Source: Bradyrhizobium diazoefficiens (GTDB lineage Bacteria > Pseudomonadota > Alphaproteobacteria > Rhizobiales > Xanthobacteraceae). From it: a DNA stretch of 64,000 nt. Position numbers and translations under genes: made by a program. The stretch is taken from the NCBI RefSeq assembly GCF_018131185.1, contig NZ_JAFCJE010000008.1, positions 186,001 to 250,000 on the forward strand, in the 5' to 3' direction. The notes beneath the pieces are model-generated. The model worked only from the letters and a program-made list of their open reading frames with translations. It had not been told where the DNA came from and made no database searches. Positions 1 through 64,000 of this stretch are shown here, one piece after another. Within the stretch, counting starts at the first letter, position 1. Each line of letters begins with the position of its first letter.

Positions 1-1131
1 GAGCCCGGAGTTACCGCGACCGAGATCAAGATCGGTGGAGTGTTTCCGTTCAGCGGCCCGGCATCGTCGATCGGTCTCGTCGGCAAGGGACTGATTGCCT
101 ACATTCAATCGATAAATGACCGCGGCGGCATCAACGGCCGCAAGATCAACTACATCGCCTATGACGACGCCTACAGCCCTCCGAAGGCGGTAGAGCATGT
201 CCGCAAGCTCGTCGAGAGCGACGAAGTGGCGTTCATGTTCGGCCAGCTCGGCACGCCGGGCCTTTCGGCCACGGCGAAGTACCTGAGGGCGAAGGGGGTG
301 CCCAGCATCGCCATCATCAGCGGCTCGTCCAAGTTCACCGACGTCGCGAGTTACCCGCTGACCACGACAGGCCTCGTCAGCTACGACACCGAAGGAAAGA
401 TCTACGCGAAGTACCTGACCAAAACGCTGCCGAAGGCCAAATACGCGATCCTCTATCAGAACGACGATCTCGGCAAAGATTACGTCAATGCGTTCAAGTC
501 GTTTCTAGGCAAGGACTACGACGGGAAGGTCGTCAGCGCGTCCTATGAGGTCACGGAGCCGACCGTCGATTCGCAGATCACAACTCTGAAGAGCTCCGGC
601 GCCGAGGCCCTGATAATCGCGGGAACGCCGAAATTCGCAGCGCAGGCGATCCGGCAGGCTTCTGTGATCGGCTGGAAAGCGACAGTGATCATCAACTTTC
701 CGTCCGGTTCGGTCGGAGGCACACTGGCGCCGGCCGGCCTCGACAAGTCGACCGGCGTGATCGTCGGGACGACCAACAAGGATGTCATGGATCCGAACTG
801 GAAGGACGATCCGGGCATGCAGGCTTATCGGGCATTCCTCGACAAGTATCTCGCGGGGGTCGACATCACCAACGGCAGCTATCTGACCGGCTATCAGCAG
901 GGCATCCTGCTCGAGCAGATCCTGAAGCAATGCGGCAATGATCTGTCCCGCAAGAACATCCTCGCGCAGGCCAAGAACTTCAAGGATTTCATCGTTCCGA
1001 CGGTACTGCCAGGGATCAAGGTCAATACCAGCGAATCCGAAAACATGATCTGGACGCAGATGCGGCTGCAGCGGTGGACCGGCTCAACCTGGGAAGCCTT
1101 CGGCGAGGTGTTGGACGCCAAGTCCGAATGA
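1..1131 (+). CDS. ABC transporter solute-binding protein, LivK type (5' truncated by window)
   Basis: The frame is open from base 1 and encodes 376 residues. The visible N-terminus (EPGVTATEIKIGGVFPFSGP) is typical of the first beta strand of mature branched-chain amino acid type binding proteins, so only a signal peptide and a few residues should lie before the window. An in-frame GTG at 40 could be mistaken for the start but would remove that strand. The family (periplasmic binding fold type I) captures amino acids, amides, urea or aromatic acids for an ABC importer; the substrate cannot be read from sequence. No transporter genes follow on this strand, so partners, if any, lie upstream. 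Family call is secure; substrate unknown. Confidence 0.9.
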   Translation, partial: EPGVTATEIKIGGVFPFSGPASSIGLVGKGLIAYIQSINDRGGINGRKINYIAYDDAYSPPKAVEHVRKLVESDEVAFMFGQLGTPGLSATAKYLRAKGVPSIAIISGSSKFTDVASYPLTTTGLVSYDTEGKIYAKYLTKTLPKAKYAILYQNDDLGKDYVNAFKSFLGKDYDGKVVSASYEVTEPTVDSQITTLKSSGAEALIIAGTPKFAAQAIRQASVIGWKATVIINFPSGSVGGTLAPAGLDKSTGVIVGTTNKDVMDPNWKDDPGMQAYRAFLDKYLAGVDITNGSYLTGYQQGILLEQILKQCGNDLSRKNILAQAKNFKDFIVPTVLPGIKVNTSESENMIWTQMRLQRWTGSTWEAFGEVLDAKSE

Positions 1132-1748
1132 ATTCGCGACGGCCAGAGCGGTGGACGCGGCGTGAGCTGCGTCCGAGCCTGCGCTGTTCATGGATGCTGC
1201 CGTCAATATGAGCGTCACGCGTACCGATGACCGCCGATCCTAGTCGCGCCCCGGGGTCGATTGGCGAGCGGCAGTGGCCCGGGACGTGCTCGGTAAGCCC
1301 TACGCTTTCTCGCGGATGTCCCGACTGCCGCGCTATTGCCGGCCTGCTGTTTGCAGGCCTGACACAGCCATCAAGCGGTCCTCGGTACCGATTTGCCGCC
1401 GCGCGCCGAGTCCAATACGGTGCAGGAGGTGACCGCGGCAGTGGCTTCGCCGCATTCTGGAATCGAACTGGCAGAGTGCCGGGGTTGTGCATGATGCGGG
1501 ATTCTTGACCCCGCCACTGCCGGCTATCCTCGCCCCATACCGGGACGAACGTCCGACACGCGACCCGCGGCGCAAGAACGTAATGGCAGATCGGGACTTG
1601 ATCCCGATCAAGCCTTGATCGGGCCGGGCCCGCTAGCATGCAGCTTGCGTAAGGCGACGCGCAGTTGCGCCCCAATCCATGGGCCTCGGCGGCCCTTTCC
1701 GGGAATGATGACTTCAACCGATTCGCGTGGTAGCGCGGGAATGAGCCG
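1132..1748. other. 617-bp intergenic stretch
   Basis: No frame here has a recognisable product, plausible length and ribosome binding site together. Short frames on both strands (for example 1227-1508 plus, 1022-1717 minus) are arginine/proline-rich antisense-style translations. The stretch contains a perfect FixK/FNR-type palindrome at 1598-1611, listed separately, immediately followed by another GATC-containing inverted sequence. Confidence 0.6.
1598..1611. promoter_or_regulatory. Candidate FixK/FNR box (anaerobox)
   Basis: The sequence TTGATCCCGATCAA fits TTGA-N6-TCAA exactly, and its outer six bases on each side are perfectly inverted. Bradyrhizobium FixK2 and E. coli FNR recognise this pattern. 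It lies 137 bp ahead of the DUF6894 gene and about 620 bp ahead of the CcoN-like gene, in front of a set of plus-strand genes with a low-oxygen flavour. Seen directly; the function is inferred. A chance match is possible because GATC-rich palindromes are common in this genome. Confidence 0.55.
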
Positions 1749-1967
1749 ATGCCGACTTACTATTTCGACTTCAAGGACGGCGTGCCCCTCCGGGACAGGT
1801 CAGGACTGGAGTTAGTGAGTGATGGGGCGGCCATTGCGCACAGCAAGAACTTGGCCGACAGGGTACGCAGAGAGAAGCCGAAAGGCCATCCGGACCTCCG
1901 GATCGTGGTCATCGACGAGAGCGGCCGGGAAGTTCACCGCGAGCAGATCTATCCCAACGCGACTTGA
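1749..1967 (+). CDS. DUF6894-type small protein
   Basis: A 72-residue protein beginning MPTYYFDFKDGVPLRD, the characteristic N-terminus of the short DUF6894 proteins that occur in many copies in Bradyrhizobium and relatives. The family has no known function; the pattern is a Y-[FY]-x-[IV]-x-D-G strand followed by a helix with charged residues and a terminal strand (DLRIVVIDESGREV here). The start is chosen because the motif begins exactly at this ATG. It stands alone between a 617-bp gap and the CcoN-like gene and could share the upstream FixK/FNR-type box. Confidence 0.75.
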   Translation: MPTYYFDFKDGVPLRDRSGLELVSDGAAIAHSKNLADRVRREKPKGHPDLRIVVIDESGREVHREQIYPNAT

Positions 1968-2229
1968 CCATTGGCGCAGACGGCACCGAAGCAAGAGTGT
2001 CAGCCGAAGGATCATTGGTTAGTCGAAGCTTCCGGACGCCTCCTTCGAAAGCCGTGGCGACGGGTTCGCCGCCACAGCCGAGGCGTGGCTCGGCAGGACG
2101 ATAAGGTGATTCCGCCCCTTGTCGCGAATGGTGGTGGAGTTTGCGCCTCGACAACGTCATTGCGACTGCAACCTCTACCGTTTTGGTGCGCTGGCACGGA
2201 ATTTCGTGTGCAGCTATGGGAAGCGCACC

Positions 2230-3576
2230 GTGATCGGAACCAGCCTCTGCAGATGGGCCATCAGCTACTTCGCGGTCGCAATCGTATGGCTGCTGCTCGC
2301 GGAAGGACTGATGGTCGTCGGGTTCGGCTTCCCGAACGACGACATCGGCGGCCCGGACACGCTCGTCATCGTCCACATGGTTTGCATCGGCTGGTTGAGC
2401 ATGGTTCTGTCCGGCGCGCTGTTCCAATTCGTGCCGGTGCTGGTCGCAAGGCCGCTCTATGCGGAGCGCTGGACGCTGCCGGCTCTCGCGCTGCTGACGC
2501 TGGGGCTGACGGTCCTGCTCGCAGGCTTTCTGGCGCTGGGCGGGCACTTCAACGGGCCGCCCTGGCTGCTTCCCCTCGGAGCTGGCCTGCTGATTGCCGG
2601 TTTCGCATTGGTCGTTGCCAATCTCGGCATGACGCTCTGGTCGGCCCGTCCACTGCCGGGGCCTGCGCGTTTCGTCGCAGGCGGGCTTGTCGGCATCTGC
2701 GTCACGGCGGCATTCGGCGGCACATTCTCGCTGGTGCTGTCCGGCATCGCCGTCGGTGCGCAATGGCCGGACCTGTCGGTCGCAGGCGTTCCGATCCACG
2801 CGATTGCGGGGCTTGGCGGATGGCTGACGTTCACTGCCATGGGCGTCAGCTATCGCCTGCTTGCGATGTTCATGCTCGCGCCCGACGGCGATGCGAGGCT
2901 CGGGCGGCTTGCCTGGCTTGCGGGAATCGCCGCGCTGGCCATCGGACTTGTCGGTGTCGTGCTTGCATTCTGGCGCATGACCGGGCTGAACTTGGCGCTT
3001 CTGCTTGCAGGAGCTGCGGCACTGCTGTCGCTGGGCGCCTACGGCCGCGACGTGCTCGGCCTGTACAGGAACCGCAAACGTCGCGCGCTCGAGCTCAACA
3101 CGCGCATGAGCCTCGTTTCGCTGGCAAGCCTCGTCGCGGCCGCAATCCTTGGCGCCGCGCTTCTTGCGGCCGGGTCATCTCCGTCCCATGTCGGCGCGAT
3201 CGCCTTTCTCGTCGCGTTCGGTTGGCTCACAGGCCTCGTGCTCGCCAATCTCTACAAGATCGTCCCGTTCCTGACCTGGCTCGAGACCTATGGTCCGGTG
3301 ATGGGCAGGGTGGCGACGCCTCGCGTCCAGGACCTCGTTGCCGAGCGCCGCGCGTTGAGATGGTTTGTCTTGTTCTTCGCCGGAAGCTGGACGGCGGCGT
3401 TGATGCTCCTGTTCGATGCGCCGCTCGGCTTCCGCGCCGCCGTGGCGGTGGTGACGCTTGCGACGCTCGGCCTGAGCGAGGAGTTCATCAGGGCCCGGCG
3501 GCTCACCGACGTTGCGCAGCCGATGCGCCTGCCGGCCGGAGCCGTCATGCCTCATCTTCTGGTCTCGCGGAACTGA
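2230..3576 (+). CDS. Polytopic membrane protein, CcoN/NnrS-like (heme-copper oxidase subunit I relative)
   Basis: About 448 residues with roughly a dozen hydrophobic helices. Two segments look like the conserved helices of CcoN/NorB-type proteins: HMVCIGWLSMVLSGALFQF early on, and IHAIAGLGGWLTFTAMGVSY in the middle, each with a histidine at the start of a helix, as in heme-ligating helices. It is shorter and more divergent than a real catalytic subunit and has no partner cytochrome nearby, so it may be a heme or copper sensing/transport relative. The GTG start at 2230 is preferred because GGGAAG lies 6 bases ahead and the first helix follows at once; upstream in-frame TTG (2119) and ATG (2128) add a non-membrane extension. 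It is followed after 12 bp, with an AAGGAG site, by the DUF2249 gene. Confidence 0.65.
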   Translation: MIGTSLCRWAISYFAVAIVWLLLAEGLMVVGFGFPNDDIGGPDTLVIVHMVCIGWLSMVLSGALFQFVPVLVARPLYAERWTLPALALLTLGLTVLLAGFLALGGHFNGPPWLLPLGAGLLIAGFALVVANLGMTLWSARPLPGPARFVAGGLVGICVTAAFGGTFSLVLSGIAVGAQWPDLSVAGVPIHAIAGLGGWLTFTAMGVSYRLLAMFMLAPDGDARLGRLAWLAGIAALAIGLVGVVLAFWRMTGLNLALLLAGAAALLSLGAYGRDVLGLYRNRKRRALELNTRMSLVSLASLVAAAILGAALLAAGSSPSHVGAIAFLVAFGWLTGLVLANLYKIVPFLTWLETYGPVMGRVATPRVQDLVAERRALRWFVLFFAGSWTAALMLLFDAPLGFRAAVAVVTLATLGLSEEFIRARRLTDVAQPMRLPAGAVMPHLLVSRN

Positions 3577-3588
3577 AAGGAGATTGCC

Positions 3589-4098
3589 ATGACCGAGTTC
3601 ATCGACGTCGATGTGCGGCCGATCCTGCGCGCAGGCGGCGAGCCGTTCTCCATCATCATGGCCGCGCTCGAGCGGCTCGAGCCCGGGGAAGGGCTGCGGC
3701 TCTATGCTCCCTTCAAGCCGGTTCCTCTGTTCGACGTCATGGCGAGCAGAGGCTTTGCGCATCGGGAAGCCGAGCTGGAAGGCGGCGAATGGGAGATCCG
3801 CTTTATGCCGGACGACGGGTCGATCGAGGCGGCTGAACCGCCCCCCGCCGCGCCGGGCGACGGCGACTGGCCGGAGCCCGCGGTTCATCTCGACAACCGC
3901 GATCTCGATCCGCCGGAGCCTATGGTGCGCATTCTGGCCGCCCTGGAGCGGCTCGCGCCGGGCCAGACTCTCCACGCCTTGCTCAGTCGCGAACCGGTCT
4001 TCCTGTTTCGGGAGCTGACCAAGCGCGGCCATCAGTGGCGCGGCGGCTTCACGCGGCAGAAGGATGCCTATCACCTGACGGTGAGGGCGCACGCATGA
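3589..4098 (+). CDS. Tandem DUF2249 protein
   Basis: A 169-residue soluble protein containing two copies of the DUF2249 domain. The first (about residues 4-68) starts DVRPILRAGGEPFSIIMAAL and the second (about 100-168) starts NRDLDPPEPMVRILAALERL; both share the helix L-[AE]-R-L-x-P-G-[EQ] and a following short strand with the PV[PF]LF motif. DUF2249 is a small TusA-like fold that often accompanies nitric oxide, denitrification or hemerythrin genes. No cysteine is present at the TusA position, so sulfur transfer is unlikely. It sits in an operon with the CcoN-like membrane protein (12 bp upstream) and overlaps the downstream Fe-S assembly-type gene by 4 bp (ATGA). Confidence 0.75.
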   Translation: MTEFIDVDVRPILRAGGEPFSIIMAALERLEPGEGLRLYAPFKPVPLFDVMASRGFAHREAELEGGEWEIRFMPDDGSIEAAEPPPAAPGDGDWPEPAVHLDNRDLDPPEPMVRILAALERLAPGQTLHALLSREPVFLFRELTKRGHQWRGGFTRQKDAYHLTVRAHA

Positions 4099-4418
4099 CG
4101 ACCAACGACGACGATCTCGTGGCGCAGATCAAGCAGGCGCTGAAGGTCGTGATCGATCCGGAACTCGGGTACAACATCGTCGACCTGGGCTTCATCTATG
4201 ATGTGTCGGTCGACGATGGCGCCGCGCACATCACCATGACGGCGACGACGCGCGGCTGTCCCGCCGCGTCCTTTCTCAAGGAGGGTGTCGCGAGCAGCGC
4301 GTGCCTCGTTCCGGGCGTGGACTCGGTCGACGTCACCATGACGTTCGAGCCGCCCTGGCAGCCCTCGATGATCTCGCCGGGTGTCAGGTCATCGCTCGGC
4401 TTTGCCGAGGTGAATTGA
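4095..4418 (+). CDS. MIP18/DUF59-family metal-sulfur cluster assembly protein
   Basis: A 107-residue single-domain protein of the DUF59 (PaaD/SufT/MIP18) family. The diagnostic motif DPELGYNIVDLGFIYDV occupies about residues 19-35, and the single conserved cysteine is in TTRGCPAAS near residue 56. Family members help deliver or assemble Fe-S clusters on target proteins. The start is the ATG that overlaps the stop of the DUF2249 gene by 4 bp; a longer frame from 4035 would overlap most of that domain and is rejected. Coupling with DUF2249 and a CcoN-like protein suggests support of a metalloprotein used under low oxygen, which is inference. Confidence 0.85.
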   Translation: MTTNDDDLVAQIKQALKVVIDPELGYNIVDLGFIYDVSVDDGAAHITMTATTRGCPAASFLKEGVASSACLVPGVDSVDVTMTFEPPWQPSMISPGVRSSLGFAEVN

Positions 4419-4441
4419 ACCGGTCGGGGCGGCCGGGCCGG

Positions 4442-5038
4442 CTACATGCCGTCGGAGCCCGGGCCGGGCCAGATCTTCGCGGGGGCGCGAAGCTTCGCGA
4501 GGTCGAGCAGATTGATCGCCCGGGCGGCGATCTGGTCGATCACCTCGTCCAGCGACCGTGGTTTTAGATAGAAGGCCGGCATCGGCGGGGCAATGATCGC
4601 GCCGATCTCGGTCGCCTGCAGCATGCTGCGCAAATGGCCGAGATGCAGCGGGCTCTCGCGGACCAGCAATACCAGCCGGCGGCGCTCCTTGAGCTGCACG
4701 TCGGCCGCGCGCGTCAGAAGGTTGTCGAGCTGTCCCCAGGCGATGGCGGAGAGCGTGCGGATCGAGCACGGTGCCACGATCATGCCGGCAACCGGATACG
4801 AGCCGCTGGCGATCGCGGTGCCGATGTCGGAATGAGAATGGTCGCGGAAGGCGAGCGCGCGCAGCCGCGAGAGCGCATCGCTCCCCACTTCCGCGCTCAG
4901 CGTACGCTCTGCCGCGGGCGAAACCACGAGGTGCACCGCGTAATGCGGGTTGTCGGCCAGCAGCTCGACGATGCGCATGCCGATTGCGGCGCCCGAGGCG
5001 CCGCTGATGCCGACGATGATGCCCTGCCGCGCGCTCAT
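4442..5038 (-). CDS. ubiX: UbiX-family flavin prenyltransferase
   Basis: A 198-residue protein that makes prenylated FMN, the cofactor of UbiD decarboxylases, from FMN and a dimethylallyl phosphate donor. The N-terminal GISGASGAAIGMRIVELL (about residues 9-26) is the FMN-binding Rossmann motif, and the APCSIRTLSAIAWG segment (about 89-102) and PPMPAFYLKP near the C-terminus are typical of the family. The start at 5038 is favoured because its ATG overlaps the ubiD stop by 4 bp; an in-frame extension to 5143 would lie wholly inside ubiD. Translational coupling with ubiD and position next to ubiTUV suggest a role in ubiquinone synthesis, although UbiX also serves other UbiD enzymes. Confidence 0.92.
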   Translation of the reverse strand: MSARQGIIVGISGASGAAIGMRIVELLADNPHYAVHLVVSPAAERTLSAEVGSDALSRLRALAFRDHSHSDIGTAIASGSYPVAGMIVAPCSIRTLSAIAWGQLDNLLTRAADVQLKERRRLVLLVRESPLHLGHLRSMLQATEIGAIIAPPMPAFYLKPRSLDEVIDQIAARAINLLDLAKLRAPAKIWPGPGSDGM

Positions 5039-6588
5039 GTGAGGACCGGTACGCGTGCGGGCATGCCGGACAGGCCGAGGCTGGCCCAGATTGCATCGAC
5101 ACGCGCGATCACGGCAGGATCCATGGCCAGCGGAACGCCCCATTCCCGATCCGTCTCCGGAGGAATCTTGGTCGTGGCATCGATGCCGAGCTTGCCGCCG
5201 AGTCCCGATTTCGGCGAGGCGAAGTCGAGATAGTCGATCGGCGTGTCGGTGAGCGTCACGAGATCGCGCGAGGAATCGCTACGCGTGGAGACGGCCCACA
5301 TCACGGCGCGCCAGTCGCGGATGTCGATGTCGTCGTCGACCACGATCAGCAGTTTCGTGTAGCTGAACTGCGGCAGCATCGACCACAGGCCGAGCATCAG
5401 CCGCCGCGCCTGGCCGGGATAGCGCTTCCTGATCGCCGCGACGGCGATGCGGTATGAGCAGGCCTCCGGCGGCAGCCAGCAGTCGGTCACCTCGGGGAAT
5501 TGCTGTCGGATCAGCGGTACGAACAGGCGATTGAGCGCCTCGCCGATCCGCGACGGCTCGTCCGGCGGTCGGCCCGTGAAGGTCGAGAGGTAGACGGGCT
5601 GCCGACGGGTGGTGATCGCCGTCACGCGCATCACGGGGAATGCCTCGACGGAATTGTAGTACCCGGTGTGATCGCCATATGGTCCCTCGGGCGCGGTCTC
5701 GGTCGCGGAGACGAAGCCTTCGATGACGATTTCGGCCTCGGCCGGGATCGCGAGCGGGACGGTGAGGCATGGCGCGAGGTCGGGTCGTTCGCCGCGCAGG
5801 ATTCCGGCGAAGCGCAGTTCGGACATCGTCTCCGGTAGCGGCAGCACCGCAGCAAGGATCGTCGCGGGATCGGCCCCGATGACGATCGCGACCGGCATGT
5901 CGCGCCCGATCGCCTTCCATTGCCGGTGATGCCTGGCGCTGCCGCGATGCGCGAGCCAGCGGATGATGGCGCGGTCGCGACCGAGCACCTGCATGCGGTA
6001 GACGCCGACATTTTCCTCCTGGTCGGCCGTCGCGGATTCGGGCGGCACGGTGATCACGAGCGGCCAGGTGATCAGCGGCGCCGGCTCGCCGGGCCAGCAG
6101 ACCTGGACCGGCAAGCGCGCGAGATCGATGTCGGGCCCCATCGTGACGCAGTCCTGGACCGGCGCCGCCGCGCGCGTGCGCGGACGCGTCGCCAGCGCGG
6201 CGCGGGCGAGCGGAAGCTTGTCGAAGACATCCCTGATGCTGTTCGGCGGTCGTGGCGCGCGCAGCTCGGCCATCAGCGCGCCAAGCTCTTCGAGACGGTC
6301 GGGCGAGATTCCCATACCCCATGCGATCCGCTCGACCGTTCCGAACAGATTGGTGAGGAGAGGCATCTCCGATGGGCTGCCATCGGCCTTGACGGGCTGC
6401 TCGAACAATAATGCCGGTCCGTGCGCGCCGAGCACACGCCGGTGGATTTCCGTGATTTCGTGGACGACGGAGACCTTCTCGCGAATGCGTTGCAACTGCC
6501 CCCGGCTTTCGATGAAGCGGAGAAAGTCGGACAAGTCGCGAAAGCGCGGCACATCACGTTGCAATCGAGCAAGCTCCCAAAAAATCAC
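5035..6588 (-). CDS. ubiD: UbiD-family decarboxylase
   Basis: A 517-residue prFMN-dependent decarboxylase of usual UbiD length. The prFMN/metal-binding strand NVGVYRMQVLGRDR (193-206) and the catalytic-loop motif EGPYGDHTGYY (301-311) with its conserved glutamate are present, as is a C-terminal GGKLGIDATTK segment (about 478-488). UbiD acts on 3-polyprenyl-4-hydroxybenzoate; homologues decarboxylate other aromatic or unsaturated acids. The GTG at 6588 is taken as start, but a second in-frame GTG at 6552 (before PRFRDLSDFL) matches the usual N-terminus better, and neither has a clear ribosome binding site. It overlaps ubiX by 4 bp and is divergent from ubiT, with 77 bp between them. Confidence 0.9.
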   Translation of the reverse strand: MIFWELARLQRDVPRFRDLSDFLRFIESRGQLQRIREKVSVVHEITEIHRRVLGAHGPALLFEQPVKADGSPSEMPLLTNLFGTVERIAWGMGISPDRLEELGALMAELRAPRPPNSIRDVFDKLPLARAALATRPRTRAAAPVQDCVTMGPDIDLARLPVQVCWPGEPAPLITWPLVITVPPESATADQEENVGVYRMQVLGRDRAIIRWLAHRGSARHHRQWKAIGRDMPVAIVIGADPATILAAVLPLPETMSELRFAGILRGERPDLAPCLTVPLAIPAEAEIVIEGFVSATETAPEGPYGDHTGYYNSVEAFPVMRVTAITTRRQPVYLSTFTGRPPDEPSRIGEALNRLFVPLIRQQFPEVTDCWLPPEACSYRIAVAAIRKRYPGQARRLMLGLWSMLPQFSYTKLLIVVDDDIDIRDWRAVMWAVSTRSDSSRDLVTLTDTPIDYLDFASPKSGLGGKLGIDATTKIPPETDREWGVPLAMDPAVIARVDAIWASLGLSGMPARVPVLT

Positions 6589-6615
6589 AGCTAGCCGGCC
6601 TGTTTTCGGTCTTCA

Positions 6616-6629
6616 TTGTTCCCGCTCAA
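6616..6629. promoter_or_regulatory. Near-consensus FNR/FixK-type site between ubiD and ubiT
   Basis: TTGTTCCCGCTCAA matches TTGA-N6-TCAA in seven of eight defined bases. It lies in the 77-bp region between the divergent ubiD and ubiT starts, where oxygen-responsive control would make sense for ubiTUV. The spacing to ubiT (36 bp from site to ATG) leaves little room for a leader, so it could instead serve ubiD from the later GTG at 6552. Weak evidence by itself. Confidence 0.3.
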
Positions 6630-6665
6630 ATACAGCGGCGTGCAATCCGTCCAGATGTGAGGCCC

Positions 6666-7211
6666 ATGAATGATCCGTCCGCCCCAACGCCCGGCCAATT
6701 GCCGACGATTCCGCCGCTCGTCGCAATTGCCATGCGTCCGCTACCTCTGCTGCCGTTGCAGCTCGTTCTCGGCGGCGTCCTGCAGCGGATCCACCGGCGC
6801 AATCCCGCAATGTTCGACCGGCTCGGCGATCACGCGCGCGCGCGGTTCGGGATCAAGCCGATCGATCTGCCCTTTGCCTTCGTGGTCGAGGCGAGGCCGC
6901 CGCGCTTGTCAGTCGTGCGCAACCTGCCGAAAGACCTGGACGCGCGGATCTCGGCCTCGCTCGCCAATCTGCTGGCCCTGCTCGAAGGCAGGGTCGATGG
7001 CGATGCCCTGATGTTCTCGCGCGAGCTCGTCGTCGAGGGCGATGTCGAGGCGGTGCTGGCGCTGCGCAATACGATCGACGACACCCAGCTCGATCTCGTC
7101 ACTGAGCTGTCCTCGTTGTTCGGCCCGCTGGGCGCGCCGGCGCGGCGCGCCTTCGCGGCCGCCCGTGGCCGCGTGATCGGTTCACCGGGGCAAGGCGAGC
7201 AATCGAGATGA
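6666..7211 (+). CDS. ubiT: UbiT, SCP2-domain accessory factor for O2-independent ubiquinone synthesis
   Basis: A 181-residue protein with an SCP2 lipid-binding domain. The segment RNPAMFDRLGDHARARFGIK (about 45-64) and the central LEGRVDGDALMFSRELVVEGD (split here as LLEGRVDGD and FSRELVVEGD) are the hallmark of UbiT/YhbT proteins. UbiT is thought to present polyprenylated intermediates to the UbiUV hydroxylase. Identification is strongly supported by the neighbours: it overlaps ubiU by 4 bp and ubiV follows. ATG at 6666 is chosen; an in-frame GTG at 6657 adds three residues. No signal peptide, consistent with a soluble cytoplasmic complex. Confidence 0.9.
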   Translation: MNDPSAPTPGQLPTIPPLVAIAMRPLPLLPLQLVLGGVLQRIHRRNPAMFDRLGDHARARFGIKPIDLPFAFVVEARPPRLSVVRNLPKDLDARISASLANLLALLEGRVDGDALMFSRELVVEGDVEAVLALRNTIDDTQLDLVTELSSLFGPLGAPARRAFAAARGRVIGSPGQGEQSR

Positions 7212-8188
7212 TGGAGTTGATCTGTCCTGCCGGCACGCCGGCCGCGTTGAAGAGCGCCATTGATGCCGGTGCCGATGCGATCTATTGCGGCTTCAACGAT
7301 GAGACCAACGCGCGTAATTTTCCTGGGCTGAACTTCAGCCGCGACGAGCTTCGCAAGGGGATCGCGCTGGCGCACGCCCGCGGCGCCAAGGTCCTGGTGG
7401 CCATCAACACGTTCCCGCGCGCCTCCGCCGTGGACATCTGGCATCGCGCCGTGGACGACGCGGTGAGTGCCGGCGCCGATGCGCTGATCCTCGCCGACAT
7501 CGGCTTGATGGACTACACCGCGCGGCGCCATCCGAACCAGCGTCTGCATGTTTCGGTTCAGGCCGCGGCCGCAAATCCCGATGTCATCGCCTTCTACGCC
7601 GAAACCTTCGGCGCCAAGCGCGTCGTGCTGCCGCGCGTGCTCAGCGTGCCTGAGATCGCCGAGATCACCCGCGAGTCCGCCTGCGAGACCGAGGTGTTCG
7701 TGTTCGGCGGCCTCTGCGTGATGGCCGAGGGGCGCTGCTCGCTGTCGTCCTATGCCACCGGAAAGTCGCCGAACATGCAGGGCGTCTGCTCGCCGCCGAG
7801 CCACGTGACCTATGAGCAGACCGCGGAGGGGACCAAGTCCAGCCTCGGCGGCTTCACCATCAATCGGTTCGGCATGCGCGAGCCCGCCGGCTATCCGACG
7901 CTGTGCAAGGGCCGCTTCTCGACCGCACAGGGCGCCGGCTATATTTTCGAGGATCCCGTCAGCCTGGACGCCACGACCCTGCTCAAGGGCATGCGCGATG
8001 CCGGCGTGACCGCGCTCAAGATCGAGGGCCGCCAGCGCGGCCGGGCCTATGTCGAAAGCGTAGTACGCCATTTCCGTCGTGCGCTCGCGGCGCTCGAGGC
8101 CCGGAGTGAGACGGATATTGCGAGCCTGAAGCCCTTCGCCGAAGGCCAGGCCTCCACGCTCGGCGCCTATCGCAAGACCTGGCGTTGA
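7208..8188 (+). CDS. ubiU: UbiU, Fe-S U32-family subunit of O2-independent ubiquinone hydroxylase
   Basis: A 326-residue U32 'peptidase'-fold protein that, with UbiV, hydroxylates ubiquinone precursors without oxygen, using prephenate as oxygen donor in E. coli. Four cysteines occur in the UbiU pattern: GGLCVMAEGRC, MQGVCSP and YPTLCKGR, at residues 170, 177, 194 and 233. Counting from the second ATG (7211), they fall at 169, 176, 193 and 232, the same numbers as the 4Fe-4S ligands of E. coli UbiU, which suggests that 7211 may be the true start. HVSVQAAAAN and KIEGRQRGRAYV are further family motifs. Translationally coupled to ubiT. Confidence 0.95.
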   Translation: MMELICPAGTPAALKSAIDAGADAIYCGFNDETNARNFPGLNFSRDELRKGIALAHARGAKVLVAINTFPRASAVDIWHRAVDDAVSAGADALILADIGLMDYTARRHPNQRLHVSVQAAAANPDVIAFYAETFGAKRVVLPRVLSVPEIAEITRESACETEVFVFGGLCVMAEGRCSLSSYATGKSPNMQGVCSPPSHVTYEQTAEGTKSSLGGFTINRFGMREPAGYPTLCKGRFSTAQGAGYIFEDPVSLDATTLLKGMRDAGVTALKIEGRQRGRAYVESVVRHFRRALAALEARSETDIASLKPFAEGQASTLGAYRKTWR

Positions 8189-8214
8189 TCCGTTCGAATA
8201 TGCGAGCTCAAGCG

Positions 8215-9135
8215 ATGCAACTCAGCCTCGGTCCAGTTCTGTACAATTGGGCGCCGGAACGCTGGCGCGACTTCTATTTCCGCATCGCTGACGAGGCGCC
8301 GGTCGACGTCGTCTCCATCGGCGAGATCGTCTGCTCGAAACGCTCGCCGTTCTTCGCCGACCACATCCCCTCCGTGGTGGAGCGGCTGCAGGGCGCGGGC
8401 AAACAGGTACTGCTGGGCTCGCTCATCCTGGTCTCGCTGCGGCGTGAACGCCGCCAGACCGAAGAGCTCGCTTCGGCTGAGGGCGCGCTGGTCGAGGTGA
8501 ATGATCTGACCTGCCTCAAGGCGCTCGCAGGCCGGTCGCATGCCATCGGGCCCTTCGTCAACATCTACAACGAGGCGAGCGCGGCCTTTCACGCCGCGCA
8601 TGGAGCGAAACGCATCTGCCTGCCGCCGGAATTGCCGCTGGCTTCGATCGCGGCGATCGCGCAGGCCGTTCCTGATGTTACCACGGAGGTGTTCGCGTTC
8701 GGCCGGGTGCCGCTCGCCATCTCTGCCCGCTGCTATCATGCGCGCCTCCACAAGCTCGCGAAGGACAATTGTCGCTTCGTCTGCGAGAAGGATCCGGACG
8801 GTCTGCTCTTGAGCACGCTGGAGCATCAGGATTTCCTGACCATCAATGGCGTGCAGACCCTGTCTCACACCTGCGCCAATCTGCTGGGCGAGGCCAGCCT
8901 CCTGCGCGAGAGCAACGTTCGCTCGTTGCGCCTGTCGCCGCAGGATTGCGACATGGTCGAAATCGCCAGGACCTTTCGCGACGTGCTCGACGGCCGCGAC
9001 GATGTCGATGGCGGCAATCGCCGCCTTGCGGCGGCCTATCCCGGTGTGCCGTTCTCGAATGGGTTCCTGTGGGCCGAGCCAGGGCACCTCTATCGTCAAG
9101 CCCGATCAGGCGGTGCTCAGGGCTCGGCGGCGTAA
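8215..9135 (+). CDS. ubiV: UbiV, Fe-S U32-family partner of UbiU
   Basis: A 306-residue U32 protein forming a heterodimer with UbiU. The N-terminus MQLSLGPVLYNW matches E. coli UbiV, which fixes the start at 8215; a TTG at 8185 and an ATG at 8200 are in-frame alternatives. The four cluster-binding cysteines are conserved: one in EIVCSKR near residue 40, then a C-X12-C-X3-C set in ARCYHARLHKLAKDNCRFVC. It lies 26 bp after ubiU and ends 23 bp from the convergent flavin reductase gene. Together ubiTUV indicate that the organism makes ubiquinone while respiring without oxygen, for example by denitrification (inference). Confidence 0.93.
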   Translation: MQLSLGPVLYNWAPERWRDFYFRIADEAPVDVVSIGEIVCSKRSPFFADHIPSVVERLQGAGKQVLLGSLILVSLRRERRQTEELASAEGALVEVNDLTCLKALAGRSHAIGPFVNIYNEASAAFHAAHGAKRICLPPELPLASIAAIAQAVPDVTTEVFAFGRVPLAISARCYHARLHKLAKDNCRFVCEKDPDGLLLSTLEHQDFLTINGVQTLSHTCANLLGEASLLRESNVRSLRLSPQDCDMVEIARTFRDVLDGRDDVDGGNRRLAAAYPGVPFSNGFLWAEPGHLYRQARSGGAQGSAA

Positions 9136-9158
9136 GAGGACAGAGCGATGCCGGTGCA

Positions 9159-9782
9159 TCAGAAGCTCGTGGCCATTGCGGCCAGACGTCGGTGCGCTCT
9201 GTCCCGCGCAGCCTCGATCGGCTGCTGCGGTCCGGTGGTTGGCCCGATCGGCACGAAACGGACATTATCGATGCCGATGAAGCGCAGGATGTCTCGCAAA
9301 TAGGGCGTTGCCATGTCGATGCGGCCGCGATTCATGCCGGTGGAAAAGTCGCTGCCGCTGGCGAGAATCACCAATGTCGGCCGGTCCTTGAGCAGCGGAA
9401 GATAGCCCTGTGACGGGTCGAACCGAAAGGTCAGCCCGGGCTGGACGATGATGTCGAACCAATGCTTGAGCTTGTAGGGAATGCCGAAGTTCCACATCGG
9501 CGTCGAGATCAGCACGCGATCGGCGAGCGCGAAGCGGGTGGCCATTCGCTCGGCCTCGGCAAAGCTATCACGCTCCGTGTCGTTGAAGGCCTGTCCGTTC
9601 ATCCTCGCATATTTGGCTTCGACGATGGGACCTGCGAATTCCGGCATCCGCTCCCGCCAGAGGTCGACGACATCGATGTCCCAGTCCGGCCGCGCCTGAC
9701 GAAAGCCGTCGAGAAAAACGCGCGCGCCAGCGCTCGAGACGGAGTCGGTGCGGGGCGAGCAGGACAGGTGCAGGAGCTTCAC
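9159..9782 (-). CDS. FMN-dependent NAD(P)H reductase, AzoR/flavodoxin-like
   Basis: A 207-residue flavodoxin-fold quinone/azo reductase. The N-terminal phosphate-binding loop follows MKLLHLSCSPRTDSVS, and the flavin loop PMWNFGIPYKLKHWFD at about residues 95-110 with PGLTFRFD after it is the AzoR signature; AzoR-like proteins are about 200 residues long. It is the last gene of the 18-gene minus-strand run, 6 bp after the SMP-30/isochorismatase fusion. In that context it may reduce a quinone or nitro/azo intermediate, or supply reduced flavin. Annotated enzymes of this family have broad substrate range, so the name AzoR should not be read as physiological function. Confidence 0.85.
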   Translation of the reverse strand: MKLLHLSCSPRTDSVSSAGARVFLDGFRQARPDWDIDVVDLWRERMPEFAGPIVEAKYARMNGQAFNDTERDSFAEAERMATRFALADRVLISTPMWNFGIPYKLKHWFDIIVQPGLTFRFDPSQGYLPLLKDRPTLVILASGSDFSTGMNRGRIDMATPYLRDILRFIGIDNVRFVPIGPTTGPQQPIEAARDRAHRRLAAMATSF

Positions 9783-9788
9783 CAGCGT

Positions 9789-11363
9789 TCATCCCAACGC
9801 TCTGATGACAGTGTCCGCCCGGGTGACGATCGCGACGTTCTGCATGGCGAAATTGATCGACGCGGCGTGCCAATCGGCATTCATGGTCGAGCAGCAATCT
9901 TCGGGGACGATCATGAAGTAGCCCTTGTCGGCGCCGGTGCGGGCGGTGTGCTCGACCGACATGTTGGTCCAGGCGCCGGTGTTGATGATCATGTCGCGCC
10001 CGGTCGCCTTCAGGATCGTTTCAAGCCGCGTGCCTTCCCAGGCGCTCATGCGCATTTTCTCGACGACGAAATCGCCGGGCCGGGGTTCGAGGCCGGAGAC
10101 GGGCGCTGCGCCCCAGCTTCCGCGCACCATCGCCTTGCTGTCGACGAGACCCTCGAACAACGGCGCATTTAGCGTCACGCCGGGCGCGCCGGGCTCGACG
10201 ACGAACCAGACGTGGATGATGGCGACGCCGCGGCTCCGCGCGGTCTCTGCGAGGCGGCGGACATTCTCGACAACATGCTGTTGCTTCGCGTGGCTTGGTG
10301 AGCCTGAATCGGCGAAGGCGCCGCCGTCCATGATGACGTCGTTCTGCAGATCCTGGATGATCATGGCGCAGCGCTGCGGATCGAGCCGCATGTCCCCATC
10401 AGCGAGGATCGGCGCCGCTGGCGCAACGCCTGCGGTCGCGCCGCCGCCGCTCCGTCGGCCGCTCATATAGGGCTCGTGCCGCGGGCCGACCTTGGTCGGA
10501 ATCGCATAGACCGAGTGTGTCGCGGTCAGGTACAGCGTTCGGAAATCCGGCCCGCCCCAGGCGAGGTTGGCGACCAGTTCGGCCACGCGCACCTTGCCGA
10601 GCAGCTCGCCGCGCGGCGAATAGACCCAGACGCCTCCGGGCGCGCTGACCCAGACATTGCCGTGCTGGTCGCACTTCATGCCGTCCGGCAGGCCCGGCTC
10701 CAGCTCGGACTTGATGCCGCTTGCGAATACCCGCGCATTCGACAGCGTACCGTCGGCATTGACGTCGAAGACCCGGATCAGCGCCTGCACAGTGTCGTTG
10801 ACATAGAGCAGCTTCTCGTCCGGCGAGAAGCACAGACCGTTCGGCTGGTCGAACAAATTGCGCTCGACGACGAGCTTCGGCTCGCTACCGGGCACGATGC
10901 GATAGACGCCCTGGAAGCCGAGCTGGCGCGGCCGCTCGACGCCATAGACCGGCATGCGGCCGTACCAGGGGTCCGAGAAATAGATCGCGCCGGACGAGTG
11001 TACGCAGACGTCATTCGGGCTGTTCAGCTCCTGTCCCCCGAAATGCGAAGCCAGCACTTCGCGCCGCCCGTCCGGCCGCTCGCGGATCAGCGACGATGTC
11101 GCGTGCTCGCAGACGATCAGATTGAGCTCGGCATCATAGGTCATGCCGTTGCACTTGTTGGAGGGGCGCTTGACCTCGACCACGCCGCGCCGCGCATCCC
11201 AGCGCCGGCGCACGTCGCCCGGCATGTCCGAGAACAGGAGGTAGTGGTCGACCGGATGCCAGATCGGTCCCTCCGTGAAGTCGAAGCCGGTGCCGACCTG
11301 CGCGACCGGGGCATAGGGGTCGATCAGGGCCTCGAACTCGCTGCGCAAGGTGACATGGGTCAT
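9789..11363 (-). CDS. Fusion of SMP-30/gluconolactonase and isochorismatase-like hydrolase
   Basis: A 524-residue two-domain protein. Residues about 20-300 are an SMP-30/gluconolactonase beta-propeller with the divalent-metal ligands in place: Glu31 (TEGPIW), Asn117 (SPNDVC), Asn175 (QPNGLC) and Asp227 (LPDGMK). A glycine/alanine linker (about 301-325) leads to an isochorismatase-like cysteine hydrolase domain (about 328-524) with Asp338 (IIQDLQND) and Lys436 (VEKMRMSAW). The third catalytic position, normally cysteine in T-N-x-C-V-E, is Ser469 (TNMSVEHTAR), so amidase chemistry through a thiol is not expected. Isochorismatase itself does not need this cysteine. No frameshift is visible at the junction. 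It may open a lactone and then cleave a neighbouring bond of the same pathway (inference). Confidence 0.88.
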   Translation of the reverse strand: MTHVTLRSEFEALIDPYAPVAQVGTGFDFTEGPIWHPVDHYLLFSDMPGDVRRRWDARRGVVEVKRPSNKCNGMTYDAELNLIVCEHATSSLIRERPDGRREVLASHFGGQELNSPNDVCVHSSGAIYFSDPWYGRMPVYGVERPRQLGFQGVYRIVPGSEPKLVVERNLFDQPNGLCFSPDEKLLYVNDTVQALIRVFDVNADGTLSNARVFASGIKSELEPGLPDGMKCDQHGNVWVSAPGGVWVYSPRGELLGKVRVAELVANLAWGGPDFRTLYLTATHSVYAIPTKVGPRHEPYMSGRRSGGGATAGVAPAAPILADGDMRLDPQRCAMIIQDLQNDVIMDGGAFADSGSPSHAKQQHVVENVRRLAETARSRGVAIIHVWFVVEPGAPGVTLNAPLFEGLVDSKAMVRGSWGAAPVSGLEPRPGDFVVEKMRMSAWEGTRLETILKATGRDMIINTGAWTNMSVEHTARTGADKGYFMIVPEDCCSTMNADWHAASINFAMQNVAIVTRADTVIRALG

Positions 11364-11383
11364 CGGCCGATCCTCAACTCACG

Positions 11384-12232
11384 TTACGCCGGGAACCAGT
11401 TGCGTGCGGGCAGCGATTGCACGACCGGGCCGGGAACCTGGTCGTGCAGGCGTCCGACGACGTTGCCGCCTTCGATCTTGGCGGGGCGGTCGTGCACCGG
11501 CAGCAGATAGCGCGAATTGCTCAGCAGCTTCTTGATCGATGCCTTCTCCGCCCGCTTGCTGGTGCCGTGATTGCCCGTCGTGCGCGGCTCCCAATCGTGG
11601 ATCTCGTTGAACGGCGTCACGATCTGATCGTTGAAGTCGTAGATCACGTCGCCGCAGATGGTAGCGATGCCGTCGGCCGTCTCGACGATGACGTTCATCG
11701 AGCCTTCCGTGTGCGCATTGGCGGCGTCGCAATAGACGCCGGGCATCAGCTCGATCGGGCCGGTGATCTCGAGGTCGAGGAAGCGCAGGGCGCTCTTGGT
11801 GTGCAGGCGGTCGATCAAATGCTTGATGTCGGGCGCCGGATATTGCGGATGCATCAGCCCGGAGACGGAATATTCGAGCTCCTTGCGATTGAGCACGACG
11901 GTCGTGTTCATCGAGAACAGATCGTCCTTGCCGGCATGGTCGATGTGCAGATGGGTATGGCAGACGAAGCGGACGTCGCCCATGCGCACGCCGTGGCGCG
12001 CGAGCTGGTTCTCGATCATGTTCTCGTGGTACTGCAGCCCGCGCATGCCCAGCGTCTCCATGATCTGGTTGGAGCGGTAGCCGGTGTCGACCACGACGGG
12101 ATATTTCCCCCCGAGGATCAGGAAGCCGAGGGTGAGGACGCGGCGGGTGCGGCCGCAATCGCGGCCGAGAACCAGAAAGCTCGATTCCAGCTCGATATCG
12201 CCATAGTCCAGGATCTTGATCTCCAGCGCCAT
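11384..12232 (-). CDS. Metallo-beta-lactamase-fold hydrolase, N-acyl homoserine lactonase family
   Basis: A 282-residue cytoplasmic metallohydrolase. The dinuclear zinc motif HLHIDH occupies residues 94-99 (in CHTHLHIDHAGKDD), with later histidine and aspartate ligands in NAHTEGSMNV and CGDVIYDF and a final histidine in LPVHDRP. Overall layout resembles AiiA-type lactonases, which open acyl-homoserine lactone rings, but many relatives act on other lactones. It lies between the SMP-30 fusion (20 bp downstream) and an amidohydrolase (31 bp upstream) in a catabolic operon, so a pathway lactone is a likelier substrate than a quorum signal. That is inference. Confidence 0.85.
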   Translation of the reverse strand: MALEIKILDYGDIELESSFLVLGRDCGRTRRVLTLGFLILGGKYPVVVDTGYRSNQIMETLGMRGLQYHENMIENQLARHGVRMGDVRFVCHTHLHIDHAGKDDLFSMNTTVVLNRKELEYSVSGLMHPQYPAPDIKHLIDRLHTKSALRFLDLEITGPIELMPGVYCDAANAHTEGSMNVIVETADGIATICGDVIYDFNDQIVTPFNEIHDWEPRTTGNHGTSKRAEKASIKKLLSNSRYLLPVHDRPAKIEGGNVVGRLHDQVPGPVVQSLPARNWFPA

Positions 12233-12263
12233 TCGTTGCCCTCCCTCATCTGTTTCTTGTCTG

Positions 12264-13148
12264 TCAAAGCCGGTAGACGCGCGTCGCCGTCGTCCTGAAG
12301 ATGGCGTCCTGCTGCTCGGCGCTGAACGGCGCCGCGGCGCCGCGAAAGGCGTTCACGAGCTCGCGATAGCTGGTCCACAATTTTTCGATCGGGAAGTTGG
12401 AGCCGAACAGACAGCGTTCGGCGCCGAAGATCGCGACGGTGTCGGTGAGCACGGCGGCGATGTGCGCGGGATCGTTGCGATGGATGAAGGTGCCGAGCCC
12501 CGAAAGCTTCGAGACCACGTTCGGACAGGCCGCGAGTCGGGCCATTCCGGCACGCCAGGCCGCGCGTCCCGCCGGAGAGAGATCCTCCAGCATACCGGCA
12601 TGTTGGAGGATGAAGGTCACCTCGGGGCAAGCCTCGGCAAGCGCCGCGGCGTCCGGCATCTGCGGGGTGAACACCTGCAGGTCGAAGCTCCAGCCATAGT
12701 CGGCGAGGCGCGCGACGTTGCGCTGAATGATCGGATCGGCGCAGAGATCTGCGCGGGCTGCGAAGCGGTAGAGCGGGTTCTCGTGCCAGTGCAGCTGCAT
12801 GCGCGCGCCGCGCATCAGCCGGTAGCGCTTCAGGCGGTCGAGCTGCGGGCGTACGTCGTCCGCGGCGAAATTGGCATAAGCGACGATCGCGTGCGGCCAG
12901 CCGTGTTCGTCCGCTGTCTGCTGCACCCAGGCAGCCTCGTCCTCGAAGCGGTCGTTGGCCCAGTTGGTCTGGACATAGACCGAGCGCGTGACGCCGGTAT
13001 CCTTGAGGTCCTCGAGATATTCTTGAATCGGATAGTCGCGCCGGATCGGCTCGTAAGGTCCGAAGATGCGCGGTTGCATGGGGCCGATCAGCCAGGGCAG
13101 GTCGGCCTGCCGCCAGATGTGATGATGGCCATCGACAATACCGGTCAC
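12264..13148 (-). CDS. Amidohydrolase_2 family hydrolase (fuconolactonase/PDC-lactonase-like)
   Basis: A 294-residue TIM-barrel metal-dependent hydrolase. The metal site is signalled by GHHHIW near the N-terminus (residues 7-12), a later ILQHAGMLED and the C-terminal LFGSNFPIEK loop. The asparagine in GSNFP, where many amidohydrolases have aspartate, is seen in the fuconolactonase and 2-pyrone-4,6-dicarboxylate lactonase group. Such enzymes hydrolyse sugar or aromatic-derived lactones and metal-assisted carboxylates. Start overlaps the CoxE-like stop by 4 bp, so the genes are translationally coupled. It is one of three hydrolases (with 9789-11363 and 11384-12232) that suggest sequential ring opening. 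Confidence 0.85.
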   Translation of the reverse strand: MTGIVDGHHHIWRQADLPWLIGPMQPRIFGPYEPIRRDYPIQEYLEDLKDTGVTRSVYVQTNWANDRFEDEAAWVQQTADEHGWPHAIVAYANFAADDVRPQLDRLKRYRLMRGARMQLHWHENPLYRFAARADLCADPIIQRNVARLADYGWSFDLQVFTPQMPDAAALAEACPEVTFILQHAGMLEDLSPAGRAAWRAGMARLAACPNVVSKLSGLGTFIHRNDPAHIAAVLTDTVAIFGAERCLFGSNFPIEKLWTSYRELVNAFRGAAAPFSAEQQDAIFRTTATRVYRL

Positions 13149-14266
13149 GCCGCTCTCCTTCGTCCCAAAGCCAGAATGTGCGCGACGATCGACGCGCTCG
13201 AACCGCCATCCACGAGGTCGTCGACGAAGCGCTCGATGGCGACCAGCGCCTCGGTCTGCGGGCGGAAGCCGGGGCCCGTCGCCAGCGGCGTCAGCCAGCT
13301 CACGCGCCAGGCCCGGCGCGACAGCTTCGCGACGGCGTCGCGGAGGGCGTCGGTCTCGCCGCGTTCGAGCCCGTCGGAAACGATCACCACGGCGGCGCCG
13401 CGGGCGTAGCCACCGAACCGCGGGACGGCTAGGAACGCTTGCAGCGCGTCGCCGATCCGGGTGCCGCCGTCCCAGTCGCTTACCAGATGCGCGGCAGCAT
13501 TCATGGCCTGCTCGCGGCGCTTCAGCCGCAACGGTCGGGTGACGCGGGTGAGCCGCGTGCCGAAGGTGAACACCTCGACATTGGGCGCAGCCTGCACCAG
13601 CGCATGGGCGAGCTTCATGTTTTCCTCGGTGCGGCTCTTCATCGAGCCGGAGACGTCGATCAGCAGCAGCATCTTGCGCGGGCGTCGGCGCCGCTTCATG
13701 TGGCCGAGCCGCAAGATCTCGCCGTCGCTGCGGACGCTGTCGCGCAAGGTGCGGCGAAGGTCCACAAAGGGCCCGCGCCGGGTGCGCATGCGGCGGTGGC
13801 CGCGCCGCCGCGGCAGGCGTCGCGGCGCCTCCCGCGCCAGGCGGCGCAACGCATCCGCGTTCGCGGTCGCCCCGAAGCGGCGCTCGACCAGCGCCTCGGC
13901 GCGCGTTGCGGTCAAGCCGGACTCGCTCGCCTCTTCCGAGAGAAGCGGCTCCTCATCACCACGGCCTTCCTCCTGAAGCCGGACGGTCTCGTCATCCTCG
14001 CCGTCGTCGGTGCGCTCGATGGCCTCGCTGCCGCGGAAATGCAAATCGAACAGCCGATCGAAGGTCGCGCGGCGCTCGGGCGGCGGGGCCAGCGTCGCCA
14101 GGGCAGCCTGCCTGATGTGCTCGACGCTATCGGGGCCAAGCAATCCGATCGCCGCTAGGAACGTCGTGGTCTGCTCCGGTGCCACGGCAAAGCCGTTCGC
14201 GCGCAGCAGGGGAACGAAGGCGACGAAGACGCGCGCGGCGCGCGGGAGCTGCGGCTCGGTGCTCAT
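13145..14266 (-). CDS. CoxE-like VWA-domain protein
   Basis: A 373-residue protein with an acidic middle section (about 82-118), an Arg-rich stretch (about 149-165 and 190-197) and a C-terminal von Willebrand A domain with a MIDAS motif DVSGSMK (Asp204, Ser206, Ser208). CoxE proteins work with a MoxR-type AAA+ ATPase (CoxD) to assemble the copper-sulfur-molybdenum centre of carbon monoxide dehydrogenase; related pairs mature other molybdenum hydroxylases. The start at 14266 is set by a 4-bp ATGA overlap with the MoxR gene; the frame stays open further upstream to 14884 only as antisense-like translation. It directly follows the hydroxylase genes. Confidence 0.88.
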   Translation of the reverse strand: MSTEPQLPRAARVFVAFVPLLRANGFAVAPEQTTTFLAAIGLLGPDSVEHIRQAALATLAPPPERRATFDRLFDLHFRGSEAIERTDDGEDDETVRLQEEGRGDEEPLLSEEASESGLTATRAEALVERRFGATANADALRRLAREAPRRLPRRRGHRRMRTRRGPFVDLRRTLRDSVRSDGEILRLGHMKRRRRPRKMLLLIDVSGSMKSRTEENMKLAHALVQAAPNVEVFTFGTRLTRVTRPLRLKRREQAMNAAAHLVSDWDGGTRIGDALQAFLAVPRFGGYARGAAVVIVSDGLERGETDALRDAVAKLSRRAWRVSWLTPLATGPGFRPQTEALVAIERFVDDLVDGGSSASIVAHILALGRRRAA

Positions 14267-15144
14267 GCCGTCGCCTCCGCGAGCATGGCATCGAGCCGCG
14301 GCGAGATGAAATGCAGATCCTCCTCGTCCTTCAGCGCCACCCCGATCGAGCGCTTGAAGGCATCCGGCCATCGCGCACCGCCCTTGTTGAGGAGCGTCGC
14401 GGCCTCGGCCCAGTCGACCGCCTCGGCAATGCCCGGCGCCTTGCTGAGGGGTTCGCGCCGCAACTTTTCCACGGCTGTGACGACGGCGCGGGCGGTGGCC
14501 TCGGCGACGCTGGAGGCGCGCATCATGATGATCCGCGCCTCGCGCTCGGCGGTCGGATAGTCGATCCAGTGATAGACGCAGCGGCGGCGCAGGGCCTCGT
14601 GCAAATCGCGCGTGCGGTTCGACGTCAGCACGACCACGGGGCGTTCGGCCGCGCGAACCGTGCCGCGCTCGGGAATCGAGATCTGGAAGTCGGAGAGGAA
14701 TTCGAGCAGGAACGCCTCGAACTCCTGATCGGCGCGGTCGATCTCGTCGATCAGGAGCACGGTGGAATCGGGCGCGCGCAACACCGCCAGCATCGGCCGC
14801 TCGATCAGGAAGGTCTCGCCATAGATGTCGATGCTCTCGTCGCCGGCCTGGCGGATCGCCAGCATCTGGCGCGGGTAGTTCCATTCGTAGAGCGCAGCGG
14901 ACGCGTCGATGCCCTCATAGCATTGCAGGCGGATGAGGCGGCGGCCGAGCACGGCGGCGATCGCTTTTGCGGCTTCCGTCTTGCCGACGCCCGGCGCGCC
15001 TTCCAGCAGCAGCGGCTTGCCGAGCGCGAGGCCGAGATAGGCTGATGTCGCAAGGCCCTCGTCGGCGAGGTAGTAGGCCGCGCGAAGCGCCTTCTCCAGT
15101 GCCTCCGGGCTGTCGATGCCGACGATGTTGCTGCGAACCGCCAC
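14263..15144 (-). CDS. MoxR/CoxD-like AAA+ ATPase
   Basis: A 293-residue AAA+ ATPase. Walker A GAPGVGKT is at residues 49-56, Walker B VLLIDEID at 128-135 and a sensor/arginine region LTSNRTRDLHEALRRRC follows. In CO dehydrogenase operons CoxD is a chaperone that helps insert sulfur and copper at the active site together with CoxE. Here it lies 11 bp after the molybdenum subunit gene and overlaps the CoxE-like gene by 4 bp. This indicates that the hydroxylase needs post-translational activation, although the active-site sequence is not that of a form I CO dehydrogenase. Confidence 0.9.
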   Translation of the reverse strand: MAVRSNIVGIDSPEALEKALRAAYYLADEGLATSAYLGLALGKPLLLEGAPGVGKTEAAKAIAAVLGRRLIRLQCYEGIDASAALYEWNYPRQMLAIRQAGDESIDIYGETFLIERPMLAVLRAPDSTVLLIDEIDRADQEFEAFLLEFLSDFQISIPERGTVRAAERPVVVLTSNRTRDLHEALRRRCVYHWIDYPTAEREARIIMMRASSVAEATARAVVTAVEKLRREPLSKAPGIAEAVDWAEAATLLNKGGARWPDAFKRSIGVALKDEEDLHFISPRLDAMLAEATA

Positions 15145-15155
15145 GGCTTAATCCT

Positions 15156-16178
15156 CTAGCGCCGTGCCTGCGGCCGTGCGCCGCCCTGGCTCTTGATCGC
15201 GCGCAGTACCTTTTCAGGCGTGATCGGCAGGTCGTCGATGCGCACGCCTACGGCGTTGAAGATCGCGTTGGCAACGGCCGGCAGAACCGGGTTGGCGCAC
15301 ATCTCGCCGGGGCCTTTTGCCCCGAAGGGACCATCGGGCGCGGGGCGTTCCAGCACCGCGATATCGTGCGGACAGATGTCGCCGGGACCTGGCATCAGAT
15401 ACTCGACGAAGTCGCGGGGGCCGTGAACGGGATCGGGATAATAGGGTTCCGGGGTCTCGTAGAGCGCGTGGCTGACGCCCATCCAGGCGCCGCCGACGAG
15501 CTGCTGCTCCACCAGACGCGGGTTGAGCGCGCGGCCGAGCTCATAGGCGGAGTCCATCCGTACCATCGCGACCTCGCCGGTCTCGTCGTCGACCTCGACC
15601 TCGGCAACGAGACAGGCATGGGCATAGCAGGTTGCCGGCGACATCTCGCCGGTCTCGGGATCGACGTTGGAGAGCGGGACCAGGAAGATGCCGCGACCGG
15701 AGATGGTCTTGCCCTGCTTGAACTGCGCGGCAATCGCGACGTCCTTGGTCGAGATCGAGCGGTGCGGTGCACCTTTGACGTGGATGTTGCCGCGGCCGTC
15801 GGTCTCCAGATCGGCCGCGTTGACCTCCAGCTCCTCGGCGGCCGCCTCCATCATCACGCCGCGCGCCTCGCGGGCGGCGGCCATCACGGCGTTGCCGACG
15901 CGGTGGGTGCCGCGCGAGGCGAACGAGCCCATGCAGTGCGGACCGGTGTCGGAGTCCGCCGTGTCGACATAGACATCCTCGACCGGCACGCCCAGCGTCT
16001 CGGCGCAGATCTGCCGCGTCACCGATTTCATGCCCTGGCCGAGGTCGATCGACGACAAGGCCACGGTGAACTTGCCGCTGGGATTGGAGTGAACCAGGGC
16101 CTGGCTGGGATCTCCGCCAAGGTTCATGCCGATGGGATAATTGATCGACGCCATGCCGCGTCCGCGATGCCTGGTCAT
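15156..16178 (-). CDS. Molybdenum hydroxylase large subunit, C-terminal half (MoCoBD_2 part)
   Basis: A 340-residue protein that corresponds to the second half of a xanthine dehydrogenase-family large subunit. It carries the DLGQGMKSVTRQ loop (about 45-55), the SFASRGTHRVGNAV segment and the catalytic glutamate in GAKGPGEMCANP (Glu292). The ATG at 16178 begins one base after the stop of the N-terminal half (TGA at 16182-16180, then C, then ATG), and the two are in different frames. A functional large subunit therefore needs both polypeptides to assemble. Alternatively it is one gene with a frameshift; the neat stop-start arrangement and family-like MTRHRGRGMASINYP start argue for two genes. 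Confidence 0.85.
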   Translation of the reverse strand: MTRHRGRGMASINYPIGMNLGGDPSQALVHSNPSGKFTVALSSIDLGQGMKSVTRQICAETLGVPVEDVYVDTADSDTGPHCMGSFASRGTHRVGNAVMAAAREARGVMMEAAAEELEVNAADLETDGRGNIHVKGAPHRSISTKDVAIAAQFKQGKTISGRGIFLVPLSNVDPETGEMSPATCYAHACLVAEVEVDDETGEVAMVRMDSAYELGRALNPRLVEQQLVGGAWMGVSHALYETPEPYYPDPVHGPRDFVEYLMPGPGDICPHDIAVLERPAPDGPFGAKGPGEMCANPVLPAVANAIFNAVGVRIDDLPITPEKVLRAIKSQGGARPQARR

Positions 16179-16179
16179 G

Positions 16180-17775
16180 TCAGCGTCTCCTGGTGCCGAA
16201 CACCGACGAGAACCGCGTCGCGCCGTGGGATGGCGCAGCCGGGCGCGGCGGGGGAGGTGGCGGCGCCGGCGGGGGCGGATCGCGCGGCGGTTCTCGCGTG
16301 ACCGTTGGCGGCAGCCGGTCATAGCTGGTGCGCTGCTGGACCGGCGCGGCTGGACGTGCGCGCGAAGAATCCGTCGGCGTTGGTGGGATCACCGCGCGGC
16401 TGCCGCCGCCCTCCTTGCGCGAGGAGGCGCGCCTGAACTCGTCGCGGATCTGCCATTTGGCTTTCTCAGCGGCGACCTGCACGCATTCGATAAGCGCGGT
16501 GTTCTTGGCCTCGCGCCGGTGTGCCTTCATGTCGCCGTCGCGATAGGCGTTGAGGATGCGAAACTCCATCGGGTCCATGCCGACGAGGTTCGCGAGCTTG
16601 TCCATCTGGCATTCGATGGCGAAGTCCATCGCCGTGACGCCGAAGCCGCGCATGGCGGTCGCGGGCGTGCGGTTGGTGAAGACGCAATAGACGTCGCCAT
16701 AGACGTTCGGGATGGTGTAGGGGCCCGGCAGATGCGCGGCGCACTTCACCGCGGCGTAGCTCGACAGCCGCGTATAGGCACCGCTGTCGAAATAGGCTCG
16801 GATCTTGCGCGCGACGATGCGGCCGTCACGCATCACGCCATCCTTGATGTAGATCCGTTCAGCGCCGCGCGGCGGGCCGTATTGCATTTCCTCTTCGCGC
16901 CCGAACACGTAGCGGACGGGGCGTCCCGTCAGCATGGCGCCGAGGATGGCGAGCGGCTCGGTCAAAGTGTCCACCTTGCCGCCGAAGCCGCCACCCACGG
17001 TGCCGCCGATGAAGTGGAAGGTGTTGGACGGCACGTTCAAGATCTTGGCGCAGGTGTCGACCGAGAAGAACAGCGCCTGCGTCGAGGTATAGACGACGTA
17101 GCGGCCATTGGTGTCAGGCGCGGCGATGGCGCCGTTGGTCTCGGTCGGCGCGTGCTCGATGGGCGACATCTGGTAGCGCTGCTCGAGCACGTGATCTGCG
17201 TTCGCCAGCGCCGCATCGGCGTCGCCGAACCGCAGGCGCTGGTGGTCGTAGACATCGTGATAGATGAAAGCGTTCTTCGGATAGGTCTCGTTGACCACGG
17301 GCGCACCGGGCTTGAGCGCGTCCTCGACGTCGAACACGGTCGGCAGCGGTTCGTAGTCGACCTTGACCTTCGCGATGGCCTCGAAGGCCTCGCGCTCGCT
17401 GTCGGCGACGATCGCGACGATAGGCTCGCCCTTGTAGCGGACCTTGTCGACCGCCAGCGACGGCTCGTCGTCCTTGCCGAAATTGATCAGGCTCAGAAGC
17501 GTGTTGAGATTGACCGGCACGTCCGCGCCGCGGATGATCCGGCGTACGCCGGCCGACCGCTCCGCCTCGGTGGTGTCGATGCGACGAATCCGTGCGTGGG
17601 CCTGTGTCGAGCGCACGACCTTCAGGTGCAGCATGCCCTGCAGCTTATGGTCGTTGAAGTAGCTCGACGTGCCCGTGACATGGCCGAGCATGTCCTGGCG
17701 TTGGGTGCCCTTGCCGATCTCCTTGAGGTTGTCGTCGCGCTCGTCGGCGAAGATGTCCTTGCGCAGTTCCAGCAT
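16180..17775 (-). CDS. Molybdenum hydroxylase large subunit, N-terminal half with proline-rich tail
   Basis: A 531-residue protein holding the Ald_Xan_dh a/b-hammerhead domain (about 20-145) and the first molybdopterin-binding domain (about 165-445). The glycine loop GGTVGGGFGGK is at 258-267 and AMRGFGVT at 374-381. The latter is the xanthine dehydrogenase-like form, not the AYRCSFR loop of form I CO dehydrogenase, so carbon monoxide is an unlikely substrate. From about residue 447 the sequence turns into a low-complexity Ser/Arg/Pro tail, with a run of prolines at 499-510, then stops, and the catalytic half starts one base later in another frame. The tail is unlike anything in the normal fold and might tether the halves. 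Confidence 0.85.
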   Translation of the reverse strand: MLELRKDIFADERDDNLKEIGKGTQRQDMLGHVTGTSSYFNDHKLQGMLHLKVVRSTQAHARIRRIDTTEAERSAGVRRIIRGADVPVNLNTLLSLINFGKDDEPSLAVDKVRYKGEPIVAIVADSEREAFEAIAKVKVDYEPLPTVFDVEDALKPGAPVVNETYPKNAFIYHDVYDHQRLRFGDADAALANADHVLEQRYQMSPIEHAPTETNGAIAAPDTNGRYVVYTSTQALFFSVDTCAKILNVPSNTFHFIGGTVGGGFGGKVDTLTEPLAILGAMLTGRPVRYVFGREEEMQYGPPRGAERIYIKDGVMRDGRIVARKIRAYFDSGAYTRLSSYAAVKCAAHLPGPYTIPNVYGDVYCVFTNRTPATAMRGFGVTAMDFAIECQMDKLANLVGMDPMEFRILNAYRDGDMKAHRREAKNTALIECVQVAAEKAKWQIRDEFRRASSRKEGGGSRAVIPPTPTDSSRARPAAPVQQRTSYDRLPPTVTREPPRDPPPPAPPPPPPRPAAPSHGATRFSSVFGTRRR

Positions 17776-17784
17776 GGTCTGACC

Positions 17785-18261
17785 TCAGGCGCTGACCCGG
17801 CCGCCGGCGGCAGCGAGGATGGCATTGATGATCGGCTCGTAGCCGGTGCAGCGGCAGATGTTGCCGGAAATGGCTTCGATCACCTCGTCGCGGCTGGGCG
17901 AGGGATTGCGGTCGAGCAGCGCCTTGGCGGCCATCAGCATCCCCGGGGTGCAATAGCCGCACTGGGCGGCAAAATTGTCGGCGAAGGCGCGCTGCAGCGG
18001 GTGCAGGTTCGGGCCCTGCTTCATGCCGTCGAGCGTGTCGATCGAACGGCCGGCGACCGTCTCGGCGAGCGTCAGGCAGGAGAGGTGCAGCTCGCCGTCA
18101 ACGAGCACGCTGCACGTGCCGCAGCCACCCTGGCCGCAGCCGAATTTCGGCGTCATGTCGCCGATCAGCTCGCGCAGCGCCACCAGCAGATTGGTGCCGC
18201 CGTCGACGAAGATCGCGACGTCGCGGCCGTTGTGACGAAATTGCAGGGGGATTTTGGCCAT
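17785..18261 (-). CDS. 2Fe-2S small subunit of molybdenum hydroxylase (CoxS-like)
   Basis: A 158-residue protein carrying two [2Fe-2S] clusters that pass electrons from molybdenum to FAD. The plant-ferredoxin-type cluster uses Cys42, 47, 50 and 62 (CGQGGCGTC...C), and the second uses Cys101, 104, 136 and 138 (CGYC and CRCTG). Length and motif spacing are normal. The ATG at 18261 begins MAKIPLQFRHNG, where homology starts; the frame continues upstream only as spurious translation. It sits 4 bp after the FAD subunit gene and 9 bp before the molybdopterin subunit. Confidence 0.95.
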   Translation of the reverse strand: MAKIPLQFRHNGRDVAIFVDGGTNLLVALRELIGDMTPKFGCGQGGCGTCSVLVDGELHLSCLTLAETVAGRSIDTLDGMKQGPNLHPLQRAFADNFAAQCGYCTPGMLMAAKALLDRNPSPSRDEVIEAISGNICRCTGYEPIINAILAAAGGRVSA

Positions 18262-18265
18262 GGCC

Positions 18266-19084
18266 CTATTCCTGTTCCGACAGCAAACGACGTAGATGCA
18301 CGCCGACGATCTCGCGGCGATACCAGGCGCTGCCGAGCGCGTTGTCGGATGGCGAGGTTCCTTCGGTGGCCGCGGATGCGGCCGTCGCGATGGTCGCGGC
18401 ATCCAGCGAGCGGCCCTCCAGCGCGCGCTCGGCGGCGCGGGCGCGGATCTGGGTCGGTGCCATCGATCCCAGCGCGATCCGGGCGCCCGCGATACGTCCG
18501 CCGCTGATCGGCAGATGGGCCGCGAGCGTGACGACCGAACCGCCCTTCGGCTTGATGCGCGCGATCTTGCGATAACGGAAGGCTTCGCTGTTGGCGGGAC
18601 GGGTGCAGGACACCGACAGCACCAATGTCCCGGCCTGTCGTTCGCGCGCCTGCAGGAACTCTTCGATCGGGACGTCGCGCGCGCCAAAGCCGCCGGCTAC
18701 AGTGACGGTAGCATCGAGCGCCAGCAGCGCGACGGTGAAATCGCCGTAGGGATTTGGCGCGAAGAGGTTGCCGCCGACCGTACCCATGTTGCGCACGGCG
18801 GGACCGCCGATCGAACGGGCGGGCGCGTGCAGGAAGGCGAGGTCGCGTTCGGCGAGGACGCGCGCGAAGGTGACGCCGGCGCCCAATGTGATGCGTGGGC
18901 CCGAGGCGTCGATCCTGGTCAGTGCCTGGTCCTGTGCGCGCACCACGGTCGAGATGGAAACATCCCCCTCGTTCAGCGCTCGCATCACCAGCGTGCCGCC
19001 GCCGAGATAGCGCGCGCTGCGGTCCGAGGACAGCGCGCCGGCCGCCTCGCTGGCGCTTGCAAAAGTCTTCACTGTCACAGCCAT
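18266..19084 (-). CDS. FAD-binding subunit of molybdenum hydroxylase (CoxM-like)
   Basis: A 272-residue protein of the CoxM/XDH FAD-binding family. The two FAD motifs are RYLGGGTLVMR (about 25-35) and IGGPAVRNMGTVGGN (92-106). The C-terminal CO_deh_flav_C domain follows from about residue 165. Gene order FAD, Fe-S, Mo is that of cox operons (M-S-L). The start at 19084 gives MAVTVKTFASASEA, a normal N-terminus; the longer frame to 19297 overlaps the SRPBCC gene. The subunit would deliver electrons to a quinone or other acceptor in the cytoplasm or at the membrane. Confidence 0.93.
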   Translation of the reverse strand: MAVTVKTFASASEAAGALSSDRSARYLGGGTLVMRALNEGDVSISTVVRAQDQALTRIDASGPRITLGAGVTFARVLAERDLAFLHAPARSIGGPAVRNMGTVGGNLFAPNPYGDFTVALLALDATVTVAGGFGARDVPIEEFLQARERQAGTLVLSVSCTRPANSEAFRYRKIARIKPKGGSVVTLAAHLPISGGRIAGARIALGSMAPTQIRARAAERALEGRSLDAATIATAASAATEGTSPSDNALGSAWYRREIVGVHLRRLLSEQE

Positions 19085-19086
19085 GA

Positions 19087-19530
19087 TTACGCGGCCTCCT
19101 TCAGGTGCCGGCGGATCGCCTCGAAGCCTGCCTGATAGATGTCTTCGGCGACCATATGGGTCATACGGTCCTTGTCCTCGGGCTTCGTGGTGAAACGGGA
19201 TTCCCAGTGCCAGAAAGTCCGGTCGCCGTCGGTGACCGGCAGCAGCCGGACATGAGCGACGTAGTTGAACATCGGCACCGGTGTATCGAGCAGGCAATAG
19301 CTGAAGGACTGTTCCAGGTCCGACAGCGCCAGCAATTGCTCGCGCAACTCGGAGCCGTCCGTCAGCTTGAACCGCCTGACGCAGCCGATCTTGTCGGACG
19401 ACTGCGCACGCTCGATCGAGGAGGTCGCGACCGCCGGATGCCAGCGATCATGCCCGTTGAAATCGCGCAGCACCGCCCACGTCGCGTCGGTCGGCGCGTC
19501 CAGGATCGTGCTCTTGACGATATGCGGCAC
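19087..19530 (-). CDS. SRPBCC (START-like) protein, second of a tandem pair
   Basis: A 147-residue SRPBCC-fold protein with a helix-grip ligand pocket. It begins with GTG at 19530, giving MPHIVKSTILDAP, and DFNGHDRWHPAV is the usual W-H-P motif of polyketide cyclase/CoxG-like members. It shares the pattern I-G-C-V-R-x-F-x-L and PVTDGD-x-TF with the gene just upstream, so the two arose by duplication. CoxG proteins in CO dehydrogenase clusters belong to the same superfamily and anchor or assist the enzyme; here they may bind substrate or membrane. Gap to the FAD subunit gene is 2 bp. Confidence 0.85.
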   Translation of the reverse strand: MPHIVKSTILDAPTDATWAVLRDFNGHDRWHPAVATSSIERAQSSDKIGCVRRFKLTDGSELREQLLALSDLEQSFSYCLLDTPVPMFNYVAHVRLLPVTDGDRTFWHWESRFTTKPEDKDRMTHMVAEDIYQAGFEAIRRHLKEAA

Positions 19531-19532
19531 CG

Positions 19533-19970
19533 CTAGCCTCCGAACACGCGCTTGAGCGCGTCGAACCCGCCCTGGAACACGCCGCCGCCGATATTGCTGA
19601 CGAGCTCGGTCTCCCGCTCCGGCGCGCAGTCGAACTCGGCGGTCCATTCCATGAAGGTCTGGTCGCCGTCGGTGACGGGGGTCAGCCGCAGGGTCGCGAC
19701 GTAGTTCTCGACGCCCATTGGCGATTCCAGGATCGAATAAGTGCAGAACATGTCGTAGTCGGAGAGGCCGAGCAGCTTCTCGCGGATTCGGTCGCCGTTG
19801 CGCAGGCGAAAATCGCGCACACACCCGATCTTGTCGGAGGGCTCGCCGCCCTCGATGCGGCTTTCGGCGATGGCCGGATGCCAGTTCGGCAGGCCATTGA
19901 AATCACGCACCCGCGCCCAGACGCGGTCGTTGCGGGCGTTGACGACGGTGGAGACGTAGACGCGAGCCAT
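19533..19970 (-). CDS. SRPBCC (START-like) protein, first of a tandem pair
   Basis: A 145-residue SRPBCC-fold protein (MARVYVSTVVNARND...), with DFNGLPNWHPAI near residues 24-35, SDKIGCVRDFRL in the middle and GGVFQGGFDALK at the C-terminal helix. It is a diverged paralogue of the next gene (2 bp downstream). Placement between a flotillin and a molybdenum hydroxylase is suggestive: a hydrophobic ligand pocket could carry a poorly soluble substrate between membrane and enzyme. This role is inference from fold and context only. Confidence 0.85.
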   Translation of the reverse strand: MARVYVSTVVNARNDRVWARVRDFNGLPNWHPAIAESRIEGGEPSDKIGCVRDFRLRNGDRIREKLLGLSDYDMFCTYSILESPMGVENYVATLRLTPVTDGDQTFMEWTAEFDCAPERETELVSNIGGGVFQGGFDALKRVFGG

Positions 19971-19979
19971 GGTGCGACC

Positions 19980-22886
19980 TCAGCTCTTCTTCTTCGGCCC
20001 GCGCTCGGCCGCCGCCTCGCCGCCCTCGGCCGCAGGCGGGGAGGCCGCCGGCTTGTCACCCCCACCGCCGCCGCCCTTGCGCGCGGACTCCTTGATGCCC
20101 TGCATGTCGCGCGCCTCGCGGATCAGGCCCGGCATCTTGGCGAGGCTGCCGCCCTCGACGCCGATATCCGCAAGGATGGAATCGATCAGCGGCGCCTGGA
20201 CGCGGTAGCGCAGGGCGGAATCGATCACCTCGTCGGTGGCGCTGCGGCCGCCATTGCCGCCATTCCCGTTGCCGTTGAGGCCATCGACCTGGAGGATGCG
20301 GATGCCCTCGATCTTCTCCATCGGCTTGACGCTTTCGCGCACGATGCCCTCGATCCGGTCGAGCAGCTTTCTGCGGAACAGCGAGTAGCGCGCCTGATCG
20401 GTCAGCACGTTTTCGGCCTCGTTGAGCATCCGCTGCGCCTCGGCCTCGACCGCCGCACGAACGCGCTCGGCTTCCGCTGCGATCCGGGTCTCCTCGGCTT
20501 GTTTCTCGGCGATCAGGATTTCCACTGTCTTGCGTCGCTTCGCGATCTCGTTCTCGCGCGCCGTGATGACGCGCTCGGTTGCTTCCGTCGCACGCATCCG
20601 CGCTTCCTCTGCCGAAGCCTTGGCCGCGGACTCTTCCAACGACTTCAGGTGGATCGCGATCGCCTTCTCCATCAGGACGGTCTCGACCTCCTTCTCGCGG
20701 TTGACTTCCAGCTTGCGCAGCTCGCGCTCGCGGCCGACGCGGGCTTCATCCAGGCCGCGGTCGGATGCGATGCGTGCGCGCTCGACCTCCTCGCGGGAGG
20801 CGATCTCGGCCTCCTGCAAGGATTGCACGCGGGCGACCTCGAGCTGCTCGATGGCGCGGCGGCGTTCGATGCGCGCGGCTTCCAGCGCCTGCTCGCGCGA
20901 GACATCGGTGGTCTCGACCTCCTTGCGCGCGACGATCTCGGCCTGCCGGACCTGGCGATCGGCATCGATGCGTTCGGATCGCTTGGTCGACAGCGCGATG
21001 ACGCGGTCCTCGTCGGCGATCTCGACCGCCTTCTTCTGCTCGATATTGAGCACCTCGCGCTTCTTGGAGGAATTGATGCGCTCGGCCTCCAGCGCCAGAT
21101 CGACGGTGATGCGCTGGCGCTCGATGGCGTCGCGCCGCTTCAGCTCGGCCGCCTCCAGCACGCCGGTGCGCTCGATTTCGAGCGCCTTGGTGTCGCGCTC
21201 GGCCTGGATGCGCTCTGCCGCAACCGTCTTCTCCTGGGCGATGCGGGCCGCCTCGATCGCTTCGCGCGAGGCGATATCGGCCTCCTCAATGGCACGGTTG
21301 CGGGCGATCTCCAGCGAACGCACGCGCTCTTCCTGGGCTATGCGGCTGGCCTCAGTGGTCTCGCGCGCGGAGATGCCGGCGACGTCGAGCGCCTGGTTGC
21401 GCTCGATCTCCAACTGCCGCGTGTTCTGTTCGGCGGCGATGCGCTCTGCGGCGAGCGTCCGCTCGCGGGCAATGCGGGCGGCTTCCACGGCGCGCTGGGC
21501 CTCGATCTCGGCCTCCTGAATGGTGCGCACCTGCTGGATCTCCAGCGCGCGGGTACGCTCATCCGAGGAGATGCGCTCGACATTGACGATCAGCGTCTGG
21601 GCGATGCGGGCCTTCTCGGTCGCCTCGCGGGCGGCGATCTCAGCCTCGTCCACGGCACGCGAGCGCTCGATCTCGCGGCGCCGCGTCTCCTCCTCGTTGG
21701 CGATACGGGCATCGGTGACGACGCGATCCTGCTGGATCCGCGCCTTCTCGATGGCTTCGCGGGCGGCGATCTCGGCTTCCTCGATCGTGCGCATGCGCTC
21801 GATCTCGCGCTGGCGCACCTCGCGCTCTGACGCAATCCGCGTAGTGTCGATCGAACGCTGGTTGGCGATCCTCGTCTTCTCGATCTCCTCCCGTGCCAGC
21901 AGCTCCTTCTCCTCGATGGTCCGGGTCCGCTCGATCTCCTTCTGGCGAGTTTCCCGCTCCGAGGCGATGCGGGCCTCGGCGATCGCCTGGTCATTGGCGA
22001 TGCGGGCGCGCTCGATGGTCTCGCGGGCGGAGATCTGGGCCTGTTCGGCCTCGGTCTCGCGCAACGCGCGTTCACGGGCGACTTCCGTGCGCTGAAGCGC
22101 GCGGCGCATCTCGATGTCGCGCTCCTGCTCCAGCCGTGCGGTCTCGCTCTCGCGCTCGATCTCGAGCGCCTGCCGCTCGGCCTCCAGATTGCGGGTGCGG
22201 ATCTTGATCATCGAGTCCTGCTCGATGTCGTTGCGCAGCTTCCGCCTGGCCTCGATGTCCTGCATCAGCTGGGTCAGGCCTTCGGCGTCGAACCGGTTCG
22301 ACGGGTTGAAGAATTCGAGGTCGGTCTGGTCGAGATCGGTGATGGCGACGGATTCCAGCTCGAGGCCGTTCTGGGCGAGGGCCTCGGCCGCTTCGGTCTT
22401 GACGCGCGCGACATAGTCGCCGCGCCGCTCGTGCATCTCTTCCATGGTCATTTCGGAAGCAACCGAGCGGATCGCGGAGATGAACTTGCCGGCGAGCAGC
22501 GCGTGCAACTGCCCGGGCTCCAGGGTGCGGCGGCCGAGCGTTGCCGCTGCGATCGAGACCGCTTCGCGGGTCGGCTGCACGCGGACATAGAAGTCGGCTT
22601 CGATGTCGACGCGCATGCGGTCACGGGTAATCACGGCATCCTGCTTCGAGCGTACGATGCCCATCGGCAGCACGTTCATGTTGACGGGCGTGTAATCGTG
22701 GATGAAGGGCAGCACGAACGCGCCGCCATTGATCACCACGCGTTCGCCGAGGAAGCCGGTTCGGACGAACGAGGTCTCCTTGGAGGAGCGGTGGTAGAGC
22801 CAGTTCACGATGTAGACGCCGACCACGATCACGACGATCGCGACGATCAGCCAGAGGATCAATTCACCGACCAGATTCCCCGACAT
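19980..22886 (-). CDS. Giant flotillin-family SPFH protein with 44-residue coiled-coil repeats
   Basis: A 968-residue protein, about twice the usual flotillin length. One N-terminal membrane helix (about residues 8-30) is followed by an SPFH/band 7 domain (about 40-215). Residues about 284-735 are tandem 44-residue repeats, each made of four 11-residue units of the type EIAAREAIEKA-RIA..., indicating a long hendecad coiled coil. After a further helical section comes a Gly/Asn-rich linker (about 852-862) and a basic C-terminus ending GPKKKS. Flotillins scaffold membrane microdomains. Presence inside a catabolic/transport operon, 25 bp after the PEP-hydrolase-like gene, suggests that it organises the importer or enzymes at the membrane (inference). 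Confidence 0.88.
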   Translation of the reverse strand: MSGNLVGELILWLIVAIVVIVVGVYIVNWLYHRSSKETSFVRTGFLGERVVINGGAFVLPFIHDYTPVNMNVLPMGIVRSKQDAVITRDRMRVDIEADFYVRVQPTREAVSIAAATLGRRTLEPGQLHALLAGKFISAIRSVASEMTMEEMHERRGDYVARVKTEAAEALAQNGLELESVAITDLDQTDLEFFNPSNRFDAEGLTQLMQDIEARRKLRNDIEQDSMIKIRTRNLEAERQALEIERESETARLEQERDIEMRRALQRTEVARERALRETEAEQAQISARETIERARIANDQAIAEARIASERETRQKEIERTRTIEEKELLAREEIEKTRIANQRSIDTTRIASEREVRQREIERMRTIEEAEIAAREAIEKARIQQDRVVTDARIANEEETRRREIERSRAVDEAEIAAREATEKARIAQTLIVNVERISSDERTRALEIQQVRTIQEAEIEAQRAVEAARIARERTLAAERIAAEQNTRQLEIERNQALDVAGISARETTEASRIAQEERVRSLEIARNRAIEEADIASREAIEAARIAQEKTVAAERIQAERDTKALEIERTGVLEAAELKRRDAIERQRITVDLALEAERINSSKKREVLNIEQKKAVEIADEDRVIALSTKRSERIDADRQVRQAEIVARKEVETTDVSREQALEAARIERRRAIEQLEVARVQSLQEAEIASREEVERARIASDRGLDEARVGRERELRKLEVNREKEVETVLMEKAIAIHLKSLEESAAKASAEEARMRATEATERVITARENEIAKRRKTVEILIAEKQAEETRIAAEAERVRAAVEAEAQRMLNEAENVLTDQARYSLFRRKLLDRIEGIVRESVKPMEKIEGIRILQVDGLNGNGNGGNGGRSATDEVIDSALRYRVQAPLIDSILADIGVEGGSLAKMPGLIREARDMQGIKESARKGGGGGGDKPAASPPAAEGGEAAAERGPKKKS
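20682..22037 (-). repeat. 44-residue (132-bp) tandem repeat within the flotillin gene
   Basis: Unit starts can be placed at residues 284, 328, 372, 416, 460, 504, 537, 581, 625 and 694, so spacing is exactly 44 except for one 33-residue unit (504-536, loss of one hendecad) and one irregular 69-residue stretch (625-693). Each unit is four 11-mers; recurring elements are [EQ]I-x-AREAIE, ARIA-x-ER and EIER-x-R-x-IEEA. The DNA copies have diverged, so the repeat is maintained at protein level. Confidence 0.85.
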
Positions 22887-22911
22887 CTTTCCCTCCCTCG
22901 TACCTTCGGCG

Positions 22912-23745
22912 TTACCGCGCGCCGATCGCCTTGAATTGACGCACCTGTTCCGTCAGCGCCCGCTCCACGGGCAGCCGCTCCATCGAGGAGGCGCCGTAGA
23001 AGCCGTGGCAATGGCGGGTGTTCTTCATGATGAAATCGGCGTCGGCGGGATCCGCGATCGGACCGCCATGCGCCAGCACCAGAATGTCCGGATTGACGCT
23101 GAGTGCGGCGGATGCCCAGGTGTCGATCTGCGCCGGACAGTCGTTCAGCTTTGGCGCGGTCTGAGCGCCGATCGAGCCGCCGGTCGTCAGCCCCATGTGG
23201 CAGACGATGATGTCGGCGCCGGCGATCGCCATCGCGGCGGCCTCCTTCTCGCTGAAGACGTAAGGCGTCGTCAGCATGTCCTTGTCATGCGCCTTGGCGA
23301 TCATGTCGATCTCCAGCGCGTAGGACATGCCGGTCTCTTCGAGATTGGCGCGGAAGGTGCCGTCGATCAGGCCGACGGTCGGAAAGTTCTGGACGCCGGC
23401 AAAGCCGAGCGCCTTCAACTGGTCGAGGAACACGTCCATGTCGCGGAACGGATCGGTGCCGTTCACGCCCGCGAGCACCGGCGTCCTGGTGACCACGGGC
23501 AGAACTTCGTTCGCCATTTCGAGCACGATGGCATTGGCATCTCCGTATGCCATCAGCCCCGCGAGCGAGCCGCGGCCGGCCATCCGATAACGGCCGGAAT
23601 TGTAGATGACGATGAGATCGACACCGCCGGCCTCCTCGCACTTGGCCGATAGCCCGGTGCCGGCGCCGCCGCCGACGATCGGCTCGCCGCGCCTCGCCAT
23701 CTCGCGAAACCGCCTCAGCAGTGCCGTGCGTTCAAACCTTGCCAT
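22912..23745 (-). CDS. PEP hydrolase-family TIM-barrel protein (Tm-1 C-terminal half homologue)
   Basis: A 277-residue predicted TIM barrel of the 'phosphoenolpyruvate hydrolase-like' family (COG5564 type). Family features are [20 protein letters not shown] at about 25-44, the following [16 protein letters not shown] near the middle and the [18 protein letters not shown] loop. Relatives resemble PEP mutase/isocitrate lyase barrels, but no physiological reaction is firmly known. In plants and fungi this domain is the C-terminal half of the Tm-1 protein, whose N-terminal half is the UPF0261 domain. Here the UPF0261 domain is encoded 3 bp upstream, fused to an ABC ATPase. That adjacency supports a joint function. 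Confidence 0.85.
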
Positions 23746-23748
23746 CGG

Positions 23749-25956
23749 TCACCTCGCTAGTCTCCGCCGCGTTGCCGTGCGGCCGAACAGGGTTCGGAAT
23801 GCACTGACGATGGCGGCGGCGAAGTCGGGATCGTTGATGTTCTTCGGGACACGAAGGAGCTGACGATTGCCGGTCTGCCGTACCGTGCGCTCGAGCGTGC
23901 GGAACAGCGCGGCGTCGGCGTCCGGATCCCAGAACGGTTGGCCCGGCGCATCGAGCGCGGAGACACCGCCTTCGGGCAACAGGAAGCGCACAGGGCCATC
24001 CATCTGGTTGAGCCGCTCGCCGATCCAGCGGCCAATCCGCTCGTTCTCTTCCACGGTCGTCCGCATCAACGTCACCTGCGGATTATGGACGTGGAACTTG
24101 CGGCCGCGGTAGCGCTCGGGAATGGTCTCGGGCGCGCCGAAATTGACCATGTCCAGCGCGCCGACCGAGCCGACATAGGGGATGCGCGTGCGGATGACCG
24201 CACCGAGGCGGTCCTCCGTCGCCGGAAACACGCCGCCCATGAGGAGATCGCAGATCTCGGTCGTGGTGAGGTCGATGACGGCGGCGAGCTGGCCGGACTC
24301 GACGAGCTTCTCCATGGAGCGGCCGCCGACGCCGGTGGCGTGGAAGACCAGGCACTCGAAATCGTCACGCAGATCGACGGCGATCTTCTGCACAGCCGGC
24401 GTCGTCACGCCGAACATGGTGATGCCGACCGAAGGCAGGCCGGTCTCGGATGCCGTGGCGGCGCGCGCATCGAGGCGCGCTTTGACCATGCCGGCGATCG
24501 CATGGGCGCCGTTGGCCAGCACCGCGCGAGAAATCGAGTTCAGCCCCTGCACGTCGGTGACGGAGTACATCATCGTGATGTCGGCCGGGCCGACATAGGG
24601 CCCGACGTCACCGGACGCGACGGAGGAGATGATCAGCTTGGGCACGCCGACCGGGAGCGCGCGCATTCCCGGAGCAACCAGCGAGGCCGCGCCGGACCCG
24701 CCGGCCGAGATCACGCCGGCGACATTGCCCTGGCGCCGCAGCCAGTTGGCGAACGCATCGGCCATCGCGGTCACGGCAACCCCGCGATCCGGCCCGAATA
24801 CCGCAGCCCCGCCGCGGCCGTGATTCAGGGCGATCTCCTGCGCGGAGACATCGCAGGACGAATGCTTTCCGCTGGTCGAGACGTCGACCAGCCGCGTGCG
24901 CAGGCCGCTTTCAGCGATGATGTCGCGGATGTAGCGCAGCTCGATGCTCTTGGTGTCGAGCGTGCCGACGACCAGCACCACCGGTGGGCCCGCGGTCTGC
25001 GCCGCTACCGGCTCGCGCTTGCGCCGCGCCGTATCGTCGAGCCGCGCGACTTGCGTCGAGAGCGTGCGCGCCGCCGCCTCGATGCGGGCGATCGGCACCG
25101 GCTGCGACCACCGCGTCGGCAGCGTCGGGTTGGAGATGTAGATGCGGATCGGACCGTCGCGGCGCGGGGCCGGCGCCGGTTTGGCTTCGGTGCCGGACGC
25201 CGCGACATCGACATCGGGCTCGAGCTCGGCGTGAAGCCCGACGCCGAGCAGGCGCTGCTGCAGCTCGCGGTCGGCGGCAAGCCGCGCGGAATCGATGATG
25301 CGGTTGATGCGCCCGTTGACCATGATCGCGACGTTGCGCGAGATCGCGGTGGCGACGCCGATATTCTGCTCGATCACGAGCACGGACATATCGCCGTCCT
25401 CGCCTAGCCGCAGCAGCATCTCCTCGACCTGCGTCACGATGACAGGCGCAAGGCCCTCGGTCGGCTCGTCCATGATTAAAAGCTGCGGATTGGTGAGCAG
25501 CGCGCGCGAAATCGCCAGCATCTGCTGCTCGCCGCCGGAGAGCTGGCCGCCGCCGTGATCCCGGCGCTCGGCAAGGCGGGGGAAGGTGTCGTAGATGCGC
25601 TCGACCGTCCAGGCACCTCGCCGCATCCCGCCGGCGAGCTGCAGATGCTCCTCGACGCTGAGCGAGCGCCAGAGCCGGCGGCCCTGCGGCACATAGCCGA
25701 CGCCGAGCCGGGCGATCTGGGCGGAAGGCCGCTGCGTGACGTCCTCGCCGCGAACGCGGATCGAGCCGCCGCTCACGGCCACCAGCCCCATGATCGCCTT
25801 GCACAGCGTGGTCTTGCCCATGCCGTTGCGGCCGACGACGGAGAACACGCCGCTCTCCAGCGTGAGGTCGACGCCTTGCAGGGCGTGCGAATGACCGTAA
25901 TAGACGTCGAGCCCGCGGACCTCGAGTGCGGCGGCGGAGCGGCGGACCTCACTCAT
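23749..25956 (-). CDS. LivF-type ABC ATPase fused to Tm-1-like (UPF0261) domain
   Basis: A 735-residue fusion. Residues 1-245 are a complete ABC ATPase of the LivF class: Walker A GRNGMGKT (42-49), signature LSGGEQQ (139-145), Walker [11 protein letters not shown] (159-168). A charged/Pro-Ala linker with predicted helix (about 246-322) joins it to a full-length UPF0261/Tm-1-like domain (about 325-735) beginning [20 protein letters not shown]. Tm-1-like domains bind ATP. The ATG at 25956 overlaps the end of the LivG gene by 8 bp; further upstream codons belong to the LivG region. No stop, frameshift or duplicated start lies in the linker, so the fusion looks genuine. It would couple importer energising to a second nucleotide-binding module. 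Confidence 0.9.
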
Positions 25957-26731
25957 GGCCGCCTCCGAGATAAAGCTCCTGCACCTCGGGGTCGGACTGG
26001 ATCTCCTCCGGCAGGCCCTCCTTGAAGACGCGGCCATTGTGCATCATCGTGACGCTCTCGACGACGCGTAGCGCGACGTCCATGTCGTGCTCGATGATGA
26101 TGTAGCCGATATGCGCCGGGAGCGAGGTCAGGATCTCGATCAGCTCGGCCCGTTCGGTCGGCGACAGGCCCGCGGCCGGCTCGTCGAACAGGACGAAGCG
26201 CGGGGCGCCGGCGAGCGCCAGCGCGATCTCGAGCTGGCGCTGCTGGCCGTGCGCGAGCTCGGCGACGCGCTGATCCTTCACGGCCGAAAGATGCACGGCC
26301 TGAACCAGATTGTCGGCCGCATGCATCAGGGCATCGTTCTGTCCCGGACGCAGGAACGAGTAGCGCCCGCGCGAGACGCCGCGGCAGGCGAGGTAGACGT
26401 TGTCCTGCACGGTGAGGCCGGGGAACAGCGCCGAGATCTGGTAGGTCCGGCGCAGCCCGCGCCGGATTCGCTCGTAGGGCGGGAAGTGGGTGACGTCCTC
26501 GCCGAAGAAGCGGATGGTGCCGGAGGAGGGCGCGAAGTCTCCGGTGATGCAGTTGAACAGAGTTGTCTTGCCGGCACCGTTGGAGCCGAGCACGGCGCGC
26601 CGCTCGCCGGGGCGTACGGTCATGGTGACATCGGTCAGCGCAGCGAGCGCGCCGAATAATCTCGTCACACCGCGCAGCTCAAGCGCTGCACCGGCGCCGA
26701 CGGCCGAAAGGCGTTGCGCGACGCTATCCAT
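25949..26731 (-). CDS. LivG-type ABC transporter ATPase
   Basis: A 260-residue ATP-binding protein of the branched-chain amino acid class. Walker A GSNGAGKT is at 49-56; the signature region is unusual, [12 protein letters not shown], as in LivG proteins, followed by Walker [14 protein letters not shown]. It pairs with the fused LivF-type ATPase to drive the LivH/LivM permease. It overlaps LivM by 8 bp upstream and the LivF fusion by 8 bp downstream, indicating tight translational coupling. Substrate cannot be deduced; the operon suggests an organic compound destined for the molybdenum hydroxylase pathway. Confidence 0.93.
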
Positions 26732-27806
26732 GGCCGCGTCCTCCGCCAGGTCGATTTGCGGCCGGACGCCGGCTCTGACGCCAGCGCTGCCACAGGCCGA
26801 TGACGCCGTCCGAGGACCAGAACACGATGGCGAGAAAGCCGAGCCCGATCAGCAGCCGGAAGCGGTTGCCGTCGAGGCCGATCCTGACCAGGAAGTCGAG
26901 CGCGAAGGTGCGCAGCAGCACGAAGATCAGCGCGCCGATGAAGGGGCCGATGGGGCGTGTGATGCCGCCGACGACGGCGATGATCAGAACGTCGATGCAG
27001 GCCCCGACGCTGACCGAGCCCGGCGAGATCTGGCGGTAGTTCCAGACCTGGAGCACGCCGGCCAGCGCGGCCACGAAGGAAGCGAAGGCATAGGCCGCGA
27101 TGCGGTGCGCATTGACGTTGAAGCCGAGCGCCGCCATGCGGCGCGGATTGTCGCGCACGCCCTGAAGGGCGAGGCCGAAGGGTGCGCGCGAAAGATATTC
27201 GACCGCGAAATAGCAGAGCGCGGCGACCGCCAGCACGATGTAATAGAAGGGAATGTCGGCGCGCCAGTTGACGCCCCAGAAATGTGGCGTGGCCACGGTA
27301 TTGATGCCGGTATGGCCGTTGAAGATCGCCCAGTTCTGATTGGTGAAATAGTAGAAGGCAGCTCCGATCGCGAGCGTGATCATGATGGTGTAGATGCCCT
27401 CGGTGCGCACGGCGAGCGCGCCGCCGAGCGTGCCGAACGCGGTTGCCAGCGCCAGCGCCATGGGGACCGCGAGCCACCACGGCCAGCCCAGGCTGATATT
27501 GGCGTTGCCGCTGACGCCGAACACGGCGACCATGTAGGCCGAGAAGCCCGCGATGGTGAGCTGCATCAGGCTGACCATGCCGCCATAGCCGGCGAGGAAC
27601 ATCAGGCTCAGCGCCATGGTGCCGAGAATGAGGGTGGAGGCGAAGATCTCGATCAGGAAAAAGCCGTTGGCGATCAGCGGCATGATCACGAGAACGACCG
27701 CGACGATCCAGGCCGCGGGATTGTTGATCTCCGGCCACGTCCGGGCCGCGCGCTGCGCCAGTGTGGCGGGAGGTGCGGTAACGCGGGCATCGTGGGCGAG
27801 CGACAT
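26724..27806 (-). CDS. LivM-type ABC transporter permease
   Basis: A 360-residue permease with eight to ten hydrophobic segments and the LivM family hallmarks: GYGGMVSLMQLTIAGFSAYM early, GALAVRTEGIYTIMITLAIG in the middle, and a long cytoplasmic loop before GVLQVWNYRQISPGS. LivM and LivH form the membrane channel of type I amino acid/amide importers. The ATG at 27806 lies 1 bp after the LivH stop. An arginine/glycine-rich C-terminal tail of about 20 residues is a little longer than usual and overlaps the LivG start. Confidence 0.92.
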   Translation of the reverse strand: MSLAHDARVTAPPATLAQRAARTWPEINNPAAWIVAVVLVIMPLIANGFFLIEIFASTLILGTMALSLMFLAGYGGMVSLMQLTIAGFSAYMVAVFGVSGNANISLGWPWWLAVPMALALATAFGTLGGALAVRTEGIYTIMITLAIGAAFYYFTNQNWAIFNGHTGINTVATPHFWGVNWRADIPFYYIVLAVAALCYFAVEYLSRAPFGLALQGVRDNPRRMAALGFNVNAHRIAAYAFASFVAALAGVLQVWNYRQISPGSVSVGACIDVLIIAVVGGITRPIGPFIGALIFVLLRTFALDFLVRIGLDGNRFRLLIGLGFLAIVFWSSDGVIGLWQRWRQSRRPAANRPGGGRGHG

Positions 27807-27807
27807 G

Positions 27808-28818
27808 TCAGCGCCTCGCCAACAGGCCTTGCGGCCGGATCGCCAGCACCAGCACCATGATCAGGAAGGTCACGACGATGGCGTAGGTCGGGATGTAGAC
27901 CGAGCCGAGCTGCTCGGCGAGGCCGATGATGAGCGCCCCGAGTGCCGCGCCGGGGATCGAGCCCATGCCGCCCACGATCACGACGACGAGCGAGGCCAAC
28001 AGGAATCGAATGTCCTCACCCGGCGATAACGACTGGAAGGTGCCGCCGACGACGCCGGCCATGCCCGCAAGTCCCGCGCCAAACGCGAACACGGCTACGA
28101 AGACGAGCTGGATACGCACACCGGTCGCAGCGAGGATATCGCGGTCGTCGACACCGGCGCGGATGATCATGCCGATGCGAGTGCGGTTGAGCGCAAGCCA
28201 CATCGCCACGCCGATGATCACGGATGCTACGAAGATCACCAGCCGCACCATGGGATATCTGAGATAGACCGGCTCGCCAGAGGATTTGATTGCCGTGACC
28301 AGCGGCAGCTCCACGGGGCCGATCAGCCAGTTCGGTGTCTGGATCTGGTAGAAATCGCCGCCGCAGGCCCACAGCATGAGATCGGCGAACACGATTGAAA
28401 GCCCGATCGTCACCATGGTCTGCCTGAGATCCTGCCCCTCTATCCGGCGGAACACGATCACTTGGAGCAGGACGCCCACCATGGCGGTGAGGATGAAGGC
28501 GACGATGAAGCTGAGCACCCAGGAGCCGGTCGCCGTACTGACGGCGTAGCCGACATAGCCGCCGAACAGGTAGAGCGAGCCGTGTGCGAGGTTGACGTTG
28601 CGCATCAATCCGAAGATCAGCGTGAAGCCGCTGGCGACGAGGAAATAGAGCCCTCCAAGCGTGATGCCGTTGAAGACGGCGTTGAGGAAGACGCGCTTGC
28701 GGCCGACGGCTTCTTCGAGACCCGGCGGCCAGACCGCGAAGATCAGCCAGAGCGCGACGGCAACGGCAATAATCAAAATCAGTGCCCAGGCCGGATGGCG
28801 TTCGACAAAGCGGCTCAT
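27808..28818 (-). CDS. LivH-type ABC transporter permease
   Basis: A 336-residue permease of the LivH family: GITLGGLYFLVASGFTLIFG (about 49-68) and the following MRNVNLAHGSLYLFGGYVGY (about 69-88) are its signature, and GVDDRDILAATGVR marks the cytoplasmic coupling loop. The start at 28818 gives a hydrophobic N-terminal helix right away; the open frame further upstream to 29097 runs through the intergenic region and part of the AraC gene and is spurious. It is the first gene of the 18-gene collinear run; the 223 bp upstream of it probably contain a promoter. Confidence 0.92.
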   Translation of the reverse strand: MSRFVERHPAWALILIIAVAVALWLIFAVWPPGLEEAVGRKRVFLNAVFNGITLGGLYFLVASGFTLIFGLMRNVNLAHGSLYLFGGYVGYAVSTATGSWVLSFIVAFILTAMVGVLLQVIVFRRIEGQDLRQTMVTIGLSIVFADLMLWACGGDFYQIQTPNWLIGPVELPLVTAIKSSGEPVYLRYPMVRLVIFVASVIIGVAMWLALNRTRIGMIIRAGVDDRDILAATGVRIQLVFVAVFAFGAGLAGMAGVVGGTFQSLSPGEDIRFLLASLVVVIVGGMGSIPGAALGALIIGLAEQLGSVYIPTYAIVVTFLIMVLVLAIRPQGLLARR

Positions 28819-29041
28819 GCTCTCGCCCCGCACACGGGGATAGGTCGCGAAGGCGCGGGCACAGCCCAACCGTCTCCCCGCAGGCGCGGAGAGGAGGGAT
28901 GCAAGCCCCTGCCGGCTGCGAGCCCTGCCATGGACGAACGTCCTCCCTGGACCAGCGACCCTCTTTCGGGATCGCGTTGCCCGCATCCTAGCGAGGCTGC
29001 GAGAGTGACGTTTGATCGTGAGTATCTTTTCGTGGCCGCGC
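28819..29041. other. Probable leader/promoter region of the LivH operon
   Basis: A 223-bp non-coding stretch between the AraC-type gene and LivH, both on the minus strand. It includes a bulged inverted repeat around 28873-28892 of the CTCTCC...GGAGAG type that recurs elsewhere in the window. No confident -35/-10 pair was identified by eye. It is the only gap over 31 bp between here and 9159, so the promoter of the long operon should lie here unless transcription reads through from the AraC gene. Confidence 0.4.
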
Positions 29042-29869
29042 TCAGGCGCGCAAAATCTTGGCTGCGCGGCGATAATCGGTCGGGGCCATCCCGACATTGG
29101 CGGCGAAGAAGCGGGTGAAGCCGCTCTGCGAGGAGAAGCCGAGATCGAATCCGATGTCCGCGATCGGCGTCTCGCTCGCCACCAGGGCGTCGAGTGCCTG
29201 TTCCATGATCAACGTGTTGAGATAGAGATTTGGGGTGACGCCGGTCTGTGTGCGGAACAGACGGTAGAAGTGCGGCCGGGATAGGCCGGATTCGCGCGCG
29301 ATCGTATCGAGCTCGATTTCGGCACCGGGGCTTTCCGACATCATCTTGATGCATTTGCGCACGCGGAAATCGGTGACGGACCCGCTTGCGCGCGGATCGC
29401 GGGCGATCTCGGCCTGCTGCCAGCTTTCGTCGTAGCAGATGTCGATCAACCTCCGCAGCTCGGAATCCAGACTGGAGAGCGATGGTGCGCCGCACACGAG
29501 CGCGGCGGTTCGCCTGATGTGCTTGTCGAGGGCCGGCGTGCGCTTGAACTGGGTGCGGCCGAAACGCAGCCGGTGGGTGCCCGAAGCATCTGGTGCAAAC
29601 CATTCGGCATTGACGTAGAGCACGAAGAAGATCGCGCCTCCTTCCAGATCGGCAGGCAGGAAATTGTGCGGCTCCCAGGGGTTGACCGCGACGACGGACG
29701 ACTCGGTGAGATCGTGGTGCCCGTCGGACACGTCGATGCATGCGGGCATGCCGCCGACATGGAAGATCAGATGACCTTCGCGATGGGCGTGGATATTGAA
29801 AGGGCGGTTCAACTGATAAACCGTCGCCCGACCGAACCGGCCGTGGAAGACGGCGAGCGCACGGCTCAT
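29042..29869 (-). CDS. AraC-family transcriptional regulator
   Basis: A 275-residue regulator with an N-terminal cupin-like sensing domain (HAHREGHLIFHVGG, about 27-40; NPWEPHNF near 63-70) and a C-terminal pair of helix-turn-helix motifs (about 175-275), including LDTIARESGLSRPHFYRLF and IADIGFDLGFSSQSGFTRFF. The family typically senses a small effector and activates adjacent genes. It lies between the solute-binding protein gene (121 bp upstream) and the LivH operon (223 bp downstream), so it is the obvious local regulator of both, probably responding to the imported compound or a metabolite (inference). Confidence 0.92.
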   Translation of the reverse strand: MSRALAVFHGRFGRATVYQLNRPFNIHAHREGHLIFHVGGMPACIDVSDGHHDLTESSVVAVNPWEPHNFLPADLEGGAIFFVLYVNAEWFAPDASGTHRLRFGRTQFKRTPALDKHIRRTAALVCGAPSLSSLDSELRRLIDICYDESWQQAEIARDPRASGSVTDFRVRKCIKMMSESPGAEIELDTIARESGLSRPHFYRLFRTQTGVTPNLYLNTLIMEQALDALVASETPIADIGFDLGFSSQSGFTRFFAANVGMAPTDYRRAAKILRA

Positions 29870-29990
29870 GCCTTCCCCTCCCGAATGTTCTTGTCTTTTC
29901 GGTCAGCGTTCAACAACGCCGACAAGTTTGCAAGAGCGGAGAGCGACCGCGTCAGCAAGTCGCTCCCCGGTTCCGTCCAGGCGTGATGCG

Positions 29991-31241
29991 TCAGTACTTC
30001 TTACATTCCGGCACGGTGCGGCTCGGCAGCCCGATCTTCGAGAATACGGCCGGATCATAGCCCAGCGTCTGGTTCACGTTCGGGATCACCTTCACGACCT
30101 TGCTGAACAGCGCGCCCTTGCCGTCGTCGACGACTTCTGTGACGAAGTTGGTGCCGATCGCCTGGCGGTTGGAGTCGAGCTTGATCTTGCCGTTCGGCGC
30201 ATCGATCTCGATCTTCGCCAGCGCCTCCTTGAACTTCGCCTGGTTGTTGGAAAGATCGCCATTGACCTGACGCAGGGCGAGGATCAGCGCCATGGTCGAG
30301 TCATAGTAGTTGGTCGCGAGCAGCGACGGGCTCGGGAAGCGCTTGTTGGGCGGGAAGGCGTCCTGATAGGCCTTCACGAATTTCTGCCAGCCCGGATCTT
30401 CCCAGGTGTCGGCTTGGCCGCTGGCCGCGATGGTGCCGATGAGAGCGTTCTTGGCGTTGCCCTTGGACGACAGGATCGTCTGGTCGATCATGATGGAGCC
30501 GCCCATCAGATGCGCCTTGCCGCCGGCCTGCTGGTACTGGTTGAGGAAGTTGACGGCGTCGGCGCCGCCGAGGCCGAGATAGATCGCGTCGACATCGTCG
30601 GGCAGTGCGGCGATGACCGAAGCGAAATCCTTGGTGCCGAGCGGCACCCATTGCCGGTTGGTGACCTGCCCGCCGGCGCCGCAGAATTCGAGCACGAGGC
30701 CGAACACCTGGGTGTAGATGAAGGAATAGTCCTCGCCGACGGTTGCGATCTTGCGATACTTCTTCTCCTCATAGGCGTATTTGCCGAGGCCCACCTGCCA
30801 TTGTGCGCCGTCCATGTTGTAGCGGAAGAAGTTCGGGGCAGGATCGACATAGGTGGTTTCCTGCGCGCCGGAGGCCGCATTGATGAAAGTCAGCTCCGGA
30901 TGGGTCTTCGCGAAGTTCTTGACCGCGATGCCCTCGTCGCCGGACAGCGGCGAGAGCAGGATTTGGACCTTGTCCTGCTCGATCAGCTTGCGCACGGCGC
31001 GCACCGCCGAGTCCGGCGTCGCGTCGGTCGAGGCGACGATGAATTCGAGCTCCTTGTCGCCGATTTTCTTGCCCAGCACGTTGAGCGCGGTCTGGTGGCC
31101 GCGCATGCCGTCCTCGCCGAGCACCGTGTAGGTGCCTTCGAGGGTCGCGGTCACGCCCACCTTGATTTTTTCCTGGGCGATCGCTGCGCCCGAAAGAAAC
31201 AGGCTGCTCAGCGCGAGCAGTCCCACACTGCATTTCGACAT
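29991..31241 (-). CDS. ABC transporter solute-binding protein, amino acid/amide class
   Basis: A 416-residue periplasmic protein with a clear signal peptide (MSKCSVGLLALSSLFLSGAA, cut near AIAQ-EK). The mature protein begins EKIKVGVTATLEGTYTVLGE, the first strand of LivK-type binding proteins, and is full length. A GGAGGAGC-type ribosome site precedes the ATG. It would deliver substrate to the LivHMGF-type transporter encoded downstream. Two cysteines (CGAGGQ and the C-terminal ECKKY) could form a disulfide. It differs clearly from the truncated binding protein at the window start. Confidence 0.92.
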   Translation of the reverse strand: MSKCSVGLLALSSLFLSGAAIAQEKIKVGVTATLEGTYTVLGEDGMRGHQTALNVLGKKIGDKELEFIVASTDATPDSAVRAVRKLIEQDKVQILLSPLSGDEGIAVKNFAKTHPELTFINAASGAQETTYVDPAPNFFRYNMDGAQWQVGLGKYAYEEKKYRKIATVGEDYSFIYTQVFGLVLEFCGAGGQVTNRQWVPLGTKDFASVIAALPDDVDAIYLGLGGADAVNFLNQYQQAGGKAHLMGGSIMIDQTILSSKGNAKNALIGTIAASGQADTWEDPGWQKFVKAYQDAFPPNKRFPSPSLLATNYYDSTMALILALRQVNGDLSNNQAKFKEALAKIEIDAPNGKIKLDSNRQAIGTNFVTEVVDDGKGALFSKVVKVIPNVNQTLGYDPAVFSKIGLPSRTVPECKKY

Positions 31242-31495
31242 TGTGCTCCTCCCTGTGACGTCGATTTATGGCCGTGCCGAACTGGCGCGGCGCCGCGTGA
31301 CTCTCGAAGGCCCGCGGCTTTGAAGAGAAGCTAGCCGAAGTCGCACGCGGTGCATGCGCGGGCGCCTGCCTTGGTTTGACGGGCAGTCTCATTTTGGATG
31401 TTGCGGCGCAAATGGTTCCGCGGTGCAGCAGCGCGGGTCGCAGGAACGCTTCCGGTGGGGCTCCGTTAGCGGAGCACATCCGCTGGAGCCACTTC

Positions 31496-32353
31496 ATGAC
31501 CGACTATCCGAAGCCACCCTATCCGTCGCAGCAGCAACCGATGCCCGGTTCGACGCGTGCGATGAAGCCACGCCCCGATCATGGCGAGGAGAGCTACAAG
31601 GGCTCGGGACGACTGGCCGGAAAGAAGGCGCTCATCACCGGGGGCGACAGCGGCATCGGCCGCGCGGTCGCGATCGCCTACGCGCGTGAAGGCGCCGACA
31701 TCGTCATCTCCTACTTGAACGAGGACGAGGATGCGGCCGAGGTCAAGGCGCTGGTGGAGCGGGAGGGACGCAAGGCGATCCTCATGCCCGGTGACATCGG
31801 CAATCCCGAGCACTGCCGCGCCATCGTACGCCACACCGTCGAGGAACTCGGCGGCATCGATATCCTCGTCAACAATGCGGCCCATCAGGCCACGTTCGGG
31901 GATATCGGAGACATCAGCGACGAGGAGTGGCAGCTCACGTTCGAGACCAACATCCACGCCATGTTCTATCTGACCAAAGCGGCCGTGCCTCACATGCGGC
32001 CGGGCGCTGCGATCATCAACACGGCCTCGGTGAACTCGGACATGCCGAACCCAACTCTCCTGGCTTACGCCACGACCAAGGGCGCCATCCAGAATTTTAC
32101 GGGCGGGCTGGCGCAAATGCTGGCGGAGAAGGGCATTCGGGTCAACGCCGTTGCGCCGGGACCGATCTGGACGCCGCTGATTCCATCGACCATGTCGGAG
32201 GAACGGGTCAAGAACTTCGGCAAGCAGGTCCCGATGCAGCGGGCCGGCCAGCCGGCCGAACTCGCGACCGCCTACGTCATGTTGGCCGATCCGCTCTCGA
32301 GTTACACCTCAGGGGCGACGTTGGCCGTCACCGGTGGGAAGCCGTTCATCTGA
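31496..32353 (+). CDS. SDR-family oxidoreductase, YghA/GSP39-like
   Basis: A 285-residue short-chain dehydrogenase with the N-terminal extension (PKPPYPSQQQPMPGSTRAM) typical of the YghA/general stress protein 39 group. The NAD(P)-binding motif TGGDSGIG is at 48-55, and the catalytic residues Ser178, Tyr191 and Lys195 (YATTK) are present. Start at 31496 is supported by a GGAG site about 8 bases upstream; longer frames to 31376 lack homology. These enzymes are often induced by osmotic or oxidative stress but their substrates are not known. Convergent with the DUF892 gene; a hairpin lies between them. Confidence 0.9.
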   Translation: MTDYPKPPYPSQQQPMPGSTRAMKPRPDHGEESYKGSGRLAGKKALITGGDSGIGRAVAIAYAREGADIVISYLNEDEDAAEVKALVEREGRKAILMPGDIGNPEHCRAIVRHTVEELGGIDILVNNAAHQATFGDIGDISDEEWQLTFETNIHAMFYLTKAAVPHMRPGAAIINTASVNSDMPNPTLLAYATTKGAIQNFTGGLAQMLAEKGIRVNAVAPGPIWTPLIPSTMSEERVKNFGKQVPMQRAGQPAELATAYVMLADPLSSYTSGATLAVTGGKPFI

Positions 32354-32374
32354 CCGTTTCTTAGCTCATAGAAT

Positions 32375-32405
32375 CGTGGCGGCACCGGGAGGCCGGGCCG
32401 CCACG
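32375..32405. terminator. Hairpin between convergent genes
   Basis: CGTGGCGGC and GCCGCCACG form a 9-bp perfect stem around a 13-base loop, between the ends of the SDR gene (plus) and the DUF892 gene (minus). There is no strong T-run on either side, so intrinsic termination is plausible but not certain. Confidence 0.5.
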
Positions 32406-32424
32406 TCGCAATGGCAGATCCTTA

Positions 32425-32940
32425 TCAGGCGGCGTTGGAAGCCTTGGCGTTGACGCCCTTGCGAAGCGCCACCGTGTTCAGCTTGGTATTGGCCGCCTTC
32501 TCTTCGTTCAGGTTCGTCGTGAGGAAACGCACGATGTCGTCGTGGCCGAGTTGTTCCGCCCAGGCGATCAGCGTGCCGTAGCGGCACATCTCGTAGTGCT
32601 CCACGGCTTGCGCATTGGCGACGATCGCCGCGTCGAGAACGGCCTTGTCCTCGATCTCACTCGCGGTCGCGTCGGCTTCCTCGATCAGGCCGTCGATGGC
32701 CGGACACTGCGTGCCGCTGGGCTCCTTGCCGAGCTTGGCGAACACTTTGTCGAGTCGTTCGACCTGCTTGTTGGTCTCGTCCAGATGAGCTTTCAGTCCG
32801 GCCGCGAGGTCCCTGTTGGTCGCCTTGTCGATCATCTTGGGCAGCGCCTTCAGGATCTGCTGCTCCGCGTAATAGATGTCCTGCAGCCCGTGCAGCAGCA
32901 GGTCTTCCATCGATTTGATGTCCTTGGTGAAGAATCCCAT
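32425..32940 (-). CDS. DUF892 (YciE/YciF) ferritin-like protein
   Basis: A 171-residue four-helix protein of the DUF892 family, ferritin-like and induced by stress in many bacteria. Helix motifs are LLLHGLQDIYYAEQQILKAL (about 14-33), a glutamate-rich second helix and AQAVEHYEMCRYGTLIAWAE (about 113-132). The glutamate/histidine pattern could bind a di-metal centre, though iron storage has not been firmly shown for the family. The start at 32940 follows AGGAGAC; the longer frame to 33204 is antisense to the small protein gene. A second copy lies at 63401-63967. Confidence 0.9.
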   Translation of the reverse strand: MGFFTKDIKSMEDLLLHGLQDIYYAEQQILKALPKMIDKATNRDLAAGLKAHLDETNKQVERLDKVFAKLGKEPSGTQCPAIDGLIEEADATASEIEDKAVLDAAIVANAQAVEHYEMCRYGTLIAWAEQLGHDDIVRFLTTNLNEEKAANTKLNTVALRKGVNAKASNAA

Positions 32941-33027
32941 AAAAGACGTCTCCTTTTCACAATGATGACACTGGAACGCCGGACGCCCGCAGCTGTTCCA
33001 TTCCCGTGTGCTGACCAGGAGAGCCGA

Positions 33028-33222
33028 ATGAGCGATGGAGTTGATCATCTCGCGGGCCTGCTCGGACGCGCCGCGATGGACGTGTGGGGCGACATGCCTC
33101 GCGACATCCAGGAAGCGCTGTTCGAGGCCGCCATGAAGGGACGCGCGAGCGAGCGTGAGGAGCTCGCGCGGCTGCTGCACGAGCGGCATCCGCGCACGCT
33201 TCATCCGGCGCGGCCGGGATGA
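33028..33222 (+). CDS. Small conserved-type hypothetical protein (64 aa)
   Basis: A 64-residue acidic/helical protein beginning MSDGVDHLAGLLGRAAMDVW and ending in a basic HERHPRTLHPARPG tail. A strong AGGAG site lies 6 bases ahead of the ATG, which decides this start inside a much longer open frame that begins at 32542 on the opposite side of the DUF892 gene. Composition (amphipathic helices, DIQEALFEAAM) looks like real protein, unlike the surrounding antisense frames. It is divergent from the DUF892 gene and may share stress regulation. Function unknown. Confidence 0.6.
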   Translation: MSDGVDHLAGLLGRAAMDVWGDMPRDIQEALFEAAMKGRASEREELARLLHERHPRTLHPARPG

Positions 33223-33764
33223 GGTCCAGAAGCGGAACGATCATGCGAGCTCATGATTGGTAAACCGGGTGGCGCGTCGCCGAATGGTTCGCATGAGACC
33301 GCGGCAGGCGCCCCGCTCGGCTGTTGAGCAAATCTGCGAGTCGATCGCCGTGACTGAGATGAACATCGGAAAATGGTACGACCCGATCTCGGAGCGGTGG
33401 ATCGAGCCTCGCGAAACGCGCGCCATCGCCGGTTATGATCAGTCCAGCGCCGAGAAGGCGCCGGAGAGTCACGAGCGGGGCGAGGCGCAGCGGATCTGGC
33501 AGCTGTTGGTTGATTGCTGCGTGGGTGAGTGATGCCGAATTCCGGCGGTCCTCGGCCGGAGAGCACCTGCCGGCACGCACGGTCATAGTGTGATCACGAA
33601 GTTCGCGAGGGCGACGACGAACCCGGTGCGGCCGCCGCACCGGGCTCGGCTTGCATCGCGCGGGGCAGCCCAGCGTTTCCGTCAACGCTGATCTCGACGA
33701 CGTCCGGCACGGATCGGTATAATTACCCCACCCGATTGCAAGCCGGACCCGGAACAAGGATCAG
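33223..33764. other. 542-bp stretch with no confident gene
   Basis: A plus-strand frame 33257-33532 (or from an ATG at 33361, starting MNIGKWYDPISERWIEP) could encode a small soluble protein, but it has no ribosome site and no family that I recognise. The opposing minus frame 33251-33757 is arginine-rich and spurious-looking. The last 60 bp should contain the promoter of the molybdopterin oxidoreductase gene. Confidence 0.4.
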
Positions 33765-36089
33765 ATGATGGACGATACGATTGGTTTCCCCGACCCCGGT
33801 CTCGATCTGTCGGACGGCTTCAAGCCGCACACCTCGCATTGGGGCGTGTTCTCCGCGCGTCAGGGCGCGGCCGGCCTCGAGGTCAGGGCCTATGCGGGCG
33901 ATCCCGATCCGAACGGCATCATCGACAATTTCCCCGGTGCACTCCGCCATCAGGCGCGCATCGCCCAGCCGGCGATCCGCCGCGGCTGGCTCGAGCGTGG
34001 GCCGGGCCCCGACAATCGCCGCGGCCGCGACGAGTTCGTTTCGGTGAGCTGGGAGAAGGCGCTCGATCTCCTCGGCGACGAGCTCTGTCGCATCCGCGAC
34101 ACGCGCGGCCCCGGCGCGGTGTTCGGCGGCTCCTATGGCTGGTCGAGCGCCGGCCGCTTTCATCATGCCCAGAGCCAGGTGCATCGCTTCCTCAACATCG
34201 CGATGGGCGGCTATGTCCGCTCGGTGAACTCCTACTCCTCGGGCGCGTCCTCGGTGCTGCTGCCGCAAATTTTGGCAGGCTATGAGGACATCACGAGGCG
34301 CAACGTCACTTGGGAGCAGATCGCCGAAGACACCGACATCGTGCTGGCCTTTGGCGGCATGGCGCTGAAGAACTCGATGGTGGCCGGCGGCTCGATCAGC
34401 AAGCATGTCGAGCGCGGCGCCATGGCCGCAGCCCGCAAGCGCGGCTGCGAGTTCGTCCTGGTCAGCCCGCTCCGCGATGATCTGCCGGTCGAAGCTGGTG
34501 CGGAATGGATGAGCTGCGTGCCCGGCACCGATACCGCGCTGATGCTCGGCCTCGTCCACACGCTGGTCAGCGAAGGTCTGCACGACCAGGACTTCCTCGA
34601 TCGCTACACCGAGGGCTGGCCGGTCTTCCTGCGCTATCTCATGGGCGAAAGCGATGGCCAGCCCAAGCACGCCGAATGGGCCTCCGCGATCTCAGGCGTC
34701 GCGGCCGACACGATCCGGAAGCTGGCGCGCCGCGCCTCCGGCAAGCGTGCGCTGATCACCGTCTCACATTCGCTGCAGCGCGCCGAGCATGGCGAGCAGC
34801 CGGTGTGGATGGGCATGGTGCTGGCGGCAGCGCTCGGCCAGATCGGCCTTCCCGGTGGCGGTTACGCTTATTCGCTCGGTGCGATCGGCTATTACGGCCG
34901 CCGCGTCAACGACGTGCCGGGGCCGACGCTCGGGCAGGGCCGCAACGGCGTTGCCGATTTCATTCCGGTCGCGCGGATCGCCGACATGCTGCTCAATCCC
35001 GGTACCACCTATCGTTATAACGGCGAGACGCGGACCTATCCGGACATCCGCCTGGTCTATTGGGCCGGCGGCAATCCCTTCCACCATCACCAGGACATCA
35101 ACCGCCTGCGTAAGGCTTTTGCGCAACTCGACACCTTCGTCGTGCACGAGCTCGCCTGGACCGCCACCGCGCGCCACGCCGACATCGTGCTGCCCGCGAC
35201 GATGACGCTCGAACGTGAGGACATCGGCTATTCCACCAATGATCCCTTGATGGTCGCGATGCACAAGGTCGCCGAGCCGTTTGGCCTTGCGCGCGACGAC
35301 TACGACATCTTCGCCGATCTCGCCGATCGTCTCGGCGCGCGCGAACCCTTCACCGAGGGACGCACGTCGCGGCAATGGCTGGAGCATCTCTACGAGCCGA
35401 CCCGCGCCTCGCTTGCGAAGCGTGGCCTCGAAGCGCCGACCTTCGACGAATTCTGGGCGCGCGGCAGCCTGGTCGTGCCGCAGCAGCCCGATGACGGCGG
35501 CCGGCTGCGCCGTTTTCGCGATGACCCGGTCAATCACGCCCTGCCGACGCCGAGCGGGCGCATCGAGATCTTTTCGCAGAAGATCGCCGGCCATGGCGAT
35601 GCGGATTGTCCCGGTCATCCGGTCTGGCTCGACAAGACCGACATGCCCAAGCCCGGGGCGCCGTGCTTCCTCGTCGCCAATCAGCCGGTGACGCGCCTGC
35701 ACAGCCAGCTCGATTTCGGCGGCCATTCGCTTGCCGCCAAACATCGTGGCCGCGAGGTCGCGCGGATGAACCCGGTTGATGCGGACGCACGTGGCATTGG
35801 GGATGGCGACATCATCCGCCTGTTCAACGAGCGCGGCGCCTGCCTTGCCGCGGTCCACGTCACCGACGGCATCGCGCCCGGCGTGGTGCAGCTGCCGACC
35901 GGGGCCTGGTACGATCCGATGGATCCCGAGGACGAGGCGCCGCTCTGCGTTCACGGCAATCCCAACGTGCTCACCCGCGACGTCGGGACCTCGTCCCTGG
36001 CGCAGGGCTGCACCGGTCAGCTGACGGCGGTCGAGGTCGAGAAGTTCACCGGCAATCTGCCGCCGATCCGCGCATTCGATCCGGTTTAG
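33765..36089 (+). CDS. Cytoplasmic molybdopterin oxidoreductase, biotin/methionine sulfoxide reductase-like (BisC type)
   Basis: A 774-residue enzyme of the DMSO reductase family binding bis-MGD. SYGWSSAG at 123-130 and the downstream NSYSSG (Ser about 158) match the loops around the molybdenum of DMSO/TMAO/biotin sulfoxide reductases, where the metal ligand is serine. There is no N-terminal [4Fe-4S] cysteine motif and no Tat signal, so the enzyme should be cytoplasmic and self-contained, like BisC. It probably reduces S-oxides (biotin or free methionine sulfoxide) or N-oxides. It is followed after 19 bp by OsmC, and MsrA lies 770 bp further, suggesting an oxidative-damage repair theme. It starts at MMDDTIGFPD, with an AGGATCAG site. 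Confidence 0.88.
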   Translation: MMDDTIGFPDPGLDLSDGFKPHTSHWGVFSARQGAAGLEVRAYAGDPDPNGIIDNFPGALRHQARIAQPAIRRGWLERGPGPDNRRGRDEFVSVSWEKALDLLGDELCRIRDTRGPGAVFGGSYGWSSAGRFHHAQSQVHRFLNIAMGGYVRSVNSYSSGASSVLLPQILAGYEDITRRNVTWEQIAEDTDIVLAFGGMALKNSMVAGGSISKHVERGAMAAARKRGCEFVLVSPLRDDLPVEAGAEWMSCVPGTDTALMLGLVHTLVSEGLHDQDFLDRYTEGWPVFLRYLMGESDGQPKHAEWASAISGVAADTIRKLARRASGKRALITVSHSLQRAEHGEQPVWMGMVLAAALGQIGLPGGGYAYSLGAIGYYGRRVNDVPGPTLGQGRNGVADFIPVARIADMLLNPGTTYRYNGETRTYPDIRLVYWAGGNPFHHHQDINRLRKAFAQLDTFVVHELAWTATARHADIVLPATMTLEREDIGYSTNDPLMVAMHKVAEPFGLARDDYDIFADLADRLGAREPFTEGRTSRQWLEHLYEPTRASLAKRGLEAPTFDEFWARGSLVVPQQPDDGGRLRRFRDDPVNHALPTPSGRIEIFSQKIAGHGDADCPGHPVWLDKTDMPKPGAPCFLVANQPVTRLHSQLDFGGHSLAAKHRGREVARMNPVDADARGIGDGDIIRLFNERGACLAAVHVTDGIAPGVVQLPTGAWYDPMDPEDEAPLCVHGNPNVLTRDVGTSSLAQGCTGQLTAVEVEKFTGNLPPIRAFDPV

Positions 36090-36108
36090 GCAAGCAAGGA
36101 GAACTGAG

Positions 36109-36531
36109 ATGATCCGCAAGGCAACAGCAGTCTGGAAGGGCACTGGTCGCGATGGCACGGGCCACCTGTCGAGCGAATCCGGCGTGCTTGCCGGGACGCC
36201 TTATTCCTTCAAGACCCGCTTCGAGAACGAGAAGGGCACCAATCCCGAAGAGTTGATCGCCGCGGCCCATGCCGGCTGTTTCACCATGGCGCTAGCCTTC
36301 GGCCTGCAGATGGCGGGTTTCACACCGGACGAGCTCTCGACCGAAGCCGCCGTCACGCTCGAGCCTGAAGGCAAGGGTTTCAAGATCAGCAAATCCGCGC
36401 TGACCCTGCGGGCGAAAGTGCCGAATCTCGACGATGCCGGCTTCGCCCGGATCGCCGGCGAGGCCGAGAAGAACTGCCCGGTGTCCAAGGTGCTCAACGC
36501 CGCCATCACGCTCGACGCCAAGCTGGTCTAG
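36109..36531 (+). CDS. osmC: OsmC-family peroxiredoxin
   Basis: A 140-residue OsmC protein that reduces organic hydroperoxides using two cysteines: Cys57 in AAHAGCFTMALA and Cys123 in EKNCPVSKV. N-terminal IRKATAVWKGTGRDGTGHL is typical of the OsmC (rather than Ohr) branch. A strong AGGAG site precedes the ATG, 19 bp after the sulfoxide reductase-like gene, so the two are probably cotranscribed and respond to oxidative or osmotic stress. Confidence 0.93.
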   Translation: MIRKATAVWKGTGRDGTGHLSSESGVLAGTPYSFKTRFENEKGTNPEELIAAAHAGCFTMALAFGLQMAGFTPDELSTEAAVTLEPEGKGFKISKSALTLRAKVPNLDDAGFARIAGEAEKNCPVSKVLNAAITLDAKLV

Positions 36532-36579
36532 GCGCGATGAGATGAGGATTGATTGCTGCGACGACGGCGGTGCAGCACT

Positions 36580-36686
36580 CCTCTCCCGCCTGCGGGAGAG
36601 GGTGCTTCCACAATGGGATAGCCCCCTAGAGGAGAAAGCCCTCACCCGCGCCTTCGGCGCGACCTCTCCCGCAAGCGGGAGAGGTC
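36580..36686. repeat. Composite palindromic repeat element (BIME-like)
   Basis: Two near-identical palindromes, CCTCTCCCGC-N2-GCGGGAGAGG (36580-36601) and GACCTCTCCCGC-N2-GCGGGAGAGGTC (36661-36686), flank a third hairpin, GCGCCTTCGGCGC (36648-36660). This is the form of dispersed extragenic palindromes common in Bradyrhizobium-type genomes. It fills most of the 329-bp gap between osmC and msrA, which otherwise holds no gene. It may stabilise the upstream mRNA or attenuate transcription. Confidence 0.75.
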
Positions 36687-36860
36687 GCACCGAGCCCGGG
36701 GCAATCGATTCGACCTAAAGCCATCGCGCGCTGGGGCGAGCGTTTGCTCCGCGCCATTCGATCCAGGCGACCGGATGGGCGTCGAGGCGCGGCTTTCGGC
36801 CGGGCGGCCGAAAGCCTATATGATGGACAAGCTGTTGAGCGATCATTGGGAGCACATCAC

Positions 36861-37376
36861 ATGACGACGGAACGCGCAGTTTTGGCCGGCGGCTGCTTCT
36901 GGGGCATGCAGGATCTGATCCGCAAGCAGCCGGGCGTGATCTCCACCCGCGTCGGTTACACCGGCGGGCACGTCAAGAACGCCACCTACCGCAATCACGA
37001 AGGCCATGCCGAAGCGATCGAGATCGTGTTCGATCCGGCCAGGACCAGCTTCCGGACCATGCTGGAGTTCTTCTTCCAGATCCATGATCCGACCACGCTC
37101 AACCGTCAGGGTAACGATATCGGCACGAGCTATCGGTCGGCCATCTTCTACACCAGCGAGGAGCAGAAGCGGATTGCCGAAGACACCATTGCCGACGTCG
37201 AGGCATCCGGCCTGTGGCCCGGCAAGGTGGTGACCGTGGTCGCGCCCGTGCGCGAGTTCTGGGAAGCCGAGCCCGAGCATCAGGACTATCTCGAACGTTA
37301 TCCTGATGGTTACACCTGCCACTTCATCCGGCCCGGCTGGAAGCTGCCGCGCCGAGCGGCCGCGATGGGCGGCTAA
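36861..37376 (+). CDS. msrA: Peptide methionine-S-sulfoxide reductase MsrA
   Basis: A 171-residue MsrA with the catalytic GCFWG motif (Cys12) and a resolving-type cysteine at 153 ([11 protein letters not shown]). Family motifs GYTGG, Y-x-x-H-x-GHAE and [14 protein letters not shown] are intact. The start at 36861 begins [11 protein letters not shown]; a longer frame to 36744 has no homology. MsrA repairs methionine-S-sulfoxide in proteins using thioredoxin. Same strand as osmC and the BisC-like reductase but separated by the repeat element. Confidence 0.95.
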
Positions 37377-37405
37377 CGCCGAATGGCCAAGGGTTGAAAC
37401 GCTAG

Positions 37406-37446
37406 CCTCATCCTGAGGGGCTTGCGCAAGCGGGCGAAGGACGAGG
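37406..37446. repeat. Inverted repeat between msrA and the MFS gene
   Basis: CCTCATCCT (37406-37414) and AGGACGAGG (37438-37446) pair with one mismatch around a loop containing TTGCGCAAG. This CTCATCCTGAGG-type sequence recurs across Bradyrhizobium genomes. It lies between convergent genes and could act as a bidirectional terminator. Confidence 0.55.
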
Positions 37447-37453
37447 CGCGCGC

Positions 37454-38584
37454 TCACCTTGCGACGATGCGCGCCGACAGCGTGACGAGACCCATCAATG
37501 CGGCCAGCAACCAGAACGCCAGCGGCAATCCGCCAAGATGTGCGACGAAGCCGACGCCGGCGGGGCCGATCAGGATCCCGGCATAGCCCGCGGTCGTGAT
37601 CGCGGCGACAGCAAGCCCCGTCGGCATGACGGTCTGCCGCGCCGCCCGCCGAAACAACACCGGCACGAGGTTCGACGCCCCGAGCCCGATCAGCAGGAAT
37701 CCGGCGATGGCGACTGCCGCGACGGGCGCCGTAAGCAGGACCACGAAACCGGCGATCGCGATGAGACTGCCCCAGAGCAATGTCGCGCGGTCCCCGATGC
37801 GCGCAACGACGGCGTCGCCGCCGAGCCGGCCCGCGGTCATCGCGATCGAGAACACGATGTAGCCGGCTCCGCCTTGAGCCTCGGTGACGAGCCCTGCGCC
37901 GATGACGAGCAGTGCGCCCCAATCGAGCATCGCGCCCTCGACCAGGAAAGTGATTGCGCCGAGCAGCGCGAGCAGCAGCACCGATCCGTGCGGCATCACG
38001 AACAGCTGGCCCTCCTGCACCTGCACTGAACGGAGCAGGCGCGGCCAGGTCACGATCATTGCAATCAGCATCAGGGCGGAGCAGATCAGCGTGCAGGCCA
38101 GCGTGCCGAACTGCAGCGAGAGCAGCGCCGTCACCAGCGCGGATCCGGCGAACCCCCCGATGCTGAACAACGCGTGGAAGCCGGACATCAGCGGGCGACC
38201 CGCGGCGCGCTCCACCTCCACGGCGTGGATGTTCATGGCGACGTCGATCGAGCCGAGCGCCGCGCCAAATGCGAAAAGCGCCAGCGCCAGCGTTGCGGGC
38301 GAGCTCGCGACCGCGAGCAGGGGCAGGACCAGCGCCAGGCCGAAGCCGCCCGCAATGATGATCGGCCTGCTGCCGTGTCGCGCGCTCATGATTCCGGTCA
38401 GCAGCATCGCAACGACCGAGCCGATGCCGAGGCTGAGCAGGAGCAGTCCGAGGACGCCGTCGTCGACGCCGAGCCGCGTCTTTGCGAACGGCACCAGCGG
38501 TGCCCAGCATGAGATGCCGAAGCCGGCAACGAGGAAGGCAAGCCGGGTCGCAAGTCGCGTCGAAGGCCGGTCGGCAGAAGACAT
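37454..38584 (-). CDS. MFS transporter, YbjJ-like
   Basis: A 376-residue protein with about 12 hydrophobic segments. It is on the short side for MFS and carries family loops such as GFGISCWAPLVPFAKTRLGV at the N-terminus, ALGSIDVAMNIHAVEVERAA near helix 4-5 and SGFHALFSIGGFAGS, which are typical of the YbjJ/DHA-related uncharacterised group. The substrate is unknown. The gene is solitary: msrA is convergent on one side and the SoxYZ-like carrier gene lies 164 bp away on the other. Confidence 0.85.
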   Translation of the reverse strand: MSSADRPSTRLATRLAFLVAGFGISCWAPLVPFAKTRLGVDDGVLGLLLLSLGIGSVVAMLLTGIMSARHGSRPIIIAGGFGLALVLPLLAVASSPATLALALFAFGAALGSIDVAMNIHAVEVERAAGRPLMSGFHALFSIGGFAGSALVTALLSLQFGTLACTLICSALMLIAMIVTWPRLLRSVQVQEGQLFVMPHGSVLLLALLGAITFLVEGAMLDWGALLVIGAGLVTEAQGGAGYIVFSIAMTAGRLGGDAVVARIGDRATLLWGSLIAIAGFVVLLTAPVAAVAIAGFLLIGLGASNLVPVLFRRAARQTVMPTGLAVAAITTAGYAGILIGPAGVGFVAHLGGLPLAFWLLAALMGLVTLSARIVAR

Positions 38585-38748
38585 GGGAATTCCGGGGGAG
38601 GAAGCAGGGCAGGACGGCCGACAAGCCGGAGCAATGCCGCAGCTTTATGTCCGAGCCATTCCCGAATTGCGCAGCCGCCCACAGCAAGCCGCAACACCAT
38701 GATCGCCCGTTCGCGTCTCGCGCGGCCCGGAACGAGAGGAGGAGCGCC

Positions 38749-39567
38749 TTAAGTCCCCGGCTTTTCCACGTCCCACTCATTGCGGAACACGTGGCCGTCC
38801 GTGTCCTTGGCTTCCGCGCGGAAACGCTTGGCGCCGTTGGAGACGTAGGTGAAGCGCAGATTGGGATCTTCCGAGATCGAGATGCCACCTTCCATCGACA
38901 GCACGGGGCTGTCGTCCTGCGTCAGCTTCAGCTGGTTGACGAAGAAGGCGGGAATGTAGAGCTGCGTGACCTGGTCCATCTGCAGGCCGGAATTGTTGGG
39001 ATGGCCGATCATGATCTGCGCTTCGCGGATACGGCTCGCCGGCGCCTCCTCGCGCGCGAATTGCCGGTAACGCATCTGGCCCAGCCGGCTGTTGGCTTCT
39101 TCTGCGTTCTTTCCTGCCGGCGCAGAGCAGCCGCCCGAGGCCTTCACATAGACCTTCGAGACATAGAGCTGGCCGTCGCTGAGCTCGGCCACCGCATGGA
39201 CGTCGGTGTAGTTGTTGACGCGCACGCGCGTCGAGATCTCGGTGACATTGGCATCGGAGCCGAGCTCGAACTTCGCCGCCATCGGCGCCGGGTTACGGTC
39301 GATCACGAGGGTGATCGAGCGGATGCGGCGGCTGTCTGCGGGCGACAGTTTGCTGCGCAGAGTCACCGGAACGATCGCCGCGTCCTCTGCGCGATACGGC
39401 ATCTCGATGCCGATGACGGCGCTGCCGTCGTTCATCGGGCGATTATTGAAGATATCCTGGACCAAGCCCGGCCAGGGATCGTCGGCGTCTGCAGCCTGCG
39501 CCGGCACGGCAAAGGCGATGCCGAGCAATGCGGCGATCAGGGGCAGGCGGCGTGTCCATCTGGTCAT
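38749..39567 (-). CDS. Quinoprotein dehydrogenase-associated SoxYZ-like carrier
   Basis: A 272-residue exported protein; signal peptide MTRWTRRLPLIAALLGIAFA, cut after AVPAQA. The N-terminal half (DDPWPGLVQDIFNNRPM; IEMPYRAEDAAIVPVTL) is SoxY-like and the C-terminal half (SNSGLQMDQVTQLYIPAFF with the underlying N-x-G-M/L-Q-M-D pattern) is SoxZ-like. The conserved cysteine GGCSAP lies in the middle. In quinoprotein clusters such a fusion appears next to a zinc metallohydrolase and is thought to relay sulfur or act in maturation. ATG at 39567 gives a normal signal; an upstream frame to 39591 adds eight residues. It is 97 bp after the metallohydrolase gene, same strand. Confidence 0.82.
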   Translation of the reverse strand: MTRWTRRLPLIAALLGIAFAVPAQAADADDPWPGLVQDIFNNRPMNDGSAVIGIEMPYRAEDAAIVPVTLRSKLSPADSRRIRSITLVIDRNPAPMAAKFELGSDANVTEISTRVRVNNYTDVHAVAELSDGQLYVSKVYVKASGGCSAPAGKNAEEANSRLGQMRYRQFAREEAPASRIREAQIMIGHPNNSGLQMDQVTQLYIPAFFVNQLKLTQDDSPVLSMEGGISISEDPNLRFTYVSNGAKRFRAEAKDTDGHVFRNEWDVEKPGT

Positions 39568-39664
39568 GGTCGTGGTCCTCCGAGTCAGCAAAGCTGATCT
39601 CGTCCAGAGTCAGCGAAGCTGATCTCCCGCGGAAGCTGATCTCTTGCTCATGATAGCGCGCCTG

Positions 39665-40591
39665 CTACTCCCATTCAATTTCCGAGAATGCTGCAGTTGC
39701 GTTCCGCGCGTTGTAGTCGCCGAACAGCTCCCAGCGCGACCGCTCCTCAGCGGCCGCCTTGTCGGCGGCGGCCCGGATCGGCTCGCCGTTCTTGTTCAGC
39801 GCGCGGACGTCGGACAGCAGCGTTGACAGGTAACGCCGCTCATCGGTCAGCGCGGCAGGCCAGTCGCTCACGGGGCCGTGACCCGGCACGACGCGTCGCG
39901 CCGGGATGGTCTCCAGCTCCTTCAACGTCTCGAGCCAGCCGCGGATGCTGCCATCCATGACCGGAATGTGGCGGAGAAAGACGAGATCGCCCGCGAACAG
40001 GGTCTTGGTCGTTTCGTCGTAGACGGTGACATCGCTGTCGCTGTGCCCGGTCCGCCAGGCGCGCAAGGTCAGTTGGCGCGACCCGAGATCAAGCGTTTTT
40101 GTGTCCGAAACCAGCAAGGTGGGAGCAATGATCTTCACGGGATCCATCAACTCGCGACCCATGATGCGACGAAAATTGTCGAGATAGAAGGGCCCGCGCG
40201 TCGCGAGCGCCTGCGGCAGCTTGTTGTGGCCGACGAAGCTCGTGCCCGCGGTGGCGAAGGCCGCATTGCCGAAGACATGGTCGGGATGGCCGTGGGTGTT
40301 GATGACATAGCGGATCGGCTTGGATGTGCGGACCCGCACGGCGGCCAGCAGGGCCTCGCCTTCGCGAAGGCTGCCGCCGGTGTCGATGACGGCCACGGCG
40401 TCATCGCCCACGACGAAGCCGACATTGGCAATGTCGCCCTCGTTCTCGCGGGTCATCAGGGCAATGGCCCCGGAATGGACGAAGATTCCCGGTGCGACTT
40501 CGCTCACAGGCAATTCGGCCGCCCCGGCCCGTGCTAGCGTTGCGATCCCCAGCAGGGACAAGGCTGCGATCACTCGAGCGATGCGGGACAC
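39665..40591 (-). CDS. Quinoprotein relay system zinc metallohydrolase
   Basis: A 308-residue exported metallo-beta-lactamase-fold protein with a signal peptide ([20 protein letters not shown], cut near RAGA). The zinc motif [12 protein letters not shown] has ligands His100, His102, Asp104 and His105; VVPGHGPVS supplies another histidine. This family occurs beside SoxYZ-like carriers and PQQ dehydrogenases, which matches the neighbour at 38749. The reaction is not established. It is divergent from xoxJ, with 127 bp between, containing a TTGCACTGCAA palindrome. Confidence 0.87.
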
Positions 40592-40718
40592 TTTTCTGCC
40601 TCAGTTCAAAGGGTTCGCTGCATTGCACTGCAACAAAGCGAAGCCAGCGAAGTCTGGCCCATCATGGCGCGTCATGCGTTGCATGGATAGCATTCAAACA
40701 AAACGAGGAGGAAGCACG

Positions 40719-41600
40719 ATGACGGAGGCCGGACGACATCGTCGCTGGTTGTTTTCAATGTGGGTTCTGGTTGCATCCTGTGCGCTCGGCGATGTCGCCG
40801 TCGCGCAGACGAACGAGGCCGGCGATCTCTCATTCGAGCTGGTTGATCCCAAGGTGCTGCGCGTCTGTGCCGATCCGCGCAATCTGCCGTTCTCGAACGA
40901 GAAGGGCGAGGGGTTCGAGAACAAGCTGGCCGAGCTGCTTGCAGACAAGCTCCAGAAGAAGCTCGACTACGTCTTCTTCCCGCAGGCCACCGGCTTCGTG
41001 CGGATGACGCTGGGTGCGCATCGCTGCGACGTCATCATGGGCTTTCCGCAAGGCGATGACGTCGTGCAGGGCACCAACCCCTATTACCGCACGAGCTATG
41101 CATTGGTTGCCAAGGCCGGCAGCGGGCTCGAGAGCGTGGCTACGCTCGAGGATCCGAAGCTGAAGGGCAAGCATGTCGGCATCGTCGCGGGAACGCCGCC
41201 GGCGACCAACATGGCCATTGCCGGCCTGATGGGCGATGCAAAACCCTATCCGTTGATGGTCGACACGCGTTACGACAATTCGGCGCAGGTCATGATCGAC
41301 GACCTCGCCGCCGGCAAGATCGACGCCGGCGTCCTGTGGGGACCCATGGCCGGCTACTATGCGAAGAAGGTCGGCTCGCTTCACGTCACGCCGCTGGTGA
41401 AGGAAGCCACGGGTCCGAAGCTGGTCTATCGCATCGGCATGGGCGTGCGGCCCGCCGACCAGAACTGGAAGCGGCAGCTCAACAAGCTGATCCAGGAGAA
41501 CCAGGCCGAGATCAACAAGATCCTGGTCGACTTCGGCGTACCGTTGCTCGACGAGAGCGATCGGCCGCTCAGTGCGGAGACGGTCAAGAAGACGCCATGA
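40719..41600 (+). CDS. xoxJ: XoxJ/MoxJ-like periplasmic binding protein of the quinoprotein system
   Basis: A 293-residue exported protein of the SBP_bac_3 fold. After the signal peptide (to about AVAQ), DPKVLRVCADPRNLPFSNEK is the hallmark start of the quinoprotein-dehydrogenase-associated binding proteins that include MxaJ and XoxJ. XoxJ is thought to help activate or load the lanthanide methanol dehydrogenase XoxF. A strong GAGGAGGA site sits 7 bases ahead of the ATG. It is followed after 10 bp by the CXXCW gene. Unusually, no XoxF or cytochrome cL gene is adjacent in this window. Confidence 0.88.
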   Translation: MTEAGRHRRWLFSMWVLVASCALGDVAVAQTNEAGDLSFELVDPKVLRVCADPRNLPFSNEKGEGFENKLAELLADKLQKKLDYVFFPQATGFVRMTLGAHRCDVIMGFPQGDDVVQGTNPYYRTSYALVAKAGSGLESVATLEDPKLKGKHVGIVAGTPPATNMAIAGLMGDAKPYPLMVDTRYDNSAQVMIDDLAAGKIDAGVLWGPMAGYYAKKVGSLHVTPLVKEATGPKLVYRIGMGVRPADQNWKRQLNKLIQENQAEINKILVDFGVPLLDESDRPLSAETVKKTP

Positions 41601-41610
41601 GGCAGACACC

Positions 41611-42168
41611 ATGAGGCGGCCTCTTGCCGCTGCGCTCGTCGCCGCCCTGCTGGCGGCGCCGGTTCTGGCGCAGCAGCAGGAGCCGTTCGAGCCCGAGGGT
41701 TATCGGACCGACAATTATCGCGCGCCGGTGCCGGCGACGCTCGCCGGCGCGCGGGTGCTTGCCACGGCGGAAGCCGAAGCGATCTGGCGTGCCGGAAGCG
41801 GTGCGTTTATCGACGTGCTGCCGCGTCCGCCGAAGCCGAAGAACCTTCCGGAAGGCACGGTGTGGCGCGATGCGCCGCGCAGGAACATTCCGGGCAGCAT
41901 CTGGCTGCCGGATACCGGCTATGGCACGCTGCCGCCCGCCATGGACGATTATTTCCAGCGCGGCCTCGCGCGCGCCTCGCGCGGCGACAAGTCGGCGCTG
42001 CTTGTGATGTACTGCCTCGCCGACTGCTGGATGTCCTGGAACGCCGCCAAGCGCGCGCTCGCCTATGGCTATTCCAACATCGCCTGGTACCCCGATGGCA
42101 CCGACGGCTGGGAGCGTGCCAGGCTCCCCACCGAAGAGGTGCAGCCGGAGCCGCGGCCGGAGCAGTAG
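41611..42168 (+). CDS. PQQ-dependent catabolism-associated CXXCW-motif protein
   Basis: A 185-residue exported rhodanese-like protein. Signal peptide MRRPLAAALVAALLAAPVLA-QQ. The family motif here is CLADCW (Cys135, Cys139, Trp140), followed by MSWNAAKRALAYGYSNIAWY and PDGTDGW. Members are found only with PQQ alcohol dehydrogenases and their ABC systems; the cysteine pair suggests thiol chemistry or metal handling in the periplasm. Start at 41611 is chosen for the signal peptide; an in-frame codon at 41572 would overlap xoxJ. Confidence 0.9.
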   Translation: MRRPLAAALVAALLAAPVLAQQQEPFEPEGYRTDNYRAPVPATLAGARVLATAEAEAIWRAGSGAFIDVLPRPPKPKNLPEGTVWRDAPRRNIPGSIWLPDTGYGTLPPAMDDYFQRGLARASRGDKSALLVMYCLADCWMSWNAAKRALAYGYSNIAWYPDGTDGWERARLPTEEVQPEPRPEQ

Positions 42169-42185
42169 TGATGGGCGCAGATGCC

Positions 42186-42213
42186 CGCCTCTCCCCGTGA
42201 GCGAGGAGAGGCG
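42186..42213. terminator. Palindrome between convergent genes
   Basis: CGCCTCTCC (42186-42194) pairs perfectly with GGAGAGGCG (42205-42213) around a 10-base loop. It lies between the ends of the CXXCW gene (plus) and the CusF-like gene (minus) and belongs to the same CTCTCC/GGAGAG repeat family as 36580-36686. It may act as a terminator without a T-run. Confidence 0.45.
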
Positions 42214-42222
42214 GAGACAGGA

Positions 42223-42525
42223 CTATTTCTGCTTCTGCAACTTCGTCAGCGTGCCGGTGCCGTTCGCCTCGGTGGCGGTATAGCTCACCCTGTCGCCGGC
42301 ATGGACGGCGTCCAGCATCGCGGCGTCCTTTGCCTTGTATTCCTGGAGCGCGCCGGCGCTACCTGTGCTGGCGCCGACCGTGCCCTTTTGCGCCTGCTGG
42401 ATCGAGATCGTGCCGTTGAGCCGGTCGATCCGCATGACCATTCCGGTCATGTCTTCGGCAAGGGCGCTGGTTGCGAGCATCGTGGCGACCGCAGCGCCCG
42501 CGAGGATGAATTTCATGGTTCCCAT
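42223..42525 (-). CDS. Small periplasmic CusF-like protein
   Basis: A 100-residue exported protein (signal MGTMKFILAGAAVATMLATS, cut after ALA) whose mature part has the CusF-like beta-barrel pattern: GMVMRIDRLNGTISI, then YKAKDAAMLDAVHAGDRVSY and a final strand GTGTLTKLQ. The tryptophan and methionine copper ligands of E. coli CusF are not evident, so copper binding is uncertain. GGAGG five bases ahead decides the ATG at 42525 over a second at 42516. It lies in the quinoprotein accessory region and could handle another metal or act as a structural protein. Confidence 0.7.
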   Translation of the reverse strand: MGTMKFILAGAAVATMLATSALAEDMTGMVMRIDRLNGTISIQQAQKGTVGASTGSAGALQEYKAKDAAMLDAVHAGDRVSYTATEANGTGTLTKLQKQK

Positions 42526-42674
42526 CGAGGCCTCCCGATGTCCTGGATTGGAATGTCTTGGATTGACTTGGACAAGACCTCCCAAGGCGATTTGGTTCCG
42601 CCTGCTAGCGCGGCGAAAGGTTAACGATCGTGAACATAGCTCGGGAACTTTGAAGCAAGCTCATGCTGCCGACC

Positions 42675-43283
42675 CTATTCCATTTCCTGCTGGATCACGC
42701 GGCCGAGCGCGAACAGGCGCTGGTCGATCGTGGTTGGAACCTCGCAGACGAACCGCACCACCTTGTTGCGGTCCTCGAAAATGCGGGTCTTCCAGATGAG
42801 CTCGTTGCCGAGCGCCTCCACCTTGGCCTCGTCACGCGGGGTGGCCCCCTGAAGCGCCTGGAGCTGAACTGCCTCCTCGCGGATCCTGTCGGCGGCCTCG
42901 CGCTGCTTGCGGCTGACGCGCTCCAGCCCGCTCATGACTTGCGAACGCTGGGCGTTGAGCGTTTCGAACAGGCCGGCGAACAGCAGCTTGGCATTCGCAG
43001 ACTTGTCGGCGGAAGAGGCGGCCAAGAAGTCTTTCACCGACTTCTCGGCTTCGTCCATCGACGTCTTGCGCGCTGACAGTTTTGCGACCAGCGCCACGAT
43101 TTTCGTGTCGTTCTTCCACCTGGTCTCGGCGTCGTCGAGCGCAGGACCAGCCCAGACCGCGGCGAGCGAGATCTCCGGCACCTTGGCCTGCGTGCAGGGC
43201 CAGTTGGGGTAGCGCGGATCGGCCGCGCGGGCCGCCGTGCCGGACAGCACGAGCGCCAGAACTGCCATCGCCAGAACCTTCAT
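42675..43283 (-). CDS. Exported helical protein of PQQ/ABC cluster, unknown function
   Basis: A 202-residue protein with a signal peptide (MKVLAMAVLALVLSGTAARA-AD). The mature part begins DPRYPNWPCTQAKVPEISLA and is then largely helical, with many charged residues and predicted coiled coil (about 105-150). Similar proteins accompany ABC transporters in PQQ alcohol dehydrogenase clusters, but I know of no assigned function. Its start overlaps the end of the permease gene by 4 bp, so it is cotranscribed with the ABC system. Confidence 0.75.
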   Translation of the reverse strand: MKVLAMAVLALVLSGTAARAADPRYPNWPCTQAKVPEISLAAVWAGPALDDAETRWKNDTKIVALVAKLSARKTSMDEAEKSVKDFLAASSADKSANAKLLFAGLFETLNAQRSQVMSGLERVSRKQREAADRIREEAVQLQALQGATPRDEAKVEALGNELIWKTRIFEDRNKVVRFVCEVPTTIDQRLFALGRVIQQEME

Positions 43284-44128
43284 CCTTCGCCTCCTGCAGG
43301 CCCCCGTCGCGCCAGCCCACGCGAGGGATCATAGGCCCAAATCGCGCCGATCATGAAGACGATTGTGCAAGCCGCGACCACCGCGAGCGAGATCCAGTTG
43401 ATCTGTCCGTACAGCGCAAAACGTATCAGCTCGACTGCGTGGGTGAACGGATTGGCCTCGCAGAGATAGTACAGATAAGGACTGCCCTCCCGCACCCGCC
43501 AGAGCGGATAGAGCGCGGAGGAAGCGAAGAACATCGGGAAGATCACGAAGTTCATCACGCCGGCGAAGTTTTCGAGCTGCTTGATGCCGGAGGAGATCAG
43601 CATGCCGAGCGAACCCAGCATCAGCCCCGACAGGATCAACGCCGGCAGCACGGTGAGATAGCCCGATGACGGCGGGGTGATGTCCCAGAACCAGGCGATC
43701 AGCAGGAACGCATAGACCTGGAGCAACGACACCGCGGTGCCTGCCAGCAGCTTGCAGAACAGCAAGAACCCGCGCGGCAGCGGGCTCACCAGCAGCGTGC
43801 GCATGTTGCCCATTTCGCGGTCATAGACCATCGAGAGCGAGGATTGCATGCCGTTGAAGAGCTGGATCATCGCCATCAGACCGGGAGCGATATACACCTC
43901 GTAGAGGATATAGGTTTCGTAGGGCGGGATGATGGAGATGCCGAGCACCTGGCGAAAGCCGGCGGCGAAGATGAACAGCCACACCAGCGGCCGCACCAGC
44001 GCCGAGACGAAGCGCTCGCGCTGATGCAGGAAGCGCAATCCCTCGCGCCAGACGATGCCGGTGAGGCAGGTCATGTACTCGGCGGCCGAGAAGCCGCGCG
44101 GCGCGTCACGCGTGGTGATGCTGCTCAT
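43280..44128 (-). CDS. ABC-2 type permease of the PQQ/lanthanide-associated transporter
   Basis: A 282-residue membrane protein with six hydrophobic segments of the ABC-2 (DrrB/NodJ-like) permease type: GIVWREGLRFLHQRERFVSA at the amphipathic N-terminus, MVYDREMGNMRTLLVSPLPR in the cytoplasmic loop, and LYPLWRVREGSPYLYYLCEA near the C-terminus. This is the 'alcohol ABC transporter permease' family of PQQ dehydrogenase clusters, equivalent by content to the lanthanide transport (lut) permease of Methylorubrum. Four-bp overlaps on both sides link it to the ATPase gene and the helical exported protein. Confidence 0.87.
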   Translation of the reverse strand: MSSITTRDAPRGFSAAEYMTCLTGIVWREGLRFLHQRERFVSALVRPLVWLFIFAAGFRQVLGISIIPPYETYILYEVYIAPGLMAMIQLFNGMQSSLSMVYDREMGNMRTLLVSPLPRGFLLFCKLLAGTAVSLLQVYAFLLIAWFWDITPPSSGYLTVLPALILSGLMLGSLGMLISSGIKQLENFAGVMNFVIFPMFFASSALYPLWRVREGSPYLYYLCEANPFTHAVELIRFALYGQINWISLAVVAACTIVFMIGAIWAYDPSRGLARRGPAGGEG

Positions 44129-44931
44129 GCGCCGCCTCCCGGCATGGTTTGCGCGCCGGTCAGGCGCATGAAGGCGGTGTTGACGTCCTGCGCGCCGGCC
44201 TCCGCGATGACGCGGCTCATCGGCCCCCGCGCCAGCACCTTGCCCTGGTGCAGCACCACGAGGTCGTCACTCGGCATGATCTCGTCGAACAGGTGGGTCG
44301 CCCAGAGCACGCCGATGCCTTGTTCCGTCACGAGCTGGCGGACCTGGCTGATGATGTCGGCGCGCGCTTTGACGTCCAGGCCGACGGTCGGCTCGTCGAG
44401 CAGCAGCAGCCGGGGCCGGTGCAGCAGCGCGCGGGCGATCTCCAGCCGCCGCATCTGCCCGCCCGAGAGATCGCGCACCTTGCTGCCGGCGCGGTCTTCG
44501 AGCCCGATGCGGCCGAGCAGCTCGGCGCTGCGCGCGGCCGCCTCGCGCCGGCTGATGCCGTGGAGCGCGGCGTGGTAGAGCAAATTCTGCGTCAACGACA
44601 GGTCGAGATCGAGCGTGCGCGGCTGGAACACGACCCCCAGCAGCCGCAGCGCTTCGCCGGGGCTCTTGCCGATGTCATGGCCGAAAATGCCGACGCGGCC
44701 GGACTGAATGCCGAACAGGCGCGTGACGAGCGAGAACAACGTGCTCTTGCCGGCACCGTTGAGGCCGAGCAGGGCCGTGAAGCTCGCCGGCTGCACATTG
44801 AAAGAGACGTCGATCAACGCGCGGCGCGGCCCATAGGCATGGCTGACACCGTCGATCGACAGTGCCGGCGCCCCGGCCAATTCCAGCCCCGGCGTCTCAC
44901 GCGGTTCGGCGATGGGGGCAGGGCTGATCAT
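44125..44931 (-). CDS. ABC ATPase of the PQQ/lanthanide-associated transporter
   Basis: A 268-residue ATP-binding protein with Walker A GLNGAGKS (in LLGLNGAGKSTLFSLV), signature LSGGQMRRLEIAR and Walker B RLLLLDEPTVGLD. It belongs to the ATPase family specific to PQQ alcohol dehydrogenase ABC systems. It overlaps the permease gene by 4 bp and the beta-propeller gene by 4 bp. In organisms where the related lut genes were studied, the transporter moves lanthanides; direction and substrate here are inferred from gene content only. Confidence 0.9.
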   Translation of the reverse strand: MISPAPIAEPRETPGLELAGAPALSIDGVSHAYGPRRALIDVSFNVQPASFTALLGLNGAGKSTLFSLVTRLFGIQSGRVGIFGHDIGKSPGEALRLLGVVFQPRTLDLDLSLTQNLLYHAALHGISRREAAARSAELLGRIGLEDRAGSKVRDLSGGQMRRLEIARALLHRPRLLLLDEPTVGLDVKARADIISQVRQLVTEQGIGVLWATHLFDEIMPSDDLVVLHQGKVLARGPMSRVIAEAGAQDVNTAFMRLTGAQTMPGGGA

Positions 44932-45908
44932 GGCGCGATCGCGACGCCCCAGGGCAGCTCGCCGACCTGAATGGTCTTGATTACCTTTTGCGCGGCGACG
45001 TCGATGACGGAAACGTCGTTCGACACGCCGTTGGTGGTGAGCAGGTATTTCTCATCGGGCGTGAACGCCACGTGCCAGACCCGCTGCCCGACCAGGAGAT
45101 ATTTCGTCACCTTGCGCGTGGCGACATCGACCACGGCGATGCGGTTGGCGGGGCCGAGCGCGACGAAGGCGGTCTTGTCGTCCTTGGTCATGCCGATGCC
45201 GACCGGCTGGATCGCCTCTTTCCGCAGGCCCGGAATCTCGAACGTGACCTTGCCGATCACCTCGTGCTTCTTCGGGTCGATGATCGAGACGGTGCCGCCG
45301 ATCTCGGAGGACACCCACACTTCCGAACTGTCGTGCTTGAACTCGGCAAAGCGCGGCCGGGCGTCGACCAGCACGTTGGCGACGATCTGGCGCGAGGCCG
45401 TGTCGATGAAATGCGCCATATTGGTCGTCTCGGACGTGTTGATCAGCGTCTTGCCGTCGGGGCTGATGGTCATGCCCTCGGGCTCGACGCCGACCTGGAT
45501 GTCACCGAGCCGGGCGCGCTTCTCGAGATCGATCACGGTCACCGTGTTGTCGTTCTCGTTGGCGACATAGAGGATCTTGCCGGCGGCATCCTGGGCGAAT
45601 AATTCCGGGTCGGGTCCGGAGGGCAGGCTGTCCACGACGCTGTGCGTCTTGGCGTCGATCATCTGGATGGTGTCGTCGTCGCCGACGGCGACCATCACGA
45701 ACTTGCCGTCGCGCGTGAGATCGATGCCGCGCGGGCGCTGGCCGACCTTGATCGTCTTGGTCACGGTCCAGCTGTTGGTGTCGATCACCGTCACCGTGTT
45801 GCTCTTCTCGTTCGAGACATAGGCGATGAACGCATGCGCGGGCGCGGCCGCCAGCGCCAGTCCGGAGAGAAGCCCAACACGCCACATGCGCAACATCCGC
45901 GTCCTCAT
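44928..45908 (-). CDS. Exported YVTN beta-propeller protein of the PQQ/ABC system
   Basis: A 326-residue periplasmic seven-bladed propeller with a signal peptide (MRTRMLRMWRVGLLSGLALA, cut near AAPAHA). Repeats of the type VANENDNTVTVIDLEKRARL and FIAYVSNEKSNTVTVIDTNS recur about every 42 residues. This family always accompanies the PQQ-linked ABC transporter. The ATG at 45908 is set by a 4-bp overlap with the binding-protein gene; an ATG at 45920 is possible. A much longer frame upstream is antisense-like and rejected. It may bind metal or a metallophore complex in the periplasm (inference). Confidence 0.87.
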   Translation of the reverse strand: MRTRMLRMWRVGLLSGLALAAAPAHAFIAYVSNEKSNTVTVIDTNSWTVTKTIKVGQRPRGIDLTRDGKFVMVAVGDDDTIQMIDAKTHSVVDSLPSGPDPELFAQDAAGKILYVANENDNTVTVIDLEKRARLGDIQVGVEPEGMTISPDGKTLINTSETTNMAHFIDTASRQIVANVLVDARPRFAEFKHDSSEVWVSSEIGGTVSIIDPKKHEVIGKVTFEIPGLRKEAIQPVGIGMTKDDKTAFVALGPANRIAVVDVATRKVTKYLLVGQRVWHVAFTPDEKYLLTTNGVSNDVSVIDVAAQKVIKTIQVGELPWGVAIAP

Positions 45909-47086
45909 TTCAGCTTGCATTTGCTCTCCGGACGATCGTAGCCGAGCGTGTCGAGCTCGGAGACCTGGTGCAGAAAACCTTCCTGCGGCGAGACTGACAC
46001 CACCATGCGGCCGTCGACCAGGAGGATCGGCTGACGCAGCTGGAGATTCCAGTCGCGCAAGGTGAGGCGCGTGCCCTTGAAGGCGGCGACCGAGAAGTCC
46101 GGGCCCTTGATGAAGTCGGTCACCTTTTTCACGTCGCCGGAACTGGTGCGCGAGGTGGCCTCGCCGATCATGCGCACCGCGGTCCAGGCCTGCATGTCGA
46201 GCGCGGTCATCCGCCGCGCGTTCAGCTTGACGAAGCGGTTCTGGATCTGGATGGCACCCCACTGGTCCTGCGCGGCGTCCCAGCTGCGCGGCACGAGCCC
46301 GGCCGAGCCCGCGACCGGCCGCGGATCCCAAATGCGATAGGGCAGGTAGGCGCCGAACACCTCGCTCTCGTCGGCGGCGACCAGCACGTCATAGGCGGGC
46401 GCCTGCTGCGTGAATACCGGCATCTGGCGCTGGATCAGCGTGACGCCGCTATCGGTGCGGCGTGCGCCGCCCTTGTCCTCGAAGGTGCGCTCCTGCACGA
46501 TCTTGGCGCCGAACCGCGTCGCGGTGCGCCTCAGTGCATCGGCGAACAGCTTGTCCTCGTCATGCGAGCCGACCACCAGCAGCCAGCGCGACCACTTCTT
46601 CCACACCAGGTATTGCCCGAGTGCATCGGCCAGCATCGCGCGCGTCGGCGCGGTGTGGATCACATTGCCGCGGCAATCGGCCTCGCGCAGCCGCTCGTCG
46701 ATTGCACCGACGTTGAACAGAAGCGTGCCGCGATCGCGCAGGGCGTCCGAGACCTTTAGCAGAGCATCGGCGGGCAGGTCGGCGATGATGAAGCCGTTCT
46801 TCTCCGCGAGCGCGGCCGCGGCCTGGACCGGGTCCTCACCTTCCTTGATGCGCCGTTCTTCCAGCGCAAAGCGTTGGCCCAGAAATTTCCCGGTGGTGTT
46901 GTTGTCCTCGATGGCGAGGCGGGCTCCGGCGAGGCCGTCATTCTCCGCGGGCAGATCGACCAGCGATAGCGTCGATCGGGAAGCGGCGAGGCCGAGATAG
47001 CCGACGCCGATCAGGGCAGGCTCCGCCGCGAGCGCGCTCGTCGCAGCGAGACCAAAGCCGATCAGACCGGCCAGCCATCGGATCAT
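45905..47086 (-). CDS. Periplasmic binding protein of the PQQ/lanthanide-associated ABC system
   Basis: A 393-residue exported protein of the LivK-like fold with a signal peptide (MIRWLAGLIGFGLAATSALA-AE). It starts ALIGVGYLGLAASRSTLSLV and contains the family-specific EDNNTTGKFLGQRFALEERR segment. These binding proteins pair with an ABC-2 type permease, which is unusual because LivK-type proteins normally serve LivHM permeases. A GGAGGA site precedes the ATG at 47086. It is first in a five-gene overlapping operon running to 42675 and is divergent from the DUF3280-type gene. Confidence 0.88.
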   Translation of the reverse strand: MIRWLAGLIGFGLAATSALAAEPALIGVGYLGLAASRSTLSLVDLPAENDGLAGARLAIEDNNTTGKFLGQRFALEERRIKEGEDPVQAAAALAEKNGFIIADLPADALLKVSDALRDRGTLLFNVGAIDERLREADCRGNVIHTAPTRAMLADALGQYLVWKKWSRWLLVVGSHDEDKLFADALRRTATRFGAKIVQERTFEDKGGARRTDSGVTLIQRQMPVFTQQAPAYDVLVAADESEVFGAYLPYRIWDPRPVAGSAGLVPRSWDAAQDQWGAIQIQNRFVKLNARRMTALDMQAWTAVRMIGEATSRTSSGDVKKVTDFIKGPDFSVAAFKGTRLTLRDWNLQLRQPILLVDGRMVVSVSPQEGFLHQVSELDTLGYDRPESKCKLK

Positions 47087-47214
47087 GTTTCCTCCAAGAG
47101 TTCTCCCCCGCTTGACCGCCGGTAGAGAATTGTCTCTGCTAAAGCATGACCGATTTGTCAGGGCATGCAACCCCGCATTTCGTCCCCGCGCGCACGAGGA
47201 CCGGAATCACGATC

Positions 47215-47718
47215 ATGCGAGCGCTGATAGGTTTCGCGGCTTTGCTGTTGACGGGCTCGGTCGCGCTCGCCGACCCGCCGAAACTCGCGGTGTTCGATTT
47301 CGAGCTGATCGACACCAGCCTGCCCGGCGAGTTCTACGGCTCCAGGCCGGAAGAGGCGCGGCTGCTACGCATCAGCGAGCAGCTGCGCAAGGAATTGGCC
47401 GATTCCGGCAGGTTCCAGGTGCTCGACATCGCGCCGGTCAGGGACGCGGCCCGTCAGGCCAATTTGCAGGCTTGCGGCGGCTGCGATCTCAAGCTTGCCG
47501 GGCAGTTGGGAGCAGACCTGGAGATCACCGGCATGGTACAGAAGGTCTCGAACCTGATCATCAACCTCAACATCTATCTGCGCGACGTGAAGACCGGCAA
47601 CATGATCGCCGCCGCCAGCGCCGACATGCGCGGCAACACGGATGAAGCCTGGACGCGCACGATGAGCTATCTGATCCGCAACCGGTTGCTGGCCCCGAAC
47701 TACGGGAGGCGGGAGTAG
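47215..47718 (+). CDS. DUF3280/DUF2380-type exported protein
   Basis: A 167-residue protein with signal peptide MRALIGFAALLLTGSVALA-DP. The mature domain begins KLAVFDFELIDTSLPGEFYG, a TolB-N/CsgG-like strand-helix start, and contains a CGGCDLKLAGQLGADLEITG segment with two close cysteines. This family is often found beside PQQ/ABC operons; function unknown. ATG at 47215 is chosen for the signal peptide over a codon at 47146. Divergent from the binding-protein operon with about 128 bp between. Confidence 0.78.
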   Translation: MRALIGFAALLLTGSVALADPPKLAVFDFELIDTSLPGEFYGSRPEEARLLRISEQLRKELADSGRFQVLDIAPVRDAARQANLQACGGCDLKLAGQLGADLEITGMVQKVSNLIINLNIYLRDVKTGNMIAAASADMRGNTDEAWTRTMSYLIRNRLLAPNYGRRE

Positions 47719-47722
47719 GGGA

Positions 47723-48568
47723 TCACCCCTTCAATTTCTCCGCATGCCAGTGCAGATGATCGCCCATGAAGGTCGAGATGAAATAATAGCTGTGATCGTA
47801 GCCCGCCTGCCGTCGCAGCGTCAGCGGGATGCTCGCCTTGGTGCAGGCGGCTTCGAGCAGCTCCGGCTTGAGCTGTTCTTTCAGGAAGTTGTCGGCTTCG
47901 CCGACATCGACCAGGAAGCCGGAAAACTTCGCGCCATCCTCGATCAGCGCCACCGTGTCGTGGCCGCGCCAGGTGTCCTTGTTCGCTCCGAGATAACCGG
48001 TCAACGCCTTGATGCCCCAGGGCACCAGCGAGGGCGCCACGATCGGCGCGAAAGCGCTAGCCGCCCGAAAACGGTGCGGGTTGCGCAGCGCCACCGTCAA
48101 TGCGCCGTGACCGCCCATCGAATGGCCCATCACCGATTGCCGCTTGGCATCGACCGGAAAGTTCTCGGCGACCAGCTTCGGCAGCTCGTCGGTCACATAG
48201 CTCCACATGCGATAATTGCGCGCAAACGGCTCCTGCGTCGCATCGACATAGAAGCCGGCACCCAGGCCGAAATCATAGGCATTGTTGGCATCGCCGGGCA
48301 CGTCGGGCCCGCGCGGTGAGGTGTCGGGCGCGACGAAGATCAGGCCGAGCTCGGCGCAGGCTTTGCGGAATTCGCCCTTCTCGGTGACGTTGGCATGGGT
48401 GCAGGTGAGGCCAGAGAGGTACCACACGACGGGCAGCCTGGCGTCCTCGGCATGCGGGGGAACATAGACCGAGAACACCATGTCGGTGCCGGTCGCCTGG
48501 CTCGCATGGCGATAGACGCCCTGCACGCCGCCATAGGATTTGTTCGTCGAGACAGTCTGGATCGTCAT
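47723..48568 (-). CDS. fghA: S-formylglutathione hydrolase
   Basis: A 281-residue esterase-D-type alpha/beta hydrolase that releases formate and glutathione from S-formylglutathione in formaldehyde oxidation. The triad is Ser150 (GHSMGGHG), Asp226 (DVGEADNF) and His259 (GYDHSYYF); LSGLTCTHAN (about 51-60) forms the oxyanion region with the conserved cysteine. Length is normal. It sits within a methanol/formaldehyde-type region, next to a FlhRS-like two-component system, although no flhA (glutathione-dependent formaldehyde dehydrogenase) gene is in the window. Confidence 0.95.
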   Translation of the reverse strand: MTIQTVSTNKSYGGVQGVYRHASQATGTDMVFSVYVPPHAEDARLPVVWYLSGLTCTHANVTEKGEFRKACAELGLIFVAPDTSPRGPDVPGDANNAYDFGLGAGFYVDATQEPFARNYRMWSYVTDELPKLVAENFPVDAKRQSVMGHSMGGHGALTVALRNPHRFRAASAFAPIVAPSLVPWGIKALTGYLGANKDTWRGHDTVALIEDGAKFSGFLVDVGEADNFLKEQLKPELLEAACTKASIPLTLRRQAGYDHSYYFISTFMGDHLHWHAEKLKG

Positions 48569-48637
48569 GCCTTAGAGCTCCTTGGCATCTCACCGCATCA
48601 GCATTGCAACGCTTATGTGACCGAATTTATGGCGTCG

Positions 48638-49258
48638 TCAGGCGACGCCGCTGTCGATCGCCAGCCGCACCAGCTCGACGGAGGTCTTCACCCCGAGCTT
48701 CTGGCGCATGATGGACGAGGTGTTGGCCACCGTCTTGTAGGACGATTGCACCAGCCAGGCGATCTCGGACAGGCTCTTGCCGGCGCTGAGCAGCCGCAGG
48801 ATCTCCATTTCGCGCGCATTCAGCTTCGACAGCGGGCTTTGCGCCAGCGCAGGTCCCGCAAAGGCGATGCTGCGCGCGATCGCGGTCGGAAGGTAGGTGC
48901 CGCCGCCGCCGACGGCGCGGATCGCCTCGACGAGGTCGTCGGGATCGCCGGTCTTGGAGACGTAACCCTTGGCGCCGCATTCGATCGCGCGCGCGGCAAA
49001 GGCCGGGTCGTCGTTCATGCTGAACATGATGATGCGGGCCTCGGGCGCGCGCTCGAGGATGCGGCGGGCGAGCTCGAATCCGGAGACGGTCGGCAAATTG
49101 ATGTCGATGATGCAGAGGTCGGGGCGCTCGACGATGAAGACGCACTCGCCGTCCTCGGCGTCGGCGGCCTCCAGAATCTCGATCTCGCCCTCGTCGGCCA
49201 GCACGGCGCGACAGCCGGAGGCGACAATGGGATGATCGTCGACGATCAGAATGCGCAT
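48638..49258 (-). CDS. NarL/FixJ-family response regulator (FlhR/MoxX-like by context)
   Basis: A 206-residue response regulator. The receiver domain has the acidic pair DD at 7-8, phospho-acceptor Asp52 (CIIDINLP) and a conserved lysine in GYVSKTGDPDD; the LuxR-type helix-turn-helix occupies about 140-200 (LNAREMEILRLLSAGKSLSE; SSYKTVANTSSIMRQKLG). Start at 49258 gives MRILIVDDHP; the extension to 49342 is without homology. It is divergent from the sensor kinase gene, 195 bp apart, and next to fghA. In Paracoccus a similar FlhSR pair activates formaldehyde oxidation genes; this role here is inferred. Confidence 0.92.
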   Translation of the reverse strand: MRILIVDDHPIVASGCRAVLADEGEIEILEAADAEDGECVFIVERPDLCIIDINLPTVSGFELARRILERAPEARIIMFSMNDDPAFAARAIECGAKGYVSKTGDPDDLVEAIRAVGGGGTYLPTAIARSIAFAGPALAQSPLSKLNAREMEILRLLSAGKSLSEIAWLVQSSYKTVANTSSIMRQKLGVKTSVELVRLAIDSGVA

Positions 49259-49453
49259 AGGCGTTTCCCTGTGACAGCGCCGGCCTGTTGTCGCGCCGCA
49301 TGATACCGAACATGGCGCCGCGCGGGTCTCATGTCGCCTCATGCAACCCGGCCGGGATTGCTGTACGCTTCCGATTAGATATCCGCAGCTTCCCCTCTGT
49401 CAACGTCATCGGGCAGGCGCGGGCCAAACCTTCGCGGGGCACGAGCGATACCA

Positions 49454-50812
49454 ATGTGGCAAAATCTATCCTTGCGCGGGCGCATCAACCTGTTGCTGGC
49501 GCTGCTGCTGGCCCTGGGGCTCGCCGTCAATATCGGCCGCCAGGTGGCGGAAGCCGGACCGCGGGTGCAGGCCGAGGACCAGAGCGTGATCCGGCTCGCG
49601 CGTGAGTTCATCGAGATGATCGTGGCGGACCTGAACGAGGCGCCTGATCCTGATGCCAAGCTGAACCAGATCGCGCGCGACCTCAGCCGCCTGCGCCATG
49701 TCAGCATCGCCCTCCATGACGCCAGTGGTCGTCCGCTGACGCCGCCTCGAACCGGGGCTGACGCTGACATGCGCGGGCCGCCGGCCTGGTTTGTCGGCCT
49801 GGTTCATCCTGAGCAGACCGCAGTCAGCGTACCCGTCTCGATCCAGGGCAAGCCCGGCTCGCTCGTGGTCACCTCGCATCCGACCGACGAGATTGCCGAA
49901 ATCTGGGACAGCATCGTCACCCAGCTCGAAGTCGGCTCGGTCGTCGCGGTAGTGCTGTTCCTGGTGATGATGAATGTGGTGGGCCGCGCGCTGGCCCCGC
50001 TGCAGTCGTTGGCCGAGACGATGGGAGAGATCGAGGGCGGGCATTATGACGCGCGGGTCACGCCAGGAGGGGCCCCCGAGCTCGCCGCGATCTGCGGCAA
50101 GCTCAATCATCTGGCGGCGGTGCTTGGAGAGGCGGTCGAGGACAAGCGGCGCCTTGCCGAGCGCGCGGTGTCGCTCCAGGACGTCGAGCGCAAGGAAATC
50201 GCGCGCGAGTTGCATGACGAGTTCGGGCCTTATCTGTTCTCGCTGCGCGCCCATGCCAGCGCATTGGCGAAGCTGGCGGACGGACGCGCGCCGAGTGCGG
50301 AGGCCGTCCGCAAGCATGGCAGCGCCTTGCTGGAGCAGATCAACGCGCTCCAGCAGTTCACCCGCCGCGTGCTGGAGCGGCTGCGTCCCGTCGGACTTGC
50401 CGAGCTCGGTCTGCGCCAGGCGCTGGAATCGCTGTCGCGGCTGTGGCGGGAGGCGCACCCGGAGGTCGCCATCGAGACCTCGATCTCACCGGCGCTGGGC
50501 ACGACCGGCGAGACCGCGGATCTCACCATCTACCGCATCGTGCAGGAGGCGCTCACCAACGTGTTCCGCCATGCCGGCGCGACCTCGGTCAACGTGCTCA
50601 TCGAGCCGGCCGGACAGCCGGGACGCGACGGCCGCTTTTGCGCGAGGGTGCGGGTCAGCGACAATGGCCGCGGCATGGAGCCCGGTCAGAAGCTCGGCTT
50701 CGGCCTCGTCGGCATGAGGGAACGCATTCTGGCCTTGGGTGGCACGCTCAACGTCGTCTCTGGCGACGGCGGCTTGACCGTGGAGGCGCTGGTCCCGACG
50801 GCGACTGCCTGA
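49454..50812 (+). CDS. Sensor histidine kinase, HisKA_3 class (NarX/FlhS-like)
   Basis: A 452-residue membrane sensor. Helices at about 11-29 and 155-177 bracket a periplasmic domain of about 125 residues; a HAMP segment follows (about 178-232). Dimerisation/phosphoacceptor region has His254 (RELHDEFGPYLFSLRAHA), and the ATPase domain has the N box QEALTNVFRHA (364-374), G1 DNGRG (403-407) and G2 GFGLVGMRER (415-424). HisKA_3 kinases pair with LuxR-type regulators such as the divergent neighbour. The signal is unknown; context suggests alcohol/formaldehyde or metal response. Confidence 0.92.
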   Translation: MWQNLSLRGRINLLLALLLALGLAVNIGRQVAEAGPRVQAEDQSVIRLAREFIEMIVADLNEAPDPDAKLNQIARDLSRLRHVSIALHDASGRPLTPPRTGADADMRGPPAWFVGLVHPEQTAVSVPVSIQGKPGSLVVTSHPTDEIAEIWDSIVTQLEVGSVVAVVLFLVMMNVVGRALAPLQSLAETMGEIEGGHYDARVTPGGAPELAAICGKLNHLAAVLGEAVEDKRRLAERAVSLQDVERKEIARELHDEFGPYLFSLRAHASALAKLADGRAPSAEAVRKHGSALLEQINALQQFTRRVLERLRPVGLAELGLRQALESLSRLWREAHPEVAIETSISPALGTTGETADLTIYRIVQEALTNVFRHAGATSVNVLIEPAGQPGRDGRFCARVRVSDNGRGMEPGQKLGFGLVGMRERILALGGTLNVVSGDGGLTVEALVPTATA

Positions 50813-50972
50813 TCGCGCCCGAAATGGTCGGGAAAAATTCCCGATTTGATCGGGAGAACGGGCGCGGATATTGCCGATCTTTTGTGGCTGGCGCACCCAT
50901 CGCGGCCGAATACACTCGTCCGGGCCAATCGGCGAAAATCAAAACAGCCGGTGGTTACGGATGGGGAAGGGG

Positions 50973-53435
50973 ATGAGCAAGTTGAAGCGTGGTTTGTTGA
51001 TGGCCTCGGTGTCGACGGGGCTGTTGTCGGGGTTGGTCCTTGCGAGCCCTGCCGGGGCCGCTCCGGACGAAGAGACCAACGTCCAGAACCTGCCACCGGT
51101 CGAGGTGACTGCACCTCCGACGGCAACGCGGCGTGCGGCGCCCTCGCGGCCGGTCGCGCGTATCGGTGTGCCCGGGTCTGCTGCCCCGAGAACGCGGCTC
51201 TATGTCTATCCGACCTCGCCGGGCACCGGCAGGGGTCTCGACGTCGACAAGGTTCCGTCGGCGATCAATGCCGTCGACGCCAATCAGATCAAGCGTACGG
51301 GTTCGCTGAACGTCACCGATGCGCTGCGCGACAACATCGCCGGCGTCAATATCAGCGAGGTCACCGGCAATCCCTTCACGCCGGATATCGAGTTCCGCGG
51401 CTTCGTCGCTTCTCCGGTCGTGGGCACGCCGCAGGGCCTCGCGGTGTACCAGAATGGCGTCCGCATCAACGAAGCCTTCTCCGACGCCGTCAACTGGGAC
51501 CTGATCCCGACCGCCGCGATCAGGTCGGTGACGCTGGTGACCAACAATCCCGCCTTCGGCCTCAACGCGCTGGGCGGCGCGCTCAATTTGCAGATGAAGG
51601 ACGGCTTCACCTATCAGGGCACGGAGCTCGACATCATGGGCGGCTCGTTCGGCCGCATTCAGGGGTCGGCGCAATGGGGCAAGCAGGTCGATCAGAACTA
51701 CGCCGTCTATGGCGCGCTCGAAGGCGTGCGCGACAACGGCTTCCGCAACTTCTCGCAATCGGAGGTGCGGCGCTTCTACGGCGATGTCGGCTACAGGGGC
51801 GGCGACAGCGAGTTCCACGTCAACATGGGAGCGGCCAAGAACCATTTCGGCGCCAGCGCCATCGTCCCGGCAGAGCTGCTGGATAAATATTGGGGCGCCA
51901 CCTACACCACACCGCAGACCACGTCCAACCGCGTCGGCTATCTCAACCTGACCGGAAAGGTCGACGCGACGCCGACCTGGACGTTTGAAGGCACCGCCCA
52001 TGTGCGCAGGTTCGAGCAGAACATCGTCGACGGCAATCCGACCGACGCGGAGGAGTGTGCTGCGAATCCGGCGTTGCTCTGCTTTGGCGATGACACCACA
52101 CCTGCCAACGGCGCCGGCGGCGTGCAGCTTGCCAATCCCTTTGCGCCGGGAACGATCCTCGGCGCGATCGACCGGGGCTCGATCCGTTCGACGACATTCG
52201 GCGTGTCCGGGCAAGCCACCAACACGGATCAACTGTTCGGTCATGACAACCGCTTCGTGGTCGGCACAACCTATGACGTCGGCGTCACGCGTTACAACGC
52301 CAGCTCCGAGATCGGCTCGATGGGAGAGAACTACGTCGTCAGCGGCGGCGGCGTTTTCCTCGGTCCAACTCCCGCCGCGGACCCCATCGCCGGCCCCGTC
52401 TCGCTGCGAACCGTCAACCAATATAACGGCCTCTACGCGATGGATACGTTCAACGTCACGGACGCCTTCGCCGTCACGGGCGGCGGCCGCTTCAACGCGG
52501 CGCGGATCACCTTGGAAGATCAGCTCGGGACTGCGCTCAACGGCGACCACACGTTCATGCGCTTCAATCCGGTCATCGGCGGCACCTACAAGATCACGCC
52601 CGGATTGACAGCCTATGCCGGCTATTCCGAGGCCAACCGCGTGCCGACGCCGCTCGAGCTCGGCTGCTCCGATCCAGCCCGCCCCTGCCTGATCGCGGCG
52701 TTTCTGGTCTCCGATCCGCCGCTCAAGCAGGTCGTCTCCAAGACCGTGGAGGCCGGCTTCCGCGGCACCAAGGAGCTGAACATCGGCACGCTCGGATGGA
52801 AGATTGGCGGCTTCCGCGCCACCAATCACGACGACATCATGGCGGTGCCGGTCGTTGGCCGGACCGGCTTCGGCTATTTCACGAATGTCGGCCGGACAAG
52901 GCGGCAGGGGCTCGAGGCCGAAGTCAACATCAAGTCGCCCACGCTTCAGTTCCGGGCGAGCTACGCCTTCGTCGACGCACGCTACCTTGATCCGCTCGAG
53001 CTTGGCTCCGAAAGCCCGTTTGCCGACCCGGCCACCGAGACGATCCAGGTCCGGCCCGGCAACCAGATCCCCGCGGTCCCGCGCCACCGCGTCAAGGTCG
53101 GCGTCGACTACGCCGTGACCGACGTCTGGAAGGTGGGCGGCAATGCGCTGTTCGTCTCCGATCAATTTCTGGTCGGCGACGAGTCGAACCAGTACGCAAA
53201 GCTGCCTTCCTATACGGTCTTCAATCTCCACACCTCCTACCAGGTCGCGAAGAACGTCCACCTCTACGGCCGCGTCGACAACGTGTTCGACAAGCGCTAT
53301 GTGACCTACGGCCAATTCTTCGACCGCGATGCCTTGCCTAACTTCACCAATGGCGGCGCCGACTTCACCGACCCGCGCTCGCTCAGCCCTGCAAGGCCGC
53401 GCGCGTTCTATGCCGGGATGCGGGTGACGTTCTAA
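50973..53435 (+). CDS. TonB-dependent outer membrane receptor
   Basis: An 820-residue receptor. Signal peptide MSKLKRGLLMASVSTGLLSG, cut near AGAA; then VEVTAPP as a degenerate TonB-box region, a plug domain with VPSAINAVDANQI and the typical NAFGLNALGGALNLQMK-like motif (about 195-210), and a beta barrel ending in a C-terminal aromatic (GMRVTF). The C-terminal NVFDKRYVTYGQFFD is a TonB_dep_Rec signature. ATG at 50973 is preferred over 50961 because of the GGGGAAGGGG tract just ahead. Next to a PQQ/ABC set it could import a lanthanide-chelator complex, as LutH does in methylotrophs (inference); iron-siderophore or other uptake is the alternative. Confidence 0.88.
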   Translation: MSKLKRGLLMASVSTGLLSGLVLASPAGAAPDEETNVQNLPPVEVTAPPTATRRAAPSRPVARIGVPGSAAPRTRLYVYPTSPGTGRGLDVDKVPSAINAVDANQIKRTGSLNVTDALRDNIAGVNISEVTGNPFTPDIEFRGFVASPVVGTPQGLAVYQNGVRINEAFSDAVNWDLIPTAAIRSVTLVTNNPAFGLNALGGALNLQMKDGFTYQGTELDIMGGSFGRIQGSAQWGKQVDQNYAVYGALEGVRDNGFRNFSQSEVRRFYGDVGYRGGDSEFHVNMGAAKNHFGASAIVPAELLDKYWGATYTTPQTTSNRVGYLNLTGKVDATPTWTFEGTAHVRRFEQNIVDGNPTDAEECAANPALLCFGDDTTPANGAGGVQLANPFAPGTILGAIDRGSIRSTTFGVSGQATNTDQLFGHDNRFVVGTTYDVGVTRYNASSEIGSMGENYVVSGGGVFLGPTPAADPIAGPVSLRTVNQYNGLYAMDTFNVTDAFAVTGGGRFNAARITLEDQLGTALNGDHTFMRFNPVIGGTYKITPGLTAYAGYSEANRVPTPLELGCSDPARPCLIAAFLVSDPPLKQVVSKTVEAGFRGTKELNIGTLGWKIGGFRATNHDDIMAVPVVGRTGFGYFTNVGRTRRQGLEAEVNIKSPTLQFRASYAFVDARYLDPLELGSESPFADPATETIQVRPGNQIPAVPRHRVKVGVDYAVTDVWKVGGNALFVSDQFLVGDESNQYAKLPSYTVFNLHTSYQVAKNVHLYGRVDNVFDKRYVTYGQFFDRDALPNFTNGGADFTDPRSLSPARPRAFYAGMRVTF

Positions 53436-53510
53436 CGACGGCTGCCGCGTCGGTACGGTCCGGGCCCGTACTCGGTAAGGCGAGCTGCCGGAAGTCCCGG
53501 CACCGGGCGT

Positions 53511-53527
53511 CGCGGCCGGAGGCCGCG
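53511..53527. terminator. Hairpin after the TonB receptor gene
   Basis: CGCGGCC-GGA-GGCCGCG is a perfect 7-bp stem with a 3-base loop, 76 bp after the receptor stop. No T-run follows, so intrinsic termination is only possible. Confidence 0.35.
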
Positions 53528-53580
53528 CCCCTTGTTCCGCGGTGGCGCTCGCTGAGCTTGCAGAATATTCCGCCTCCGGC

Positions 53581-53943
53581 ATGATGGCTCCGGAGGCCCG
53601 CTTTACCGTGTCGTTGAAGAATCCGGATGCCGTCGCTTCGATCGTTTCAGCGCTTCGGCACGCCTACGGTGACGAGGTCGCGCGATTCATGCTCGTCGAG
53701 GGCATGAGCCTCGCCGACTTGATCGACGCGATGTTCTCCGCGCCCTTGACGCACCGCGAGGCCGTTCGGGATATCACCGACGCATTGGACGATTTCGTCA
53801 TTTCACCGGACCTGGGTCTCGTGTGGCACCTCAGGTACATCTATGCAGACGAGCCCGGCTCCCTGCACGTCGTGGACATGGAGATCGCCACGCCGGATGG
53901 CACGCTGGCAAGCAAGGATGTCTGGCTTCGTCTGTCCGCCTAA
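53581..53943 (+). CDS. Hypothetical protein
   Basis: A 120-residue soluble protein (MMAPEARFTVSLKNPDAVAS) with no family that I recognise. The N-terminal part looks alpha/beta (VASIVSALRHAYGDEVARFM) and the C-terminal part beta-rich (LGLVWHLRYIYADEPGSLHV). Composition is protein-like: balanced and not arginine-rich. The start is uncertain: ATG at 53581 or 53584, or GTG at 53542, none with a good ribosome site. It stops just before a dispersed palindrome. Possibly a regulatory or host-adaptation orphan; nothing further can be supported. Confidence 0.5.
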   Translation: MMAPEARFTVSLKNPDAVASIVSALRHAYGDEVARFMLVEGMSLADLIDAMFSAPLTHREAVRDITDALDDFVISPDLGLVWHLRYIYADEPGSLHVVDMEIATPDGTLASKDVWLRLSA

Positions 53944-53944
53944 A

Positions 53945-53989
53945 GCATGATCCGGAAAAGTGCGCAGCGGTTTTCCGAAAAGATCATGC
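53945..53989. repeat. Dispersed palindromic element, GCATGATC type
   Basis: GCATGATCCGGAAAA (53945-53959) is inverted as TTTTCCGAAAAGATCATGC (53971-53989), with arms 8 to 15 bp long allowing a small bulge. This AAAGCATGATCCGGAAAA...TTTTCCG...GATCATGC arrangement is a well-known dispersed extragenic repeat of Bradyrhizobium/Rhodopseudomonas-type genomes. Confidence 0.8.
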
Positions 53990-54002
53990 TCAAACAACAA
54001 CC

Positions 54003-54043
54003 TAAAGCGCGATGACGATTCACCCTAATCGCATCGCGCTTTA
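54003..54043. repeat. Dispersed palindromic element, TAAAGCGCGATG type
   Basis: TAAAGCGCGATG (54003-54014) and CATCGCGCTTTA (54032-54043) form a perfect 12-bp inverted repeat around a 17-base centre. It is a second repeat type directly following the one at 53945-53989, and the pair may act as a terminator or as an insertion hot spot. Confidence 0.75.
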
Positions 54044-54182
54044 GGGGCGAGGCCGGCCGGGATGATTTGGCCACGCACCGCGCCGCGTTGTCTTTACCAA
54101 TCAGAAACCATCTCAAATGATCCGAAAATTTTAACGAAACCCCTCGGGCTTCTCCGCGTCAGTCTGTCGGAGGGCCGGTGTG

Positions 54183-54350
54183 ATGACAGAGCGCCAATTG
54201 AGAGAGCAGGAATGCCAGATCGCGCGTTATCGGCGTTTGGAACGGGAGGTTACGGATCCGCTCGCCGCGTGTCTGCTTCACGGCATCGTCGAGGAGCTTG
54301 AAGCCGAGCTGCGCAAGCAGCGTCCGGAATGGCACGGGCCGCGTGATTAA
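54183..54350 (+). CDS. Small hypothetical protein (55 aa)
   Basis: A 55-residue helical, charged protein beginning MTERQLREQECQIARYRRLE and ending RPEWHGPRD. GGAGGG lies about 8 bases ahead of the ATG, which is good support for translation. Two cysteines are present. It lies on the same strand as the GrlR-like gene (60 bp downstream). The amphipathic helix-turn-helix composition suggests a small coiled-coil or regulatory protein; I do not recognise a family. Too short to be found by length-based gene calling. Confidence 0.55.
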   Translation: MTERQLREQECQIARYRRLEREVTDPLAACLLHGIVEELEAELRKQRPEWHGPRD

Positions 54351-54410
54351 CGCTTTCTTAGCGCTAATCGTGCGGATTGTCCTGGGGAATGGCCAAGGAA
54401 GACTGCTCCC

Positions 54411-54818
54411 ATGCTCAAGGACGGGACATATGCGGCGTGGTACAAGACGCCGCTCGACCAGGGGACCGGCATCGTCCATGTCGCGGACGGACAGATCTGG
54501 GGCCGTGACAGCCTGATGACCTATCACGGCTCGTGTCAGGTCGATGGAGATCGCTTCACCGCCACGGTATCGACGAAGCGTCATACCGACGGACGAGCCA
54601 CGGTGTTCGGCGTGGAAGACGAACTCATTCTGGATATCGAGGGAAACTGCCCCGGCAAGATCGCGACTTACACCGCGACGGCACAGCAAGTGCCGGGGAT
54701 GATCCTCCAGGGCACGCTCATCCTAACGGAACAAAAGCAGCCGGCACATGACGAGGCGGCGCAGCGCCCGGCGTTCAACCCCGGCAAGCTCCCGAAGCTG
54801 CCGAAGCGCTCGCGCTGA
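54411..54818 (+). CDS. GrlR-family-like protein
   Basis: A 135-residue protein starting MLKDGTYAAWYKTPLDQGTG, the pattern of the GrlR-like small beta-barrel family seen in many rhizobia; IVHVADGQIWGRDSLMTYHG and VDGDRFTATVSTKRHTDGRA continue it. GrlR itself is a repressor partner in enteropathogenic E. coli, but no type III secretion genes are present here, so a ligand-binding lipocalin-like role of unknown purpose is more likely. The C-terminal tail is Pro/Lys-rich (FNPGKLPKLPKRSR). An AAGGAAG site lies ahead of the ATG. Confidence 0.7.
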   Translation: MLKDGTYAAWYKTPLDQGTGIVHVADGQIWGRDSLMTYHGSCQVDGDRFTATVSTKRHTDGRATVFGVEDELILDIEGNCPGKIATYTATAQQVPGMILQGTLILTEQKQPAHDEAAQRPAFNPGKLPKLPKRSR

Positions 54819-54881
54819 GAAACCTCACTGCTGGGGACATTCTGAAACGGCTGACCGGCAGAACCAGCGAGGCAAGGGACA

Positions 54882-55454
54882 CTATTCTTTCTCCAACCCG
54901 CCCCGGGCGAGTAGCGCCGCTTGCTGCAGGGTGACGCTGCGGACCAGCGGATCCGCATGGCGGTGCACGAGCTGCCAATCCATGCCGTCCTTGCGGTAGA
55001 CTTCAGTGACGCGGAGCGACCAGTCTTGAGCGGCCAATCCGCCGACTTCGGCGCGCTGATGTTCCACCATGACAAGTACGACAAGCGTGTCCGACGCAAG
55101 CGTTTGCACGACCTCAAGGTCGGTTTCGCCCTTCCTGAAGTATCGCGATAGGTCAGCCAAGCGTTTGGGGCTGGCGTCAAATCCGCGACTGGCGGGCCCG
55201 CCAAAGGGCTGCATCAACGTGAAATCCGGTGCGATGCGAACAAGCTGGAGCCAGCGATCCATGTCGCCCCGCATGAAGGCGGCATTCTTACGGCGCGCGC
55301 GTTCGATGAGGTTCGCTGTCACCTCGGGCCCGGCGGCTGCGTCGGCCGAAAGCTGAACCAGAGGAACTGCAGCCGCGGCGGCCATCATCGCGCGCCGCGA
55401 CATCTTTTCCTGCCTGGATGCCGATCTGCTCTGTCCGGACGTCTTCTTGGTCAT
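54882..55454 (-). CDS. Exported NTF2/SnoaL-like protein with Tat-type signal
   Basis: A 190-residue protein. The N-terminus contains MSRRAMMAAAAAVPLVQLSA, a twin-arginine-like signal preceded by an 18-residue basic region, with probable cleavage near ADAAA. The mature part is a DUF4440/SnoaL-type cone: NLIERARRKNAAFMRGDMDR at the first helix and TEVYRKDGMDWQLVHRHADP at the last strands. Such folds bind small ligands or act as isomerases; function is open. The start could also be 55487 or 55532. It is divergent from a LysR regulator gene with a palindrome between them, which probably controls it. Confidence 0.75.
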   Translation of the reverse strand: MTKKTSGQSRSASRQEKMSRRAMMAAAAAVPLVQLSADAAAGPEVTANLIERARRKNAAFMRGDMDRWLQLVRIAPDFTLMQPFGGPASRGFDASPKRLADLSRYFRKGETDLEVVQTLASDTLVVLVMVEHQRAEVGGLAAQDWSLRVTEVYRKDGMDWQLVHRHADPLVRSVTLQQAALLARGGLEKE

Positions 55455-55521
55455 TGTGCAGTTCCTGGTCGACGGGTGCCCATCCATGAAGTCTTGATCT
55501 CGATGAATCCAGCGGTATGAT

Positions 55522-55538
55522 TTCAGCAACATGCTGAA
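55522..55538. promoter_or_regulatory. Palindromic operator candidate at the LysR start codon
   Basis: TTCAGCA-ACA-TGCTGAA is a perfect 7-bp inverted repeat that covers the ATG of the LysR gene (55531) and lies 68 bp upstream of the divergent NTF2-like gene. It is a plausible autoregulatory binding site, or alternatively a small mRNA hairpin that hides the start codon. Confidence 0.4.
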
Positions 55539-56484
55539 TCAAATTGACCTATCCAGGATTGATCTGAATCTCCTCGTGCTCTTCCGCGTGGTCCTGGAAG
55601 AACGTCATGTCGGTCGGGCAGCCGCCCGGCTGAGCCTGACGCCGTCGGCTGTAAGCCATGCGCTTGGCCGGCTCCGGCTTCTGCTGAATGACCCGCTGTT
55701 TCTGCGCACACCGAAGGGTGTGGTTCCGACGGCGCGGGCGCTGGAGCTTGGGGAGCCCGTGGCCGAGATCGTCGCACGCATCGAACGATTGATCGGCTCG
55801 GCCGCACCGTTCGACCCGAAGACAAGCAGTCGCCGGTTCATCATTGGCGCTCCCGATGCCGTACTGGTCTCGGCAGTCGGTCCGCTCCTGCGATCGATTG
55901 CGACTGCGGCGCCTCACATTGACATCGGGCTGGTCCACCTGATGCCGGCGCCGCGCGCCGGCGCGATCGGAGAGCCTTGGCAGGAGAATCTCGACATGCT
56001 CGAAAGACGCGAGCTCGACATCGCGATGCTGCCGCTGCTGGCGGTATCACCTCGTTTCGAGGCGCGCAGGCTTTACGAGGAGGATTTCGTGCTGGCCATG
56101 CGCAAGGGACATTCCTTGGCAAGAGCGGTCAGCCATGCTGCATTCGCGCAATCGCAGCACCTGCTGGTCTCTCTCAGTGGTGAGCCGCGCGGCTTCGTCG
56201 ATGAGATGTTGGCCAAGCGCGGCCTCGAACGCCGCATCGCCCTGACCGTTCCGAACTTCATGATGGCGCTGGCCCAGCTTTCGGAATCCGATCTGATCGC
56301 GGCATTGCCACGCCGACTGATGGAGCAGTATGCCGGCCGCTTCGGCCTGGTATTCGTCGAGCTGCCTTTCGCTCGCAAGGCGGATACGATCCGGGCCGTC
56401 GCCACCAAGGCCGCGATGAGAGACGCCGGCATCGCGTGGCTGATGCAGGTTGTGGTCGGTTCAATCGGAACAAGCCGACGCTAG
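55531..56484 (+). CDS. LysR-family transcriptional regulator
   Basis: A 317-residue LysR regulator in the NodD/PcpR-like branch: the N-terminus DLSRIDLNLLVLFRVVLEER and the winged helix-turn-helix HVGRAAARLSLTPSAVSHAL (about 26-45) are typical. The C-terminal effector domain runs from about residue 92. The regulator probably controls the divergent exported NTF2-like gene and perhaps the glycosidase downstream (157 bp). There is no ribosome site ahead of the ATG, and a palindrome overlaps it. Confidence 0.92.
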   Translation: MLNQIDLSRIDLNLLVLFRVVLEERHVGRAAARLSLTPSAVSHALGRLRLLLNDPLFLRTPKGVVPTARALELGEPVAEIVARIERLIGSAAPFDPKTSSRRFIIGAPDAVLVSAVGPLLRSIATAAPHIDIGLVHLMPAPRAGAIGEPWQENLDMLERRELDIAMLPLLAVSPRFEARRLYEEDFVLAMRKGHSLARAVSHAAFAQSQHLLVSLSGEPRGFVDEMLAKRGLERRIALTVPNFMMALAQLSESDLIAALPRRLMEQYAGRFGLVFVELPFARKADTIRAVATKAAMRDAGIAWLMQVVVGSIGTSRR

Positions 56485-56641
56485 AATCGACATACTGAAT
56501 TGGAGAGGCGTTCATCTCGGAATGGGCGCGACATTTTGCCTGCTACACCTTCTCCTGATCTGGGCGCTCGCCACCGCTTCTCAAGCGGCCTGGAAAATGT
56601 TCATTGTGCCGGCCCGAAAAGAAAGAAGAGGAGCAACATTG

Positions 56642-58105
56642 ATGACGGATAAGGTCTCGCGCCGCCAGTTTGCCAAGCTGGCGGGGTTGTCCGCAGCCGG
56701 AATTGCGAGTCCCCTCGACGCCGTCGACGCCAGGCCGGCATCGCCGCCGCGCGGCGGAAGTGGCTTTCCGACGGGTTTCCTCTGGGGCACGGCGACCTCG
56801 TCCTACCAGGTCGAGGGTGCGGTTGACGAGGACGGGCGGGGGGCCTCGATCTGGGACAAGTTCGTGCGAATCCCCGGCAAGATCGAGGACGGCACCACGG
56901 GCGACCGCGCCAACGAGCATTATCACCGCTACAAGGAGGACATCGCGCTGATCAAGGCGCTCGGCTGCAAGGCCTACCGGTTCTCGGTGGCCTGGCCGCG
57001 GCTGTTTCCGGACGGCGACGGCAGGCCGAATCCGAAGGGGCTCGATTTCTACAACCGGCTCATTGACGAGCTCCTGAAGAACGGCATCGAGCCGTGGCTG
57101 ACGCTCTATCATTGGGACCTGCCGCAATCGCTTCAGGATCGCTTCGGCGGCTGGCGCTCGACGGAGACCTGCAAGATCTTCGGCGACTATGCGGCTCATG
57201 TCGCGAAGCATCTGACCGACCGCGTCAAAAACGTGTTCACTCTGAATGAGAGCGGCCGCTTCGTCTATTTCGGTTACGGCACCGGCATCGATGCGCCGGG
57301 CCTGACGCTGCCGCAAGCCGAGGTCAACCAGATCAGGCACAACAGTGCGCTGGCGCACGGGCTCGCGGTCCAGGCGGTGCGCGCCCATGGCCGGCGCGGC
57401 ACGAGAGTGGGGCCGGCGGAGAATATCGACGCCTGTGCCCCCGCGATCGACACGCCTGAGAACGTCCGTGCTGCCGAGATCGCGCTGCGCGAGATGAATG
57501 CGGGCTATCTCAACGTCATCATGACGGGGCGCTACACCGACGCCTTCCTGAAATACGCCGGCGCCAACGCGCCGAAATACACCGATGCGGAGCTGAGGAT
57601 CATCTCTTCGCCGGTCGATTTCCTCGGCCTCAACATCTACGCGCCGCAGAACTACGTGGTGGCCTCCGACCAGGGCGCGGGATTCATGCCGCTGCCGATT
57701 CCGAAATCGTTCCCGCACATGAATTCGGATTGGCTCCGCGTCGGGCCGGAGACGCTCTATTGGGTGCCGAAGCTGGCGGCGAAGATCTGGAAGACCGATG
57801 CGATCTATATCAGCGAGAACGGCACCTCCGGCGACGACGTCGTGACGCCGGACGGCAAGATCTACGACACCGACCGCATCATGTACCTGCGCAACTATCT
57901 CGCCCAGCTCCAGCGCGCCACCGCCGAAGGCGTGCCGGTGCGCGGCTATTTCCTCTGGAGCCTGATGGACAATTTCGAGTGGGTGTACGGGCTGAACAAG
58001 CGCTTCGGACTCTACCACGTCAATTTCGACACCCAGGTCCGCACGCCGAAACTCAGCGCCAGCTTCTATCGCAACGTGATCGTGAAGAACGCGGCGGGGG
58101 TGTGA
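56642..58105 (+). CDS. Tat-exported family 1 glycoside hydrolase (beta-glucosidase)
   Basis: A 487-residue GH1 enzyme preceded by a twin-arginine signal (VSRRQFAKLAGLSAAGIAS). Family motifs: FLWGTATSSYQVEGA (47-61), acid/base Glu203 in TLNESG and nucleophile Glu392 in ISENGT. In most GH1 enzymes the acid/base motif is NEP; here it is NES. Usual length is about 450 residues. Start at 56642 follows an AGAGGAG site about 10 bases upstream; the longer frame from 56450 overlaps the LysR gene. Periplasmic export suggests a role in plant-derived glucosides (for example flavonoid or phenolic glucosides), which is inference. Confidence 0.9.
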   Translation: MTDKVSRRQFAKLAGLSAAGIASPLDAVDARPASPPRGGSGFPTGFLWGTATSSYQVEGAVDEDGRGASIWDKFVRIPGKIEDGTTGDRANEHYHRYKEDIALIKALGCKAYRFSVAWPRLFPDGDGRPNPKGLDFYNRLIDELLKNGIEPWLTLYHWDLPQSLQDRFGGWRSTETCKIFGDYAAHVAKHLTDRVKNVFTLNESGRFVYFGYGTGIDAPGLTLPQAEVNQIRHNSALAHGLAVQAVRAHGRRGTRVGPAENIDACAPAIDTPENVRAAEIALREMNAGYLNVIMTGRYTDAFLKYAGANAPKYTDAELRIISSPVDFLGLNIYAPQNYVVASDQGAGFMPLPIPKSFPHMNSDWLRVGPETLYWVPKLAAKIWKTDAIYISENGTSGDDVVTPDGKIYDTDRIMYLRNYLAQLQRATAEGVPVRGYFLWSLMDNFEWVYGLNKRFGLYHVNFDTQVRTPKLSASFYRNVIVKNAAGV

Positions 58106-58125
58106 ACTCTACCCTCGTTGAGGCC

Positions 58126-58209
58126 GTCATGCTCGGGCTTGTCCCGGGCATCCACGTTCTTCGTGCGTAGTAGCAAGGCGTGGATGGCCGGGACAAGCCC
58201 GGCCATGAC
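58126..58209. repeat. Long imperfect inverted repeat after the glycosidase gene
   Basis: GTCATGCTCGGGCTTGTCCC (58126-58145) with GGGCATCCACG is inverted as CGTGGATGGCC-GGGACAAGCCCGGCCATGAC, ending 58209; arms are about 31 bp with a few mismatches and a loop of about 20 bases. ATGGCCGGGACAAGCCCGGCCAT-type sequences are a third dispersed palindrome class of Bradyrhizobium-like genomes. It could terminate transcription of the glycosidase gene. Confidence 0.7.
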
Positions 58210-58349
58210 GTCGATCATTCAGGCCGTATGCGATCGGCTCAATTTTACGTGCGGCGGAATTCCGGGTGGCGGGTGCAAACGCCCCGCATTGACTCTCCTC
58301 TCCGCCTTATCCAAAACCGTCCTCAACACGCAACAAGAGGACAACGCCA

Positions 58350-59582
58350 ATGACTGACGCGCTGATCATCGATGCCTGCCGGACCCCGCGCGGCGTCGGC
58401 AAGGCCGGCAAGGGAGCGCTGTCGGGCATTCATCCGCAGCAGCTCGGCGCAACCGTGCTGCGCGCGCTCGCGGAGCGCACCGGCATCGACACGGCCGACG
58501 TCGACGACATCGTCTGGGGCTGCAGCGCGCAGGTCGCGACGCAAAGCGGAGATCTCGGGCGGATGTCGGCGCTCGATGCCGGCTATGACGTGCGCGCCAG
58601 CGCCGTGACGCTGGACCGCTTCTGCGGCAGCGGCATCACCAGCGTCAACATGGCGGCCGCGTCGATCATGGCGGGCGCGGAAGACCTCGTCATCGCCGGC
58701 GGCTGCGAGATGATGTCGATGGAGGGACGCCGCGGCTCTGGTCCGATGATGATGGACAACGGCAATCTGCGCCTGCGGGCAAAGCATCCGCAGTCGCATC
58801 AGGGCGTCTGCGCGGACGCGATCGCGACGATCGAGGGCATCACGCGAAGGGATGTCGACGCGCTCGGGTTGGAGAGCCAGAAGCGCGCGGCCCATGCGAT
58901 CGCGAACGGGCACTTCAAGAAGAGCCTCGTGCCCGTCCACCGCGAGGACGGCAGCCTCGCGCTCGACCACGAGGAGTATCCGCGGCCGCAGACCACGATG
59001 GAAGGCCTGGGCAGCCTGAAGCCGGCATTCCCCGCGGTCGCCGACTACGCGCTCGACGACAAGGGCACGACCTATCGTGGCCTGATCCTGCAGAAATACC
59101 CTGACCTCGAGATCGATTTCGTGCACCACGCCGGCAACTCTTCCGGGGTCGTCGACGGCGCCGCCGCGATCCTGCTGGCCTCGCCCGCCTACGCCAGGGC
59201 GCATGGCCTAAAGGCTCGCGCCCGTGTCGTCGCGATGGCGAACATGGGGGACTCGCCGGCCCTGATGCTGAACGCGCCGGTGCCGGCCACGCGCAAGGTG
59301 CTGGCGAAGGCCGGCCTCACCGTCGACGACATCGACCTGTTCGAGATCAACGAGGCGTTTGCGGTGGTGGCGGAAAAATACATCCGCGACCTCGGGCTCG
59401 ATCGCGCCAAGGTCAACGTCAATGGCGGATCGATCGCGCTCGGCCATCCCATCGGCGCCACGGGCTCGATCCTGATCGGCACCGTGCTCGACGAGCTCGA
59501 ACGGCGCGATCTCAAACGTGGTCTCGTCACCATGTGCGCCGCCGGCGGCATGGCGCCCGCCGTCATCATCGAGCGCATCTGA
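58350..59582 (+). CDS. Acetyl-CoA acetyltransferase family thiolase
   Basis: A 410-residue thiolase. The catalytic residues are Cys92 (DRFCGSG), His366 (LGHPIGATG) and Cys396 (MCAAGGM), with NEAFAVV before the C-terminal part. It belongs to the acetyl-CoA C-acyltransferase group used in degradation or in synthesis of acetoacetyl-CoA. Neighbours give no pathway: the glycosidase upstream and HU downstream. An ACAAGAGGACAAC leader with AGAGGA about 10 bases before the ATG supports the start. Confidence 0.93.
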   Translation: MTDALIIDACRTPRGVGKAGKGALSGIHPQQLGATVLRALAERTGIDTADVDDIVWGCSAQVATQSGDLGRMSALDAGYDVRASAVTLDRFCGSGITSVNMAAASIMAGAEDLVIAGGCEMMSMEGRRGSGPMMMDNGNLRLRAKHPQSHQGVCADAIATIEGITRRDVDALGLESQKRAAHAIANGHFKKSLVPVHREDGSLALDHEEYPRPQTTMEGLGSLKPAFPAVADYALDDKGTTYRGLILQKYPDLEIDFVHHAGNSSGVVDGAAAILLASPAYARAHGLKARARVVAMANMGDSPALMLNAPVPATRKVLAKAGLTVDDIDLFEINEAFAVVAEKYIRDLGLDRAKVNVNGGSIALGHPIGATGSILIGTVLDELERRDLKRGLVTMCAAGGMAPAVIIERI

Positions 59583-59925
59583 CCGATCGCCCGCCACTTT
59601 CTCCCTGTTTTTACGGGGAGGAAGACCGGCGATATGCGTCCGACCCTTATTTTTCAGGGTGAAACACGACCAGCCTTTCACAAAGAGGCCGGTCGCCGCT
59701 TGTCGAAAGCGGCGAATCAGTTCTAGCAGGATGGCGTGCGGGCCTTTGAAACAAGGCAAAATCCGCTGCCCGAGGCTTCTCCCGCGCCGGAAGTAGCTAA
59801 AAAGCAGGGTTTTTTGCTACAGAGGGCCAAAAAAGCCCGTAAAACCCCGACAAAACCGTGCAGAAGGCTATAGGCCTTCGCCGGTTGGTCTAATATCCAA
59901 CCGCCAACGAATCAGAGGAGACACG
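59583..59925. other. 343-bp intergenic region upstream of the HU gene
   Basis: There is no coding frame of note. The region is locally A/T-richer than its surroundings near 59795-59860 (runs such as TTTTTTGCTA and CCAAAAAAGCCC), consistent with a strong promoter for HU. A small hairpin, GGTTGG-N8-CCAACC (59883-59902), lies in the presumed leader 24 bp before the start codon and could regulate translation or stability. Confidence 0.5.
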
Positions 59926-60228
59926 ATGGCAACCCAAATGTCCAAATCGCAGTTGATCGAAAAGATTGCGACCGCCACCGAGCTTTCCAAGCGCGACGTC
60001 AAGAGCGTCATGGAAACGCTGACCGACGTCGGTCACAAGGAGCTCAAGAAGAACGGCCTGTTCCTGGTGCCGGGCTTCGCCAAGTTCGTGGTCATCAAGA
60101 AGCCTGCGACCAAGGCACGCAAGGGCACCAACCCGTTCACGGGTGAAGAGATGATGTTCAAGGCCAAGCCGGCCCGGAAGATCGTCCGCGCCCGCCCGGT
60201 CAAGGCCGCCAAGGACGCCGTGGGCTAA
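59926..60228 (+). CDS. HU-family DNA-binding protein
   Basis: A 100-residue histone-like protein: MSKSQLIEKIATATELSKRD at the helical base, PGFAKFVVIKKPATKARKGT along the DNA-binding arm and NPFTGEEMMFKAKPARK at the arm's return strand. It is longer than E. coli HU (90 residues), with a basic C-terminal tail (VRARPVKAAKDAVG). HU bends and compacts DNA. AGAGGAG lies 6 bases before the ATG and a strong intrinsic terminator follows the stop. Confidence 0.95.
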   Translation: MATQMSKSQLIEKIATATELSKRDVKSVMETLTDVGHKELKKNGLFLVPGFAKFVVIKKPATKARKGTNPFTGEEMMFKAKPARKIVRARPVKAAKDAVG

Positions 60229-60234
60229 CGACGC

Positions 60235-60268
60235 AAAGGCCCCCTCGGGTAGGAGGGGGCCTTTTGTT
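60235..60268 (+). terminator. Intrinsic terminator of the HU gene
   Basis: AAAGGCCCCCTC-GGGTAG-GAGGGGGCCTTT is a 12-bp perfect stem beginning 6 bp after the HU stop, followed by TGTTT. This is a textbook rho-independent terminator for the plus strand. Confidence 0.9.
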
Positions 60269-60300
60269 TGGGGCAGCCGCGAGGGCCTGAGACGGAGGGC

Positions 60301-60456
60301 TCAACCCTTGCGGCGCTTCACCCGGACAGGAACGGGTTGAAGCTGCGGCCCGGACGCCGCCAGCGCATCGCGGACCCGGTCGATGGCGCGATCGAGCAGC
60401 CGGCGTAGCCGCTGCGTTGTCCGCGACCGCTTTGCATTTTCCAGCCGTTTCTTCAT
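60301..60456 (-). CDS. Small basic hypothetical protein (51 aa) downstream of lon
   Basis: A possible 51-residue very basic protein, starting MKKRLENAKRSRTTQRLRRL and ending PVRVKRRKG. It begins 5 bp after the lon stop on the same strand, which suggests that it may be translated from the lon transcript. No clear ribosome site of its own is visible apart from a GGAG-like GGCGG at the lon end, and the strong basic composition could also be chance in such G+C-rich DNA. Moderate to low confidence. Confidence 0.4.
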   Translation of the reverse strand: MKKRLENAKRSRTTQRLRRLLDRAIDRVRDALAASGPQLQPVPVRVKRRKG

Positions 60457-60461
60457 CGCAT

Positions 60462-62855
60462 TCACTCCGCCGCCTCGACCTTTGCATCGGCTTGGACCTC
60501 GACCGGCTCGAGCGCCGCGGCGATGGCTTCATCGACGCGCTCCAGCCAGATGAATTCGAGGTTGTCCCGCGCGCTCTTCGGGATGTCGTCGTAATCCCGC
60601 TTGTTGCGCGCCGGCAGCATCACCCGCTTCAACCCGGCAGCGGCCGCAGCCACCACCTTCTCCTTGATGCCGCCGACCGGCAGCACCAGACCGCGCAGCG
60701 AGATCTCGCCGGTCATGGCGGTGTCGCTGCGCACCGTGCGGTTGGTGAGCAGGGACGTCAGCGCCGTGAACATTGCAACGCCCGCGCTCGGACCGTCCTT
60801 CGGAGTCGCGCCCGCTGGAACGTGAACGTGGATGTCGCTCTTCTCGAACAGCGACGGATCGATGCCGAGCTGCGGCGCCTTGCTCTTCACCAGCGTCAGC
60901 GCAGCCTGCACGCTTTCGCGCATGACCTCGCCGAGCTGACCGGTCAGGATCATCCCGCCCTTGCCGGGCACCTTTGATGCCTCGATGAACAGGATGTCGC
61001 CGCCGACCGGCGTCCAGGCAAGGCCGGTGGCCACGCCCGGAATGCTGGTGCGCTGCGCGATCTCGCCTTCGAAGCGCGGCTGGCCGAGCACGGTGGCGAT
61101 GTCCTTCGCGCCCACCACGACCTTCGTCGCCGTACCCTCGGCGACCTGCACCGCGGCATGACGGAACAGCTTGCCGATCTCGCGCTCGAGGTTACGCACG
61201 CCGGCCTCGCGGGTGTAACCCTTGACCACCAGCTTCAACGCATCCGGCTCGATCTCGGCCTGCTCGGCCGAGAGACCGTTCGCCTCGAGCTGCCGTCGCA
61301 CCAGATAGCGCTGCGCGATCTCCAGCTTCTCGTCCTCGGTGTAGCCGGCGAGGCTGATCAGCTCCATGCGGTCCAGGAGCGGGCCCGGGATCTGGTCCAG
61401 CATGTTGGCGGTCGCGATGAACACCACGCGCGACAGGTCGAAGGGCACGCCCAGGTAATTGTCCCGGAACGTTCCGTTCTGCTCGGGGTCGAGCACCTCC
61501 AGCATGGCGGCCGACGGATCGCCCTGCACGCCGCGGCCCATCTTGTCGATCTCGTCCAGCATCATGACGCAGTTGCGTGAGCCCGCCTTCTTGATGCCCT
61601 GGATGATGTTGCCGGGCAGCGCGCCGATATAGGTACGCCGGTGGCCGCGGATCTCGGCTTCGTCGTGCACGCCGCCCAGACTGACGCGCACGAAGGGGCG
61701 ATCCATCGCACGTGCGATGGATTGTCCGAGCGAGGTCTTGCCGACGCCGGGCGGGCCGACGAAGCACAGGATCGGCGCCTTGCCCTGTGGCGCCAGCTTG
61801 CGCACCGCCAGATATTCGATGATCCGGCTCTTGATCTTCTCCAGGCCGAAATGGTCGGCATCCAGGATGGCTCGCGCTTCCTTGATGTCGATCGGCTTCT
61901 CCGCGGGCAGCGCCCAGGGCAGCTCGATCAGCCAATCCAGGTACGTGCGGACCATGCCGGCCTCGCCAGCAGCCTCGGGCATGCGCTCATAGCGGCGCAG
62001 CTCCTTCTTGGCGTGCGCGTCCGCCTCAGCCGGCATGTTGGCCTTGGCGATCGCAGCGGTCAGCTCGGCGACCTCGGCCGCCTTGCCGTCGCCTTCGCCG
62101 AGCTGGCGCTGGATGGTCGCCATCTGCTCGCGCAGGATCGCCTCGCGCTGCCGCTCGTCGAAGGAGGCCTTGGTCTTCTGGCCGATTTCGTTGGAGATGC
62201 GCAGCACCTCCAGCCGCTCGGCCAGGTGCTTCGACACCTTCTCGACGCGCAAGGCGAGGTCGATGGTCTCCAGCACCTCCTGCTTGTCCTGCGGCTTGAT
62301 GTCCATGAACGAGGTCGCCAGATCCGCCAGCGCGCCGGGCGCACTGGTGCCCTGGAACATCGCGGCCAGCTCGGGCGGCGCCTGCGGCAGCAGCTCGATC
62401 GCCTCGATCGCCTGGCGCTGCAGATTCAGCGCGCGCGCCTCGATCTCGGGCGAATTCGCGGTCGGCTCGGGGATCTGCTGGATCCGCGCGGCCGGGAACG
62501 GCGTTCCCGGCAGGAAGTCGAGGATGCGCGCGCGCTGCACGCCCTGGCAGACGATGTGATGGGTGCCGTCTGGCGCGGTGATGTAGCGCACGATGTTGGC
62601 GATGGTCGCGACCCGGTAGAGGTCGTCCGGCCCGGGCTCCTCGGTCTCGGGGCTGCGCTGCAGGACGATGCCGACCGGCCGCTGCTCGCGCAGCGCCTGC
62701 TGCGCGGCGGCGATGGACTTGGCACGGCCGATCGTGATCGGCGCGATGGCGCCGGGGAACAGCACCATCTCGCGCACGGGGATGATGATCAGCGCGTCGT
62801 CGGGGATCTTCACGTCGTTACTGGTCTGTTCGTTGTTCATCTGTTCGGTGGCCAT
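60462..62855 (-). CDS. lon: Lon ATP-dependent protease
   Basis: A 797-residue LonA protease: N-terminal substrate-binding LON domain (about 15-210), coiled linker, AAA+ module with Walker A GPPGVGKT and Walker [12 protein letters not shown], and the protease domain with catalytic Ser690 ([10 protein letters not shown]) and Lys733 (GGIKEK). It is an N-terminal-divergent copy ([20 protein letters not shown]), so the genome may hold another lon. It follows the hsp20 gene by 8 bp, with a GAGGT site, forming a heat-shock protein-quality operon. Confidence 0.95.
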
Positions 62856-62863
62856 GATCGACC

Positions 62864-63247
62864 TCAGGATTTGGCAAGGCGCAGCGCGACGCAGCCGTCC
62901 ATCACGAAGCGGCTGATGGCGTAGCGGCCGAGGGGCAATGCAATGCGGCGCTCAAAACGCCCCTGCGGCAGCTCGAGGCGGTGGATGCGGGCGTTGCGGA
63001 GCTCCGGGGGCAGGGTGCGCTGGCCGGAGACGACGAGCACGCCGTCATGGATGACAGTCTCGACATTGTCCGGATTGACACCGGGAAGCGCTACCAGGAT
63101 CAGAAGCTCATGCTCGGTCTCGAGCACGTCGATCGGCGGCTCCCAGCAGGCTTCCTGGCGGCCAAACTGCTGACGCAGCCGGTCGGCGCGGGTCAACGAG
63201 TCGAGGGCTTCGGACAGCATCCAGTCGAGGGGATTTTTCGGTTGCAT
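62864..63247 (-). CDS. Hsp20-family small heat shock protein
   Basis: A 127-residue alpha-crystallin domain protein: PPIDVLETEHELLILVALPG (about 37-56) opens the domain and the A-x-x-x-G-V-L motif appears as VIHDGVLVVSGQRTL; the usual I-x-I C-terminal anchor is not obvious, so it is a short, divergent class. It likely holds unfolding proteins for Lon or for refolding. It is upstream of and probably cotranscribed with lon (8 bp). Confidence 0.85.
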   Translation of the reverse strand: MQPKNPLDWMLSEALDSLTRADRLRQQFGRQEACWEPPIDVLETEHELLILVALPGVNPDNVETVIHDGVLVVSGQRTLPPELRNARIHRLELPQGRFERRIALPLGRYAISRFVMDGCVALRLAKS

Positions 63248-63270
63248 GATGCGGGGCTCGGGGGTGGGGA

Positions 63271-63305
63271 AGCCTGCATATGGGGCTGGTTCCCCGGAAA
63301 TCCAG
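63271..63305 (-). promoter_or_regulatory. Possible RpoH-type promoter for hsp20-lon
   Basis: On the minus strand CCCCATAT (63285-63278) matches the -10 of heat-shock sigma factor promoters, and CTGGATT lies 13 bases upstream in place of CTTGAAA (four of seven bases). The implied transcript would start about 24 bases before the hsp20 ATG. The -35 match is weak, so this is tentative. Confidence 0.3.
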
Positions 63306-63350
63306 TCCGCCGGCGCTGACGTGCCATGCGCCGTCGTGCGATTGAAAAAC

Positions 63351-63378
63351 GAACGCCGCGGCCCGGGCCGCGGCGTTC
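63351..63378 (-). terminator. Intrinsic terminator of the DUF892 gene
   Basis: GAACGCCGCGGCCC-GGGCCGCGGCGTTC is a perfect 28-bp palindrome located 22 bp after the DUF892 stop. Read on the minus strand, it is followed by GTTTTTCAAT, giving a T-run. It separates the DUF892 gene from the hsp20-lon operon. Confidence 0.85.
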
Positions 63379-63400
63379 CATCGTCGGGTCACGCAGGGCG

Positions 63401-63967
63401 TCAGGCCGCCGCGCGGTACTCTTCTTCGGCCTCGAGGTTGATCACGGACGTCGCGAGCTCGGTCAGCGTGTGATCAGTCGCCTCTTCCTCGTCCAGCGTC
63501 GCCTGCAGCAGCCTTGCCGCGTCCGGCATGCCGAGCTCTTCGGCCCAGGTGCGCAAGGTGCCGTAGCGGGAGATTTCGTAATGCTCCACCGCCTGGGCGG
63601 CCGCGAGCAGTCCCGCATCGAGCGCCGGCGCGCCCTTGAACTCCTTCATGATCTCGGCGCCCTCGTCGGTAATGCCGTTGATGGCTTCGCACGGCTTGCC
63701 GCGGGCAGGCTTGCCCAGCATCTTGAAGATCTGGTCCAGCCGCTTGACCTGGCCCTGGGTCTCGCGCAGGTGCTTGTTGAAGGCGGCGGCCAGCTCCTTC
63801 GATTGCGCTGCCTTCGCCATCTTGGGCAGGGTCTTGATGATCTTGTTCTCGGCGAAATAGATGTCCTTCAGCGTCTCCACAAACAGGTCGCTGAGCATCT
63901 TCGGCGCCTGACGCGGCCGCCGAGCCGCGGTCTTCTTGGTTGTGCGCTTCTTGGTTCGTTTGGCCAT
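63401..63967 (-). CDS. DUF892 (YciE/YciF) ferritin-like protein with basic N-terminal tail
   Basis: A 188-residue paralogue of the DUF892 protein at 32425-32940. A lysine/arginine-rich tail (KRTKKRTTKKTAARRPRQ, residues 3-20) precedes the four-helix domain, whose first helix is LFVETLKDIYFAENKIIKTL and third contains AQAVEHYEISRYGTLRTWAE. The tail is histone-like and could bind DNA, so the protein may protect the chromosome in the manner of Dps (inference). AGGAGGA lies 5 to 6 bases before the ATG. Placed beside heat-shock genes. Confidence 0.9.
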   Translation of the reverse strand: MAKRTKKRTTKKTAARRPRQAPKMLSDLFVETLKDIYFAENKIIKTLPKMAKAAQSKELAAAFNKHLRETQGQVKRLDQIFKMLGKPARGKPCEAINGITDEGAEIMKEFKGAPALDAGLLAAAQAVEHYEISRYGTLRTWAEELGMPDAARLLQATLDEEEATDHTLTELATSVINLEAEEEYRAAA

Positions 63968-64000
63968 ACGTCCTCCTCTTGAGGTGACACGGGAAGGCCT

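Follow-up and report, generated by a model that had tools for sequence, protein, structure and literature searches.

The window analysed here, a stretch of 64,000 nucleotides from Bradyrhizobium diazoefficiens, carries a gene for a 968-residue flotillin with a long repetitive stalk, flanked by genes for a putative importer and an oxidoreductase. This locus raises the question of what the stalk may form, what governs its length, and whether the flotillin belongs functionally to its catabolic surroundings.

Domain layout and periodicity of the giant flotillin

The protein is composed of a hydrophobic helix, an SPFH domain, a helix of ~640 residues with 11- and 44-residue periodicity, and a Flot domain. 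The following features were assigned:

19980..22886 (-), giant flotillin ORF, 968 aa, ATG start at 22886
22794..22874 (-), N-terminal hydrophobic segment, residues 5-31, probable membrane anchor (from sequence)
22326..22745 (-), SPFH/Band_7 domain, residues 48-187 (Pfam PF01145, E 6.4e-16)
20979..22250 (-), unbroken hendecad stretch, anterior part of the putative wall, residues ~213-636 (register model, period 3.66, AlphaFold2 helix 201-654)
20901..21005 (-), phase-slip region, +3 residues, residues ~628-662 (register model, 69-residue spacing, AlphaFold2 break)
20559..20900 (-), posterior hendecad stretch, residues 663-776 (register model; AlphaFold2 helix 663-853)
20667..22127 (-), 44-residue super-repeat with 11 recognisable units, residues 254-740 (unit scan, lag-44 identity)
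20157..20510 (-), Flot C-terminal domain (putative cap), residues 793-910 (Pfam PF15975, E 2.7e-38)
19983..20156 (-), C-terminal tail rich in Gly, Ala and Lys, length among relatives not quantized

The Band_7 and Flot matches were both far above the Pfam cut-offs, and the anchor region formed a helix (residues 2-34, block pLDDT 68-90) in the full-length AlphaFold2 model. Major vault protein was rejected as an identification because no vault family was among the Pfam matches and residues 1-47 comprise the hydrophobic helix only. Judged by its sequence, the protein is a giant flotillin of class SPFH2b. According to the paper that defines this class, its members have a strongly expanded coiled coil and a total length of ~800-1000 aa (PMC2636767); the 968-aa protein shares with them the SPFH domain, the flotillin C-terminal domain and the expanded coil. 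The protein type is already known, giant SPFH2 flotillins of 800-1000 aa having been named in 2009 (Hinderhofer et al. 2009, PMC2636767), and the first-pass annotation was mistaken in regarding such a stalk length as unprecedented. An operon partner of the NfeD/YqiJ type, which is usual though not universal for SPFH2 proteins, is absent; the neighbours are instead PEP_hydrolase and SRPBCC genes, and the sole YqiJ_OB match of the genome adjoins a second flotillin. Since 17 genomes have SPFH2 but no NfeD2, as reported in the same paper (PMC2636767), the missing partner is not a defining failure.

Self-comparison of residues 221-800 revealed an identity of 0.325 at lag 44 (z 14.9 versus shuffles), and the remaining strong lags were all multiples of 11 (88, 77, 33, 121 and 11). 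Multiples of seven were not prominent except for 77, which is also 7x11. The periodicity of Ala peaked at 3.660 residues (11/3 = 3.667), with a power of 26.5 at 11/3 versus 1.0 at 7/2. Lag pattern and Ala period together rule out a heptad coiled coil for this stalk. They agree with the very long hendecad helix behind the SPFH domain, and with the 44-residue diagonal, that had been predicted in the first-pass annotation. The further assumption that known flotillin stalks are rich in heptads did not hold: human flotillin has none (PMC11260169), and canonical bacterial stalks follow the 11-residue rule described below.

A unit scan located repeat starts at residues 254, 287, 331, 375, 419, 463, 507, 540, 584, 653 and 697. 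Instead of the ten repeats over about 450 residues noted at first, ~11 units extend over ~490 residues, with the last ones degenerate. Their spacings are, in order, 33, 44 (five times), 33, 44, 69 and 44; two steps of 33 were seen rather than a single one, and the step of 69 had been overlooked. The latter equals 66+3, i.e. six hendecads plus a 3-residue phase slip, which lies between residues 584 and 653, beside a predicted helix break at 655-662. In the DNA of the repeats, TRF did not find a 132-bp tandem array, and agreement at third codon positions of identical repeat residues was 0.61, compared with 0.65 predicted from codon usage. The repeats are therefore old (saturated) at the DNA level, which excludes recent DNA-level tandem repeats as the origin of the pattern.

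AlphaFold2 monomer models were calculated from shallow alignments and had low pTM values (0.28 full-length, 0.21 coil alone). The full-length model is poor, with its SPFH domain left unfolded. The coil-alone model was used for helix continuity only. It contains two helices (201-654 and 663-853; mean pLDDT 76), and a low-confidence break near 655-662 is present in both models. Apart from this one break, the predicted non-heptad helix is continuous from SPFH domain to cap, as would be expected of a cage wall, and a continuous rod rather than a set of separate helices is supported by the models.

Gene neighbourhood of the giant clade

Flotillins were collected by Flot-domain searches in five genome samples, and the DNA around the long ones was taken. 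In the order to which this genome belongs, open reading frames with Flot fell into a shorter group of about 525-640 aa and a longer one of about 670-1500 aa. A genome scan revealed 80 further loci with orthologues of the 968-aa flotillin, nearly all in Bradyrhizobium (best-segment identity 85-97%). Stalk length d was counted between two anchor residues, namely the G of the FDAEGL-like motif (203 in this protein) and the K of the KPMEKI-like motif (854 in this protein). Profile alignments of both end domains were used to measure it in 200 Pseudomonadota flotillins; outside Pseudomonadota, d was measured for human flotillin only. When the two end domains were placed on a tree (121 rows; quick method; poor support for 44 of 118 inner branches), a well supported clade of giants emerged (99; 72 rows) whose members share a gene cluster. 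In the window, this cluster comprises the following genes in addition to that of the flotillin:

29991-31241 (-), periplasmic binding protein (PF13458; synteny)
29042-29869 (-), AraC-family regulator (PF12833; synteny)
26724-27806 and 27808-29097 (-), two branched-chain-type permeases (PF02653 twice; synteny)
25949..26731 (-), ABC ATPase, LivG/UrtD-like (synteny)
23749..26037 (-), ABC ATPase, LivF/UrtE-like, fused to UPF0261 (Tm-1-like) (PF00005, PF06792, PF23189; synteny)
22912..23745 (-), PEP-hydrolase-like TIM-barrel protein (PF09370, E 8e-131; synteny)
19087-19524 and 19533-19970 (-), two SRPBCC (Polyketide_cyc2) proteins (Pfam; synteny)
18266-19297 (-), FAD subunit of a CO-dehydrogenase/xanthine-dehydrogenase-type hydroxylase (PF00941, PF03450)
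17785-18513 (-), [2Fe-2S] subunit of the hydroxylase (PF01799, PF00111)
16180-17775 (-), Mo subunit, first half (MoCoBD_1), with a Pro-rich tail ending in RFSSVFGTRRR
15156-16322 (-), Mo subunit, second half (MoCoBD_2)
13145-14884 (-), CoxE-like VWA protein, kept downstream (PF05762; synteny)
12118-13209 (-), protein without family assignment, kept downstream (synteny)

Throughout the clade the order and strand of the following genes are kept: binding protein and/or AraC regulator, two permeases, LivG-like ATPase, LivF-UPF0261 fusion, PEP-hydrolase-like protein, flotillin and two SRPBCC proteins. Where the stalk has at least 574 residues, the cluster continues with the FAD, FeS and Mo subunits of the hydroxylase and then the CoxE-like VWA protein. 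Among loci taken from genomes, 31 had at least 13 of the 15 tested genes and ~20 had a shorter version without hydroxylase. In the genus-level set, all 67 complete loci carried the tested genes, one of them without the outermost gene. A correlation between long stalks and the hydroxylase was discarded: all hydroxylase loci have stalks of at least 574 residues but belong to one clade, and thus amount to one event. Gene neighbourhood does not show physical enclosure.

The flotillin might merely be co-transcribed with catabolic genes and have no functional link to them, since in other clades the gene is either solitary or paired with a YqiJ/NfeD-like partner, the latter also in the case of the second flotillin of this genome. 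We regard this as unlikely, because order and strand are conserved in ~50 loci from many alphaproteobacterial families at ~50-80% protein identity, and because the cluster is present at every complete genus-level locus. Where other-clade flotillins had comparable flanks, resemblance to the cluster was limited to isolated transporter or oxidoreductase genes, if present at all; one basal exception (L186, stalk of 274 residues) has the cluster's transporter side. The first-pass annotation was right that the catabolic setting is not accidental, inasmuch as the neighbours are conserved around the giant clade in many families. The membrane-bound metabolic assembly that it proposed, and more generally a link of the flotillin to importer and enzyme, are suggested by gene order only.

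The split of the Mo subunit is not a frameshift peculiar to this genome, since both the split and the end of the tail are conserved in relatives. The Pro-rich tail of the first half varies in length and is followed in most relatives by the peptide RFSS[VI][FS]G[TL]RRR, of which the terminal RRR was present in all 39 cases counted. A pattern search gave one occurrence in this genome and did not find further proteins with this C-terminal peptide, which looks like a docking signal.

Stalk length in steps of 11 residues

Between the extremes of 252 and 860, d took 32 distinct values, and 29 of these fell into classes 10 and 2 (remainders modulo 11), whereas random lengths gave a mean of 10.5 and a maximum of 16 in two classes (2000 draws). 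Such a two-class effect was seen with none of the other moduli between 3 and 22, apart from 22 itself (2x11). Two controls were included: (i) tail lengths after the Flot motif (50 distinct values) were even modulo 11; (ii) the span inside the SPFH domain was almost constant (162-163). In a later set of gammaproteobacterial and plasmid flotillins, which had not been used to find the rule, 13 of 15 were of class 10, including previously unseen d values of 208 and 219. Exceptions were d values of 369 (class 6) and 267 (class 3) and that of human flotillin (205, class 7). At genus level d was 651 in 79 of 80 cases while tails varied; the single exception has one extra residue at ~811, in the C-terminal Flot region and outside the repeat wall.

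A register model, for which 82 representative stalks served as training set, placed one +3 slip about 212-230 residues ahead of the C anchor in almost all class-2 giants, whatever their total length, and ~245 residues before it in the 431-residue group. No such slip was found in class-10 giants. One 3-residue slip, always at the same position toward the C end, thus accounts for the difference between the two length classes. The sole class-5 protein (L136) has two slips, matching 10+3+3, and a self-comparison peak at lag 124, so that its slip-bearing block has been duplicated. In the class-6 protein (L203, d 369), a peak at lag 106 again points to block duplication.

At least 44 changes of stalk length were reconstructed on the tree. 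Multiples of 11 made up 37 and 34 of 44 in two reconstructions, where ~4 were expected by chance, and pairs with 93% identity in the end domains had stalks that differed by 33, 33 and 55 residues. Only two of the 44 changes were multiples of 44, which rules out the 44-residue unit as the evolutionary unit proposed at first. Every giant of the one clade carries the 44-residue super-repeat (lag-44 z about 12-22 for stalks of at least 574 residues). As read from these sequences, 11 residues are the quantum of length and 44 residues a sequence super-repeat of the giant clade. Wall length appears to have changed often and almost always by multiples of 11, as if the size of a cage were adjusted in fixed steps. 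The earlier idea that the repeat phase is under selection, derived from one 33-residue unit, is borne out more broadly by the length rule across flotillins.

The steps of 11 could reflect a mutational mechanism only, namely unequal recombination among old repeats of 33 or 132 bp, and structure would then constrain them little. The 44-residue sequence repeats of the giants would fit this, as would those lengths that arose by tandem duplication of large blocks (L136, L203). We consider it decidedly improbable. The strongest repeats are of 44 residues, yet length changes ignore this unit, and short flotillins without clear internal repeats also step by 11 (252-296, 208, 219); both observations render a mutational mechanism alone less likely. 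The repeat DNA is, moreover, saturated, and nearly all of the 80 sampled orthologues keep the exact wall length.

The stalk as a putative cage wall

Searches of solved structures by sequence, with the full protein or YqiK as query, were without a match; human flotillin was retrieved by a profile search only. In human flotillin, 44 parallel helices of 186 residues each, without heptads, make up a right-handed barrel one layer thick that is capped by the C-terminus (PMC11260169). The FLOT1/FLOT2 cage (PDB 9bq2, PMC11260169) resembles the giant in its domain order and non-heptad helical wall, but this wall has about one third of the giant's length and there is no transmembrane helix. In FLOT1 and FLOT2 alike, the distance from SPFH domain to cap is 205, as read from the printed alignment, which is 3 residues short of the canonical bacterial class 10. 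Class 10 is represented by E. coli YqiK (SPFH2 flotillin, 553 aa, stalk 263) and by the second flotillin of this genome (L207, ~564 aa, stalk 274). YqiK has the same two end domains as the giant but less than half its stalk, and adjoins a yqiJ partner rather than a metabolic cluster. L207 is of the same family; it differs from the giant in its canonical length, in lacking a 44-residue repeat and in having a YqiJ_OB partner just upstream.

The ~640-residue helix is most likely one stave of an oversized cage wall that stands on the cytoplasmic membrane. In such an SPFH cage, the SPFH domains would form a wide ring at the membrane, helices would stand side by side, each touching its neighbours on both sides over the full length, and the Flot domains would build a narrow cap. 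As 11 residues make three helical turns, whole hendecads would keep ring end and cap end in rotational phase, whereas other insertions would twist one end against the other. Such a wall could grow or shrink only in 11-residue steps, or by a tolerated slip of 3 or 4 residues. Three turns per hendecad in a single-layer wall would explain the rule for short and giant members alike. In the giant clade, the cage would be a fixed part of a system for uptake and oxidation, which it probably gathers or encloses: a Liv-type importer, the UPF0261/PEP-hydrolase-like pair, SRPBCC proteins and, with the longest stalks, the Mo hydroxylase. Taken together, we think it probable that the stalk makes up an enlarged SPFH cage wall, that only length changes by whole hendecads keep the interfaces of ring and cap in phase, and that the cage is part of an uptake and oxidation system; cage, side-by-side packing and enclosure of importer or enzyme are what we infer from the data above.

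Very long hendecad helices are also known in rod proteins. The stalk could accordingly be a coiled-coil rod (dimer to tetramer) that serves as tether or spacer to a distant partner or a second membrane, and the narrow end of human flotillin can indeed attach to a second membrane (PMC11260169). Such a rod is clearly unlikely, because both end domains are those of cage-forming flotillins and because a spacer of fixed reach should not differ so widely in length (395 to 860 residues) between copies of one gene cluster. Given this approximately twofold range among conserved clusters, exact length seems unimportant for function, which is also a point against the cage reading. Ile, Val and Leu gather at two hendecad positions ~130 degrees apart, with Ala on the opposite side. 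In our reading of this residue distribution, the two separate positions are unlike the single stripe expected of a dimer seam.

With the stalk regarded again as a cage wall, its length may bear on ring size. Prohibitin, HflK/C, Erlin, QmcA and stomatin are SPFH cages with domed rings, and subunit number in SPFH cages is linear with the length of the CC1 helix (0.1782 per residue; PMC12624060), from which we computed 1.96 subunits per 11 residues. Wall helices of these cages are far shorter, and the relation comes from a shorter range than the giant stalk. With the wall taken as d minus 19, as in human flotillin, a speculative extrapolation far outside the measured range gives ~120 subunits for the giant flotillin. 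It is conceivable, though quite unlikely, that wall length sets ring size (+2 subunits per hendecad) and that a repeatedly resized cage surrounds the importer and holds the hydroxylase. If so, the 11-residue steps would be the sequence trace of rings growing pairwise; the cage would be tens of nanometres high and up to ~90 nm wide; the Mo subunit would be held in place through its Pro-rich tail and the conserved peptide at its C-terminus; and the whole would be a protein reaction chamber based at the membrane, its size altered many times during evolution.

Within the literature covered, three findings appear to be new: the 11-residue rule for stalk length, the 44-residue repeat common to the clade, and its conserved gene cluster. 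The searched text of PMC2636767 mentions neither an 11-residue rule nor a 44-residue repeat nor a conserved metabolic cluster, and the giants described in it have 800-1000 aa, whereas flotillins of the present set reach ~1180 aa with an SPFH-to-Flot span of 860. A literature search that covered few subscription journals or preprints found no paper joining flotillin or SPFH with hendecads, none joining flotillin with UPF0261 or PEP-hydrolase-like genes, and no experimental work with a giant flotillin. A wall evolving by quanta of 11 residues would provide a simple, testable rule for building and resizing SPFH cages, for which a natural series of walls from ~190 to 840 residues is available. The question of what bacterial flotillins enclose would likewise become directly testable, as the giant clade brings with it a conserved importer, companion proteins and an oxidoreductase. 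As a point against an enlarged cage, known SPFH cages taper, and a wall 3.4 times longer could keep this taper only if ring size or angle changed.

Fusion and split genes of the cluster

Two gene products of the conserved importer and molybdenum hydroxylase cluster have a fused or split domain arrangement:

23749-26037, LivF/UrtE-like ABC ATPase and both UPF0261 (Tm-1-like) domains in one fused protein
16180-17775, molybdenum subunit, first half of a split gene pair

The ATPase-UPF0261 fusion gene adjoins the gene for the PEP-hydrolase-like protein and is conserved together with the giant flotillin. The product of 16180-17775 carries a long proline-rich tail, followed in the window's copy by the C-terminal peptide RFSSVFGTRRR. 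The C-terminal peptide is conserved across about 30 genomes, with a variable linker before it, and resembles a signal for docking or for cargo recognition. Downstream of the cluster, a further fusion (9789-11363) unites two domains, SMP-30/gluconolactonase and isochorismatase.

Extremes of flotillin stalk length

In flotillins L155, L184, L188 and L194 the SPFH-to-cap stalk spans 816-860 residues. With a total of approximately 1120-1180 amino acids, these proteins exceed the 800-1000 amino acids quoted for giant SPFH2 proteins. Flotillins L203 and L232, with stalks of 369 residues, are exceptions to the 11-residue rule of stalk lengths; L203 contains a 106-residue tandem block (263 + 106 = 369).

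Antisense frame and plasmid-borne flotillins

An open frame of 650 codons (19878-21830) runs antisense to the flotillin gene. Composition predicts such a frame in GC-rich DNA encoding a repetitive coil, and it was not counted as a gene. Among the comparison loci, L233 is a YqiK-like flotillin that E. coli and Shigella carry on conjugative plasmids (more than 300 matching plasmid records). It is about 82% identical to chromosomal YqiK and is accompanied on such plasmids by an OB-fold partner gene.
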